Shown in pieces: positions 1-64,000 of a stretch of 64,000 nucleotides of DNA. Source of the DNA: Platerodrilus igneus. Lineage: Eukaryota; Arthropoda; Insecta; Coleoptera; Lycidae. The notes below the pieces were generated by a model that did no database searches, had not been told where the DNA came from, and worked only from the letters and a program-made list of their open reading frames with translations. The stretch is taken from contig JARFIW010001458.1 of NCBI GenBank assembly GCA_036346225.1, positions 3,968,001 to 4,032,000 on the forward strand, written 5' to 3'. The translations under genes were made by a program, and so were the position numbers. How positions within the stretch are numbered: position 1 is the first letter of the stretch; every line of letters starts with the position of its first letter.

Positions 1-650
1 AAGTAGTAGAAAAATTGCCTACACCGAATACCGCAACCAAACACAGGGGCAGAATCGAACTTCAAAAGAATCAGAGTTCAGACTAGCTCAAAAACTTTAG
101 AAGGTGGGGTTGGAGACCTAGAAATAAAATTGAATTAAAAACGTCAGGGTAAACCTACAAGGTAAAAGCTACTCGAGCAGAACAGGGGTTTGTAAGATTA
201 TAGATTAACGCTATAAATATTCTTAGAATAATTTAGTAAGGAAAGACGTTGATATCAACACGTGCAAATGTAACAACTCGGAATTTCAAGAAATACGAGC
301 AAATAACAAACACATTTAATCTTTTCAACGAATAACTAATGAACATAGCGGGTGCGTATTTCCAAGAAAAAGACATTATTTAAAATCGTTTAAGAAGCAA
401 ATATTTCAAAGAATTATAAGGGTTTAGTAGAGGCAAATGCTTGTTGGTTTCTAACGAATTGATAAATGCTTATAGGATATATTTCACGTATTGAGAAACA
501 TTTTTATGCAGGACGGTTTTAATACTTGATTATTTGTTAAGTTTGGATTATTTAGGAGAATAACATGTGGAATGGTTTAAATTAGCGTTTTCAATTAAGG
601 GCGTAGTAATTTCTTGCAGAAACTCTCTATTTCAGAAAGTTACCTTAACA
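1..650 (-). mobile_element. LTR of element X, left inverted-repeat arm (partial)
   Basis: Reverse-complement copy of the long terminal repeat seen at 17,794-18,632. The window starts inside it. It ends at 650 with CCTTAACA, the complement of the TGTTAAGG start of the LTR. The LTR lies inside a BEL/Pao integrase gene, whose sequence resumes at 651 with AAAGCTCAAAC. An ORF crosses the junction at 567, so its first ~28 residues are LTR-encoded and not integrase. Confidence 0.7.
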
Positions 651-1625
651 AAAGCTCAAACATTTGTGCCCCAAATGGCGAATTTGCCGAAGGCTAGAGT
701 TCAGCAATCGCGTCCGTTCTGGAATACAGGGATCGATTTTACTGAATTTTTGATCATCAAAGAAAGTCACAGAAGAAATGCTCCGCGATCTACGGGTTAT
801 TAGGCAATATTTGTTTGTTCAGCGACTACGGCGGTACATCTAGGATTTGTATCGGGTTTGTCAACCCTTGCATTTCTCGCTGCCATAAATATATTTGTTG
901 CTCGCAGGGGTTTGTGCCAAGAAATATTTTGGATTGCAGCACCAATCTTATAGGCGCATCCAATTATTTTGCCGATGTTTATAATGTTAAAAGATTCTGA
1001 TACCGCTATTGCTGATCATTTTTCAAATAACGGAATTAAATGGAATTTTAACGCACCAGCGGCTCCTCATCTTGGAAGGCGGGCGTCAAATCCGCCAAGC
1101 ATCAGTCGCACAGTTTTTTAGAGCGTCTAGTTCTTACTATTGAAAAAATAGCTACTGTTATCACACGTGTAGAAGCAATATTGAATAGTCGTCCACTAGG
1201 TTTAATATTATCCGATGCGAATGAAGATACTGATTATCTCACTGCAGGTCATTTTTAAATTGGTTCCTCTCTTTTAGCCCCACCAGAAAATGACTTTGAA
1301 AATGTTAAACTGACTAGTGTAGATGGCGATCATTTACTACAACAAGCTACCCAGTCATTTTGACGGCGATGGTCCACAGAATGTTTACACACACCAGTTC
1401 CTCTAGAAAAATGGTGTGCAAAGCCACCGCATATCAAAGTTGGTAATATTGTTATATTGCAGACTAGTGATATGCCCCCCTTGTTTTGGCTTCTTGGAAA
1501 AATTTTGGAGATTTATCCTGGCAAGGACGGCATAGTTAGGGTTGCTAAAATTAAAACTAGTAACGATGCCTATGTTAGACCTCTATGTAAAGTGGCAGCC
1601 CTTCCGCTGTTAGATTCTTAATTTA
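651..1625 (+). pseudogene. BEL/Pao integrase, 3' half (left arm copy)
   Basis: Decayed 3' half of a BEL/Pao pol gene. Visible in broken frames are KAQTFVPQM just after the lost zinc-binding region, SRPFWNTGIDF with the first catalytic Asp, an equivalent of the DCGTNF box degraded to DCSTNL, EAILNSRPLG, and the C-terminal stretch with VGNIVILQTSD, which is the usual end of BEL integrases. Frames break near 802 and 1,000 and again downstream. The 5' half is missing because the LTR of element X replaces it at 650. The same broken gene lies inverted at 16,820-17,793 and 32,170-33,152. Confidence 0.85.
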
Positions 1626-1802
1626 TTTTTCGTTCCTGGAAGTATAAATATTTTTTTTGTTTTGAATTTGATATTTATTTATTTAGGTTACTTGATACAT
1701 TTGATGAATTTATGTCACACTAATAAACGCCTTAAGTTTTTTTTCTGTTTTTTGTGTTTTCGCTTTTGTATCTAATCTCAAAACATTGTATTGGGTGGGC
1801 GG

Positions 1803-2236
1803 TGCGTTGAAGCCAGAAAGTTAATTTTATATTTAAAATACAAAATGCAATGAATTGTTATATTCTTATTATCAAGTTGATAACTCGCAGGTGTTAAAAG
1901 TTCAATTTATATTAGTTAGTTCCGTTATTGCTTTTAAATGTGAAGGTGGTGTTTCCAATTGCATAAAGTAATAGTTTAGTGTCGCCGTTCCAAAGATCAG
2001 CATCCACCTCGTAGAGCGCATCCGCCGCCATCAATAGTTATTTTGATTAAGAGTGCCCTTTTCTTAATCCAGCAGTTTGGTTTCCTGTTCATCCATTAGG
2101 AGTTACGCTAATTTGGTAAGTACTTTTATTAGCACTTGCTTTGTTTATGTATTTAGAAACTCCCGCTTAAAGTCAAAGTAAATATAACGGTTTGCAATAC
2201 CGCTAGCGTTGAACCGTGTTACGTTTATTTTCAACA
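1803..2236 (+). mobile_element. Candidate BEL/Pao 3' LTR (left arm)
   Basis: Downstream of the integrase end lies a G-rich tract (TTGGGTGGGCGG) that could be the polypurine tract. It is followed by TGCGTTGAAGCC, and a possible LTR end TTTTCAACA falls at 2,228-2,236. Position after pol and TG...CA ends fit a 3' LTR of about 430 bp, but no matching 5' LTR is in the window, so the limits are inferred. The inverted copies are 16,207-16,641 and 31,555-31,991. Confidence 0.35.
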
Positions 2237-2454
2237 TAATTGATAATAAATACGCTCTCGAATAAATTCCTCCACTCAAATCCCTTTGCTTTTAAACCGA
2301 AAATTTATTCCATAAATTAAATAGTCTATGCCTTGTTTTAGGTAAACCGTAATCTCTTAAATTCTTCAACAAAGTATTTATGCCGAAACGATAAGTTTAT
2401 GCTACAATTAAATAGTTGTACCCTGTTTTTAGGTACCCGTTATCTTGGTATACC

Positions 2455-2664
2455 TTACGACCGCCGTATAATGGTTTTCTCAATTGTTCCAATGTAACAA
2501 CTTGTTGAAATAAGGTAGCGCACTATCCGATATAAGCCGGGTTTTCCAGTTTTACCGCGCTTCAATAAGCTAGGATCTGCAGTTAGACTCCGTGTTGTTT
2601 GAACCTTTGTCGAATTTGATTCTACATTTTGTACGTCGAAATATTTTCTACATTTATTCGTCAC
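2455..2664 (-). CDS. Unrecognised viral-element ORF (left arm)
   Basis: Sixty-nine-codon frame conserved in the right arm of unit 2 (31,041-31,337), where it is longer at its N-terminus. Shared residues include PSLLKRGKTGKPGLYRIVR. It lies outward of the protease in the adintovirus-like region, where a capsid gene might be expected, but I see no diagnostic motif and assign no function. It could be the remnant end of a structural gene. Confidence 0.3.
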   Translation of the reverse strand: MTNKCRKYFDVQNVESNSTKVQTTRSLTADPSLLKRGKTGKPGLYRIVRYLISTSCYIGTIEKTIIRRS

Positions 2665-3299
2665 CGTACTGCAAAAACACTGCCCAGTTTTCTGTTCAAC
2701 AACTAGGAGGTGTCTTGTGTGTATTCGGTGAGTTTCCCCGCGTTAATCAGATTCTCGTTTTAGTTTTTTTTAGCTAGAGGCCAAACGGGTTCTTTCTTTG
2801 TGTAGGCGCACCTGTTCGTTGCCGTGAACCAATTGCTTTTTGTCTTTGGATCACTGCTGTAATTACGATGGCAGGGTGAATGAACCCTGACGACCATGAC
2901 ATTGCTGTGCCGACTTACCTCCGACTGCTTGCAAGATACGCATCCCGACGCATAGAGGTATGTGACTAGTTTTCTTTTACGTACATCAAGGATCTTTATT
3001 TATCAACGGTTGATGTTGTGAAACCAGTTCACCATCCATGTTTAGAAGCTAGCTTCGCTAGTGCTTTTGGTTATCATTCTTTAATTCTTACTACACCTTG
3101 GTCTAAATTTAATACTTTAATTTAACACACTTGCTATTGAGAAAATCTAAGAATTACTTTTTTTAATGATTCTTATTACCTTTTAACTACGAATTGCGCA
3201 CTTCGAGAATCCTTTATAAATTTGTTCTTTACAATGTAACTTAAATTCAATACTTTTCTTAGTACCTGTGAATCAAGAAATCTTAATTTATTTTCATTG
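2665..3299. other. Decayed viral-element sequence, no clear gene
   Basis: Part of the inverted-repeat arm, with counterparts at about 15,000-15,700 and 30,600-31,040. No frame longer than about 60 codons is shared among the copies and I recognise no motif. It separates two unidentified ORFs of the adintovirus-like relic. Confidence 0.4.
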
Positions 3300-3500
3300 T
3301 TAATAGGTAGTCGAGGGCGATGTGCTATTTTTGTTTGTGGTTGGTACGTAGGCAAATCCCCCCATTCTCCGCGGTTGGTAGTTAGCCCGGTGTTTACTAT
3401 TCTTTCGACTACGTCTAGGTACGTAGCAACCGCTTAACCATCCATATTTATACACACGCCATTTCACTGAAAGGTTCAATTTTTTAATAAAAATCACCAA
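3300..3500 (-). CDS. Unrecognised viral-element ORF (left arm)
   Basis: Frame of 66 codons rich in Tyr, Gly and Arg (WRVYKYGWLSGCYVPR). A matching frame exists in the unit 2 right arm around 30,300-30,500. It lies two positions outward of the protease. The position suits a capsid-type gene in adintovirus/Polinton relics, but the sequence does not let me confirm that. Confidence 0.3.
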   Translation of the reverse strand: MVIFIKKLNLSVKWRVYKYGWLSGCYVPRRSRKNSKHRANYQPRRMGGFAYVPTTNKNSTSPSTTY

Positions 3501-3783
3501 TGTTCTCGTTTATGTCTGGAACTTTACTGAACCATTGTTTGAACACCTCCTGTATATATGTACTTAATTCTTCTAATTCGTACCAGCCCTGTTCAACAAT
3601 TATTTTATGCTGCTCTGAATCGTCAAAATATAAAACTTTTTCCCATGGTGTATGTTTTGCAAAGCGTTACATGTGTAAAGTCCCACTAACCACAAAGCAC
3701 ACTCTTTGTCCTGCATCAATTTAATTGGTGCGTAAGTAGGTCCCGTCGATATAACGCTACACTACACAAACACGCTCACAGTT

Positions 3784-4139
3784 TTAACCATTTTCGCTAA
3801 GAAACTTTAGCATTCGATGTTCACAATTGTAAGTGTTGTGAGTCTGCTCCGAAACACTGTTGTTGTAAACTTTGCATTCCCAAAAATAACTCTCGACTTC
3901 TTCCGGTGGTCTCAAGCCTTCAAACGAATCGCAGTGTAACATAGTATTTGCACGTTTTCGGTATCTCACCTAATGAGCACCTGGTCCTTTTGTGATATCT
4001 ATATTAATCACACCCGAATCGATGACATGCGGTTTAATCTCCTTCAACTGATCAATAGAAACAGCATCGCAAAAATGGAAAATGCCGGATGCGTATTTCC
4101 TTATATTTACGTCGGTAAAAGCTCTTCGAGGTAACTTGC
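3784..4139 (-). pseudogene. Adenain-like cysteine protease relic (left arm)
   Basis: Resembles the maturation protease of adenoviruses, adintoviruses and Polintons, a papain-fold enzyme with a His-Asp/Glu-Cys triad. Seen here are the GPGAH motif with the catalytic His, HCDSFEGLRPPEEVESYF with the acidic residue and the typical PP, and NCEHRMLKFL with the Cys. The codon after the His is TAG (3,970-3,972), where the family normally has Trp. The same stop is present in the right arms (14,266 and 29,814), so the gene died before the arms separated. The pX-like gene lies directly upstream on the same strand. Confidence 0.75.
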
Positions 4140-4477
4140 TTAGTTTTTTAATACTTTTTTAGAACATACACGTCCCTTGTACGATTTCAAAAATAATACG
4201 ACGTCTTTCTTATTTCCTTTTTTCCCTACTGCTTTTGCAATCATTCTGCTGTTGTGAGGTTCGCCCTCTTTTAACTGGTCGTTATCCGTTTTTGCATCAT
4301 TAACAGCTTTTGAAATCTTTGCAGCGTCATCTGCCATGGCTCCTAAAGCACTTAGTAGAGCGAAAATAAGAATCAAAGCAAAATACCACGCTTTTGCGGT
4401 ACGGGTATAACACGCAAAACTTATATCTTCTTTCTGCCTCCAGCACCTTTCACGATTGTTTTTCCAACATGAATACA
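4140..4477 (-). pseudogene. pX-like small capsid/membrane-active protein relic (left arm)
   Basis: A hydrophobic segment (LILIFALLSALGAMADDAAKI) followed by a charged helix (KAVNDAKTDNDQLKEGEPHN) and a GKKGN...LFLKSY region matches the layout of the protein between the PLA2 gene and the protease in arthropod adintovirus-like elements, compared with adenoviral pX/pVI-like minor capsid proteins. The N-terminus is cut off by the RTE insertion at 4,488. Lys-rich linkers near 4,200 lead toward the protease. Family assignment is from memory of these elements. Confidence 0.6.
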
Positions 4478-4487
4478 ATCTTTTAGT
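4478..4487. repeat. Target-site duplication of the RTE composite, left copy
   Basis: ATCTTTTAGT here is repeated at 9,300-9,309. The empty site is preserved once in the right arm of unit 2 (29,298-29,307, reverse complement ACTAAAAGAT), proving that these 10 bp were duplicated when the 4.8-kb composite inserted. Confidence 0.9.
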
Positions 4488-5050
4488 CGTCATCATTAGG
4501 TCTTCAGTCCTAGAACTGGTTAGACGCGTACCATCATTGTTCCCTATTCTGAACTAACCTACAGATTTCCCAGAAATATGCACAGTTTGCATCTATAACT
4601 GTCTGATCTAGGTCTACATCTACCTCTTTTTTCCTATCTCTGCTTGTAATATATCACATACTATTCCCCAAAAATGCCTTAGAACGTATTCCGCCCTACT
4701 ATTTCTCTTTTTCCCCAGATATCCTTGTTCCCCTACTATTTCTGTAACTTATTTGTTATTATCTTTGTCTGTCCATGCTATCGCCCTCATACATCTGAAG
4801 CACAGCATTTCAAAAGGCTGCTACCGTTTTTCTGTCTGCGTTTCAGACTTCCCGTATTTCATAGGCATGCTGTGCTGTGCTCCACACATATGCTTTCAAC
4901 AATTTTCTTCTTATTCTATGTTTGTTGTCTTTCCTCATAGGCGATGTTCTTTCTTGTTAGATGCAGTTCGATCACTTTCTATTGCTTTACAGGTTTATGC
5001 CCTATTTCTCCGATTGCCTTCAATTTGTGTTGCGACCTAGGATCGGCTTT
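4488..5050 (-). pseudogene. Diverged RTE 3' fragment
   Basis: The sequence parallels 6,010-6,530 of the main RTE copy, covering the end of the RT C-terminal domain and the 3' end, but with heavy divergence and frameshifts. Its terminus (TCATCATTAGGTCTTCAGTC) is the same as the one entered at the right edge of the window (63,890). The tandem duplication of the region starts inside it at 4,721. Confidence 0.65.
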
Positions 5051-6001
5051 CTTTATGTAGTCAATACGCTTACCGTGAAATCAGCTGATTAATTTTATTG
5101 GTGAATTTTATATAAATTCAATAACTTGGAATTGGAAAACATTTTTTAACATGTTTCTATTTATACAATTGAGAGGATGGTTATTAAAGAAGTGTGCGAT
5201 TGCATTATTGAAAGGCTTAAGTAGTCGTTTTTTTTTTATATTTATTTTGAGGGGGAAAATTCATTATGATTTAAGTTACCTCTTTGGTAGATTTTAACAT
5301 GGTTCTGAGGCGACTCTATGGCGGTTTTACACTTGTCAGATACCAATGTTGTTCTATGAAGATTGTATATGGATCTGAGGCGACCCTATAACGAGTTTAC
5401 ACTTGTCAGATACCAATACTGTTGAACGGAGATTGTATATGGTTTTGAGGTAACCTTATTGTGGATTTATACTTGTCAGATACCAATGCTGTTTTACAAG
5501 GATTGTTAATATGCTTATTTTTATGTAATTAGTTATTTTATGTATAAATAGAAATCATGTATGTAGGCTATATTTCATGTTAATATTGCAAGGAAAACCC
5601 AGGAAAAACTTGCAATGCTACCTAGATATTGTGGGCATTTGATTTTCATTTGTTATTTCTTTTAGTAATGGAATCCATTGTTTACTGAAAGTCACGGATT
5701 CGTTTGCAACTCAGTTATTTTATGTAGGGTTATATAAGCAGCTTCTTTGATTTTGCGTTTTTGTGGTTTTCTTCTTTTCTTCTTTTCAGGAGTATGTGTA
5801 TTCAGCTCGTTCCCTTTCTATTGTTTTCTAATTTTATACCCTATTTTACCGAGATTCAGTGAAGGAGGTTAAGCAACCTGTGGCTACCAAGATCCCTCAA
5901 CACTTAGACATTTGCCGAAATAATGGTTTTCCAGTAAATCCTTTCACACACTTAACATTATTCGAGAATATTGCCCAACCAATTCTTGTAGTTACTTATA
6001 A
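5051..6001. other. Non-RTE segment inside the RTE composite
   Basis: About 950 bp with no coding signal, lying between two RTE 3' ends. It contains the 70-bp tandem repeat at 5,301-5,510 and ends next to an AATAATCATCATG tract marking the 3' terminus of the main RTE copy. The copy in unit 2 is 20,660-21,610. Confidence 0.6.
5301..5510. repeat. Three-unit 70-bp minisatellite
   Basis: The phrase ACTTGTCAGATACCAAT recurs at 5,331, 5,401 and 5,471, each preceded by a variant of GGTTCTGAGGCGACTCTAT, giving an exact 70-bp period with about 15-20 percent divergence between units. Copied at 20,921-21,127. Confidence 0.9.
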
Positions 6002-6095
6002 TAATCATCATGTTTAAGCACAGTTATCTTTTCGTCATTAATTTATCCATCTTGGGATTGGTTGGATGCGTACTTCCATTGATTTCTATTCTGGG

Positions 6096-7546
6096 CTAGC
6101 CTACACATCTCCTGAAACCTCTACAGCCTACATCTTTTACTATCTGTGTGCAGTAGTCTAATCTAGGTCTGCCTCTTCTTCTCTTTTTCCTATCTCTGCT
6201 TCTAATATATCCCACTATTCCCTCATGCCGTAGTATGTGGCCTATCATCCTATCTCTCCTATTTTTACCGTTTTCCACATATTTCTTTCTTCCCTACCAT
6301 TTTTAGTACCTCTTCGTTCTTAACTTTGTCTGTCCATGATATCTTCATTATACGCCTGTAACACCACATTTCAAAGGCTTCTACCTTTTTCTTGTCCGCT
6401 TCTCCTACTGTCCAGGCTTCACAGCCGTACAGTGCTGTGCTCCACACATATGTTTTAAGCAATCTTTTCTTGTTTCTATGTTTGTGGTCTTTGAGCACAG
6501 TAGTTGCTTTTTCTTGTTAAATGTAGCACGACCTTGTGCTAATCTTTGTTTTATATCTTTTGTGCTTTTCCCATCTTGCGTTATTTGGCTTCCTAGGTAG
6601 CAGAAATCCTTAACCTCTTGTAAGTTCGCGTTAAATACTTGTATTCTTGTTTTTGATTTATTTTCCCCACCTTTGCAAACTAGAACTTTAGTTTTAGTTT
6701 TGTTAATTTTCATACCGTATCTCTCTGTTAGAACCGTTTCCATTTCATTAAGAGCAGCTTCTATTTCTTCCTTGCTAGACGTTAATACCGCTATATCATC
6801 TGCAAATCTAAGCATATCAATTTTTTGTCCCTGCATAGTAATTCCAAATGTCTTCCTGCATTTGACAGTATTCATTGCCTCTTCTATGTACAAGTTAAAA
6901 ATCAATGGGGATAGGGCACATCCCTGTCTCACCCCTTTCCTAATGTTTACTTCTCTACGTTCCTGCTCTAATTCTATTACTGCTGTTTGCTCTTTGTATA
7001 GGCTATGTACTATTCGTCTATCCCTATAACTCATTCCAATCTTTTTGAAAATTTCGAACATTTTTTCCAATTTACATTGTCGAATGCTTTTTCCAGATCT
7101 ACAAACCCTATATACACGCTTTTCCCTTTTTCTATTGTTTTCTCCATTATCACTCTCAGAGCTAAAATAGCCTCCCGTGTTCCCCTGTTTCGCCTAAACC
7201 CAATTTGGTCTTTTCCTAGTATTTTTTCAGCTCGCTTTTCCATTCGTCTTTGCACAATTCTAATTAATATTTTTGACACGTGTGCTGTCAAACTTATTGT
7301 TCGAAAATTTTCACATCTATCCGCACCTTTCTTTTTTGGTATAGTTACTATGATGCTACGTTTGAAATCTTTGGGTATCTCGCCTGTCTCATACATATAG
7401 CTTACAAGTTGGAAGAGACGTTCTGTTACTGCTTGTCCAGCGGCTTTTAGAGTTTCTGCTTGCACCTTATCTGTACCCGGCGCCTTACCATTTTTTAGAC
7501 TCTTTAATGCTAATTCAAACTCGTCTCGAAGTATAGGATATCCCAA
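6096..7546 (-). pseudogene. RTE reverse transcriptase domain (unit 1)
   Basis: Contains the LKNGKAPGTDKVQAETLK start of the RT fold, FVDLEKAFDNVNW, RQGCALSP, the intact catalytic FADDIAVL, YLGSQIT, and the RTE C-terminal block YGCEAWTVGEADKKKVEAF ... RRRGRPRLDYCTQIV. Frameshifts fall near 7,040, 6,450 and 6,270, mostly at homopolymers. The RT active site is intact. The clade call rests on similarity to BovB/RTE proteins in the endonuclease and C-terminal region. Confidence 0.85.
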
Positions 7547-8060
7547 GTCATCATTTTCAATGTCTGATTCCTGTTCTAATGCAGTTAGTTCCTCTCCTGC
7601 ATATAAATTCCCTATATATTCTTGCTATCTACTCACTTTCTCTACGTTTTCTATAATGACGTTTCCTTGTGCGTCCCTTATATTTTTGCTATACGGTTTT
7701 ATATCCCTAAAATTCATTCTAATTAATTTGTATGCTTCGTCTGTCTTTCCTATTTCCATCTTAGTTTGTACTTCTTTGCATTTTTCATCAATCCATTGTT
7801 CTTTAGCTTTCCTGCATTTTCGAATAATTTCCCATTTTATGGCTTTGTATCTCTGTTTTCCTGTTTCGTCTGATTTATTTTTGTATTTTCGTCTTTCTTC
7901 TATTAAATTCACGATATCCTTTGTTATCCATGGTTTCTTATTTTCTTTTTGTGTATACCCCAAAATATCTCTGACCGCCATGTCTAGGCTGGATTTAATG
8001 TTATTCCATTCTGTTTCTACTTCCTTAGTTTCAGATATTTTCCCGATATCATTCAGCAAT
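7547..8060 (-). pseudogene. RTE inter-domain region between endonuclease and RT
   Basis: A Lys/Glu-rich linker (for example ETEWNNIKSSLDMAVRDILG, then WITKDIVNLIEERRKYK) of the kind that joins the endonuclease to the RT in RTE ORF2. It is in frame over most of 7,625-8,059, with a frame break on each side. No catalytic motif is expected here. Confidence 0.75.
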
Positions 8061-8925
8061 TCATTTGACTTTTTTTTCGAATCTTACTTGAATATCTTTA
8101 TCTTTTAGTTTCTCTAAGTCCAAGTGCCTTTTTCCGTTCCTTTTTTTCAGATTTTTAAATTTAAGTGCGGCCTTCATAATTACGATGTTGTGGTCAGTAT
8201 CTATATCTGCTTCTGGGTAGCTTCTACAGTCTTCTACTTGATTCCTAAACCGTTGTCTAACAAGAATGTAATCTATTTGATATCTTCCTATATCGCCTGG
8301 CATGTTCCACGTATATCGTCTTCTAGCATGATGTTGAAATAATGTGTTTGTGACGATTAAATTGTTCTTGTCGCAAAATTCTACCAGCCTATTTCCCCTG
8401 TCGTTTCTCGTGCCTAAACCAAATAAACCTACTACCGCTCCTTCCCTACCCTCACCTACCACAGCATTAAAATCCCCCGTAATTATTAAATTTTCATGTC
8501 CTTTTACGTATCTTAATTTGTCTTCGATATCTTTGTAGATGGCTTCTACCTCTTCGTCACTATAGCTGGAGGTGGGCATGTATACTTGTATTATTACTGT
8601 GTTTACCGGCTTAGATTCTAATCTAACCATGAGTACTCTTTCGTTCTTTTGTAAGTAATTTTCTACACAGTATCCTATCTTTTTCCGCATAACTATCCCC
8701 ACACCCAAATTTCCGTCCTCTGCTCCTGTATGAATTACCCTGAAGTCTCCACTCCAAAATCCCCGCCTCTGGCCACCGAACTTCACTGATCCCTACTATG
8801 TCTAGTGATAACCTATTCATTTCGATTTTTAGGTTCTCTAGCTTACCTACTTGCTTCATACTTCTAACATTCCACGCTCCGACTCGCAGAATGTTCCCGA
8901 CTCTTATTTTAACTTTCCGATCGCA
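8061..8925 (-). pseudogene. RTE apurinic-like endonuclease domain (unit 1)
   Basis: EEP-family endonuclease that nicks target DNA for target-primed reverse transcription. In order: GAWNVRSMKQVGKLENLK, ISEVRWPEAG, VQVYMPTSSYSDEEVE, TGDFNAVVGEGREG, FQHHARRRYTWNMPGDIGR, QIDYILVRQ and DTDHNIVIMK, so all the acidic and His catalytic positions I know for the family are present. A frameshift near 8,760 splits it. The unit 2 copy (23,683-24,630) is open across this point. Confidence 0.88.
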
Positions 8926-9074
8926 TCCTCCGAAGTAGTCCCTCCCGGAGATCCGAATGGGGACTATTTTAACTCGAAATCTTTTACCCCAGAGAATGCC
9001 ATCATGTTTGCTACAAATTAAGTACGCTGTGTACTTGGGAGATAATGTGGTGGTTTCCGTTGCCTTCCACATCG

Positions 9075-9299
9075 CGGTAGTGTGTCTTAGACTGCCATAC
9101 CGACCCTATGGTCTCTGCCAATCTAAGTACCGAAAGAGCCGCTGCCCTCTTTCGGGGACCTGTCTTAGTCTGGTTCCTCACTAACGACCCTACTACTTTG
9201 GTTGGACCTGTAGTTTGGCTCTTTAGCTCATTAGAACACGCAAGCCATTTCACCTGTTCTAGTAATTTAGAACTTCGGCAAGGTGCAGGTCCATTCGAA
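9075..9299 (-). other. RTE 5' untranslated region
   Basis: Non-coding lead-in of the element between the endonuclease start and the target-site duplication, with short self-complementary stretches (CGAAAGAGCCGCTGCCCTCTTTCG at 9,131-9,154 forms a hairpin). The element appears 5'-complete or nearly so, since the insert ends exactly at the duplication. Confidence 0.55.
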
Positions 9300-9769
9300 A
9301 TCTTTTAGTAACTTTTCTAAATTATCAGATCCGACTCGGTCAATTGCTGATTTTATTTTCTTTAAGAATCCGCACTTGAAATTGATTTTCTTTTTTTAAT
9401 ACCCATACTCATTTCTCCTTTGACTTTTCTAGCGTTTGTCACGAACCAAGCTGCGGCCTTTTCATCAAACTTTGCGTTTTTTGAATCTACTTGCACCAAA
9501 GCTTTTTCTACAAAAAATTTATCTGCTCGATGTCCAGCCGGAATATCGTCAGGGTATTTGGAGTAAGCAATGTCGTGATCTCTACACAAACGTTCCAGAT
9601 CGTTGATTCCTGGACCACTTCTAACTAACCGCTCTTCCAGCCTAATGTCTGTTCCACAAAAATTAAAAGACGGGATGTTAGCTTCAAATGGCAGCTTATT
9701 TATAACTTGGTTAAACAACCGACTACTAGAATTCACAATCATGGATGTGTTCAGTTCCTCAATTAACAA
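9300..9769 (-). pseudogene. Parvovirus-like phospholipase A2 domain protein (left arm, unit 1)
   Basis: About 135 residues matching the PLA2-like minor capsid protein found in adintovirus/Polinton-like elements and parvovirus VP1. The catalytic HD pair and Tyr sit in LCRDHDIAYSKY, and downstream comes the conserved DEKAAAWFVTNARK block. The calcium loop that is usually GPG-type reads CGTD, so catalysis is doubtful. The C-terminal basic tail (IKKRKS) runs into the RTE insertion, which cut the gene from its downstream partner at 4,477. It is structural/entry-related in viruses and not a venom enzyme. Confidence 0.85.
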
Positions 9770-9897
9770 CTAAAAGATGTTCATTTGCAAAAAGTATTTC
9801 TATTTATATTTTTCGCAGCGTAATATAAATTTTTATGTAATAATCGCAATTTAATAGACTTTCAAGAAGCTTGTTAGTGGAACATATGATTTTAGAT

Positions 9898-10080
9898 TTA
9901 GATGTCCAGCTCCTTTAAATATAGACGTCTTAGATTAAATTTTTGAAGTAATCGAGGATTGCAGCGTTTACAGGAGTATGATTCATAACTCATTGGCACG
10001 CAACGTCTCCACCTCCACTTCTTATTTCTGATTTTACTTTCACTAATTAAGCTCTTTGCTATATAAACGCTGTTTAGCAC
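9898..10080 (-). CDS. Small conserved ORF between PLA2 and PolB genes
   Basis: Sixty residues, open in all four arms (9,898; 12,897; 25,523; 28,525), with few changes. It begins MLNSVYIAKSL, is Arg/Lys- and aromatic-rich in the middle, and has one CxxC pair (SCKRCNP). It is divergently oriented to PolB with about 80 bp between the two starts, so the two may share a bidirectional promoter. I do not recognise the family. Confidence 0.4.
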   Translation of the reverse strand: MLNSVYIAKSLISESKIRNKKWRWRRCVPMSYESYSCKRCNPRLLQKFNLRRLYLKELDI

Positions 10081-10162
10081 CAGAATTGTCAGTTGTTATT
10101 CACTCTTGCTTGCTGGAAGTTCAAAGTGCTCGTTTTGATATACGACTTTGTTTGTAGAAAAA

Positions 10163-11435
10163 ATGAAATCATTAAACGAGTTTATGTGCGAGGTGTGTTT
10201 TGCTATCTGCCGTCACCGAGCGAACCTGCATGGTTTACCCTCTGGCGATTAAAAAGCGTGGTGCCTCACCAGCTGCTAGTGAACCGGCCACCAAAAAGCG
10301 TTGGGACGAGTCTTCACATGCGATATCTGCGGCTTCACGTTTAACAGGAAAGATCATTTAAACCAGCACGATAACACCATGAACGTTGGGTGACGTTAAA
10401 CGTGGAGTGCCACCACCGTTAGACGCATCCACCCCGAAGAAAATTCGTGTGAACATTAGGTGTGATGCGTGCATGGTAGATGTACCGAGCTCGACATACG
10501 CAGCACACCTACGGACAAATGCGCATAAACTAACTGCAGGTAGAACTTTGGATGGGAATTCTGCGGTACAAATAGTTAGCACCGTCTTCAATACCCGGAT
10601 TGCAATGTATCGGGTAAAAAAACATAGATGGTGTTGTTAGATTGCAAGAATTTCGACACATGCAAATTGATCGGTTCAAGCGATTAGTTAGTGACAAATT
10701 GGCAACCCATCTTGCTGTAACGGTGAATTGTAAATTGTTTGGACTTTACAGCAAGATGGGGGTAAACAACGTACCGAGTACATCAACACTAGGAACCAGG
10801 TGATCAGGCAATCTAGTTACTCGGAGGTCATCTATACTTCCTTCATGGTGGCGATGGTTACGAAATCTGACGAATATTAGGAGAAAAAGTCTGGTAAGTC
10901 TTTAAAATAAAATGCGTTGCAAATTTTAATTTCTTTTAGGTTGTACCCTCAAAGGTGTTATACTTAAAATTAACATTAACAAGTATACTCCTCTGCGAGA
11001 TTCCTCCTACATTGACCTGCCAAATGGGTTAAGGATAAGAAGGCGTTTGTCAATATGAATTACTAAGCCTCTATTTGCTTTGCATGGTCCATTGTGGCAG
11101 CGCTGCATCCCGTCGACCAACATCCTAAACAGGTATCAAAATATCCTCATTACGACACTGTCCTCAACTTGGAGGGTATTGATCTACCTGTCACTATCAC
11201 TGATATTTTTAAGTTTGAGAAACAGAACAACATTAGCGTTGTTTTCGGGGTGGTATGTAAATCCATTGTGGGACGGCTACATTTCACCCAACAGGATAGG
11301 GATCGTCACATCAATATTTCGTTCATACAGAATGATGAGAAGACGCACTACGGCTGGATCAGGAGACTGCGGTGCAAAGTGCTGTCTTGTCCCTCAATCG
11401 CTGAAAATGGAAGCACCTTCAATTTTTTTATATAA
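10163..11435 (+). pseudogene. Protein-primed PolB, N-terminal part (left arm, unit 1)
   Basis: Matches the N-terminal third of type-B DNA polymerases of Polinton/adintovirus-like elements. In order: a CxxC finger (FMCEVCFAICRHRANLH), a C2H2 finger (FTCDICGFTFNRKDHLNQH), a CDAC...H finger with AAHLRTNAHK, YRVKNIDGVVRLQEF, then after a 46-bp intron ININKYTPLRDSSYIDLP, ICFAWSIVAALHP, YPHYDTVLNLEGIDLPVT and KFEKQNNISV ... HYGWIRRL. The exonuclease and polymerase domains are absent because the element ends at the palindrome centre. Stops at 10,878 and 11,064 are shared with other arms, and there are several frameshifts. Confidence 0.8.
10894..10939 (+). other. Spliceosomal-type intron in PolB (left arm, unit 1)
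   Basis: GTAAGT donor, TTCTTTTAG acceptor, 46 bp. Removing it leaves the frame continuous from KKSG into CTLKG, and the residues on both sides match the PolB family, while the intron itself encodes nothing family-like. The same intron is at 12,068-12,115 (minus), 26,516-26,563 and 27,696-27,740 (minus), with variable length from A/T tracts but conserved ends. Confidence 0.75.
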
Positions 11436-11697
11436 CTTCGGCAAATTAATTCTACGGATAAAGTTACTTTCACAACTTTGTAAAGATTTACAAATTAAAT
11501 TAACTGGTAATAATCATGCCGATATTTGTGCTGTTGATCTTATAGGTGAGATTAAAACATTCCAAAACTTTTAACTGCCGAAAATATGCAGCTGTAATAT
11601 TAGAATTTATTTACAAAAATGACCTAATAAATACTTTTCCAAATCTAGCAACTTCTATCCGTAATTTATTGACAATGCCTGTATGCGTTGCCGAAGT
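11436..11697 (+). pseudogene. hAT transposase dimerisation-domain fragment at the palindrome centre
   Basis: Reads CAVDLIGEIKTFQNF then YAAVILEFIYKN and FPNLATSIRNLLTMPVCVAE, which corresponds to the hAT C-terminal dimerisation region (family form: FPN...ALRILLTLPVTVA). One frameshift near 11,570 is absent in the unit 2 copy (27,062-27,325). It belongs to neither arm and breaks off where the right arm starts. The mapped match is weak in length but strong in motif. Confidence 0.7.
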
Positions 11698-12816
11698 GGC
11701 GATCCCTATTTTGTTGGGTGAAATGTAGTGATCCCTCAATGGATTTACATACCACCCCGAAAACAACGCTAATGTTGTTCTGTTTCTTAAACTTGAAAAT
11801 ATCAGTGATAGTGACAGGTAGATCAATACCCGCCAAGTTGAGGACAGTGTCGTAATGAGGATATTTTGATACCTGTTCAGGATGTTGGTCGACGGGATGC
11901 AGCGCTGGCACAATGGACCATGTAAAGCAAATAGAGGCTTAGTTATTTATATTGACAAACGCCTTCTTATCCTTAACCCATTTGGCAAATCAATGTAGGA
12001 TTAACCTCGCGGAGGAGTATACTTGTTAATGTCAATCTCAAGTATAACACCTTTTTGAGGGTACAACCTAAAAAAAAACTAAAAACTTGCAACGCATTTT
12101 ATTTTAAAGACTTACCAGACTTTTTCTTCTAATATTCGTCAGATTTCGTAACCATCGCCACCATGAAGGAAGTATAGATGACCTCCGAGTAACTAGATTG
12201 CCTGATTACCTGGTTCCTAGTGTTGATGTACTCGGTAAGTTGTTTACCGTCATCTTGCTGTAAAGTCCAAACAATTCACTATTCACCGTTAGAGCAAGAT
12301 GCGTTGCCAATTTGTCACTAACTAATCGCTTGAACCGATCAATTTGCATGTGTCGGAATTCTTGCAATCTAACAACACCATCTATGTTTTTCACCCGATA
12401 CATTGCAATCCGGGTTTTGAAGGCGGTGCTAACTATTTGTACCGCAGAATCCCCATCCAAAGTTCTACCAGCAATTGGTTTATGCGCATTTGTCCGTAGG
12501 TGTGCTGCATATGTCAAGCTCGGTACATCTACCATGCACGCATCACGCCTAATGTTCACACAAATTATCTCTGGGGCGGATGCGTCTAACGGTGGTGGCA
12601 CTCCACGTTTAACGTCACCCAAAGTTCATGGTGTTATCGTGCTGGTTTAAATTATCTTTCCTGTTAAACGTGAAGCCGCAGATATCGCATGTGAAGACTC
12701 GTCCCGACGCTTTTGGGGCCGGTTCACTAGCTGTTGGTGAGGCACACGCTTTTAACCGCCAGAGGAGGTAAACCGTGCACATAAACCTCGCACATAAACT
12801 CGTTTAATGATTTCAT
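11698..12816 (-). pseudogene. Protein-primed PolB, N-terminal part (right arm, unit 1)
   Basis: Inverted paralogue of 10,163-11,435. Start ATG complement at 12,814-12,816. The central frame (12,206-12,622) has the CDAC finger, AAHLRTNAHK and VVRLQEFRHMQIDRF. The last part (11,698-11,911) has ALHPVDQHPEQVSKYPHY and KFKKQNNISV. Intron 12,068-12,115. Shares the premature TAG (12,129-12,131) with the left arm. It ends at the arm boundary after FTQQNRDRH. Confidence 0.8.
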
Positions 12817-12896
12817 TTTCTGCAAACAAAGTCGTATATCAATACGAGCAATTTGAACTTCCAGCAAGCAAGAGTGAATAACAACTGACAATTCTG

Positions 12897-13080
12897 GTGC
12901 TAAACAGCGTTTATATAGCAAAGAGCCTAATTAGTGAAAGTGAAATCAGAAATAAGATGTGGATGTGGAGATGTTGCGTGCCCATGAGTTATGAATCATA
13001 CTCCTGTAAACGCTGCAATCCTCGACTACTTCAAAATTTTAATCTAAGACGTCTATATTTAAAAAGCTGGACATCTAAAT
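12897..13080 (+). CDS. Small conserved ORF between PolB and PLA2 (right arm, unit 1)
   Basis: Counterpart of 9,898-10,080. Open for the first 58 codons, then extended by a one-base difference near 13,060 relative to unit 2. Conserved MLNSVYIAKSLISESEIRN start and CxxC. Function unknown. Confidence 0.35.
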
Positions 13081-13214
13081 CTAAAATTATATGTTCGACT
13101 AACAAACTTCTTGAAAGTCTATTAAATTGCGATTATTACATAAAATTTATATTACGCTGTGAAAATATAAATAGAAATACTTTTGCAAATGAACATCATT
13201 TAGTTGTTAATTGA

Positions 13215-13630
13215 GGAATTGAACACGTCCATGATTGTGAATTCTAGTAGTCGGTTGTTTAAACAAGTTATAAATAAGCTGCCATTTGAGGCTAACATCC
13301 CGTCTTATTATTTTGTGGAACAGACATTAGGCTGGAAGAGCGGTTAGTTGAAGTGTTCAGGAATCAACGATTTGGACCGTTTGTGTAGAGATCACGACAT
13401 TGCTCCAAATACCCTGACGATATTCCGGCTACACATCGAGCAGATAAAATTCTAGAAGAAAAGCTTTGGAGCGAGTAAATTCAAAACGCAAAGTTTGATG
13501 AAAAGGCCGTCATGTTTGGTTCAAAATACAAATCGCTAGAAAAGTGCGAAGGCAGAAAAGGATAAGTTTTGGTATCAATATAAAAAAATGCAATTTCATT
13601 GAGGGCGGATGCTTAAGGAAAATAAAATGC
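13215..13630 (+). pseudogene. PLA2-domain protein, heavily disrupted copy (right arm, unit 1)
   Basis: DNA aligns with 28,836-29,270, but many one- to four-base indels (for example missing bases near 13,315, 13,345 and 13,410, scrambled sequence at 13,505-13,560) destroy the frame. The HD region is still readable as DNA. The damage pattern is unlike the other three copies and resembles uncorrected sequencing error. Confidence 0.7.
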
Positions 13631-13659
13631 TAAGCAATTGACCGATGTCGGATCTGATA

Positions 13660-14466
13660 GATTTAGAAACAGTTAATGCCAGTAAAGATGGGATTCACGT
13701 TGGACAACACAAATCGATGCAAAGGTGCGGAGGCAGAAAGAGGATATAAGTTTTAACGTATTATAAGAGCCCGTATTATTTCGAATGTAAGGGAGGTATT
13801 TTAAAGGTTGAAAAGCTATTTTCGCTGGACTAAGAGCTTTACGATGTAAATAGAACAGATGCCGCATGCAAAGATTTCAAAAGCTTGTTAATGACCAGTT
13901 AAAGAGGGCTAACAGTCACAACGAGCAGAATTAGATTCAAAAGGCAGGTGATAGTGGATACAAAACGTGAAAATATGTACTCGATTCGTTTGAAACTTTA
14001 TACACCGAGAGCGCCGTAGTTATTTTGAAATCGTACACGGGACGTGTATGTTCTACAAAGTGTTGAGAGAACACAAGCAAGTTACCTCGAAGAGCATTTC
14101 ACCGATGCTAAAGTATATACGCATCCGAACATGTCTTAACTTTAGCGATGCTTTGTCTAGTTAGATCAGTATGAACGAGACTATAACGCAGAATCATGAT
14201 CAGCAAGACTTCGTGGTTGTGACTTAATGTTAGATATTGCACAAAATGACCATGGAAAAGCTCATTAGGTGACGATACCGAGAAACGTGCAAATACTATG
14301 TTAACAGGCTGCGATTCGTTTGAAGGCTTGAGACCACCGGAAGAAGTCGAGAGTTATTTTGGGAATGCAAAGTGTTGCAACAACAGTGTTTCGAAGCAGA
14401 CATCACAACGACTTACAATTGTGAACATTTAATGCTAAAAAGATTTCTCAGCGAAAATGGTTTATA
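13660..14466 (+). pseudogene. pX-like gene and adenain-like protease, disrupted copy (right arm, unit 1)
   Basis: Aligns with 29,290-30,003. The protease landmark GCTCATTAGGTG at 14,261-14,272 keeps the shared stop after the catalytic His. TGCGATTCGTTTGAAGGC at 14,310 is the acidic-residue segment. Scattered small insertions throughout prevent any reading frame. Confidence 0.65.
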
Positions 14467-16206
14467 AATTGTGTAAGCGTGTTTCGTACTAGAGTAGTCG
14501 AATATATGGACGAGCCTAACTACCAACGAGAATTAAATTGTACGTCAAGGACAAAAGTATGACTTTGCCTGGTTAGTGGACCTATTAACAATGAAAATAA
14601 ATACGCTTTGCAAAACAGTACACCATGGGAAAAGTATTAATATTATTGACGATTCAGTAGAAGCATAAAATAATTGTATGAACAGGATCATGAAGTGCGA
14701 ATCTAGAAGAGATTAAAACATAAATATACATGCTAAGAGTGTTCAAACAAGTGTGTTAAGTTAAAGTATCCAGACATAAACCGAGAACATTGGTAATTTG
14801 ATTAAGAAAATTGAACCATTTCTTAGCAAATGGCGTAGCTTATAAATATGGATGGTTAAGCGGTTCTACGTAACCTTAGAAGTAAGTCCTCGAGTAAGTA
14901 ATAGTAATACACCGTGCATAACTACCAACCGCGTGAGAATGGGGGATTTGCAATACTCGTACCAAGCGCACACAATCAAAAGTTAGCAGTTCATCGCCCT
15001 CGACTATCGTAATTACACAATGACAAATAAATTAAGCATTTATTGATTTACAGAACAACATGTAAAAGTATTGAAATTTAAGCTACATTGCTAAAAAACA
15101 AATTTTATAAAGAATCCATTCGAATGGTACGCGCGAAATTCGTACGTTAAGAGGTACAACAAGACACTCTAGTTTTAAAATAGTAACCTGCTTAGATTTT
15201 CGTCAATAGCAAGTGATGTTAAATTAAAGTATTAAATGAGTAAACCTAGGTAGTAATCAAGGATCTACAATGTAAAAATAACACAAAAGTCAGCTAGCAA
15301 ACCTAGCTTCTAAAGCATGGATGGAAACTGGCTTATCATCGAACATGCGCAACCGTTGATTAAAAGGATCCTACGATGTACGTAATTAGAATACTAGTCA
15401 TATACCTCTATGCGTCGTGGTGCGTATACTTGCAATCACTATGGGTAAGTCGGCACAGCAATGCCATGGTTGGCAGGGTTCATTCACCCTGTATCGTAAT
15501 TACAGCAGTGATCGCAAACAATAAGCAATTGATTCACTGCAACGAATTTAGAGATAGGGTCTACAAAAGGAATGAACCCATTTGGCCTCCAGCGAATAAA
15601 TACTTAAAAGCAAGGAATCTGAGTTAGGAATGGGTATTCGAGCGGTATTTATATACTCACCGAAATACACACAAGACACCTCTTAAGCTGCGTATTGAAG
15701 CAGTATATACCGTGCTTTGCATTTCTGCAGTACGGTGACGAATAGCAATGTAGAAAATATTTCGACGTACATAGCTGTAGAATCAAATCCGACAATGGTT
15801 CAAACAACACGGAGTGCTAGCTGCAAAAGCACTAGCTTATTAAAGCGGGTAACTAGACTGGAAAACGCCGTGCTTATATCAAGGATAGATGCGCGATCCT
15901 TATTGCGAACAAGTCATTACATTGGAGCAATTGAGAAAACTTCCATTTAGACAAACGGTACGTAAGGTATACCAATGAATTTAACTGCGAGTTATCACTT
16001 ATAAACAGGATACAACATTCATTTAATTGTAAATAAATTACGTTTCGGCTCAAGTAAATAAGTTGTCGAAGAATTTAAGAGAATAAGGGATACTTAAAGC
16101 AACGAATAAACTATTTAATTTAGTGTGACATAAATTTCTTATAAAGCAACCTAGGGATTTGAGTTGAGGAATTCTATTCGAAAGCAAAAATATTTATTAT
16201 TAATTA
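14467..16206 (+). pseudogene. Outer part of the viral relic, disrupted copy (right arm, unit 1)
   Basis: Aligns with 30,004-31,554 of unit 2 with abundant small indels. The only readable frames are a piece of the MVQTTRS-type ORF at 15,717-15,950 and a few fragments. No additional gene is visible. Confidence 0.55.
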
Positions 16207-16641
16207 TGTTGAAAATAAACGTAACACGGTTTAACGCTAGCGGTATTGCAAGCCGTTATATTTACTTTGACTTTAAGCGGAGTTTCTAAATAGCATAAAT
16301 AAAGCAAGTGATAATTAAAGCATACTTACTAAATTAGCGTAACTCTAATGGATGAACAGGAAACCACACAGCTGCTAGATTCAAAAGGGCACTCTTAATT
16401 AAAATAACTATTGATGGCGGCGGATGCGTTCTACAAGGTGGATGCTGATCTTTGGAACGGCGACACTAAATCATTACTTTATGCAATTGGAAACACCACC
16501 TTCACATTTAAGAACAATAACGTAACTAACAAATATAAATTGAACTTTTAACACCTGCGAGTTATCAACTTGATAATATCAATATAACAAATCATTGCAT
16601 TTTGTATTTTAAATATAAAATTAACTTTCTGGCTCAACGCA
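16207..16641 (-). mobile_element. Candidate BEL/Pao 3' LTR (right arm, unit 1)
   Basis: Inverted counterpart of 1,803-2,236 with the same limits (CAACGCA at the start, TGTTGAAAATAAAC at the end). Same caveat on limits. Confidence 0.35.
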
Positions 16642-16819
16642 CCGCTCACCCAATACAATGTTTTGAGATTAAATATAAAAGCGAAAAACAAAAACAGAAA
16701 AAACTTAAGGCGTTTATTAGTGTGACATAAATTCATCACATGTATAAAGTAACCTAAATAAAGCAATATCAAATTCAAAACAAAAAAAATTTATACTTCC
16801 AGGAACGAAATAAATTAAT

Positions 16820-17793
16820 AATCTAACAGCGGAAAGGCTGCCACTTTACATAGAGGTCTAACATAGGCATCGTTACTAGTTTTAATTTTAGCAACCCTAA
16901 CTATGCCGTCCTTGCCAGGATAAATCTCCAAAATTTTCCAAGAGGTCAAAACAAGAGGATATCACTAGTCTGCAATATAACAATATCACCAACTTTGATA
17001 TTTGGTGGCTTTGCACCCCAATTTTCTAGAGGAGCTAGCGTGTGTAAACATTCTGTGGATCATCGCCGCCAAAATGACTGGGTATCTTGTTGGAGTAAAT
17101 GATCGCGATCTACACTAGTCAGTTTAACATTTTCAAAGTCATTTTCTGGTGGGGCTAAAAGAGAGGAACCAATTTAAAAATGACCTGCAGTGAGATAATC
17201 AGTATCTTTATTTGCATCGGATAATAATAAACCTAGTGGACGACTATTCAATATTGCTTCTACACGTGTGATAACAGTAGTTATTTTTTCAATAGTAAAA
17301 ACTAGTGGCTCTAAAAAACTGTGCGACTGATGCTCGGCGGATTTTTGACGCCCGATTTCCATAAGCTTCCAAGATGAGGAGCCGCTGGTGAGTTAAAATT
17401 CCATTTAAATCCGTTATTTGAAAAATGATCAGCAATAGCGGTATCAGAATCTTTTAACATTATAAACATCGGCAAAATAATTGAATGCGCCTATAATATT
17501 GGTGCTGCAATCCAAAATATTTCTTGGCACAAACCTCTGCGAGCAACAAATATATCTATGGCAGCGAGAAATGCAAAAGTTGACAAACCCGATACAAATC
17601 CTAGATGTACCGCCGTAGTCGCCGAACAAACAAATATTGCCAAATAACCCGTAGATCGCGGAGCATTTCTTTTGTGACTTTCTTTGATGATCCAAGATAC
17701 AGCAAAATCGATCCCTGTATTGCAGAACGGACGCGATTGCCGAACTCTAGCCTTCAGCAAATTCGCCATTTGGGGCACAAATGTTTGAGCTTT
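16820..17793 (-). pseudogene. BEL/Pao integrase, 3' half (right arm, unit 1)
   Basis: On the minus strand: KAQTFVPQMANLLKARV, SRPFCNTGIDF (catalytic Asp), STGYLAIFVCSATTAVHLGFV, SGLSTFAFLAAIDIFVARRGLCQEIF, then the DCxTN box in a shifted frame, then EAILNSRPLGLLLSDANKDTDYLTAGHF and the C-terminal KVGDIVILQTSD. Frameshifts near 17,490 and 17,360. The upstream zinc-binding half is replaced by the LTR of element X at 17,794. Confidence 0.88.
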
Positions 17794-18632
17794 TGTTAAG
17801 GTAACTTTCTGAAATAGAGAGTTTCTGCAAGAAATTACTACGCCCTTAATTGAAACCGCTAATTTAAACCATTCCACATGTTATTCTCCTAAATAATTCA
17901 AACTTAACAATCATTCAAGTATTAAAAACCGTCCTGCATGAAAATGTTCCTCAATACGTGAAATATACCCTATAAGCATTTATCAATTCGTTAGAAACCA
18001 ACAAGCATTTGTCTCTACTAAACCCTTAGAATTCATCTTAAACGATTTTAAATAATGTCTTTTTCTTGGAAATACGCGCCCGCTATGTTCATTGTTATTC
18101 CCTGAAAAGATTAAATGTGTTTGTTATTTGCTCGTATTTCTTGAAATTCCGAGTTGTTACATTTGCACGTGCTGATAGCAACGTCTTTCCTTATTAAATT
18201 ATTCCAAGAATATTTATAGCGTTAATCTATAATCTTACAAACCCTTGTTCTGCTCGAGTAGGTTTTACCTTGTATACATTTTCGCTTGCCTTCTCAGAAT
18301 ATTCTACACCAATATCGGTGGGAATCGTTTGATATTTTCCCTCCATTATCTTCCTAGCTGTATAAATACGACAACTTTGAAAAGCTTTCTAAACTATTGT
18401 ATGTTTTCCTACAAGTTCATAAAATAAATTTCTTTGTGACAGGTTTTCAATTCAATTTTATTTCTAGGTCTCCAACCCCACTCTCTGAAGTTTTTGAGCT
18501 AGTCCGAACTCTGATTCTTTTGAAGTTTAATTCTGTCCCTGTGTTTGGTTGCGGTATTCGGTGTAGGCAATTTTTCTACTACTTACTGTGATGCTTTCTT
18601 TCTTGTCCGCACAGAATATCGCAACACGTAAC
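17794..18632 (+). mobile_element. Element X 5' LTR (unit 1)
   Basis: Begins TGTTAAGGTAACTTTCTG, ends GCAACACGTAACA, 839 bp, and is followed after 6 bp by a primer-binding site. A diverged 3' counterpart lies at 38,066-39,471 after a polypurine tract. It sits inside the BEL integrase just after its CxxC pair. Confidence 0.7.
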
Positions 18633-18638
18633 AAAAGT

Positions 18639-18652
18639 TGGCGCCCAACGTG
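18639..18652 (+). promoter_or_regulatory. Primer-binding site complementary to tRNA-Lys
   Basis: TGGCGCCCAACGTG matches the first 14 bases of the well-known tRNA-Lys(1,2) primer-binding site used by several retroviruses and LTR elements, and lies just downstream of the LTR end. In unit 2 the equivalent site (33,998 on) reads TTGGCATAACGTG, with five bases lost or changed. Confidence 0.7.
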
Positions 18653-19332
18653 TCTTCCGATTTTCGATACTTGTTCTTTTACTTAATGTTGGTTCCAATT
18701 TCGTATTTGTTTTTTTTACTTATTGTTGGCTTTGATTGTCGATATCGTTCTTTTTACTTACTGTTGGCTTCGGTATTCAAAACCATTCTTAATGCTGTAG
18801 GCTACGATTTTCGAATCCCTTCTTCTACTTAAGGTGGGCTACGATTTTCTAAACCTTCCTGTTGTTCTTAAGGTTTGCTTGATTTCTGAAACCGTATTTT
18901 TTGTAAGAGTTTGTTCTTGATTTTTGAAAACCTCTATTCATACTCAACACGTGGTCCTGAATTTTTCTGTACACATGCAGTACGAATCCTTTTTTTGTGG
19001 TTTTGATTCTAAGGTCTATGGAGGTGAACTCCGCACATCCGTGATGAGTGCTTTTTCCATAGAGCGCGATGGTGCACTTCTTCACCACCCGCTCATTGTT
19101 TTCGATTACGATGCTGACCTCGCAGCAGTTAAAACTGTTATACAAAAGTTTCAATAATTCCTTGAGAAATTTGATGAAGACAAATCTTCACTTGCGTTTC
19201 AACGCATTAGTTCCTGTGGATCCACGCAAGACGTCGTTGTATTAAGTTTTCTCCACTAAAACGGATCACAAAATGCGCTGGGGATTACTTCAGACTTTAG
19301 ACAATCTCCGCGAGTTATGTATCCCCAATTTA

Positions 19333-19334
<2 letters not shown>

Positions 19335-19373
<39 letters not shown>
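19335..19373. repeat. (TA)n microsatellite
   Basis: Uninterrupted TA dinucleotides inside element X. The same locus in unit 2 is 34,693-34,740 and is about 9 bp longer, the usual behaviour of a slippage-prone tract. Confidence 0.98.
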
Positions 19374-19377
<4 letters not shown>

Positions 19378-19830
19378 TAATAGAATCTAATAGGAATGAT
19401 TAGAGATTGTTAAATAAATCATAAGTCAATTGCAACAATGTAATACAAGGATAAACCAGACAGGTTATTAACAGTTCATGAGAACGGATATGCAACTTTG
19501 TATCCGAGACGACAGTGATGCGCAGGTGTCAGGTCACAGACGGTTAACATACCACAATTACCTAGAAATAAGATTGTTACAATGTAATAAAGTGTAGAAT
19601 TAAAGGTAAAGCAGACATGAAATCTGCATATGAGGGGGCAGGAGATTATAAGAAGGCCGGGAGCTCAAGGCTCGTCAGTCAGTCTTCGAACTCCATACTT
19701 CGTTGTTCAAGCTATTCAATAGAGTCAGTCTGAGTACTACAGCTTTTGCATTGTTGTTTACCTAGACTGCTCGCCCAAGTACAATTAATTAATTATTTTC
19801 GATTTAAAGTTATTTTATACAGTTATTCAA
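19374..19830 (+). mobile_element. Possible solo LTR or promoter-bearing insertion within element X
   Basis: Non-coding block that separates two gag frames. It holds a TATA box (TATAAG, 19,647-19,652) and, 28 bp downstream, an arthropod initiator TCAGTC (19,675-19,680), the arrangement of an LTR core promoter. I could not find convincing matched ends or a target duplication, so it could also be part of element X. Confidence 0.4.
19647..19680 (+). promoter_or_regulatory. TATA box plus initiator
   Basis: TATAAG followed 28 bp later by TCAGTC, which is correct spacing for an arthropod RNA polymerase II core promoter. Same in unit 2 at 35,013-35,046. Confidence 0.5.
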
Positions 19831-20920
19831 AATTCCAGAATAATTTATGTTTAAGATAAATAGATTGCTAAGGGTTTGGAAACATTTTTTTAAAAAACAT
19901 CGCTTCAAAGGTCCGAACCTTAACTCGCGTTGCTTTCAAAACAAAAATAGAAAATTTCCGTCACGCTACTACTTCGGTAGCTATTTCTGATTCTAGTCAC
20001 ATTTTTTCTGCTGAACCAGATTTTACTTACAACTCCACTACAATTGAGGAAAATACTCTTACTCCACATGATGAAACTGTTAAGATTCTTCCTACGCCTA
20101 CGGGTATATCAAATACTTCTTCTGTACTTTCTGCTGTTCCTATTCCTGTATCTACTTTTACTCGTGCGGTCAAATGCTTTAATTGCGACAAACCAGGTCA
20201 TGTTTTTACACGTTGTACTCGTCCTCAAATACACTATTGCAATGGTTGCGGGCATAAGGGAGTTTATCGCCGCAACTGTTCGAACTGTCATCCTACTACT
20301 AATAGGTTTCCGAATAATACTTCAAATTCTGTTTTCTACATCCTTGTTCCCCTACTATTTCTGTAACTTATTTGTTATTATCTTTGTCTGTCCATGCTAT
20401 CGCCCTCATACATCTGAAGCACAGCATTTCAAAAGGCTGCTACCGTTTTTCTGTCTGCGTTTCAGACTTCCCGTATTTCATAGGCATGCTGTGCTGTGCT
20501 CCACACATATGCTTTCAACAATTTTCTTCTTATTCTATGTTTGTTGTCTTTCCTCATAGGCGATGTTCTTTCTTGTTAGATGCAGTTCGATCACTTTCTA
20601 TTGCTTTACAGGTTTATGCCCTATTTCTCCGATTGCCTTCAATTTGTGTTGCGACCTAGGATCGGCTTTCTTTAGGTAGTCAATACGCTTAACGTGAAAT
20701 CAGCTGATTAATTTTTATTGGTGAATTTTATATAAATTCAATAACTTGGAATTGGAAAACATTTTTTAACATGTTTCTATTTATACAATTGAGAGGATGG
20801 TTATTAAAGAAGTGTGCGATTGCATTATTGAAAGGCTTAAGTAGTCGTTTTTTTTTTATATTTATTTTGAGGGGGAAAATTCATTATGATTTAAGTTACC
20901 TCTTTGGTAGATTTTAACAT

Positions 20921-21127
20921 GGTTCTGAGGCGACTCTATGGCGGTTTTACACTTGTCAGATACCAATGTTGTTCTATGAAGATTGTATATGGATCTGAGG
21001 CGACCCTATAACGAGTTTACACTTGTCAGATACCAATACTGTTGAACGGAGATTGTATATGGTTTTGAGGTAACCTTATTGTGGATTTATACTTGTCAGA
21101 TACCAATGCTGTTTTACAAGGATTGTT
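20921..21127. repeat. Three-unit 70-bp minisatellite (unit 2)
   Basis: Copy of 5,301-5,510 with the same three units and spacing. Confidence 0.9.
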
Positions 21128-21666
21128 AATATGCTTATTTTTATGTAATTAGTTATTTTATGTATAAATAGAAATCATGTATGTAGGCTATATTTCATGT
21201 TAATATTGCAAGGAAAACCCAGGAAAAACTTGCAATGCTACCTAGATATTGTGGGCATTTGATTTTCATTTGTTATTTCTTTTAGTAATGGAATCCATTG
21301 TTTACTGAAAGTCACGGATTCGTTTGCAACTCAGTTATTTTTATGTAGGGTTATATAAGCAGCTTCTTTGATTTTGCGTTTTTTGTGGTTTTCTTCTTTT
21401 TCTTCTTTTCAGGGAGTATGTGTATTCAGCTCGTTCCCTTTCTATTGTTTTCTAATTTTATACCCTATTTTACCGAGATTCAGTGAAGGAGGTTAAGCAA
21501 CCTGTGGCTACCAAGATCCCTCAACACTTAGACATTTGCCGAAATAATGGTTTTCCAGTAAATCCTTTCACACACTTAACATTATTCGAGAATATTGCCC
21601 AACCAATTCTTGTAGTTACTTATAATAATCATCATGTTTAAGCACAGTTATCTTTTCGTCATTAAT

Positions 21667-23170
21667 TTATCCATCTTGGGATTGGTTGGATGCGTACTTC
21701 CATTGATTTCTATTCTGGGCTAGCCTACACATCTCCCTGAAACCTCTACAGCCTACATCTTTTACTATCTGTGTGCAGTAGTCTAATCTAGGTCTGCCTC
21801 TTCTTCTCTTTTTTCCTATCTCTGCTTCTAATATATCCCGCACTATTCCCTCATGCCGTAGTATGTGGCCTATCATCCTATCTCTCCTATTTTTTACCGT
21901 TTTCCACATATTTCTTTCTTCCCCTACCATTTTTAGTACCTCTTCGTTCTTAACTTTGTCTGTCCATGATATCTTCATTATACGCCTGTAACACCACATT
22001 TCAAAGGCTTCTACCTTTTTCTTGTCCGCTTCTCCTACTGTCCAGGCTTCACAGCCGTACAGTGCTGTGCTCCACACATATGTTTTAAGCAATCTTTTCT
22101 TGTTTCTATGTTTGTGGTCTTTGAGCACAGTAGTTGCTTTTCTTGTTAAATGTAGCACGACCTTGTGCTAATCTTTGTTTTATATCTTTGTGCTTTTCCC
22201 ATCTTGCGTTATTTGGCTTCCTAGGTAGCAGAAATCCTTAACCTCTTGTAAGTTCGCGTTAAATACTTGTATTCTTGTTTTTGATTTATTTTCCCACCTT
22301 TGCAAACTAGAACTTTAGTTTTAGTTTTGTTAATTTTCATACCGTATCTCTCTGTTAGAACCGTTTCCATTTCATTAAGAGCAGCTTCTATTTCTTCCTT
22401 GCTAGACGTTAATACCGCTATATCATCTGCAAATCTAAGCATATCAATTTTTGTCCCTGCATAGTAATTCCAAATGTCTTCCTGCATTTGACAGTATTCA
22501 TTGCCTCTTCTATGTACAAGTTAAAATCAATGGGGATAGGGCACATCCCTGTCTCACCCCTTTCCTAATGTTTACTTCTCTACGTTCCTGCTCTAATTCT
22601 ATTACTGCTGTTTGCTCTTTGTATAGGCTATGTACTATTCGTCTATCCCTATAACTCATTCCAATCTTTTTGAAAATTTCGAACATTTTTCCAATTTACA
22701 TTGTCGAATGCTTTTTCCAGATCTACAAACCCTATATACACGCTTTTCCCTTTTTCTATTGTTTTCTCCATTATCACTCTCAGAGCTAAAATAGCCTCCC
22801 GTGTTCCCCTGTTTCGCCTAAACCCAATTTGGTCTTTTCCTAGTATTTTTTCAGCTCGCTTTTCCATTCGTCTTTGCACAATTCTAATTAATATTTTTGA
22901 CACGTGTGCTGTCAAACTTATTGTTCGAAAATTTTCACATCTATCCGCACCTTTCTTTTTTGGTATAGTTACTATGATGCTACGTTTGAAATCTTTGGGT
23001 ATCTCGCCTGTCTCATACATATAGCTTACAAGTTGGAAGAGACGTTCTGTTACTGCTTGTCCAGCGGCTTTTAGAGTTTCTGCTTGCACCTTATCTGTAC
23101 CCGGCGCCTTACCATTTTTTAGACTCTTTAATGCTAATTCAAACTCGTCTCGAAGTATAGGATATCCCAA
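21667..23170 (-). pseudogene. RTE reverse transcriptase domain (unit 2)
   Basis: Frames 22,649-23,170 (KNGKAPGTDKVQAETLKAAG, RCENFRTISLTAHVSKILIR, FVDLEKAFDNVNWK), 22,221-22,487 (LRFADDIAVLTSSKEEIEAA) and 21,667-22,158 (RRIMKISWTDKVKNEEVLK, HILRHEG) together cover the RT and RTE C-terminal domain with two frame breaks. The catalytic Asp pair is intact. Confidence 0.85.
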
Positions 23171-23682
23171 GTCATCATTTTCAATGTCTGATTCCTGTTC
23201 TAATGCAGTTAGTTCCTCTCCTGCATATAAATTCCTATATATTCTTGCTATCTACTCACTTTCTCTACGTTTTCTATAATGACGTTTCCTTGTGCGTCCC
23301 TTATATTTTTGCTATACGGTTTTATATCCCTAAAATTCATTCTAATTAATTTGTATGCTTCGTCTGTCTTTCCTATTTCCATCTTAGTTTGTACTTCTTT
23401 GCATTTTCATCAATCCATTGTTCTTTAGCTTTCCTGCATTTTCGAATAATTTCCCATTTTATGGCTTTGTATCTCTGTTTTCCTGTTTCGTCTGATTTAT
23501 TTTTGTATTTTCGTCTTTCTTCTATTAAATTCACGATATCCTTTGTTATCCATGGTTTCTTATTTTCTTTTTGTGTATACCCCAAAATATCTCTGACCGC
23601 CATGTCTAGGCTGGATTTAATGTTATTCCATTCTGTTTCTACTTCCTTAGTTTCAGATATTTTCCCGATATCATTCAGCAAT

Positions 23683-24630
23683 TCATTTGACTTTTTCGAA
23701 TCTTACTTGAATATCTTTATCTTTTAGTTTCTCTAAGTCCAAGTGCCTTTTTCCGTTCCTTTTTTTCAGATTTTTAAATTTAAGTGCGGCCTTCATAATT
23801 ACGATGTTGTGGTCAGTATCTATATCTGCTTCTGGGTAGCTTCTACAGTCTTCTACTTGATTCCTAAACCGTTGTCTAACAAGAATGTAATCTATTTGAT
23901 ATCTTCCTATATCGCCTGGCATGTTCCACGTATATCGTCTTCTAGCATGATGTTGAAATAATGTGTTTGTGACGATTAAATTGTTCTTGTCGCAAAATTC
24001 TACCAGCCTATTTCCCCTGTCGTTTCTCGTGCCTAAACCAAATAAACCTACTACCGCTCCTTCCCTACCCTCACCTACCACAGCATTAAAATCCCCCGTA
24101 ATTATTAAATTTTCATGTCCTTTTACGTATCTTAATTTGTCTTCGATATCTTTGTAGATGGCTTCTACCTCTTCGTCACTATAGCTGGAGGTGGGCATGT
24201 ATACTTGTATTATTACTGTGTTTACCGGCTTAGATTCTAATCTAACCATGAGTACTCTTTCGTTCTTTTGTAAGTAATTTTCTACACAGTATCCTATCTT
24301 TTTCCGCATAACTATCCCCACACCCAAATTTCCGTCCTCTGCTCCTGTATGAATTACCCTGAAGTCTCCACTCCAAAAATCCCCCGCCTCTGGCCACCGA
24401 ACTTCACTGATCCCTACTATGTCTAGTGATAACCTATTCATTTCGATTTTTAGGTTCTCTAGCTTACCTACTTGCTTCATACTTCTAACATTCCACGCTC
24501 CGACTCGCAGAATGTTCCCGACTCTTATTTTTAACTTTCCGATCGCATCCTCCGAAGTAGTCCCCTCCCGGAGATCCGAATGGGGGACTATTTTAACTCC
24601 GAAATCTTTTACCCCAGAGAATGCCATCAT
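23683..24630 (-). CDS. RTE endonuclease domain (unit 2, open frame)
   Basis: Continuous 315-codon frame with GAWNVRSMK, SEVRWPEAGDFWSGDFR, GDFNAVVG, RYTWNMPGDIGRYQIDYI and DTDHNIVI, the complete set of EEP endonuclease motifs. It would nick chromosomal DNA to prime reverse transcription. It ends at a frame break before the linker and RT, so the full ORF2 is not intact as given. Confidence 0.85.
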   Translation of the reverse strand: MMAFSGVKDFGVKIVPHSDLREGTTSEDAIGKLKIRVGNILRVGAWNVRSMKQVGKLENLKIEMNRLSLDIVGISEVRWPEAGDFWSGDFRVIHTGAEDGNLGVGIVMRKKIGYCVENYLQKNERVLMVRLESKPVNTVIIQVYMPTSSYSDEEVEAIYKDIEDKLRYVKGHENLIITGDFNAVVGEGREGAVVGLFGLGTRNDRGNRLVEFCDKNNLIVTNTLFQHHARRRYTWNMPGDIGRYQIDYILVRQRFRNQVEDCRSYPEADIDTDHNIVIMKAALKFKNLKKRNGKRHLDLEKLKDKDIQVRFEKVK

Positions 24631-24926
24631 GTTTGCTACAAATTAAGTACGCTGTGTACTTGGGAGATAATGTGGTGGTTTCCCGTTGCCTTCCACATCG
24701 CGGTAGTGTGTCTTAGACTGCCATACCGACCCCTATGGTCTCTGCCAATCTAAGTACCGAAAGAGCCGCTGCCCTCTTTCGGGGACCTGTCTTAGTCTGG
24801 TTCCTCACTAACGACCCTACTACTTTGGTTGGACCTGTAGTTTGGCTCTTTAGCTCATTAGAACACGCAAGCCATTTCACCTGTTCTAGTAATTTAGAAC
24901 TTCGGCAAGGTGCAGGTCCATTCGAA

Positions 24927-25396
24927 ATCTTTTAGTAACTTTTCTAAATTATCAGATCCGACTCGGTCAATTGCTGATTTTATTTTCTTTAAGAATCCGC
25001 ACTTGAAATTGATTTTCTTTTTTTAATACCCATACTCATTTCTCCTTTGACTTTTCTAGCGTTTGTCACGAACCAAGCTGCGGCCTTTTCATCAAACTTT
25101 GCGTTTTTTGAATCTACTTGCACCAAAGCTTTTTCTACAAAAAATTTATCTGCTCGATGTCCAGCCGGAATATCGTCAGGGTATTTGGAGTAAGCAATGT
25201 CGTGATCTCTACACAAACGTTCCAGATCGTTGATTCCTGGACCACTTCTAACTAACCGCTCTTCCAGCCTAATGTCTGTTCCACAAAAATTAAAAGACGG
25301 GATGTTAGCTTCAAATGGCAGCTTATTTATAACTTGGTTAAACAACCGACTACTAGAATTCACAATCATGGATGTGTTCAGTTCCTCAATTAACAA
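24927..25396 (-). pseudogene. PLA2-domain protein (left arm, unit 2)
   Basis: Copy of 9,300-9,769. The frame 24,989-25,396 is open for 135 codons with RLCRDHDIAYSKY and EKAAAWFVTNARKVKGEM. The calcium loop is CGTD. Cut downstream by the RTE insertion. Confidence 0.85.
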
Positions 25397-25522
25397 CTAA
25401 AAGATGTTCATTTGCAAAAGTATTTCTATTTATATTTTCGCAGCGTAATATAAATTTTTATGTAATAATCGCAATTTAATAGACTTTCAAGAAGCTTGTT
25501 AGTGGAACATATGATTTTAGAT

Positions 25523-25705
25523 TTAGATGTCCAGCTCCTTTAAATATAGACGTCTTAGATTAAATTTTTGAAGTAATCGAGGATTGCAGCGTTTACAGGA
25601 GTATGATTCATAACTCATTGGCACGCAACGTCTCCACCTCCACTTCTTATTTCTGATTTTACTTTCACTAATTAAGCTCTTTGCTATATAAACGCTGTTT
25701 AGCAC
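25523..25705 (-). CDS. Small conserved ORF (left arm, unit 2)
   Basis: Identical in length and sequence to 9,898-10,080. Unknown function, one CxxC pair, divergent from PolB. Confidence 0.4.
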   Translation of the reverse strand: MLNSVYIAKSLISESKIRNKKWRWRRCVPMSYESYSCKRCNPRLLQKFNLRRLYLKELDI

Positions 25706-25786
25706 CAGAATTGTCAGTTGTTATTCACTCTTGCTTGCTGGAAGTTCAAAGTGCTCGTTTTGATATACGACTTTGTTTGTAGAAAA

Positions 25787-27061
25787 ATGAAATCATTAAA
25801 CGAGTTTATGTGCGAGGTGTGTTTTGCTATCTGCCGTCACCGAGCGAACCTGCATGGTTTACCCTCTGGCGATTAAAAAGCGTGGTGCCTCACCAGCTGC
25901 TAGTGAACCGGCCACCAAAAGCGTTGGGACGAGTCTTCACATGCGATATCTGCGGCTTCACGTTTAACAGGAAAGATCATTTAAACCAGCACGATAACAC
26001 CATGAACGTTGGGTGACGTTAAACGTGGAGTGCCACCACCGTTAGACGCATCCACCCCGAAGAAAATTCGTGTGAACATTAGGTGTGATGCGTGCATGGT
26101 AGATGTACCGAGCTCGACATACGCAGCACACCTACGGACAAATGCGCATAAACTAACTGCAGGTAGAACTTTGGATGGGAATTCTGCGGTACAAATAGTT
26201 AGCACCGTCTTCAATACCCGGATTGCAATGTATCGGGTAAAAAACATAGATGGTGTTGTTAGATTGCAAGAATTTCGACACATGCAAATTGATCGGTTCA
26301 AGCGATTAGTTAGTGACAAATTGGCAACCCATCTTGCTGTAACGGTGAATTGTAAATTGTTTGGACTTTACAGCAAGATGGGGGTAAACAACGTACCGAG
26401 TACATCAACACTAGGAACCAGGTGATCAGGCAATCTAGTTACTCGGAGGTCATCTATACTTCCTTCATGGTGGCGATGGTTACGAAATCTGACGAATATT
26501 AGGAGAAAAAGTCTGGTAAGTCTTTAAAATAAAATGCGTTGCAAATTTTTAATTTCTTTTTAGGTTGTACCCTCCAAAAGGTGTTATACTTAAAATTAAC
26601 ATTAACAAGTATACTCCTCTGCGAGATTCCTCCTACATTGACCTGCCAAATGGGTTAAGGATAAGAAGGCGTTTGTCAATATGAATTACTAAGCCTCTAT
26701 TTGCTTTGCATGGTCCATTGTGGCAGCGCTGCATCCCGTCGACCAACATCCTAAACAGGTATCAAAATATCCTCATTACGACACTGTCCTCAACTTGGAG
26801 GGTATTGATCTACCTGTCACTATCACTGATATTTTTAAGTTTGAGAAACAGAACAACATTAGCGTTGTTTTCGGGGTGGTATGTAAATCCATTGTGGGAC
26901 GGCTACATTTCACCCAACAGGATAGGGATCGTCACATCAATATTTCGTTCATACAGAATGATGAGAAGACGCACTACGGCTGGATCAGGAGACTGCGGTG
27001 CAAAGTGCTGTCTTGTCCCTCAATCGCTGAAAATGGAAGCACCTTCAATTTTTTTATATAA
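25787..27061 (+). pseudogene. Protein-primed PolB, N-terminal part (left arm, unit 2)
   Basis: Copy of 10,163-11,435 with longer open stretches: 26,009-26,425 (138 codons, CDAC finger to LFGLYSK) and 26,720-27,061 (113 codons, AALHPVDQHPKQVSKYPHY to HYGWIRRLRCKVLS). The C2H2 finger FTCDICGFTFNRKDHLNQH is open at 25,930-25,990. Intron 26,516-26,563. Catalytic exonuclease and polymerase domains are missing. Confidence 0.82.
26516..26563 (+). other. Spliceosomal-type intron in PolB (left arm, unit 2)
   Basis: GTAAGT ... TTTTTAG, 48 bp. Same position and phase as the other three copies. Confidence 0.72.
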
Positions 27062-27325
27062 CTTCGGCAAATTAATTCTACGGATAAAGTTACTTTCACA
27101 ACTTTGTAAAGATTTACAAATTAAATTAACTGGTAATAATCATGCCGATATTTGTGCTGTTGATCTTATAGGTGAGATTAAAACATTCCAAAACTTTTTA
27201 ACTGCCGAAAAATATGCAGCTGTAATATTAGAATTTATTTACAAAAATGACCTAATAAATACTTTTCCAAATCTAGCAACTTCTATCCGTAATTTATTGA
27301 CAATGCCTGTATGCGTTGCCGAAGT
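27062..27325 (+). pseudogene. hAT dimerisation-domain fragment (unit 2)
   Basis: Continuous frame from LILRIKLLSQLCKDL through CAVDLIGEIKTFQNFLTAEK, YAAVILEFIYKNDLINTF and PNLATSIRNLLTMPVCVAE. It then runs into the right arm with no hAT sequence beyond. Confidence 0.75.
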
Positions 27326-28443
27326 GGCGATCCCTATTTTGTTGGGTGAAATGTAGTGATCCCTCAATGGATTTACATACCACCCCGAAAACAACGCTAA
27401 TGTTGTTCTGTTTCTTAAACTTGAAAATATCAGTGATAGTGACAGGTAGATCAATACCCGCCAAGTTGAGGACAGTGTCGTAATGAGGATATTTTGATAC
27501 CTGTTCAGGATGTTGGTCGACGGGATGCAGCGCTGGCACAATGGACCATGTAAAGCAAATAGAGGCTTAGTTATTTATATTGACAAACGCCTTCTTATCC
27601 TTAACCCATTTGGCAAATCAATGTAGGATTAACCTCGCGGAGGAGTATACTTGTTAATGTCAATCTCAAGTATAACACCTTTTTGAGGGTACAACCTAAA
27701 AAAACTAAAACTTGCAACGCATTTTATTTTAAAGACTTACCAGACTTTTCTTCTAATATTCGTCAGATTTCGTAACCATCGCCACCATGAAGGAAGTATA
27801 GATGACCTCCGAGTAACTAGATTGCCTGATTACCTGGTTCCTAGTGTTGATGTACTCGGTAAGTTGTTTACCGTCATCTTGCTGTAAAGTCCAAACAATT
27901 CACTATTCACCGTTAGAGCAAGATGCGTTGCCAATTTGTCACTAACTAATCGCTTGAACCGATCAATTTGCATGTGTCGGAATTCTTGCAATCTAACAAC
28001 ACCATCTATGTTTTTCACCCGATACATTGCAATCCGGGTTTTGAAGGCGGTGCTAACTATTTGTACCGCAGAATCCCCATCCAAAGTTCTACCAGCAATT
28101 AGTTTATGCGCATTTGTCCGTAGGTGTGCTGCATATGTCAAGCTCGGTACATCTACCATGCACGCATCACGCCTAATGTTCACACAAATTATCTCTGGGG
28201 CGGATGCGTCTAACGGTGGTGGCACTCCACGTTTAACGTCACCCAAAGTTCATGGTGTTATCGTGCTGGTTTAAATTATCTTTCCTGTTAAACGTGAAGC
28301 CGCAGATATCGCATGTGAAGACTCGTCCCGACGCTTTTTGGGGGCCGGTTCACTAGCTGTTGGTGAGGCACACGCTTTTTAACCGCCAGAGGAGGTAAAC
28401 CGTGCACATAAACCTCGCACATAAACTCGTTTAATGATTTCAT
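27326..28443 (-). pseudogene. Protein-primed PolB, N-terminal part (right arm, unit 2)
   Basis: Copy of 11,698-12,816. Frame 27,830-28,246 open for 138 codons. Start ATG complement 28,441-28,443. The first finger region is frame-broken near 28,385. Intron 27,696-27,740. Shared stop at 27,753-27,755. Confidence 0.8.
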
Positions 28444-28524
28444 TTTTCTGCAAACAAAGTCGTATATCAATACGAGCAATTTGAACTTCCAGCAAGCAAG
28501 AGTGAATAACAACTGACAATTCTG

Positions 28525-28707
28525 GTGCTAAACAGCGTTTATATAGCAAAGAGCCTAATTAGTGAAAGTGAAATCAGAAATAAGATGTGGATGTGGAGAT
28601 GTTGCGTGCCCATGAGTTATGAATCATACTCCTGTAAACGCTGCAATCCTCGACTACTTCAAAATTTTAATCTAAGACGTCTATATTTAAAGAAGCTGGA
28701 CATCTAA
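28525..28707 (+). CDS. Small conserved ORF (right arm, unit 2)
   Basis: Sixty codons, same start and end as the left-arm copies, about 8 substitutions, no stop. Retention of the frame in all arms is notable among otherwise broken genes. Confidence 0.42.
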   Translation: MLNSVYIAKSLISESEIRNKMWMWRCCVPMSYESYSCKRCNPRLLQNFNLRRLYLKKLDI

Positions 28708-28835
28708 ATCTAAAATTATATGTTCGACTAACAAACTTCTTGAAAGTCTATTAAATTGCGATTATTACATAAAAATTTATATTACGCTGTGAAAAATATA
28801 AATAGAAATACTTTTTGCAAATGAACATCATTTAG

Positions 28836-29364
28836 TTGTTAATTGAGGAATTGAACACGTCCATGATTGTGAATTCTAGTAGTCGGTTGTTTAAACAAGT
28901 TATAAATAAGCTGCCATTTGAGGCTAACATCCCGTCTTATTATTTTTGTGGAACAGACATTAGGCTGGAAGAGCGGTTAGTTGGAAGTGTTCCAGGAATC
29001 AACGATTTGGACCGTTTGTGTAGAGATCACGACATTGCTTACTCCAAATACCCTGACGATATTCCGGCTACACATCGAGCAGATAAAATTCTAGAAGAAA
29101 AAGCTTTGGAGCGAGTAAATTCAAAAAACGCAAAGTTTGATGAAAAGGCCGCAGCTTGGTTCATGACAAACGCTAGAAAAGTCGAAGGAGAAATGGGTTT
29201 TGGTATCAAAAAAAAAAAAAATCAATTTCAAGGGCGGATGCTTAAGGAAAATAAAATCAGCAATTGACCGAGTCGGATCTGATAATTTAGAAAAGTTACT
29301 AAAAGATGGTATTCATGTTGGAAAAACAATCGTGAAAGGTGCTGGAGGCAGAAAGAGGATATAA
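28836..29364 (+). pseudogene. PLA2-domain protein (right arm, unit 2; most complete copy)
   Basis: Open for 143 codons from MLIEELNTSM, with CGTDIRLEERL, LCRDHDIAYSKY (catalytic His-Asp and Tyr) and EKAAAWFMTNARK. A frame break in the A-tract at 29,207-29,221 separates the basic C-terminal tail (KSAIDRVGSDNLEKLLKDG ... GGRKRI), which ends with TAA at 29,362-29,364. Next gene starts 4 bp on, so the two look like a viral operon-like array on one transcript. Confidence 0.82.
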
Positions 29365-29367
29365 GTT

Positions 29368-29660
29368 TTGCGTATTATACCCGTACCGCAAAAGGGTGGT
29401 ATTTTGCCATTGATTGCTATTTTCGCTGGACTAAGTGCTTTAGGAGCCATGACAGATGCCGCTGCAAAGATTTCAAAAGCTGTTAATGGCCAGTTAAAAG
29501 AGGGCGAACGTCACAACAGCAGAATGATTGCAAAAGCAGTAGGAAAAAAAGGAAATTGACTATTTTTAAACTTTATAAGAGAGGCGCCGTATTATTTTTG
29601 AAATCGTACACGGGACGTGTATGTTCTAAAAGTGTTGAAAAACAAAGCAAGTTACCTCGA
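29368..29660 (+). pseudogene. pX-like small capsid/membrane-active protein (right arm, unit 2)
   Basis: MRIIPVPQKGGILPLIAIF starts a frame with a hydrophobic helix (AGLSALGAMTDAAAKI) and a charged helix, ending GKKGN at a TGA (29,557). In related elements this sequence continues into an LKPY-type stretch. Here LFLKSYTGRVCSK follows in another frame, so the gene and the protease may once have been one reading frame or adjacent genes. Confidence 0.62.
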
Positions 29661-30003
29661 AGAGCTTTCACCGATGTAAATATAAGGAAATACGCATCCG
29701 GCATTCTTCTTTTTTGCGATGCTTTTTCTATTGATCAGTTGAACGAGACTAAACCGCATGTCATCGATTCGGGTGTGATTAATTTAGATATCACAAAAGG
29801 ACCAGGTGCTCATTAGGTGAGATACCGAAAACGTGCAAATACTATGTTACACTGCGATTCGTTTGAAGGCTTGAGACCACCGGAAGAAGTCGAGAGTTAT
29901 TTTTGGGAATGCAAAGTTTGCAACAACAGTGTTTCGGAGCAGACTCACAACACTTACAATTGTGAACATTTAATGCTAAAGTTTCTCAGCGAAAATGTTT
30001 AAA
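29661..30003 (+). pseudogene. Adenain-like cysteine protease (right arm, unit 2)
   Basis: Frame 29,556-29,816 carries LPRRAFTDVNIRKYA, DSGVINLDITKGPGAH ending in the catalytic His, then TAG at 29,814-29,816. The next frame, still in phase, continues VRYRKR ... HCDSFEGLRPPEEVESYF and NTYNCEHLMLKFL to 30,002. Only the single nonsense codon interrupts the domain. The triad residues His, acidic residue and Cys are all visible. Confidence 0.78.
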
Positions 30004-31340
30004 ACTGTGAGCGTGTTTGTGTAGTGTAGCGTTATATGGACGAGACCTACTTACGCAAGAATTAAATTGATGCAGGACAAAGAGTATGCTTTGTGGTTAG
30101 TGGACCTTTACATGTAACGCTTTGCAAAACATACACCATGGGAAAAAGTTTAATATTTTGACGATTCAGAGAAGCATAAAATAATTGTTGAACAGGGCTG
30201 GTGCGAATTAGAAGAATTAAGTACATATATACAGAAGGTGTTCAAACAATGGTTCAGTAAAGTTCCAGACATAAACGAGAACATTGGTAATCTTTATTAA
30301 AAATTGAACCTTTCTGTGAAATGGCGTGTGTATAAATATGGATGGTTAAGCGGTTGCTACGTACCTAGAAGTAGTCGGAAGAATAGTAAACACCGTGCTA
30401 ACTACCAACCGCGGAGAATGGGGGGATTTGCCTACGTACCAACCACAAACAAAAATAGCACATCGCCCTCGACTATCTATTAACAATGAAAATAAATTAA
30501 GATTTCTTGATTTACAGGTACAAAGAAAAGTATTGAATTTAAGTTACATTGTAAAGAACAAATTTTATAAAGGATCCACGAAGTGCGCAATTCGTAGTTA
30601 AGAGGTAATAAAAATCATTAAAATAGTAATGCTTAGATTTTCTCAATAGCAAGTGTGTTAAATTAAAGTATTAAATATAAACCTAGGTGTAATAAGGATT
30701 AAAGAAAAATAACCAAAAGCACTAGCAAAGCTAGCTTCTAAACATGGATGGTGAACTGGTTTCACAACATCAACCGTTGATAAATAAGGATCCTCGATGT
30801 ACGTAAAAGAATACTAGTCATATACCTCTATGCGTCGTGGTGCGTATCTTGCAATCACTCGTGGGTAAGTCGGCACAGCAATGCCATGGTTGGCAGGGTT
30901 CATTCACCCTGTATCGTAATTACAGCAGTGATCCAAAGACAAAAAGCAATTGATTCACTGCAACGAACAGGTGGGTCTACACAAAGAATGAACCCATTTG
31001 GCCTCCAGCTAAAAAAAACTAAAACAAGAATCTGATTGGAATGGGTACGCGCGGGGAAACTCACCGAATACACACAAGACACCTCTTAGTTGTTGAACAG
31101 AAAACCGTGCTTTGCTTTTGCAGTACGGTGACGAATGAATTTAGAAAATATTTCGACGTACAAGCTGTAGAATCAAATCCGACAATGGTTCAAACAACAC
31201 GGAGTCTAACTGCAAATCCTAGCTTATTAAAGCGGGGTAAAACTGGAAAACCCGGCTTATATCGGATAGTGCGCGACCTTATTTCAACAAGTCATTACAT
31301 TGGAACAATTGAGAAAACTATTATACCACGGTCGTAAGGT
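30004..31340 (+). pseudogene. Outer viral-element region with two unidentified frames (right arm, unit 2)
   Basis: A broken frame with DDSEKHKIIVEQGWCELEEL and STYIQKVFKQWF around 30,165-30,265 recalls the ELxDIxxYI-type segment of large capsid-like proteins in these elements. This is a weak impression. It continues through LNLSVKWRVYKYGWLSG to 30,601. A second frame (31,041-31,337) ends SHYIGTIEKTIIPRS. No firm assignment. Confidence 0.35.
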
Positions 31341-31554
31341 ATACCAAGATAATGGGTACCTAAAACAGGATACAATTATTTAATTGTAGCATAAATTTGT
31401 CGTTTCGGCATAAATAAGTTGTCGAAGAATTTAAGAGAATAAGGGATACTTAAAGCAAGGCATAAACTATTTAATTTATGGAATAAATTTTCGGTTTAAA
31501 AGCAAAGGGATTTGAGTTGAGGAATTTATTCGAGAGCGTATTTATTATTAATTA

Positions 31555-31991
31555 TGTTGAAAATAAACGTAACACGGTTTAACGCTAGCGGTATTGCAAG
31601 CCGTTATATTTACTTTGACTTTAAGCGGGAGTTTCTAAATACATAAATAAAGCAAGTGATAATAAAGATACTTACTAAATTAGCGTAACTCCTAATGGAT
31701 GAACAGGAAACCACACAGCTGCTAGATTCAAAAAAGGGCACTCTTAATTAAAATAACTATTGATGGCGGCGGATGCGTTCTACAAGGTGGATGCTGATCT
31801 TTGGAACGGCGACACTAAATCATTACTTTATGCAATTGGAAACACCACCTTCACATTTAAGAACAATAACGTAACTAACAAATATAAATTGAACTTTTAA
31901 CACCTGCGAGTTATCAACTTGATAATATCAATATAACAAATCATTGCATTTTGTATTTTAAATATAAAATTAACTTTCTGGCTCCAACGCA
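31555..31991 (-). mobile_element. Candidate BEL/Pao 3' LTR (right arm, unit 2)
   Basis: Copy of 16,207-16,641 with the same inferred limits. Confidence 0.35.
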
Positions 31992-32169
31992 CCGCTCACC
32001 CAATACAATGTTTTGAGATTAAATATAAAAGCGAAAACACAAAAAACAGAAAAAAAACTTAAGGCGTTTATTAGTGTGACATAAATTCATCACATGTATA
32101 AAGTAACCTAAATAAAGCAATATCAAATTCAAAACAAAAAAAAAATTTATACTTCCAGGAACGAAAAAT

Positions 32170-33152
32170 AAATTAATAATCTAACAGCGGAAAGGCTGCC
32201 ACTTTACATAGAGGTCTAACATAGGCATCGTTACTAGTTTTAATTTTAGCAACCCTAACTATGCCGTCCTTGCCAGGATAAATCTCCAAAATTTTTCCAA
32301 GAGGTCAAAACAAGGGGAGGATATCACTAGTCTGCAATATAACAATATCACCAACTTTGATATTTGGTGGCTTTGCACCCCATTTTTCTAGAGGAGCTAG
32401 CGTGTGTAAACATTCTGTGGATCATCGCCGCCAAAATGACTGGGTATCTTGTTGGAGTAAATGATCGCGATCTACACTAGTCAGTTTAACATTTTCAAAG
32501 TCATTTTCTGGTGGGGCTAAAAGAGAGGAACCAATTTAAAAATGACCTGCAGTGAGATAATCAGTATCTTTATTTGCATCGGATAATAATAAACCTAGTG
32601 GACGACTATTCAATATTGCTTCTACACGTGTGATAACAGTAGTTATTTTTTCAATAGTAAAAACTAGTGGCTCTAAAAACTGTGCGACTGATGCTCGGCG
32701 GATTTTGACGCCCGATTTCCATAAGCTTCAAGATGAGGAGCCGCTGGTGAGTTAAAATTCCATTTAATTCCGTTATTTGAAAAATGATCAGCAATAGCGG
32801 TATCAGAATCTTTTAACATTATAAACATCGGCAAAATAATTGAATGCGCCTATAATATTGGTGCTGCAATCCAAAATATTTCTTGGCACAAACCTCTGCG
32901 AGCAACAAATATATCTATGGCAGCGAGAAATGCAAAAGTTGACAAACCCGATACAAATCCTAGATGTACCGCCGTAGTCGCCGAACAAACAAATATTGCC
33001 AAATAACCCGTAGATCGCGGAGCATTTCTTCTGTGACTTTCTTTGATGATCCAAGATACAGCAAAATCGATCCCTGTATTGCAGAACGGACGCGATTGCC
33101 GAACTCTAGCCTTCAGCAAATTCGCCATTTGGGGCACAAATGTTTGAGCTTT
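32170..33152 (-). pseudogene. BEL/Pao integrase, 3' half (right arm, unit 2)
   Basis: Copy of 16,820-17,793. Open frame 32,850-33,236 includes KAQTFVPQMANLLKARV, NTGIDF, YLAIFVCSATTAVHLGF and VARRGLCQEIF, then a frame break at the second catalytic box. Its first 28 residues are LTR-derived. Confidence 0.88.
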
Positions 33153-33991
33153 TGTTAAGGTAACTTTCTGAAATAGAGAGTTTCTGCAAGAAATTACTAC
33201 GCCCTTAATTGAAACCGCTAATTTAAACCATTCCACATGTTATTCTCCTAAATAATTCAAACTTAACAATCATTCAAGTATTAAAAACCGTCCTGCATGA
33301 AAATGTTCCTCAATACGTGAAATATACCCTATAAGCATTTATCAATTCGTTAGAAACCAACAAGCATTTGTCTCTACTAAACCCTTAGAATTCATCTTAA
33401 ACGATTTTAAATAATGTCTTTTTCTTGGAAATACGCGCCCGCTATGTTCATTGTTATTCCCTGAAAAGATTAAATGTGTTTGTTATTTGCTCGTATTTCT
33501 TGAAATTCCGAGTTGTTACATTTGCACGTGCTGATAGCAACGTCTTTCCTTATTAAATTATTCCAAGAATATTTATAGCGTTAATCTATAATCTTACAAA
33601 CCCTTGTTCTGCTCGAGTAGGTTTTACCTTGTATACATTTTCGCTTGCCTTCTCAGAATATTCTACACCAATATCGGTGGGAATCGTTTGATATTTTCCT
33701 CCATTATCTTCCTAGCTGTATAAATACGACAACTTTGAAAAGCTTTCTAAACTATTGTATGTTTTCCTACAAGTTCATAAAATAAATTTCTTTGTGACAG
33801 GTTTTCAATTCAATTTTATTTCTAGGTCTCCAACCCCACTCTCTGAAGTTTTTGAGCTAGTCCGAACTCTGATTCTTTTGAAGTTTAATTCTGTCCCTGT
33901 GTTTGGTTGCGGTATTCGGTGTAGGCAATTTTTCTACTACTTACTGTGATGCTTTCTTTCTTGTCCGCACAGAATATCGCAACACGTAACA
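33153..33991 (+). mobile_element. Element X 5' LTR (unit 2)
   Basis: TGTTAAGG ... ACGTAACA, 839 bp, nearly identical to 17,794-18,632 as part of the tandem duplication. The primer-binding site after it is damaged. Confidence 0.7.
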
Positions 33992-34690
33992 AAAGTTGGC
34001 ATAACGTGTCTTCCGATTTTCGATACTTGTTCTTTTACTTAATGTTGGTTCCAATTTCGTATTTGTTTTTTTACTTATTGTTGGCTTTGATTGTCGATAT
34101 CGTTCTTTTTACTTACTGTTGGCTTCGGTATTCAAAACCATTCTTAATGCTGTAGGCTACGATTTTCGAATCCCTTCTTCTACTTAAGGTGGGCTACGAT
34201 TTTCTAAACCTTCCTGTTGTTCTTAAGGTTTGCTTGATTTCTGAAACCGTATTTTTTGTAAGAGTTTGTTCTTGATTTTTGAAAACCTCTATTCATACTC
34301 AACACGTGGTCCTGAATTTTTCTGTACACATGCAGTACGAATCCTTTTTTTGTGGTTTTGATTCTAAGGTCTATGGAGGTGAACTCCGCACATCCGTGAT
34401 GAGTGCTTTTTCCATAGAGCGCGATGGTGCACTTCTTCACCACCCGCTCATTGTTTTCGATTACGATGCTGACCTCGCAGCAGTTAAAACTGTTATACAA
34501 AAGTTTCAATAATTCCTTGAGAAATTTGATGAAGACAAATCTTCACTTGCGTTTCAACGCATTAGTTCCCTGTGGATCCACGCAAGACGTCGTTGTATTA
34601 AGTTTTCTCCACTAAAAACGGATCACAAAATGCGCTGGGGATTACTTCAGACTTTAGACAATCTCCGCGAGTTATGTATCCCCCAATTTA

Positions 34691-34692
<2 letters not shown>

Positions 34693-34740
<48 letters not shown>
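34693..34740. repeat. (TA)n microsatellite (unit 2)
   Basis: Counterpart of 19,335-19,373, longer by about nine bases. Confidence 0.98.
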
Positions 34741-34743
<3 letters not shown>

Positions 34744-35409
34744 TAATAGAATCTAATAGGAATGATTAGAGATTGTTAAATAAATCATAAGTCAATTGCA
34801 ACAATGTAATACAAGGATAAACCAGACAGGTTATTAACAGTTCATGAGAACGGATATGCAACTTTGTATCCGAGACGACAGTGATGCGCAGGTGTCAGGT
34901 CACAGACGGTTAACATACCACAATTACCTAGAAATAAGATTGTTACAATGTAATAAAGTGTAGAATTAAAGGTAAAGCAGACATGAAATCTGCATATGAG
35001 GGGGCAGGAGATTATAAGAAGGCCGGGAGCTCAAGGCTCGTCAGTCAGTCTTCGAACTCCATACTTCGTTGTTCAAGCTATTCAATAGAGTCAGTCTGAG
35101 TACTACAGCTTTTGCATTGTTGTTTACCTAGACTGCTCGCCCAAGTACAATTAATTAATTATTTTCGATTTAAAGTTATTTTATACAGTTATTCAAAATT
35201 CCAGAATAATTTATGTTTAAGATAAATAGATTGCTAAGGGTTTGGAAACATTTTTTTAAAAAACATCGCTTCAAAGGTCCGAACCTTAACTCGCGTTGCT
35301 TTCAAAACAAAAATAGAAAATTTCCGTCACGCTACTACTTCGGTAGCTATTTCTGATTCTAGTCACATTTTTTCTGCTGAACCAGATTTTACTTACAACT
35401 CCACTACAA

Positions 35410-35811
35410 TTGAGGAAAATACTCTTACTCCACATGATGAAACTGTTAAGATTCTTCCTACGCCTACGGGTATATCAAATACTTCTTCTGTACTTTCTGC
35501 TGTTCCTATTCCTGTATCTACTTTTACTCGTGCGGTCAAATGCTTTAATTGCGACAAACCAGGTCATGTTTTTACACGTTGTACTCGTCCTCAAATACAC
35601 TATTGCAATGGTTGCGGGCATAAGGGAGTTTATCGCCGCAACTGTTCGAACTGTCATCCTACTACTAATAGGTTTCCGAATAATACTTCAAATTCTGTTT
35701 TCAGTTCTAGGAGTCAAATTTCTTCTGCTTCTAATTCTACGGTCTTTTTTGTACCTTATTCAGGTCATCCTCCTACTACTGTCAAAACATACCCTTCTTC
35801 GGCAAATATAA
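35410..35811 (+). pseudogene. Element X gag, zinc-knuckle region (unit 2)
   Basis: The relevant frame reads RAVKCFNCDKPGHVFTRC and YCNGCGHKGVYRRNCSNC at 35,541-35,657: one canonical CX2CX4HX4C knuckle and one variant. The longest ATG-initiated frame here is a different, Leu-rich frame that I judge spurious. Downstream of 35,701 the sequence is unique to unit 2 and leads to the repeat-rich segment. Confidence 0.65.
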
Positions 35812-36068
35812 TTCAAACAAAATTTCTTCCGTTTCTAGTTCTACATCTCTTCTGTACCTCCTCCTGCTTGTCAAACTATCATTACATCATATTCTTTTCA
35901 GTCATATGTGTCTTCAAACTATAATATTGATTTCTACGACTATCACTTCCTCCTCAGACTGAATCTCTTTCACTATTGAAACCCATACTGCAAATTAGTG
36001 ACTTACAAGTAGCAACTCAAGAGTTTATTCCTGCTTTCTTAAATTATTCTTCTTAAGAAATTTTCATT

Positions 36069-36614
36069 ATGTCTGCAATCGCAGATGTAGCTAAAGTGAC
36101 GATAACTTCTAATTCTGTCACAGAAGGTCCTCTTAAAGTTCACAAACCTGTATCTTTAATGCTTGTTGTTATTGTTGTCAAAAATTTGCCTGTTCCTGTT
36201 TCGGTATCTGCTGTTGTCGAGAAGGCAGTTCCTATTATAGCCGAAGGTTTGCCTACTTGTACTTCTTTAGCTGACGTTGCTGAAACGCTACATGCTTTAA
36301 TTACTTTTTCCAATGTTGACAAAGGTCAACCTAATTCTACTTCTTTATCTAATGTCGATAAAAGTATACTTGCTCCTATTTCTTTTTCTAGTGTTGACGA
36401 ACTTCAACCTGATGCTGTTCCTCCTGACAGAGTTGTTGCTGATTCTACTCCTCTATCGAAGGTTAATGAAATTCCACCTGATGTTCCTTTATCTAATGTT
36501 GACAAAGTTTTTCTTGATGCTGCTCCTATTTCTAATGTTGGCAAAGGTCAACCTAGTTCTGTTCGTTCTTCTAACGTAGCTGAAAAGTTCCCTGAATTCT
36601 GTTTCTCTTTGTGA
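36069..36614 (+). CDS. Repeat-rich Gag C-terminal segment of element X
   Basis: 181 codons with seven variants of a short phrase (FSNVDKG, LSNVDKS, FSSVDEL, LSKVNEI, LSNVDKV, ISNVGKG, SSNVAEK) spaced about 18-24 residues, separated by Pro/Ser/Asp linkers. No enzyme motif. A frameshifted continuation (36,615-36,850, with FSTVDFLK and PPRLLQPRTTTTTPP) follows. The same protein, diverged, is encoded at 52,388-53,541 on the minus strand, which argues that the frame was once selected. Confidence 0.5.
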   Translation: MSAIADVAKVTITSNSVTEGPLKVHKPVSLMLVVIVVKNLPVPVSVSAVVEKAVPIIAEGLPTCTSLADVAETLHALITFSNVDKGQPNSTSLSNVDKSILAPISFSSVDELQPDAVPPDRVVADSTPLSKVNEIPPDVPLSNVDKVFLDAAPISNVGKGQPSSVRSSNVAEKFPEFCFSL

Positions 36615-37109
36615 GGTTGATACTCTTACAGCCAACATCCTTTTTCTAACGTTGATACTATGACAGCCCATAATGCTACTTTTTCTACCGTTGACTTTCT
36701 TAAAATCAATACTAAAAACATACGGTTTTCTCCCATGAGGCATACTGAGTTTCCTAAACCTCAACCGCCACGACTTCTTCAACCGCGTACTACAACTACT
36801 ACACCCCCTGTTGTTCTTGTTTTGTGGGAGACTGCCAAAAAGGGGTAGCAGTATTTTATACTGAATTAAAACCTGAAAGTGCAAGTCGGCAAAATTCTAA
36901 TGTTCTTGATCTTGCTTCATTCTGCTTCTGACGACGCCAGTGCCTTAAACCTCATTACAAGTCTTGTGCGTCCCCAATTCTTATGCTTACTCTGCGTTTT
37001 CTTAAGATTCGATTTCTCGACTTTACTTTTACCTGTGCTCTAAACAAATTTTCTTGTTCTAATTGGTTTTTTATTGGTCATTATTCTCTTCTTATCATTC
37101 TGCCTGGAC

Positions 37110-37210
37110 ACTACTCACCCAACCCCGTGTGGATCCAGGATTAAAATAGCCCCATGGTAAGACTGGCCTGTCGTAAGAGGGGACTAAAGGGGTCCAACAC
37201 ACACACACAC
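37110..37210 (+). repeat. ~90-bp conserved motif with (CA)n tail, copy 1
   Basis: CCGTGTGGATCCAGGATTA ... CTGTCGTAAGAGGGGACTAAA, then (CA)n. It resembles the 3' ends of arthropod SINE/LINE families (from memory). Further copies at 37,262-37,352 and, inverted, 52,083-52,170. Confidence 0.6.
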
Positions 37211-37261
37211 ACTTTTTGCACACACCTTTCTACTTGGTTATCTTTTATTTGTTTTTTTTTG

Positions 37262-37352
37262 TACTCCAAGCTCGTGTGGGTCCGGGATTAGAATTGCCCC
37301 ATGGCAAGACCTACCTATTGTAGAAGGCAACTAAAGCGGTTCAAAAGACACA
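37262..37352 (+). repeat. ~90-bp conserved motif with (CA)n tail, copy 2
   Basis: CTCGTGTGGGTCCGGGATTA ... GAAGGCAACTAAAG, then CACACA. About 20 percent different from copy 1 and 60 bp downstream of it, so a local duplication or a second insertion. Confidence 0.55.
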
Positions 37353-38051
37353 CACTTACTTTTGTTCTTGCTTGTTTTTGTTTGTCCTCTTCTTGCAGTT
37401 TTGGTGCTGCTTTCTTGTTTTTTTTTAGTTTTAGTTTTACTTTTTGATTCACTTTCCTTTCCCTATCCTTTTGTTGGTTTTCTTACTGTTAGTTCTTATA
37501 CGTACTTTATAAAAATTTTTGATCCACTTCCTATGGTAGGTGTTTTCTAGTCGACTTTCGGCTTAGTTAGCAATTATTTTCTTCAGTTCTTCGTTTAATG
37601 CGATTTTTTGGTACCACAGCTTAAAGTGCTTTAATTTTTTTCTATCCAGCATCCTTGTTGTTTCTTGGCTTACTTTGAGGTTTGACAGTTATTGTCTCGT
37701 TTTGGCTTGTACTGTTGGTTTTTTTCCTCGTTCGCGTTCTTACTTTTTGGGTTTTTGCGAGAAACCAATTTCTTTTCTTGAGGTTGAAGACTTTACTGTT
37801 ACTTTACTAGAGATGTCGGTCCTCCGACGACTTTTCTTTAGTGTTTGAGCGTTTCTTGCAGTTTTTGTAAGCGAATTTTCTTTTAGTTCATTCTATTGGT
37901 GTATATTGGGCTTTCGAGCCGGATATAAGTTAATTTTTGTTGGTTTTTTGGTTTTTCTTTGAGATTTCTCAAACGAATTTTTTCTGTTTTTGCTTTTTAT
38001 TAATACTGTACTGCCTACTTTGTTGCTTCTGCTTCCTACCGTTTAATTTTG

Positions 38052-38065
38052 CTAGAAGAGGAACT
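38052..38065 (+). promoter_or_regulatory. Polypurine tract of element X
   Basis: TAGAAGAGGAACT lies directly before the TG of the 3' LTR, in an otherwise pyrimidine-rich region. This fits a plus-strand primer tract. Confidence 0.55.
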
Positions 38066-39471
38066 TGTTACGGTAACTTTCGGAAATAAACAGACTCTGC
38101 AAGGAATTACAATGCCCATAATTGAAACCGCTTATCTAAACCCCTCGTTTTGTTATTCTCCCAAATAGTCCAAACTTAACAAATATTTAAGTACTAAAAA
38201 CTGTCCTGTATAATGTTTTTCAATACGTAAGATGTACCCTATAAGCATTTATCAGTTTGTTACGAACAAACAAGCATTTGCCTCTACTAAGCCCTTTGAA
38301 TTTTTTGAAATATTTGCTTCTTAAACTATTTTAAATAATGTCTCCTCAGAAATACGTGTACATTATATTCATTAGTTATTTATTAAAAAGATTAAATGCT
38401 TAAATGTGTTTGTTATTTGCTCGTATTTCTTGAAATTCCGTGTTGTTGTATTTGGACGTATTCGTAGCATCGTCTTTCCTTATTAAATTGTTTTAAGGAT
38501 ATTTATAGCGTAGATCGATAATCTTACACACTTCTGTGCTGCTTAAGAAATCTAGGCCACTTTACATGTTTTACCGTGGTTTGATTTGTCTATATCGCAG
38601 GGGCATTTTAAAATATAGCTTACTTCCCCTGCAACCAACGAAATTCAATAGCATTAATTATCCTAGTTTGTTTTCTAAATTCTAGGAAGTTTTTGCCGTT
38701 GTATATATTTTCGCTTGCCTTCTCAAAATATTCTACACCAATATCGGTGGGAATGGTTTGATGTTTTCCCTTCATGATTTTAAAAGCTGTATAAATACGA
38801 TGCCAACTTTGAAAAACTCTCCTAACTATTCGACAGCTCTGCATTATTCGGCAGCTGTTATTAATTCGACTGCTCTTTTAGCGTTGTAGAGTCGCGATCT
38901 TAAAATGTGCTAATGCAGTATCTTAAAGTTAGTCCAGCCCCTATCTGCATTTTGCGAGATGGCACTCGAAAGAAGATAACTCCAGGTACAATATGTTTTC
39001 GGTTTACTTTATTTTGTGTTTCTATTCTGGAAGCTATATAATTGCTTTCAAATACTTTTACAATACATTACAGACTGACGATATCGCACGCTTAATTATG
39101 TGTAAATTACGGTAAGTATTTCAAAGCGTTTAGAGCGCTTTTCTACTGTTAACTTTTTACTGTTTAAATTCATGTGAACGTCTAATAATGGAGGGTTTAA
39201 GGTATTAATGATACGGGATGCACTTCCTACAGAATGGGTTTACTGACTATATTATTATTTCGATATTTCTTATACATATTTAAGGTTGGAACATATTGTA
39301 AATATGCTTGTAATTAAATAGTAAGATTTTGTGCTTGATATTTTTCTATGTAGACTGTATACTGTATGTTATGTAAATTTACGCTTTATGTACATCACGT
39401 TGTAACAAACGATTCCGCAACTTACTGTGCTGTGTTCTTTCTTGTCCGCACAGAATACCGCAACACGTAAC
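38066..39471 (+). mobile_element. Element X 3' LTR, diverged
   Basis: Starts TGTTACGGTAAC and ends CGCAACACGTAAC, aligning with 17,794-18,632 at both ends and in the middle (for example ACACCAATATCGGTGGGAAT). It is 0.57 kb longer because of extra blocks around 38,540-38,690 and 38,830-39,420. It runs directly into BEL sequence at 39,480 without a recognisable target duplication. Confidence 0.6.
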
Positions 39472-39479
39472 GGAGACTT

Positions 39480-40235
39480 AGAGGTTCTAAAATTCTGTGC
39501 AACTGATGCTTGGCGGATTTTACGATCGATTCCCATAAACCTCCAAAATGAGGAGCCGCTGGTGAGTTAAAATTTCATTTAATTCCGTTATTTGATAAAT
39601 GATCAGCAATAGCGATATTAGAATCTTTTAACATTTTATAAACATCGGAGAAATAATTGGATGCGCCTCTAAAATTGGTGCCACAATCACAAAATATTTC
39701 TTGGCACAAACCTCTGCGAGCAACAAATCTATCTAAGACAGCAAAAAATGCGTGAGTTGAGAAAGTCGATACAAATCCTAGATGTACCTCTTTAGTCGCT
39801 AGACATACAAATATTGCCAAATAACCCTTGAACCGCGGAACATATCTTCTGTCTTTCTTTGATGATCCAAGATCCAGCACAATTGATTCTTGTGTACTAG
39901 AACGGACGCGATTGCTGAACTCTAACCTTCGGCAACTTTGCCACTTAGAGTACAAATGTTTGAGCCTTTAATTTATAACAGCAGATGCATTTATAAATAC
40001 AGTGACATATTAATTGACGAATTCCTGGAATCTAATATTGACGTCAAATAAGTGATTGCATTAGACGCGCACCTCCGTGTAATGTTATTTTATGCGCATA
40101 ATCACATATCAAGGCCGCTAGATGAAAATCTCTGAGAACTAATAAGGAATGTTTTGCGTCATAGGGGAGAACCGTATTTACAAAACGACCTCCCACCCTG
40201 AGGATACCCCGATCATCTAGAAACGGGTCAATTTA
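39480..40235 (-). pseudogene. BEL/Pao integrase with zinc-binding domain
   Basis: Independent BEL copy. On the minus strand: DPFLDDRGILRVGGRF, YAHKITLHGGARLMQSLI (His part), CICCYKLKAQTF (Cys pair), then after a break FKGYLAIFVCLATKEVHLGF, DCGTNFRGASNYF and LKDSNIAIADHLSNNGIKWN. Two in-frame stops near 40,050 and 40,060 and a frameshift near 39,955. It keeps the region that element X interrupts in the other copies. Its upstream end is cut by the R1-clade element at about 40,240. Confidence 0.88.
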
Positions 40236-40248
40236 GAGAATTAGAATT

Positions 40249-42139
40249 TAATGTAGAGAAGGAATGATAACTGGGAAGAGGACACACAAGAACAAATACG
40301 CAAACGACAAAGAGTCACCGAACGAAACGCGAATGGTAATACACCATGGAATAGAACACAGGACGACGTAACACCTTTCACTGAGGACGAGATTAGACAC
40401 GCTATTCGTTCAAGTAAAAACAAAAAAGCTCCTGGGCCAGACGGGATCCAGGCAGAAATCACAAAGGCACTAGACACCAAACTCACGTCGAAACTTACTA
40501 AACTGTACAACGAATGTCTAAGACAAACAAAGTTTCCAAACTGCTGGAAGCAAGCAGACGTAATCATACTCTCTAAAAACCGAGAAAAAGACCCGAAAAA
40601 TCCGGGTTTGCATCGCCCCATCTGCCTTCTAGACTCGCTCGGGAAGACTTTCGAGCGACTACTGTGTACGAGAATGCAAGAACATCGGAAGACGAAAGGC
40701 ATGCACCCGGCGCAGTACGGATTTAGACAAGGACGATCAACCGAAGACGCCGTAAACAAAGCCATAAACTCTGCAACCACTTCAAATAAAAAATACGTGG
40801 CCCTAATCATGATAGACATAGAAGGAGCCTTCAACAACTTATGGTGGCCAACACTGTTCCATAGGCTAATCGAAATACAATGTCCAAAACAACTACATCA
40901 TACCTTCAGAAGCTATTGCCAGGATAGACTTGTAACATTGTCTGGTACTAAAAACATTACAAAATCAATCACCAAAGGATGCCCACAGGGGTCAGTCTGC
41001 GGTCCCATGTTTTGGGACATTGCGACTGAGGAGCTTTTGGAGCAGCTGGAAACCGCAAATGAGGTGAGGTCCGTAGTAGCTTATGCGGACATCTTGTTGG
41101 TTGTGGAAGGAGGTTCCAGAAATGAACTACAGCACAATGCAAACACCGCATTGAACAAAACCCTAGAATGGTGCAACGCAAATAAGATGACGATAGCACA
41201 TGACAAAACAACTTATATGATAGTTAAAGGTTCTCTAGAAAGAAACCTTATTATTAAACTGAACAGAGGCAGAATACGAAGAACACGGGAAGCCAAATAC
41301 CTCGGGCTAACCCTTGATGAAAAACTGAACTACGAAAAACACATTGCCACAGTGACAGCAGGTGCCAGTAAAGCTATGCAATGCATAGCAACTCTTGCAC
41401 AACGTAGGTACAATATTCCTCTAAACTGTGTAAGATTAAACTTATCCAGCGTACTTGCAGCAATAATAAGCCATGCAGCGAGCACCTGGGCAACCAGATT
41501 ACATCTAGTAAAACCCAAACAAAAAGTCAACAGTGCCCAAAGGGGGGTACTAATAAGACTTACTGGAGCATACCGGACCGTATCACATGACGCCCTCTAT
41601 GTGATATTAGGAGTCCTCCCTCTTGATCTATATATCAGGAAGAGAGCGGCGACATACTGGTTAAAAAACAACGAACCAGAAAAAGTCCGGGAAATCCTAA
41701 AAGTAACATCAGAAATTCAGATAAAAAGGAAATTCAGGACACAATACTAACTGAGTGGCAAGATAGATGGAACCAGAGCACAAATGGGAGGAGGGTATAC
41801 GCACTAGTCCCAAACATCCGAGACAGACTAAACTGTCACCCCTTGGTCCCCTCACAAGGCCTCATTCATTTTCTCACGGGGCATGGTCCTTATCCAACCT
41901 ACAGGAACCGCTTCGACTTCCAAGACAACAACAACTGCACATGTGGTAAGGTGGGGACACCGGAACATCTGGTGTTCCACTGCACTGTACTGCAACAGGA
42001 CCTAGGAATGGACAGGACAATTCTACGGGACATACCCCTCTCTGACATGCTCTGGAACGAAAACATATTTCCTGACCTAAACAGAATCACTCACCAACCT
42101 ACTACTATACTACACCAAAGGTACACAAGCGGACTCTGA
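40249..42139 (+). pseudogene. R1-clade non-LTR retrotransposon ORF2, 5'-truncated
   Basis: Long frame 40,249-41,750, then a frameshift, then to 42,139. RT motifs: KNKKAPGPDGIQAEI, LHRPICLLDSLGKTFERLL, QYGFRQGRSTEDAV, MIDIEGAFNNLWW, GCPQGSVCGPMFWD. The catalytic box reads YADI at 41,082-41,093, with the second Asp replaced by Ile (ATC at 41,091), so the RT is dead. After YLGLTLDEKLNYEKHI comes the C-terminal zinc motif CTCGKVGTPEHLVFHC typical of R1/Jockey-group elements. The endonuclease is missing. No ATG at the start because the element is truncated by insertion into BEL. Confidence 0.88.
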
Positions 42140-43451
42140 CACAACACACACAAACACCATACAAATCCCACACATCACAAATACCACAAACACGCATCAC
42201 ACAAAACACAGAAGTTTGACGTAACGCATCGAACGTGCAATACAAAAGCACAATCCACCCAACACACATGGGGACCGACAGCAAACAAACGGCATTCTCC
42301 CAAGGACATACCAGGAACTACGTGTCTCCTGAAGATCTACCAGAAGGCTCGTGAATCCTGACGACCGGGAGTGATACCAGTGAAAACGAAGTGAAAATAG
42401 TGAAAACGTCAAAAGTGCGGCAAACGTACCTCAAACACAAGTTTCCCCCAGAACACTTATTAGCATTAGAATACTAACATTAGTAGGATAAAGACTCAAT
42501 ACTAACCATCTAAAATAAAAAATACAACTAACTAAAATAAACAAGAGAAAATACTAATTCGTAATTGCTTTAAGAAATCTAACCTTAGCTTCAGTAACGT
42601 AATGTTTATATTTCCAATGTTGTAGCGCAACTAAAAATTACTACAGGGAAAATATTCTGACAACATAATTACAACACGTCAGCACGACAAAATACACACA
42701 AACACGCACACGCACACGCACAAGCACACACACACACAACAGAGACTGTACGTGGCCTCCCTGGTTTCCGGCTGCCGACAACCAGGACACGTACAGGAAC
42801 GCGTACTTCTCGGTTTCTGATTTCCGGCTACCGGCGGTTGGAAACCGGGAGAGGGAAACAGTCCCAAGAACCTCATCACAGACATAAGCACACGCACACA
42901 CAAACATGAAAACAATAAACACACACACCATTATAGCACACCGGCACGACAAAACACATACAAACACGCACGTACACGTACCTGCACGCACACGCATACG
43001 ACACAGATATATACATACACGCGCACACATACACACCAGGGACTGTACGTGGTTCCCCTGGTTTCCGGCTGCCCACGGCCAGGAAACGTACAGGAATGCG
43101 AACCTTTCGGTTTTTGATTTCCGGCTGCCGGAGGTCGGAAGCTGGGAAGGACAACAGTCCCAAGGACAACACCACAGACAGAAACACACACACACACGCA
43201 CCCTCACGCGCGCACAGACACAAACACACAAACACACACGCACACATACACATACACACCAGGAACTGTACGTGGTCCCCCTGGTTTCCGACTGCCGACG
43301 GCCAGGACACGTACAGGAATGCGTACTTCTCGGTTTTTGATTTCCGGCTGCCGACAGTCGGAAGCTGAGAAGGAAAGCAGTCCCAAGGACATTACCACAG
43401 ACAGAAACACACACACACACACATTCACGCACCCACACGCGCGCACAGACA

Positions 43452-43491
<40 letters not shown>

Positions 43492-43650
43492 TATTTCCAA
43501 ACGCAAATAATATAAAACTAACTAATATAACTTAAGGTAGCAAATAATTCTGTTAGATTTCTTAGGAGTAACAGGTTTGCTGTAATTTTTAGGTAGCAGA
43601 CTAATTGTAATGTTAGAATAAATAAAAAAAAATAAAAATAAAATAGAAGG
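42140..43650 (+). other. 3' tail of the R1-clade element with CA-rich minisatellite
   Basis: Non-coding. CA/TG-rich frames of 100-280 codons on both strands come only from microsatellite sequence. It ends near 43,650 in an A-rich stretch (AATAAAAAAAAATAAAAATAAAATAG) that could be the poly(A) tail. Confidence 0.5.
42690..43493. repeat. Composite minisatellite: ~150-bp units separated by (CA)n
   Basis: The phrase ACTGTACGTGG starts units at about 42,745, 43,042 and 43,265. Each unit runs through CTGGTTTCCG, CGTACAGGAA and TTTCCGGCTGCCG and ends CACAGACA, followed by CA-rich DNA of variable length. The last (CA)n tract ends at 43,487. Confidence 0.85.
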
Positions 43651-46117
43651 AATCAATTGTTATTGAGTGTACAGTTAAAATCGGAAATGAAGTAGAATCG
43701 TTATTAAAGGAGCAATATTCTGAATTGGTAAATAGTGAGTCAAGAATTGCTAGAGACTATGAAAACAAGTTTGAAGTTATTAATACTAAAGCTTAACCAT
43801 ATCAAAAGTATTAATTGTAAGAAATCTTCATTATTTATAAATAACATTAATAGTATTGCTAGGTAGTTGCTGGGACAACTTCACAAAATTTTATACCACA
43901 TAGTTTCTTTCGAGACTGTTAGTTTAGAGGAGAATTTGCTAAGTATGATGAGTAATGTATGTAAATGAAAAGAATTCTGTTTGAAATGAAACTTGCCGAG
44001 ATCGTGTGTAAAAATAAGAAAATTAGAAATTAAGTATAGTAATGTTAGATTATATATGATGTTAGGATAGAGCTAAGGGACGTATAGTTAATTTTAAGAT
44101 AAAAATAGATAGATTATTAAAGAGCAAGGTCACGATTAATAAGATTACACGCTTGTATTATAGGTCTTAAAAAGTTGTGCATAGTATGCAGTTACAAACA
44201 AAACTAATAAAATTACTCATGACTGCAGAAATATTGCGACCAACGTAAACTCGGCGGAATTGATTTGGAATTTTATATTTTAATTTAGAAAAGATTATGT
44301 AATAATGATGTTACGACAGGTTACTGAACCCCCAATTATGTGAAAAAAATACCCAACCCAAAAAGGGTAGAAATTAAAATTTCTCAATCTTTAAATTTCA
44401 CCCTATGTAAACGCATAAGCGTATTTCAATAGCACATAAAATAAGATTCCCATGTAAAATTATACTTTTTAAGGACATATAATATTTAAGAATGAAGCCC
44501 AATTTTAAATACACTGATTATGTTAATTCATGTCAACCATGTGTAAATAACTATTCATGAGTGATAATATAAAACTAGATTTTATATAAAATACACCAAC
44601 TTTTAAATATGTGAAAATAAAAGCATTTATCTTCATTCGTGTTTAAACAATTATTCTATTCTCTTGTAAAGTACCTTTAATAACAAGTTCTTATTGCATT
44701 TACCGTAGAACGCGTTTAAAAAATATCAATTTCACGAATTTATAAAGCAAAGCATATTTTCCGTGTGCAGATATTCTTTAAAACACGTAAAACTAGTTTT
44801 TGTGCATTTATGGAAAGACGTTCGAGCATTACGTTATTTAATAGAAAAATACGTCATTTTCACAGAGAGCTGTTTTAGAAGCTATTAAATTAGCTAATTA
44901 TTTGCTTTAAATGAGCGTTTAGCTCCAATTTGAGAAAGCGTTATTACCAAGAAAGTTATAAAAATAGATAAGAACAATTTTAATAACTCTGAGAGAGAGA
45001 TAACAGTAGCTAGGTTTTAATGCAGCAATAAAGAATGGAAGACGATTTACGATAGCCATAAATTATATCAACCGCAATTACTTAGAGATAAAGCGCAAAA
45101 TAGCTGTGAAATGGTGCATCACTCGGATGTGTCATGTTCCGAAAACATAATCGAAAATGACGTATTAAGTTTGCTTTAGAGTATAAAACGGAAATGAATT
45201 AGAACGCGGTCATTCATTCTAACGTCAAGTTACATGTAAATTTCGAGTCAATGTTCATCCTTTAATTCATTTTACGAGATGTAACATATACGCTTCGTGT
45301 TAATTTGTAATCTATGCCCGACCTAGATCAACTTAAGTAAAAGTTTTAAGACTGCTGTTTTGTTATACGTTTATAAGAAATAACTTACCTATGCTAGTGT
45401 TATTCTTAATCACATCGCGCACAATAATTTCACAATAGGTGTGCAAAATGAAAATGGTATCTGCAAGTTTATGGTTGGTATAATTTCAGGTTAAGATATT
45501 TATAAATCAGAATTTACTAAACTACTGGGCGATAAAATTATCTCTAATTGTCTGCAACCAATTAAAAAAAAGTCACGGCATTGCGTTTAAGTGTATTACC
45601 TGATGAGGTAGTGAAATACAAATAACAAAATCAAACAGGAGAGATACTCTTATAAATAATTTAGTTCAATTTAAAGTAAGTTATCCTTATGCTACATAAC
45701 AGCTAAATTGCAAGAAACTTAGACTGCGGGGTGAGAAACCCAATACTGTCGACCAAATCAGCATCATATAATATTATTTTTTGTCACATCTATAAGTTCA
45801 AAAACTATTGTAAACTTGTATTGGTAGCATCTAAAGTGCATTGAATTATTTCGTTTGGAAGCTAAAATGTATTTTATTTCACTAACTTAAGTTTGCAGGT
45901 CACAACTTGGTTGTTGGACTTTAAAGGATGATGTAATTATGTATTTGATTCGTGACCTAGCTAACAACGCAGTGATTTTAAAACATTTTTGAAAAGTTTC
46001 TGGTGACCGTTTCTAGCTTAAATACTTGTTTTAGATCACAAGTTTATTAAGAATTTTTGTTTGTATTATCGATCTCTACGCCCTCTTAAATAAATGACAT
46101 AAAACTAATGCCACCTA

Positions 46118-46118
<1 letters not shown>
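43651..46118. other. AT-rich intergenic DNA, nothing recognised
   Basis: No frame with family resemblance on either strand, no repeat longer than short A/T tracts. Likely old, unannotatable sequence. Confidence 0.6.

Positions 46119-46161
<43 letters not shown>
46119..46161. repeat. (TA)n microsatellite
   Basis: Perfect TA tract of 43 bp. Confidence 0.98.
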
Positions 46162-46163
<2 letters not shown>

Positions 46164-48198
46164 TGTGAAATTCTCCTTTGACTGCGGGAACTGGGTCCTT
46201 TCAACAAAAAAATTCTAGTCCCACAGATTGGGCGTCATAAACGGCTGTGATCCTCTTTTCGCCTCGGCTGCTCACCTAATGTTATAAACCTCCTCATTCA
46301 TAAAAAAAAACAACACATTCCTACCAAAAACCTCAACGTTAACTCTATTTACATCAATATTCAGAATACATTAAAATTTCAAAATTTAAACTCAGCATAA
46401 ATTTCAGTTTTAAAAGAATTTCAAGATTAATTTTATTATCATTTTAATGTGCATCCAAAATTAAAGTCCTTGTTGGATGCCTACTAATTAATATAACAAT
46501 ATAAGCAGACCGGAGTCTGAGTATAAAGGAGCATCTACCACCCCTTTACGTTAATTAACCAGGTTCGTCTAATTGAGCTCAAAGACATACCCAAATTTTC
46601 ATCATATTACCGAACATCAAAACTAAATACTCCTTTCTACTTCAACAAGCAAATTTCATCTTAAAATTAAAATTTTATGGTTAGTACAACTTCATTACTG
46701 TCCATTTTAAGTAAATCAATTATAAAGTTATTCAACACACACAAAATGTCAAACAAAATAGTATAATTTACCTGAAGGTTACTGTCCTCGTAGCTTCAAA
46801 GTACATCGTCCCTTTAGTTAATCACACCATTCCAACAGGATTATATTTACGGCTTCTAATTCTCAACGCTTTTAAAATTTTCTCCATCACCAGTTGTTTC
46901 TGGGCTTTTCCGGAACTCATCTATGTATATCTGACCCTTGTTTCGTGGATCCAGACACGTATTTGAACCATTTAATTATTAACACCCCCGAAAAATAGCA
47001 AATAACTTCATACTTCTTTCACCAATATACGCCAAAACTGCCTACTTTTGTGTATACATTTGTCGTTGTAAATTTTGCTAATTGGTACAGTGAAACTAAA
47101 TTTTATTACCTTGTATCTAAGTGCACTGAAGTACATTCATGTTAGCACGTAAATAACCAACTATTTTGAATCACTAAAATATACGAGCAAAATTTTCATT
47201 TATTTTATCAAACTAAAATGCACTGTTTAACATCTTCAATCATGTCGCGGATGTAAGAGCTTTTAACGCATCGAATCGTCAAAAGTCTAAGAGGGTTTGT
47301 TTATATTCATCTCGGTATATATAGCAAAAAGCCGGCACGTCGCTTTTGTCCTCAAAACGGGTAATTCTAAAGAATTCCTCATTCTATGTTCCCAGTCTGT
47401 CGCTCGCGCGTCGATTTTTACGAATTTTCAATCGTCCCATTTAAATCTCAGAAATTTCAACACACGGCACGCAAGCATGTCCGAGAAAAACTAATTAATT
47501 TTGTACAGAAATTGTTGTTTCTACCTCTGATATTTGCATCCTATTTTCAACCAATTGTGACCCTCGTGACGTTGCTTAAATCCCGCCTTTTACTATATGT
47601 GTCTTTGCTTGACGCATTTTCTCTTTCCTTTTCTAACCTGTTCGTATTGGTGCAAATTGATATTCTTTATTATCGATTATATTTTAGTCCATGTGGACTG
47701 TTATCTGGGTTTAATAACCCCGTATCGCACATTCTCGTGAATATTAAGCCCCGGTTTCTCCAAGATTCTTTGAAACTATTAATTATCTACAAAATTTACG
47801 CCGTATGTGATATTTAAACTACGCAGGTGTTCAAAATAATATTAATTCTCAGAGCTTTATTTTCTGATATTATAATCTTGGGTTTTACAAGTTTCTATAG
47901 ATATTATCTGTACGTTTTGTTCAATACCGGTTATTTGAAATAGAGTTAATTAAGATAAATTTTGCACGTAATTTCCATTTGTTTAGGAATAATTACATTA
48001 CACGCAGAGCTTTTAATACTGCTTCTTTTGATATAAAGCGTCTTGTACATGATTTAAATCTCTTATGTTTAATGAAACTCATAAATTTTTATGCTTCACA
48101 GTTTTAATAAAGCGTATTATTTAATGAAATTCCTTATACACGGTGTTTAAAATTATTTGATGTGATTATTTAATTTTCTACCCTGGTCTAAATATGAG
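46162..48198. other. AT-rich intergenic DNA
   Basis: The only sizeable frame is 47,386-47,817 (143 codons, plus), rich in Leu, Phe, Ser and Lys. It matches no family I know and looks like a chance frame in AT-rich DNA. No motif elsewhere. Confidence 0.5.

Positions 48199-48243
<45 letters not shown>
48199..48243. repeat. (TA)n microsatellite
   Basis: Perfect TA tract of about 45 bp. Frames starting here with Tyr-Ile repeats are artefacts. Confidence 0.98.
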
Positions 48244-48244
<1 letters not shown>

Positions 48245-51069
48245 TTTTCATGGCCTGGTTATTTCAACGGAAAATATGCTGGGGATTTTATCAAAGAAAT
48301 GAAACAGAAATTTCAAGTGACATCTATGAACAATTTTCTATGCATTCAGAAATATTTTTCTTTAATACACATTATCTAAAAAAATCTCTTACATTCTCAG
48401 ATATAAATAACACTTGTAAAGAACGATTTACAGCTTAAGCTTAGACAGTACATCTTACCTAATGATTACTTACTTATTAAAATAATCTTCATCTAATCCT
48501 TGTTAACAAGTACAGAACCCAAACATGTATGTGAGACACAAAAATTCTCTTTAAAGTTCTCGAGATAATTTATCTATCCTTTTACTATATCGATTGTAAG
48601 TGTAGTTGGTCTACGACGCTAGGCAGAAAATTCTAGAAAAGGTTAAAATGTTTCAAGCTTAAACCTCAAAATTGCTAGAATAAATTATTATCTTGACAAA
48701 TCATTTTTACAAAACTAAAATCTTATTCTAGCTTAATTTTCAAATAGCCTGTTAAGTTACAAAAAACAAAATTAAACTTGCAGTTGGTATAGTCAAATAG
48801 CGTTTATAAAAATATCATTCCCATTGTAATTAACGGCATTGAATACTTCATAGTCCCACTTTAAATTTCTATTTAGAATCAATATTGTCGTTGAAATATT
48901 AATTTACAAAGCGCATTTATTTTTAGTCGATAAAAATCGGGAGTTGATCTTATACCTAGATGTTTTATATTATTGTGATAAATCTTCATATACTCTAACA
49001 AATAATTACGCTTGATAGGGTCTATGTTACTTGTAGAAAGCCGACAAAATTAATTACAAATTACTCGAAACGTATACGTTACATGTCGTAAAATAGATTA
49101 AAGAATAAAACTTTACGCGAAACTTATATGTTGTTTGACTTTAGAATGAATGACCTCTTTCTAGTTTATTTCCTTCTTATTTACTACAACAAACTCAATT
49201 ACCTCATTTTTGATTATATTTTTGAAGCATGACAAATCATGGTAGTGGAATATTCACCGCATTGAGCGATTTATCTCTAATTAATTGCTGTTGGTGTAAT
49301 TTATGGCTATCGTAAAATATCTTTTATTTTTGTTAATGAACAAATCGAATTGCTGCTACCTCTCTCTTACGACTTGTGTAATATTACAGCTATTAAGCGC
49401 GTAGTCTATTTTATTTTATAGCCTTCCCAATAGCATGATGTTCTACAAATCGACGTTTATTCATACAAGAAGGTAATCAGCCTAATGGCCTATATGATTT
49501 ATGACTTTTTAGAAAGAAATTACTTTTGTTAAATAACGTAAATTATCGAACTTTCTGGACTAATTCGAAATTAACTTCTTGGAGAGAACGCTATTCTTTA
49601 TTAAACATTTTTTAAAATGGTATTTTTAACGGGAATGTTTACTTTATGCTATTTCTCTTTCAGAAAAGTACTAACTTTAATTACACAATTAATACATGTT
49701 CTTTTGTTTTCAATATTTGAAATTTATTTCGTATTTCAAAAGCGTATCAGACCCGTTTTGCAACAAAAATTTGTTTTAAATGATATTTTAAAAAAGACAG
49801 TTTGCTACGGTAAAACCACGGGTCATGAAGAAAAGTAAACATTGGGGTAGTCGTAGATTGGGGGTGGGCAGGACAAGTACAATCAAGGGTCGACAATGAA
49901 ACGATTTGAATTCTGTAGACCATAGTATACTACGACAGCACGAATTTCTATCTACCAACCTATAGGTACCGAAAAACGAACAACATATTACTAAAGCTCG
50001 GTTTATTATTATCAGGTAGAGAATAACTCCTAAGTATATTTTCAATGTTTTATAAGCCAAAGAAGGAAAAACATCTTAAGATTATAGTGCACGCTCACAG
50101 TCAAGCAAAAATATCAATGACTTAAATATTAAATAATACCAGAGTTCATGAGCTTCCCAACGTGATCACGCAATACAAAATTAAACCTACAGGCAAATCT
50201 CTAAAAATAAGGGATTAAAATTCTTAATTAGTACCCCATTTGTCCGGCAATTGGTACATAAGCAGTCGCCGTAAAAGCTACCTTCTGCTCTGAGTTAGGC
50301 CCAAAAACAGCAACTTAGGACAAAAAAACAGATAATAATTTGTGGACTACAATAGTACTAATTACGGCGATATGTTTGCCACTAAGCTTTAATTAGAGCT
50401 TTAAAAAGCTCACGTGGGGTTCCAAATTCCTGTAGTCATTGTAACAGTAGAACGGGCTTCATCAAAAGTATAATTTCGTATCCAGGGAAGTCGTTCACTA
50501 GGACATCGGTCTTATAGGCAAAGCAGGGTGTAATCCAATCAGCACCAAAACTAGTTACCATAAGCGATAAGATAAAATAAGACCAGTAAAACTAACAAAC
50601 CGCAGGTGGAAAAGAGCTAGAAGTAACAATAATGTAACCAAACTGCAAATAGTTTTCACACTTACCAAATACACAGGAAGTACAGAAAATTAGAAGACAC
50701 GCGTGTATTTGCTCTTCAGGACAGATTAAAAGTAACCAACAAGTTCGAAAATGAACCTTATCAAAATGTTTCACTACTGCAAACAATATCAGACCTTCTT
50801 TCAAACTCGAGTTTTACACTCCTGTTTTGTTAAAGTAAAGCCAGAATTAGAAATATGAATGAAAAAAACAGATATATGATAATGAATGAGCACAGTTAAA
50901 ATATGTTATCTACTATGCAGGTATAAATTTAAAAGTCAAAAGATAGTAATTAAAATATTTATTGAGCTAATAAGCCATAGACGTCCCTGTAATAGAAAAA
51001 AGGGATATATGAAAAGAAAGAAGCAGGAAATTTTCGGTTCACAATAGGTAAACGTAACAAATCCCCCCA
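48244..51069. other. AT-rich intergenic DNA, nothing recognised
   Basis: Short frames only, none with a domain signature. From about 50.9 kb the composition changes to A-rich on this strand, marking the start of the second element X copy. Confidence 0.55.
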
Positions 51070-53570
51070 AGCAAAATTAAAGGTCGCGGTAGAAAAGCAA
51101 AAGAACCAGGGCGGACAGTACCGAAAAAGCCAAACAAAAGAAAATTCGCTTAAGTAAAAAACAAAACAAAAAAAAATCACCTAATGTCCGGCTCGAAAGG
51201 CCAACATACAATAAAAAGGTACCCAAAAGAAAATTCGCTTCAGAAAACCAGAAGAAAAACAAAAAAAATACTCCAAAAAATAAAAAAAAAGTATTTTCAT
51301 CCGGCTCGAAGCACCAAGAAACGGGACAAAACCAAAAGTGAAAAAGAGCACAGGGAAAAATAAGTAGATGGTAACAATAAACGAGGACAAAAGTAGAATA
51401 GCGTCAACACTGTCAAAGTTGTCAAAAGACGGATGCTTCTTCAGAAAAAAACAGTAAAGTCTTCAACCTCAAACAAAGATTGGTTCCCTGCAGAAGAACC
51501 AACAGTAAAGAAAACAAGCGAGGAAGAAAACCGACAGTATCAGCCAAAATGACCAAAGTGTCAAGCCTCACAGTAAGCTAGGGAACAACAAGAATGCTGG
51601 ATAGACAAACAATTAATTACTTCAAGCTGTGGACCCAAAAAATGGCAACAAAGGAAAAACCAAAGAAAAGAATAGCTAACTAGACCTAAAGTCGAATAAA
51701 TCGTGGTTTCAGAAGAAAAGAAAAAATGGACTAAAAAGCACCTACCACAGGAAATGGATTGAAAAATTTGTCAGCACGAAAACCAACAGAACGTAAAACC
51801 AGCCACAGGAAAAAGGAGAGGAATGTTGAACGAAAGGAACGAGGGAAAGAAAAGAAAGAACCGAAAAGAATAACACCAAGCAACAAGTACAAGAGCAACA
51901 AAAAAAACCTAATGATCGCACAAAAGAAAATAAAAGAGAATCTCAATGTAGTTATGTATAACTATGAGTGTGCGAGTGCGTGCGTATGTGTGTGTGTTAA
52001 TGTATGAGTATGTGAGTGTGCGTGTGTGTGTATGAAGTGTATGTGTATGTGTATGAAGTGTGTGTGTGTGTGTGTATGTGTGTGTTGGACCGCTTTAGTC
52101 GCCTGTTACGACAAGCAGGTCGTACCGTGGGACTATTCTATTTCCGGACCCACACGGGGTGAAAGGAGAAAAAAAAAGAAAGAAACCCAGCAAAACAGGG
52201 CAGTAAATAAAAGAATTGTAAAGTCCATAAATCAAGTCCTCAGGAAAGGAAAATCGGCATAAGAATCTCGGGCAGGAAGACTAGGTGTTGGGCTTAAGAC
52301 GATTGGGCCGCCAGCAAGGAAACGAAACGAGATCAAGGACACTAGGATTTAACCGACATATGTCCTCAGGTTCGGAGTGGGCATAGACTAATGTCTTCTT
52401 CTTTTGGGCAGTTTTCTGCAAAACAGGAACAGTAGGGGAGTAGTAGTCGTAGCACGAGGGTGAGAAAGTGGTGGCAAGGGTAGTTTAGATAACTCAAAAC
52501 GCGTCATAGAAGGAAGTTGTTTGTTTTTAGAATTGGTGGTAAGAAAGTCAATGGTAGAAAAGAAAACATCATGGGTTGTCTGCATATCAACGGTAGAAAA
52601 GGAAAAAGTATTGGCTGTAAGAGAATCAACCTTACGAAAAGAAACACAAGCAGAGTATACTTCAGTTACGTTAGATAAAAGGACAGAAGTAGATAAAATT
52701 TCAACGACGTTAGATAGAAGACTAGAAGTATCACAGTTAGGAAATAAAGCAGCATTGGCTGTAAGGGTATCCACCTTAGGAAAAGGAGCAGAATCCAATA
52801 ACACTTCAACCATATTACATAAAGGAACAGAATCAGGTGGAAGTTCATCAACATTACAAGAACAAACAGTAACAAGCAGAACTTCGCCAAAGTTAGATAA
52901 AGGAGTTGAATGAAGTTTATCAACATGAAAAAAAGGAGCAGCTCCATACAGAATTTCATCAACCTTACAAGAACAAACAGCATCAGGAAGAACTCATCCA
53001 CAATAGCTAAGGGAGCAGAATCAGGTTGACTTTCGTCAACATTAGATATCAGGATTTTCTCTACCCGTATTAGAAATTATCGTCACTTCGGCTACGGCTG
53101 TTATTGCAGGCACGACAGAATTTTTTTGAGTAGAAGCATTTAAGAAAGCAGGAACAGGTAAAATTTTGACAAAAAAGGCAAAAGGCATTAAAGATACAGG
53201 TTCATGGACTTCAACAAGACCTTTGCTGACTGAATTAGAAATTATCGTCACTTCAGCTACGGTTGTTATTGCTGGGAGCGACAGAAATTTCTTAAGTAGA
53301 AGCATTTAAGAAAGCAGGAACAGGTAAAATTTTGACAAAAACGGCAATAGGCAGGTTCATGGAATTCAACAAGACCCTCTCTGACTGAATTAGAAATTGT
53401 CCTCACTTCAGTGACATTTTTGCTTGCAGACACTACAGGAATTTCTTGGGTAAAATCATTTAAGAAAGCGGGAACAAACTCTTGAGAAGCTAGCTGCAAG
53501 TCACTAATTCGAAGTATAGGTTGCGATGGTGGTGGAGGCACTGTTTGGAGTGGAAGTTAAAACGTAGGAT
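51070..53570 (-). pseudogene. Element X, partial diverged second copy
   Basis: Minus strand. Frame 53,266-53,541 (ILRISDLQLASQEFVPAFLN) corresponds to 35,980-36,060 of the first copy. 52,388-52,813 (FRKVDSLTANTFSFSTVD, then PPLSHPRATTTTPLL) corresponds to 36,600-36,850. The pyrimidine-rich 3' tract lies at 51,100-52,050. In two further frame-shifted pieces (52,666-53,305) the repeat segment is visible. No LTR is identified with confidence, though GCGAATTTTCTTTT with the nearby CGAGCCGGA motif occurs twice (51,133-51,200 and 51,228-51,310), suggesting a duplicated end region. Confidence 0.6.
52083..52170 (-). repeat. ~90-bp conserved motif with (CA)n tail, copy 3
   Basis: On the minus strand CCGTGTGGGTCCGGAAATAG ... 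CAGGCGACTAAAG followed by CA repeats (51,970-52,080). It occupies the same position within element X as copy 1, so it was present in their common ancestor. Confidence 0.6.
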
Positions 53571-54160
53571 CAATTTGATCATCTCCTGATTCGCAAAGGT
53601 TTAACCCAAATTACCTTAATCAAAGAATGCGTCTTTTAAGGAGGTTAGAAATTTTTAAACACTTCCCCTTTAAATCAGTTCTTTAAAAATATCTTTAAAA
53701 TGACGTTATACGAATTGTTCATTACAAAATAATTAATCTTCAATTAAAAATCAATCACTCTAAATAGGGTTTCGATATTCAAATTATAAGCGTTTTATTT
53801 GGGAGAAATGGGGCAAATAGATATTTTGAATTACAATTTTTTCTCTTCGATTTTTTAGTATATTTTACGCCAATTTTGAAAACTTTAAGGCTTTTCTCAT
53901 ATATGATGTGCTTTTGCTTGAAATAGCTAACATGCATCGTTTTAAGGAAGAATTCATTTAAATCTTTTGTGTTTACTGCATAAAATCTCATTTGATTACT
54001 AGAAATACCAATTTGACTTTGACTAGCCAATAATCAGATATTTGCAAGTGTCAAAATATTTTGATCCAAACAATTATTGTTACTACTATTATTTGGAAAG
54101 GTAAAATAAGTGCAATTCTTATAAGTTCTTCATTTTGCTAGTAAAGAATACGCTGATATG
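53571..54160. other. AT-rich spacer, nothing recognised
   Basis: No credible frame. It separates the second element X copy from the mariner-like relic. Confidence 0.5.
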
Positions 54161-55010
54161 CATTTAGTCTATGACGAAGTGCAATGTAATGCTCTTCATC
54201 GGAACGAAAATGCGCTAAAAGGTATCCTAAAAGAAGGCATATTAACCATGCAAGATTTACAGCCCTACATCAAAGCTTGAGAGAAACGGGCTCAATATTT
54301 CCTAAAAATCCTGTAACTGATATACACCCAGGTACTACAAAAGAATACGAGGAAGATATTTTGTTGGAAGTTGAAAATAATTCTAAGATTAGTACCAGGA
54401 AACTAGCTGCTATGTTCCTTGACATTTCTAAATCTTTTATATGGAATATCATTCGTAAATAAAACCTTTATCCTCTTCATTTTAAGAAAGTGAATGCGAT
54501 GTTAAGTGGTGGTTGCCTTGTTTGCGCATATTTTTCAAACTGGTCGCTGAATAAGAAGATTCAAGATCCTAATTTCTTTCCCATTTTTTTATTTTGCGAT
54601 GAAGCTACATTTACCAGAGTTGGTTTTCAATTTACATAATGCGCACCAGTATTTGCCCGTTGGTAAAATTCCTCACGTAATAAAATCCACTAAGCATCAG
54701 CAAGGGTTTAGTATGCTAATGGAACCTGTAGAGTTATCTAGTCGTTTAACGGAACATAAGTATCTTAGTTCTGTTGTAAATATTTTACCCGACTTATTTG
54801 AGATGAGCCTTTGATGATCAGAGGGAATTTAGGCTTTTACATGATGGTTAACTAGCTCATTATAGTAGAGACTTTTACTAATTTCCTAACAACACTTACG
54901 GAAACCAATGGATTGGAAGAGGTGATCCAACCTGTTGGCCTCCAAGATCACCAAATCTGAACCCATGTGATTTCTGTCGTTGAAAATATTTTAAGTAATT
55001 CGTTTATTCT
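54161..55010 (+). pseudogene. Mariner-like transposase relic with DUF4817-type N-terminus
   Basis: Begins LVYDEVQCNALHRNENA, then after a frameshift near 54,220 RYPKRRHINHARFTALHQSL, ISTRKLAAMFLDISKSFIW (helix-turn-helix), then FFPIFLFCDEATFTRVG with the first catalytic Asp of the DDE/D triad, an HDG segment, and QWIGRGDP ... WPPRSPNLNPCDF with the third catalytic-region motif. Stops and frameshifts throughout. No inverted repeats found. The family is common in arthropod genomes. Confidence 0.78.
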
Positions 55011-56661
55011 GTTCCAATAGAAACCCGTACTCACCCGTAGCCAGGAATTCACGATATTTGCAATGGCATTAGAATAGTAATGTAATTTTTGCAGGAATTA
55101 AAGTACCCTTACAGAAAAGGATAGATTAATGTATTCAAACAGTTGGTTGTTATGTAAAGCACCTGTTGAAAACTTGGTTTCGTTGGGCTATTAAATGTTG
55201 TTAGTTCCTTTTTATTGAATTAATGTGATCCTAATAAACAAATCCTATTTACAGTGTTCGAATTGTCAAGTGCGGATTAATCATTTTGTCAAGTTTGAAC
55301 AATTTATATAACGGCATTTCTTAGATATTTTAAAACCTGACCCAAAGACGCCATTTTTATAAAACTTTAGCTCCCCTAGGAAGCATTTTAAAATTATGTC
55401 TAGCATGTGTATTTTGTTTGGTAGGAGAGTTTCTTGTCTGTATACCTTCAGTGATACAGTTGATGTTGATATTTATTTTGTATTGTTTATAATTTTTGTT
55501 TTTATTTTATTTTGGAATAGTGACTCATATGCTTAAATATTTAAAATAACTTTTGTTTATTAGGGTTCTTATTTGTTTGTTATTATTTGTTTTTAATCTT
55601 TGGACTATACTGAGTGTCCGCTATATCGAGTGTTTGTCTTCAAAGCTGAGAACGCATTATGCCATTTTTAAGAATTTTTGCCCATTAATTGTATAAAAAA
55701 ACAAGAAAAAATCTAAACAGTAAGAAAAAATTTAATTGGTATATAATAAAAACAACAAAAGGTAGTACATTAGTACGTAAAGAGAAAATTAAAAATTATA
55801 ACAAATATCATTGCAGAATTGTTAAATTTTAAATTAGTTTTTAAAATAAACATTATATTATTTCTTATTATTCTTAGACACCTTGATGCTAAATAATTAT
55901 ACTATTGGATAGGTACCATTACCTTTCCTTTATGTCGAATCCGTGAACAGAAATTTGCAAAAATAAATATACCACGTTAATTACCCATGTTCATCTTTGA
56001 AATCCAACATGGGTATAAACGGTTATGCAATGAAAACGTAGCTGAATTATGTAGATCAGTGAAAGATTCTTTTATAATTGTTGCAGGGTAGGATTCAAAT
56101 TTATAGTTGCGCCACTGAAAAAGGGTCCATGGGCAGAGTAAGTCTGAAAAGCACAGCTTTAAACGGCTCAACTATGAGAGCCAATACCTTCAGATTGCAC
56201 TTTATAACGGTTTCACCCCTTTTGAGCCAGTGAAAAACACTTGTGAGAACACGATCTGAATACTATTGAAGGTACTATATAGGAGGGCTTACTACACGTA
56301 CGCTTGCAAAATATTAACCACGCCTAACAACTTCATTACCATAAAAGATGATTTGTCACGAATTTGTTCCTTTTGAAATTGATAAACAAATTCCAATGTA
56401 TAATACGGTTATGGTGTGTTTATATTTGGATACGTTGTAGATAGAGGATTTCTTGGGTAAATTTTAGTATGGTAGCATTACTAATAAGCAAGAAACCCCA
56501 TAATTGTAAATATAATAATTTTAAAAGACCTAATTGGATATGTTTGTTTAACCTCCTGAAAAACCTTAACTTCCACGTTCTCTTACAAAAAGTAAGCAGA
56601 CTCAAAGTCAGATTATTTATTAGCAAGAAAAAAAGCCAAACTGTCAAATAGTTTACTGTAT
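55011..56661. other. AT-rich intergenic DNA, nothing recognised
   Basis: May include the last ~200 bp of the mariner-like element up to about 55,215. Otherwise no frame or repeat of note until the Gypsy LTR. The four bases GTAT just before the LTR are the element's target-site duplication. Confidence 0.5.
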
Positions 56662-57183
56662 TGTAACGCGCTACTACTACCGCGTTTCTTTAATTTAAAA
56701 CAAGTAATAATAATGGTCTTTATTACTCACTGTTCACAAGTCTAATTAACAGTATATGCCTTATTTATAGATGTTTTCAGTTCACTTAACAATGAAGCAC
56801 TATTACACTAATGAATTTACAAGCACTAATATCTTCTTAAACTAACTTCTTTACCCTAGGTCCAATAACCACACTAACACAACTATTTGTTTATACACTT
56901 CTATTTATTTATGTATACTGCAAGCTGCATGCACGTTAGACACAGCATATCATTTATGTATATATTCTAAAAACTCAACTACGTTTACTTTACAACGATA
57001 TAATTTATATTAGACATTCAAGAATAGACTAACTCTTACATTCATAAGCGGCCTTATATATACCCTGCATTAAGATATGACTCATTATCTAGAACTTTGT
57101 AGAAGGATTCTCGAATGCTGAAGAATACGCTGTGCCCCGGGCGTTTGTATGTTTGACGGGTTGCCTAATAGTGGATCGCAACA
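56662..57183 (-). repeat. Gypsy 3' LTR
   Basis: 522 bp, TG...CA ends, direct copy of 62,720-63,240. The pol frame may run into it (stop complement near 57,089). Confidence 0.95.
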
Positions 57184-57920
57184 CTGCCCCCTCTTTAAAA
57201 CCGTTACGTCTCGTAACTGTAAATCCATCTTGACGCCAATTCGATGACTGGTGACGGTATCGGCAGCTATCTCCTCTGGTGCATCCACCGCGTCGTTGGA
57301 AGTAACAGTCAACACTCTTTTCCTGGTCTTGGTAGGCAACCGGTTGATAACAACAAACAAGAACCTGGACGTTGGTTCCCTGGAAAACTACTTCTAGCAT
57401 ATTTCGGACTATCCTCCAGTCTAAGCGATCCAGTCCACAGCCCAGCTTGGGCACCGCTAGTCTCGTTACTCCATTTTCCATCATCTGCGCCTTAAGATTT
57501 AGCAAAGCCTCCCATAGATGTCCATAACTAGGTCTCTGCCATGAAGAATTTTGGTGACCAGATAGTAAACATAACGATTTTTATCTTGAAGGACCAAAGA
57601 TTTTCCTACAGTTGGCTGCTGTTGTACTAATTCATCCACACATCCAAACTTTTTCTTGAAAACAACAGCTATTCCCCTTGACATTGCCAAATCTTGAGCT
57701 ACGCAATGTGCAAGGGAATACTCTTCTGGTGCTCTAAACAGATCTTGCTGTTTTTCAACAACAACGCCAAATCTCGCTTTAGCGGAACCACCATACGCCG
57801 CCATAAAGCTCTCAAAATCTACATTTGGCTCATGATTAATAACTTGCCGAACACCATTATCATTATTCGAGTCTTCCTGGTTGTTGCCAGCGTAGGATGT
57901 TAAACGGTCAAAGTGTACCA
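57089..57920 (-). CDS. Macro domain (OARD1/TARG1-like) plus CCCH zinc finger, C-terminal extension of Gypsy pol
   Basis: Follows the integrase C-terminus (GKPKVVHFDRLTSY) in the same frame. The macro domain runs from GVVVEKQQDLFRAPEEYSLA through VAQDLAMSRGIAVVFKKKFG and YVYYLVTK to MMENGVTRLAVPKLGCGLDR and VLVCCYQP. In human TARG1 the catalytic pair is Lys84 and Asp125. The equivalents here are the Lys of YYLVTK (codon 57,550-57,552) and the Asp of GCGLD (57,428-57,430). Both are present, so hydrolysis of ADP-ribose from acidic residues is plausible. A one-base frame break lies near 57,550, and the second part is the frame 57,089-57,505. A CX7CX5CX3H finger (57,251-57,307) follows. No signal peptide or membrane segment, so this is not an env gene. 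Confidence 0.85.
57184..57200 (-). promoter_or_regulatory. Gypsy polypurine tract
   Basis: On the minus strand TTTTAAAGAGGGGGCAG abuts the 3' LTR start. The pol extension reads through it. Confidence 0.75.
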
Positions 57921-59104
57921 CTTTCGGTTTACCACGAGGATCTTCTGATCCGGTACACTACATCATTAATCCTTTTAACACTTCGTACGGCCCTTCCCAT
58001 TGTCTTTGTAGTTTTGGCGACAATCCACGTTTTCTTTGTGGATTGTACAACCACACTAAATCTCCAGGTTGATAACCACCTTCTTGTGCTCTCGTGTCAT
58101 ATTGTGATTTCATTCGATCGCTTGCTGCCTGTATATTCTTTCGGACGTTTTCGTGAATACTATTTGATCTTTCACGAAGCTTACTAACGTAATCTTCACC
58201 GGCGATCTCTTCTCCAGGTTTAAATCCAAACTGAAGATCACATGGTAGCCGCAATTCACGTCCTAGCATTACGCAAGCGGGCGAGTATCCTGTGCTGTCA
58301 TGTACCGAAGATCGGTACGCCAGTAGGAACAAATGTAGATATTGGTCCCAGTCCGTTGATGTTCAGAGACAACTTTGGCCAGGTACTTTCCTAACGTTCT
58401 GTTCATTCTTTCAACCATTCCATCCGATTGAGGATGAAGTGGCGTGGTTCTAGTTTTCCTGATTCCAAGATGCTTGCAGACGTTTTGAAACAACGCTGAT
58501 TCGAAGTTCCGACCTTGATCGGAGTGTAATTCCAACGGAACTCCAAAACGACAAAACAACTCCTGACTAGTACATCTGCAACCGTCTCGGCTTCTTGGTT
58601 AGGTATAGCATATGCCTCCGGCCATTTGGTAAAATAATCCATTGCAACCAAGATGTATTTATTTCCTTTCTCTGATTCAGGAAACGGACCAGCTATATCA
58701 ATGGCTACCCTCTCAAAAGGATTCCCCACGTTATACTGTCTCATTGGGGCTTTCCGTTTTGAGACCGGGCCATTTGCAGAGGCACACAATTCACATTTCC
58801 GGCACCACTCCTTCACATCATCTTTGCAGTTCACCCAATAGAATCTTTCTCTCACTCTTTCGAGAGTTCTTTTCACGCCAAAGTGCCCTCCGGAAATACC
58901 ATCGTGCAAGTGCTGCAACACTTCCGGCACTCTGCTTCTCGGCACTATCACTTGAAGTCTCTCAGTGCCATCTTCAAATTCCAGGCGTCGTTTCAAGATT
59001 CTATTTTCCATCATCAAGGAGTCCCACTGTGCCCAGTATGCCTTCAGGCTCCTACTTGAAATACTAATTTCTTCCCAAGCTGGTCGTTGTCCTCTATTTT
59101 CCAC
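57921..59104 (-). CDS. Gypsy integrase
   Basis: Zinc-binding HHCC visible in HLHDGISGGHFG and CRKCELCAS. DDE residues in VAIDIAGPFPES (first Asp), LHSDQGRNFES (second Asp) and TTPLHPQSDGMVERMNRTL (Glu). C-terminal GPY-like part GDLVWLYNPQ ... QRQWEGPYEVLK. Frames break near 58,560, 58,330 and 57,960. Inserts the cDNA into host DNA and here leads directly into the macro domain. Confidence 0.93.
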
Positions 59105-59487
59105 TCAATAATACGTCCCAATTCGGCGTCATTCTCCTGGTCTTCTCGTATTCTTTCGGGTTGCCAAGTATCATCGGTTACCGTCATTCTATGGATGACA
59201 CTTATTTTCTCTTCCATCTTGGAGCAATGATTGCAGTCCACCGGACAAGGTCTCCTTGATAGAGCGTCTGCATTCCGATGGCTAGTTCCTACACGATGTT
59301 CTGTATCAAAGTCATATTCCTGCAGTCGCTCTATCCACCTTGCCACTTGCCCTTCAGGATTTCGAAACTGCAGTAACCATTTCAGTGCAGCATGGTCTGT
59401 TCTCAACAGGAATTTACGGCCGTATAAGTACTTATAAAAGTGCTCTACGGATTTGACGACGGCCAACAGCTCCTTCTTGTCACACAA
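59044..59487 (-). CDS. Gypsy RNase H
   Basis: Frame with KELLAVVKSVEHFYKYLYG, LRTDHAALKWLLQF, QVARWIERLQEYDF and GTSHRNADALSRRPC, all standard for the RNase H of Gypsy Pol. Continues into the spacer before the integrase. Confidence 0.92.
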   Translation of the reverse strand: MCDKKELLAVVKSVEHFYKYLYGRKFLLRTDHAALKWLLQFRNPEGQVARWIERLQEYDFDTEHRVGTSHRNADALSRRPCPVDCNHCSKMEEKISVIHRMTVTDDTWQPERIREDQENDAELGRIIEWKIEDNDQLGKKLVFQVGA

Positions 59488-59572
59488 TAGTTCCTTTCTG
59501 GCCGCGACAAGACCTTGCTGAAATACCCAATAACTTTTTCTTGTCCGTCCTGCACTTGAGAAAGAACGCCTC

Positions 59573-60464
59573 CTATAGCTGTGTTACTGGCGTCGGTATC
59601 CAACACAAATTTCCCTCCATCCGTGGATAACTCAAAATTGGTGCTGTAACTAGTAGCCGTTTCAGTTGTTCAAATGCCCTGTGGCAGTCGTCATTCCAAT
59701 CATATTCTTGTCCATCTTCGGTTAATTTTGTTAACGGTTTGGCAATGTTCGCAAACCCAAGTATAAAACGTCGGTAATATGTGCACAATCCTAGAAAACT
59801 GCGTAGTTGGTGTATATCTGCTGGTGTAGGCCACTCTTGTACCGTTTTTATTTTGTCAGGGTCAGCTCTTATTCCGGTCTCCGAAACGACATGTCCTAGG
59901 TATTTCACCTCTTTTCCAAATAGGTGGCACTTCTTGGGGCTCAATGTAAGGTTTGCCCCGTAATCTTTGGAATATCTCCTCTAGGTTCTTAAGATGTTCT
60001 TCAAAAGACCGGCCTAACACTATCACGTCGTCCAGGTACACCAGACATGTCTTCCAGGACAGTCCACGCAGTACCGACTCCATCAATCGTTCAAAAGTAG
60101 CAGGAGCATTGCATAATCCAAATGGCATGACCTTGAACTGCCATAATCCAGTTCCAATTGTAAACGCAGTCTTTTCTTTATCGTTTGGCTCCAAGCCTAC
60201 CTGCCAGTATCCGCTTTTCAAGTCCAAGGTCGAAAACCATTTAGATCCGGATAGAGTATCTAAGGTGTCATCAATTCTGGGCAAAGGATAGCTGTCTTTC
60301 TTTGTCACGTTGTTAAGCCGCCGGTAGTCTACACAAAACCTTGTCGACCCGTCCTTTTTCTTGACAAGCACTACCGGGGATGCCCATGGACTATTCGAGG
60401 GTTCAATCACTCCCTGTTCTTCCATATCGGTGATAATTTGCTCAGCTTCCTTACGTTTTGCCAA
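59573..60464 (-). CDS. Gypsy reverse transcriptase
   Basis: Motifs in order: SPWASPVVLVKKKDG, RFCVDYRRLNNVT, FSTLDLKSGYWQV, FKVMPFGLCNAPATFERLM, catalytic YLDD in LVYLDDVIVLG (about 60,027-60,038), then in the next frame KCHLFGKEVKYLGHVVS and LRSFLGLCTYYRRF. The frame break near 59,950 falls in the thumb region. Active site intact. Confidence 0.94.
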
Positions 60465-61346
60465 AGGAAGCCGCCTGGGTGTTGTCTTATCGGTTGCGCA
60501 TCTCCAGTATTGATCTTGTGTTGCACAACATTCGTCCTTCCTTTCTCACTATCATCCAGTGCAAACACACCTCGATATCGTCCGACCAGTTCTTTTACCT
60601 TGCCCAGTTGGTCGCCATTTAATCCTTGACACGAGGGTATCAACATATCCAGCAATTTCTGTGAGCAACCGTTGGTTGGTTTATTTTTCGTGTCGTCCAC
60701 ACAACGTTTAATATGACATACTGGAATGCAACTTCCCACAATCATGCCTTTCTTCAGGGTCACTGTATGGGGATTAATGTTCAGCACCCTTACTGGTACC
60801 ATATTTCGAGACTTTACCAGCGTTCTTCCAATCAGAAGTCCCTCCTGACCCATTCCCGATTCAGTTGCTTCCATCATGCATACTTGTCCTTCCCGGAGCG
60901 TACCATCCGGGCGTCCCATTACTATCATTTCCGCCTTCTCGGGTATTTTTACATCGCAAATCATTCGTAACTTGCATCGTCTGGTTACTCCTACCTTGAA
61001 ATGGAATCTCATCATCATCTATCCGAAGCACATTTTCTTTCATGTTTACATGAAACCCATATTCTCTCATGAGATCCATTCCCAAGATCACTTCTTCTGT
61101 AATTTCAGCTACCAACACTCGATGATTAATTAATTTGTCCCCAATTGTCAACATAACGGCAGTCTCTCCGTGAGTACCAATCTTCTCACCACTTGCCGTT
61201 CGGAGACACACCGATACAGGTAGCACTTTTCCACGACCAACCAAATCTGGTCTCACAATAGTTCTTGTCGCTCCTGTATCCACAAGTAATCGGACAACCC
61301 TACCATTAATTCTACCATCGATATAAATGCTGTCCAGACTTTCCAC
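60407..61346 (-). CDS. Gypsy aspartic protease and linker to RT
   Basis: YIDGRINGRVVRLLVDTGAT holds the catalytic Asp-Thr-Gly at about 61,270-61,282. The flap-helix equivalent is VILGMDLMREYG. A frame break near 60,940 precedes a linker (MVPVRVLNINPHTVTLKKG ... GRYRGVFALDDSEKG) that leads into the RT. Confidence 0.88.
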
Positions 61347-62637
61347 CGACGATGCAGCACGGATGATAATCTCCGGGGCACTACGCTGTGCTGTCGAAGT
61401 TCGCCCCTTACATGGACCAGCTTTGGCACAACCGGTTGTTTCTTTGGTTGAGTACAGCGTCTCTGCATATGGCCAACTTCACCGCAGCTCCAGCATCGTA
61501 GACGCCATCTCCGCGGTCGTTGTAGTTCCAGCCTTTCTGCCACACGGTTGACTATTTCATCTATGCTGTTCTGAGCTTGACCAGGTTCCTCTAAGGCAGA
61601 CCGAACTTTGTGACCCATCCTGTGTGATGTCTGCTTAGCTGCTTCAAATTCAAGCGCATGAGCCAGTGCGTCATCCAGACATTTTTGGCCGTGCTAGTCT
61701 TAGCGCTTGCTGTATTTCACTGTCTTTGATGCCATCCACAAATGTTTGAACAGCCAGTTGTTCGAGGAAACTATCTGGTGCCGTTGGGTATGCCAATCTA
61801 ACTAATCTGGCGATGTCAGCTTCGAATTCTTGCAGGCTTTCACTTGTCTTTTGCGAGCGGTTCTTAACTTGTGCGTGGTAAACCTGGTGAAGGTGAGCAT
61901 CTCCATATCTCATCTCAAGCTTCGATGTTAAGAGGCCGTAATTATTCTGCTGGTGATCGGGAATCGTTTGTAAGATGTTAAGAGCTTCCCCCCGTAGGGC
62001 CACTATTAGGGAGATAGCCTTCTTTTTGTTGCACCAACCGTTGGCTATTGCAGCAGCTTCAAATTGTTTCAAATATGTGGGCCAAGGTGTTTTACCATCG
62101 AAATGTGGGTGGTTTCACTTTAAATTTAGACGGAATTGACTCGCTTCTTTCCAGGGTTCTTATTTCTGGAATGTTCTGATTAACAACTTGGTTTGTTAAT
62201 TCAAGTGGCCGCGTTCTTAGTGAAACCACTTGATCTTGCAGCCTCCTCATATCTTCTTTCATTTTTACCAATTTACTGTCCAATTTTTGCTTAGCTGTTT
62301 TACCTGTTCAGTGACATCTTCTTTCAATGCAATGGAGCTTTCCATTAATCTTTGTTCTAACGTGGCCGTTTTTCATTCAACTCTTCCTCATTTTCATCGC
62401 ATTTTCACTAAACGTTTCTATTTTCCTTAGCATTTTCAGTTAACCTTTGTAAGTCGATTCCAGTTCAACTGACCTCACTAAATTTTCACCGTTTAGTGTC
62501 ACTTCCAGTTTAGCCGACCTCTCCTCCATTTTCTCAGCATTTTCGTTTAACTTTTCTTCTATACCCGATTTAAAATCCTTAAGGAAATTCATTAAATTTT
62601 CTGCCTCCATCTTATTTTGACTCCTTGTAACTGGCAT
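61253..62637 (-). CDS. Gypsy Gag
   Basis: Starts MPVTRSQNKMEAENLMNFL (62,637), followed by two coiled-coil-like charged segments, the capsid part (AISLIVALRGEALNILQTIP, YHAQVKNRSQKTSESLQEF, FLEQLAVQTFVDGIKD), and one zinc knuckle CWSCGEVGHMQRRC (about 61,456-61,497). Frame breaks near 62,440, 62,290, 62,085 and 61,675. Packages the element RNA. Confidence 0.88.
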
Positions 62638-62719
62638 ATATATAAACTACTTAAATGTCTTTAGACTGTGTGCTTTCTTTAAATTAATCACTATATACCC
62701 CACAAATGCCTGACACCAG

Positions 62720-63240
62720 TGTAACGCGCTACTACTACCGCGTTTCTTTAATTTAAAACAAGTAATAATAATGGTCTTTATTACTCACTGTTCACAAGTC
62801 TAATTAACAGTATATGCCTTATTTATAGATGTTTTCAGTCCACTTAACAATGAAGCACTATTACACTAATGAATTTACAAGCACTAATATCTTCTTAAAT
62901 TAACTTCTTTACCCTAGGTCCAATAACCACACTAACACAACTATTTGTTTATACACTTCTATTTATTTATGTATACTGCAAGCTGCATGCACGTTAGACA
63001 CAGCATATCATTTATGTATATATTCTAAAACTCAACTACGTTTACTTTACAACGATATAATTTATATTAGACATTCAAGAATAGACTAACTCTTACATTC
63101 ATAAGCGGCCTTATATATACCCTGCATTAAGATATGACTCATTATCTAGAACTTTGTAGAAGGATTCTCGAATGCTGAAGAATACGCTGTGCCCCGGGCG
63201 TTTGTATGTTTGACGGGTTGCCTAATAGTGGATAGCAACA
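62720..63240 (-). repeat. Gypsy 5' LTR
   Basis: 521 bp, direct copy of the 3' LTR. In element sense it is followed by CTGGTGTCAGGCATTTG, where the primer-binding site should be. I do not assign the tRNA. Confidence 0.95.
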
Positions 63241-63878
63241 GTATTATAGAGCATTATGCTAATAACAATAAGTGGATCAAATTAACGTTTGGCGCATGTA
63301 CTGCGTCGTGTTAAAAAACTGAAATTCAACTTCTCTTCTGCCAAACTTTATATTTCCCTGTTGTTGGGAGAATCTTGTCAACATCGTAAACTATCGATCC
63401 GTCTGCTGATCCCTTCGCAAGCATGGTAGGGTGTTGCATAGCAACAGTTGGAGGTCGTCCGTTGTAATTTTTGATTTCAATCAAGTTAAGAGTAAAACTT
63501 AGTGGAATCCAATTTTATCGAATGCAAATGAGAAAATACGTTGGTGAATCTAAAACTGTTTAATTCAACATTTTAAATAAATAAGTATGTTTTTTCAAAG
63601 TACAGCGCCTTTACGGTAAGTGTATTATCATCAGTTAGAAATTGAACTAACATTGAGGTATGTGTGAAAACATCGGTTTTATTAAATACCCGTCTTATGA
63701 GCAATTATAGGAAAGCAGCATATTTATTACAAGACATTATAAACGTAATATGAAATGTGTTAATTGACTATGTATGGAATTTTTACTAAAATGGCGTAAA
63801 TGGTGTTGAATATAGTGCCAGGGTAATTCAAGATTTGTATTTTCAGGATTTTTCCATTGCGTTAGGATTTTACTCGTA
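63241..63878. other. AT-rich DNA beyond the Gypsy element
   Basis: Starts with the GTAT target-site copy. No gene or repeat recognised. Confidence 0.55.
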
Positions 63879-64000
63879 TCATCATCATCAGGTCTTCAGT
63901 CCTGGAACTGGTTAGACGCGTACGATCATTGTTTCCTATTCTGAACTCACCTACACATTTCCCTGAAGTTTGCACAGTCTGCATCTATCACTATCTGATC
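63879..64000 (-). mobile_element. RTE 3' end entering from the right edge
   Basis: TCATCATCATCAGGTCTTCAGTCC and the following ~100 bp match 4,490-4,610 closely, including AACTGGTTAGACGCGTAC. It is the 3' terminus, with ATG-type repeats, of a minus-strand RTE whose body lies outside the window. Confidence 0.8.

What the first reader, a model, noticed from the sequence alone, without database searches (positions are those of the whole stretch)
57089..57920. A Gypsy retrotransposon has captured a TARG1-type macro domain
Seen: after the integrase of a young, LTR-bounded Gypsy element the same frame continues into a macro domain whose segments (SLAHCVAQDLAMSRGIAVVFKK in parts, YYLVTK, VPKLGCGLDR) align with the OARD1/TARG1 group and keep both catalytic residues, Lys and Asp. 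Known: TARG1 removes ADP-ribose from glutamate/aspartate, and several RNA viruses carry macro domains that reverse PARP-based antiviral marking. Inference: the element may use it to remove host ADP-ribosylation from Gag, Pol or the integration site. I know of no described Gypsy family with this module, but cannot search.
Basis: partly seen in the sequence, partly recalled or inferred. Interest (0 to 1): 0.9.

Follow-up and report, generated by a model that had tools for sequence, protein, structure and literature searches.

The report
Jumping gene carrying an ADP-ribose eraser
A family of insect-type retrotransposons has fused, behind its integrase, a protein module very like the animal enzyme that strips ADP-ribose marks, followed by a zinc finger; the module is kept in many copies and in several beetle genomes, which suggests that the element needs it.

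Summary
On the minus strand of 56662-63240 lies a Ty3/Gypsy element (LTRs 99.2% alike, 4-bp target duplication). In this copy the macro frame is broken in two, so 'the same frame continues' is wrong here; it is right in other copies, e.g. L009 (723 aa: integrase, macro, CCCH). All 30 copies fetched from an integrase search carry the module. Relatives occur in Harmonia, Molorchus, Aromia and Callosobruchus, and as fragments in Brassicogethes and Pyrocoelia. The elements' macro domains form one clade (100/98), so one capture is likely. The catalytic Lys is kept in 128 of 128 listed relatives, the Asp in 125; dN/dS is 0.20-0.27 against 0.87-2.74 in a shifted frame. The predicted fold matches TARG1 (0.9 A, 44% identity). 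Against: only 1 or 2 of those 30 copies have an unbroken frame; short deletions, possibly assembly errors, break the rest. Activity and target are untested. Macro-domain ORFs in fish retroviruses are a partial precedent. I judge this a new variant: an integrase-fused ADP-ribosyl hydrolase.

The parts
56662..57183 (-). 3' LTR (TGTTGC...GTTACA, 522 bp)
62720..63240 (-). 5' LTR (521 bp)
56658..56661 (.). target-site duplication ATAC, outside 3' LTR
   Evidence: flanks printed
63241..63244 (.). target-site duplication ATAC, outside 5' LTR
   Evidence: flanks printed
57184..57200 (-). polypurine-tract-like stretch before the 3' LTR
   Evidence: sequence; label by inference
57251..57307 (-). CCCH zinc finger (C-x7-C-x5-C-x3-H), same frame as the C-terminal macro piece
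   Evidence: PF00642 20.6 bits, cut-off 20.5
57341..57774 (-). TARG1/OARD1-type macro domain, split over two frames in this copy
   Evidence: open in L009
57550..57552 (-). codon of the lysine aligned with TARG1 Lys84
57428..57430 (-). codon of the aspartate aligned with TARG1 residue 125
57775..57920 (-). variable linker between integrase C-terminal domain and macro domain
   Evidence: 24-41% identity to relatives
57958..58362 (-). integrase C-terminal piece (SH3/GPY-like)
   Evidence: below Pfam cut-offs here, over them in L009
58403..59104 (-). integrase zinc-binding domain and part of core
   Evidence: PF17921 75.1 bits; PF00665 26.0, below its cut-off 32.6
59044..59583 (-). RNase H piece
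   Evidence: PF17917 59.5 bits
59862..60545 (-). reverse transcriptase piece
   Evidence: PF00078 106.6 bits
60861..61478 (-). aspartic protease
   Evidence: PF13975 45.8 bits
61253..61693 (-). gag zinc knuckle (CCHC)
   Evidence: PF00098 24.4 bits
61671..62646 (-). gag frames (broken); two pieces scanned, no Pfam match; the piece 62440-62646 was not scanned

Best explanation
A lineage of Ty3/Gypsy retrotransposons captured, probably once, a TARG1/OARD1-type macro domain from an animal host and fused it, with a CCCH zinc finger, to the C-terminus of its integrase. Most likely it is an active ADP-ribosyl hydrolase (Lys/Asp dyad) carried in the particle or integration complex, where it removes ADP-ribose that host PARPs put on element proteins, on the ends of its nucleic acid, or on proteins at the integration site; the CCCH finger would hold it on RNA or DNA. 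Shown: anatomy, homology, single clade in the rows used, presence in other copies and species, purifying selection; the fold is predicted. Inferred: catalysis, target, benefit to the element.
For: Natural open frame in L009: integrase H2C2, core, C-terminal domain, Macro (26.2 bits, cut-off 22) and a CCCH-like finger (below cut-off) in 723 aa. Human TARG1 E 1.1e-37, gap-free over 132 residues. AlphaFold2 model pLDDT 84.9; best Foldseek match the TARG1-ADP-ribose complex 4j5s, rmsd 0.9, TMt 0.97, 44% identity, then DarG, alphavirus macrodomains much lower. Integrase C-terminus, macro, CCCH in this order in proteins of Harmonia, Molorchus, Aromia and Callosobruchus. Element macro rows one clade 100/98 among 130 rows. 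Lys 128 of 128, Asp 125 of 128 listed proteins. Module in 30 of 30 fetched integrase-chosen copies. dN/dS 0.20-0.27, 95% limits within 0.09-0.63; shifted frame 0.87-2.74. Four copies with LTR pairs 99.8-100% alike and matching 4-bp duplications: recent transposition.
Against: Few copies have an unbroken frame: all four marks in one frame in 1 of 30 integrase-chosen, 0 of 30 macro-DNA-chosen and 5 of 10 Pfam-chosen copies, the last biased to open frames; a second integrase-chosen copy, L068, has a 306-aa frame with 5 of 6 marks. The Lys codon is gapped in 9 of 30 and 30 of 30 of the two DNA-chosen sets. Older copies among themselves give dN/dS 0.49, little below the shifted frame's 0.65, and the shifted-frame limits are wide (for example 0.35-3.58). 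For CCCH the limits include 1. No activity, expression or particle data. The loop that is mostly GAG/GKG/GGG in the OARD1 rows is SRG in 123 of 127 element rows, so substrate may differ, or the domain may bind without hydrolysis. One of eight older copies has Glu for Asp. Host PARPs were not examined.
Confidence: 0.6

Rival explanations
1. The macro domain is a reader, not an eraser: as with the chromodomain at the integrase C-terminus of chromoviruses, it tethers the integration complex to ADP-ribosylated chromatin or DNA breaks.
For: Same position (integrase C-terminus) as the chromodomain (recalled). The loop change to SRG could alter catalysis. The bases after the 3' LTR follow RTAY in 25 of 29 copies (counted by eye), so there is a local site preference, though this need not be due to the macro domain.
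Against: Lys and Asp of the hydrolytic dyad are kept across relatives. A pure reader would not need both.
Confidence: 0.2
2. The amplified window-type copies are non-autonomous: the frame breaks are real, shuffled by recombination, and intact relatives act in trans. The macro domain is then only a passenger in the recent burst.
For: Only 1 of 60 DNA-chosen copies has the four marks in one frame (L068 nearly so). LTR pairs of four recent copies show no indel in 4 x 522 bp, and 13 of the 17 other-copy LTRs at 99% or more identity to the window's have no gap, so indels are not everywhere. Copies look like mosaics: about 1 mismatch per kb to the window in the macro part (selected) but 14-18 per kb in integrase. 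Recombination would also give all four combinations; substitution columns do so in 3 of 15 pairs.
Against: dN/dS among the 30 integrase-chosen copies is 0.20 (0.11-0.39) and one substitution stop was seen in 30 x 235 codons, gapped codons left out: the frame was under selection until very recently.
Confidence: 0.3
3. The frame breaks are mostly assembly errors in a long-read assembly; the recent copies are intact in nature.
For: In the macro-DNA-chosen set the eight recurrent gap columns all lie in runs of 3 to 5 equal bases; seven of them are polymorphic, in 24 patterns over 30 copies, with all four combinations in 18 of 21 column pairs. In the integrase-chosen set it is 19 of 21 pairs, and 81 of 128 deleted cells lie in runs of 3 or more. 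Indel rate 2.5-3.8 per kb while mismatches range from 1 to 20 per kb. A 15.7-kb tandem duplication in the window shows 362 indel events against 110 mismatches.
Against: No indels in four LTR pairs and few between near-identical LTRs. Two of the seven recurrent columns of the integrase-chosen set lie in runs of 2. In the duplication only 71 of 299 single-base indels lie in runs of 3 or more. That the assembly is from long reads is my guess. This reading is about the state of the copies and does not compete with the main explanation.
Confidence: 0.5
4. Chance juxtaposition: a host OARD1 gene fragment next to one element.
For: None found.
Against: No two of 29 downstream flanks match, yet these copies carry the module; the same fusion is seen in other species.
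Confidence: 0.01

Closest known systems
TARG1 / OARD1 / C6orf130 (ALC1-like macro class)
   Same: Predicted fold, gap-free alignment, Lys and Asp of the dyad
   Different: Part of a retrotransposon polyprotein behind integrase; loop SRG in 123 of 127 element rows instead of GAG-like; extra CCCH finger
Ty3/Gypsy LTR retrotransposons (Metaviridae)
   Same: LTRs, protease, RT, RNase H, integrase with GPY/SH3-like C-terminus
   Different: Macro plus CCCH module in the same frame after integrase
Chromoviruses (Gypsy with integrase chromodomain)
   Same: An extra module fused at the same place (recalled)
   Different: No chromodomain match in 7 proteins scanned; an enzyme-like fold instead
Fish epsilon-like endogenous retroviruses with macro-domain ORFs (Basta 2009 as cited in PMC4977317; one passage seen)
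   Same: A retroelement with a macro-domain protein
   Different: Described there as additional ORFs in vertebrate retroviruses; macro class not stated in the passage; my look-up of the original by a recalled DOI found nothing held
MacroD-type macrodomains of RNA viruses (alphavirus, coronavirus)
   Same: Overall macro fold; thought to counter host ADP-ribosylation
   Different: Much weaker fold match (E 6.5e-8 or worse against 8e-19); other macro class

Membership tests
Ty3/Gypsy LTR retrotransposon | Two LTRs TG...CA with short target duplication | tested here: met
Ty3/Gypsy LTR retrotransposon | Order protease, RT, RNase H, integrase | tested here: met
   window pieces
Ty3/Gypsy LTR retrotransposon | RT groups with Ty3/Gypsy in a tree | not tested
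   placed by domain order only; clade not determined
TARG1-type (ALC1-like) macro hydrolase | Sequence and fold closest to TARG1 | tested here: met
   (PDB only)
TARG1-type (ALC1-like) macro hydrolase | Lys and Asp catalytic dyad | tested here: met
   8 of 8 Lys and 7 of 8 Asp in older copies; in the window copy the domain is frame-broken
TARG1-type (ALC1-like) macro hydrolase | Hydrolyses ADP-ribose from acidic residues or nucleic-acid ends | not testable with these tools
   needs enzyme assay
CCCH zinc finger | C-x7-9-C-x5-C-x3-H (range recalled) | tested here: met
   C-x7-C-x5-C-x3-H; Cys/Cys/Cys/His in 120, 118, 116, 113 of 128 proteins; Pfam just over cut-off in the window, under it in L009
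Chromovirus | Chromodomain after integrase | tested here: not met
   no Pfam chromodomain in 7 proteins
MacroD-type viral macrodomain | Closest to viral/MacroD class | tested here: not met

The most novel reading that the evidence does not exclude
A Ty3/Gypsy lineage spread over insects carries its own integrase-tethered ADP-ribosyl hydrolase that works in the integration step itself, clearing ADP-ribose from cDNA ends, integrase or chromatin where host PARP reacts to the strand breaks: a retroelement-encoded answer to an ADP-ribosylation barrier, with a changed substrate loop (SRG) as its specialisation.
Probability: 0.25. Interest if true: 0.88.

Novelty: new variant of a known kind. Interest (0 to 1): 0.74.

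Why it matters
It suggests that ADP-ribosylation limits LTR retrotransposons in insects, and that an element borrowed an eraser for it. It also gives a second type of integrase-fused module beside the chromodomain. The domain is small, open copies are natural sequences, and the activity can be assayed directly, so an open question (does ADP-ribosylation restrict retroelement integration?) becomes testable. Automatic annotation mostly misses it: Pfam Macro is below the cut-off or absent in 5 of 7 proteins scanned, and names given by sources speak of cleavage-factor or C3H1 proteins, though a few read 'Macro domain-containing' (P0028; P0130 and P0133).

Tried and rejected
Chance match or private insertion: rejected. 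Viral MacroD-type domain: rejected. The 33 IMG/VR loci found with A2 are at best 39% identical and were not opened. Host gene fragment: two macro hits on C307 (L001, L002, frames) look like exons of a MacroD-type host gene (label recalled) and are not part of the element. Taxon: mitochondrial-type DNA (L048) has tRNAs and genes in the order I-Q-M-ND2-W-C-Y-COX1-L(taa)-COX2-K-D (protein labels and 'insect/crustacean ancestral order' recalled); the species was not identified, and 97 COX1 matches point to many nuclear copies. Counting copies by a pattern failed: the machine did not complete. The numbers 1771 and 2213 are first-look candidates, not copy counts. Element clade, host OARD1 gene and host PARP genes were not studied; none of the named rows is a beetle OARD1, so the donor is unknown. 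Of the 40 scored integrase hits I fetched 30; two are the window itself and L017, which hold the module, and 8 were not looked at. P0129 was left out of the tree by my row filter, as were second-set rows of 125 aa or less and duplicates. An error (the reference counted as a copy) was corrected. One search lists the best 120 of 194, another the best 120 of 3302. Of 66 gap columns only 19 lie in runs of 3 or more; the rest are mostly gaps of single older copies. In one search, 38 of the 40 loci L004-L043 were kept; L005 and L008 were dropped as too short. L044-L047 were used only.

Full report
What is in the window. The element is on the minus strand. LTRs lie at 62720-63240 (5') and 56662-57183 (3'), 522 aligned columns with 3 mismatches and 1 gap, flanked by ATAC on both sides. 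Between them Pfam finds a zinc knuckle, aspartic protease, reverse transcriptase, RNase H and integrase in the order usual for Ty3/Gypsy (the usual order is recalled). After the integrase come a variable linker, a macro domain and a CCCH zinc finger; the last frame runs into the 3' LTR and ends at 57089.

In this copy an in-frame stop precedes 57957, and the macro domain is split between frames 57957-57499 and 57580-57089. Searched apart, the two pieces hit human TARG1 at E 5e-18 and 4.7e-13. So the domain is real, but this copy could not make it whole as assembled. Other copies show the continuous frame: L009 2745-4916 is open for 723 aa from behind RNase H through integrase, macro and CCCH, and L004, L010, L012 and L013 keep all five marks in one frame.

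What the domain is. The L009 domain aligns with human TARG1 without a gap over 132 residues, E 1.1e-37, 132.8 bits. An AlphaFold2 model of macro plus CCCH (208 aa, 66 rows) has mean pLDDT 84.9; blocks of the macro core from residue 11 to 140 lie at 89-98, the CCCH part at 66-88. Foldseek's best hits in the PDB are TARG1 (4j5s with ADP-ribose: rmsd 0.9, TMt 0.97, 44% identity), then bacterial DarG, both put in the ALC1-like class by PMC7050489 (passages seen); alphavirus macrodomains follow from E 6.5e-8. In TARG1 Lys84 and residue 125 form the dyad (that review writes Glu125 where the residue aligned here is Asp). Both are present in the element.

Spread and conservation. Searches with the L009 and Molorchus proteins found integrase C-terminus, macro and CCCH in this order in Harmonia axyridis, Molorchus minor, Aromia moschata and Callosobruchus maculatus, in unnamed data, and in a record named Erysiphe pulchra that I suspect to be insect DNA (not tested). 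The Molorchus and Aromia proteins that I aligned (P0004, P0034) do not cover the integrase core; Callosobruchus P0005 has RT, RNase H, integrase and CCCH by Pfam and macro by alignment. A domain search added Brassicogethes aeneus and Pyrocoelia pectoralis fragments with the SRGIA loop; the first has CCCH-like residues behind the macro domain, the second an integrase-tail motif before it. Of the 128 proteins, Lys is kept in 128 and Asp in 125 (one G, one gap, one not covered); most come from two species and three (P0007-P0009) are not of this arrangement, so this is not 128 independent cases. Identity of L009 to relatives: integrase core 75-83%, macro 48-60%, linker 24-41% (seven proteins, core not covered in two). 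In a tree of 130 macro domains (145 columns; few for so many rows) the 16 element rows form one clade, support 100/98. 123 of 127 rows of the element set read SRGIA in the loop where the other rows mostly read GAG, GKG or GGG. This looks like one capture followed by a fixed change in the binding loop; no beetle OARD1 was among the named rows, so the donor stays open.

Copies in the own genome. The genome is 2.71 Gb in 1723 contigs. A search with the macro DNA scored 40 of 1771 first-look candidates, all full length at 99% or more. To avoid choosing on the macro domain I searched with integrase DNA and fetched the downstream stretch of 30 of the 40 scored hits: 30 of 30 have the whole 771-nt macro-CCCH region. 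No two of 29 downstream flanks match at the LTR edge, so the insertions are independent (one of them, L028, runs on into element-like sequence); the first four bases after the LTR read RTAY in 25 of 29 (counted by eye). In four copies the LTR pairs are 100, 99.8, 100 and 100% alike with matching 4-bp duplications. The module is thus part of a recently active family.

Selection. In the macro codons dN/dS of the 30 integrase-chosen copies against L009, L012 and L013 is 0.23, 0.27 and 0.20, and 0.20 among the 30 (0.11-0.39); the same columns read one base later give 2.74, 1.75, 0.87 and 1.39, with wide limits. The CCCH finger gives 0.28-0.41 with limits that include 1. One substitution stop was found in 30 x 235 codons, gapped codons left out. 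Older copies give 0.49 among themselves against 0.65 in the shifted frame, a weak contrast as expected with decay after insertion, and 0.26 against the window copy.

The frame breaks. All four marks stand in one frame in 1 of 30 integrase-chosen and 0 of 30 macro-DNA-chosen copies, and in 5 of 10 Pfam-chosen ones, a choice that favours open frames; L068 of the first set has a 306-aa frame with 5 of 6 marks. The Lys codon has an alignment gap in 9 of 30 integrase-chosen copies and in 30 of 30 macro-DNA-chosen ones; the second choice favours copies that share the window's own deletions. The breaks are short deletions, many in homopolymers, in shuffled combinations. The indel rate is 2.5-3.8 per kb while mismatches range from 1 to 20 per kb, and a 15.7-kb tandem duplication elsewhere in the window shows 362 indel events against 110 mismatches. 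This points to assembly error. Against that, the four LTR pairs have no indel, near-identical LTRs of different copies have few, and the copies look like mosaics, so recombination between truly broken copies would also explain the shuffling. I leave this open, leaning slightly to error.

How it most likely works. TARG1 removes ADP-ribose from acidic residues and from phosphate ends of nucleic acids (PMC7050489, passages). A review says that PARP1 aids HIV-1 integration by repairing the breaks left by integrase, and cites disagreement on whether it is needed (PMC10891851, passages); SIRT6 mono-ADP-ribosylates KAP1 to silence L1 (PMC4695847, passages). An integrase-tethered eraser could therefore act on integrase, cDNA ends or chromatin marks; the CCCH finger may bind RNA or DNA. 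These steps are inference. A reader role, as with the chromodomain of chromoviruses, is the main rival.

Novelty. Seven paper searches in open-licence PMC papers: no title or abstract start that was listed describes a Gypsy element with a macro domain; two searches listed only part of their hits (20 of 3160, 10 of 24), and the papers listed were not read apart from the passages named here. The one related statement is that some fish epsilon-like endogenous retroviruses have macro-domain ORFs (PMC4977317, one passage). Subscription papers and repeat databases were not searched. I call it a new variant of a known kind: a captured module in a Gypsy polyprotein, of an enzyme class that I know (from recall) in no other LTR retrotransposon.

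Noticed in passing
window about 4721-20300 and 20340-35990: Tandem duplication of about 15.6 kb; 362 indel events but only 110 mismatches over 15.7 kb, which suggests indel errors or an assembly duplication.
   Followed up: partly
window 28836-29267 +: Phospholipase-A2-like domain (PF08398, 21.9 bits, cut-off 23.9), as in parvovirus capsid proteins (recalled); possibly from a virus-like or mobile element.
   Followed up: no
window 6405-9105 and 21667-24642, minus strand: Non-LTR retrotransposon frames: endonuclease (PF03372 46.6 bits in 23683-24642) and frames that look like reverse transcriptase (by eye), one set in each half of the duplication.
   Followed up: no
P0009 (Carabus blaptoides, 483 aa): A macro domain (36.8 bits) in a protein whose N-terminus looks gag-like by eye; outside the element clade. 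Perhaps an independent capture.
   Followed up: no
G000, 97 COX1 matches: Probably many nuclear copies of mitochondrial DNA in this genome.
   Followed up: no
L015-L043: Copies look like mosaics: near-identical to the window over the macro part (on which they were chosen) but 14-18 mismatches per kb in integrase, suggesting frequent recombination between copies.
   Followed up: partly
L028, after the 3' LTR: The bases after the LTR (CTGGT) are those that follow the window's 5' LTR, so two elements may share an LTR in tandem.
   Followed up: no
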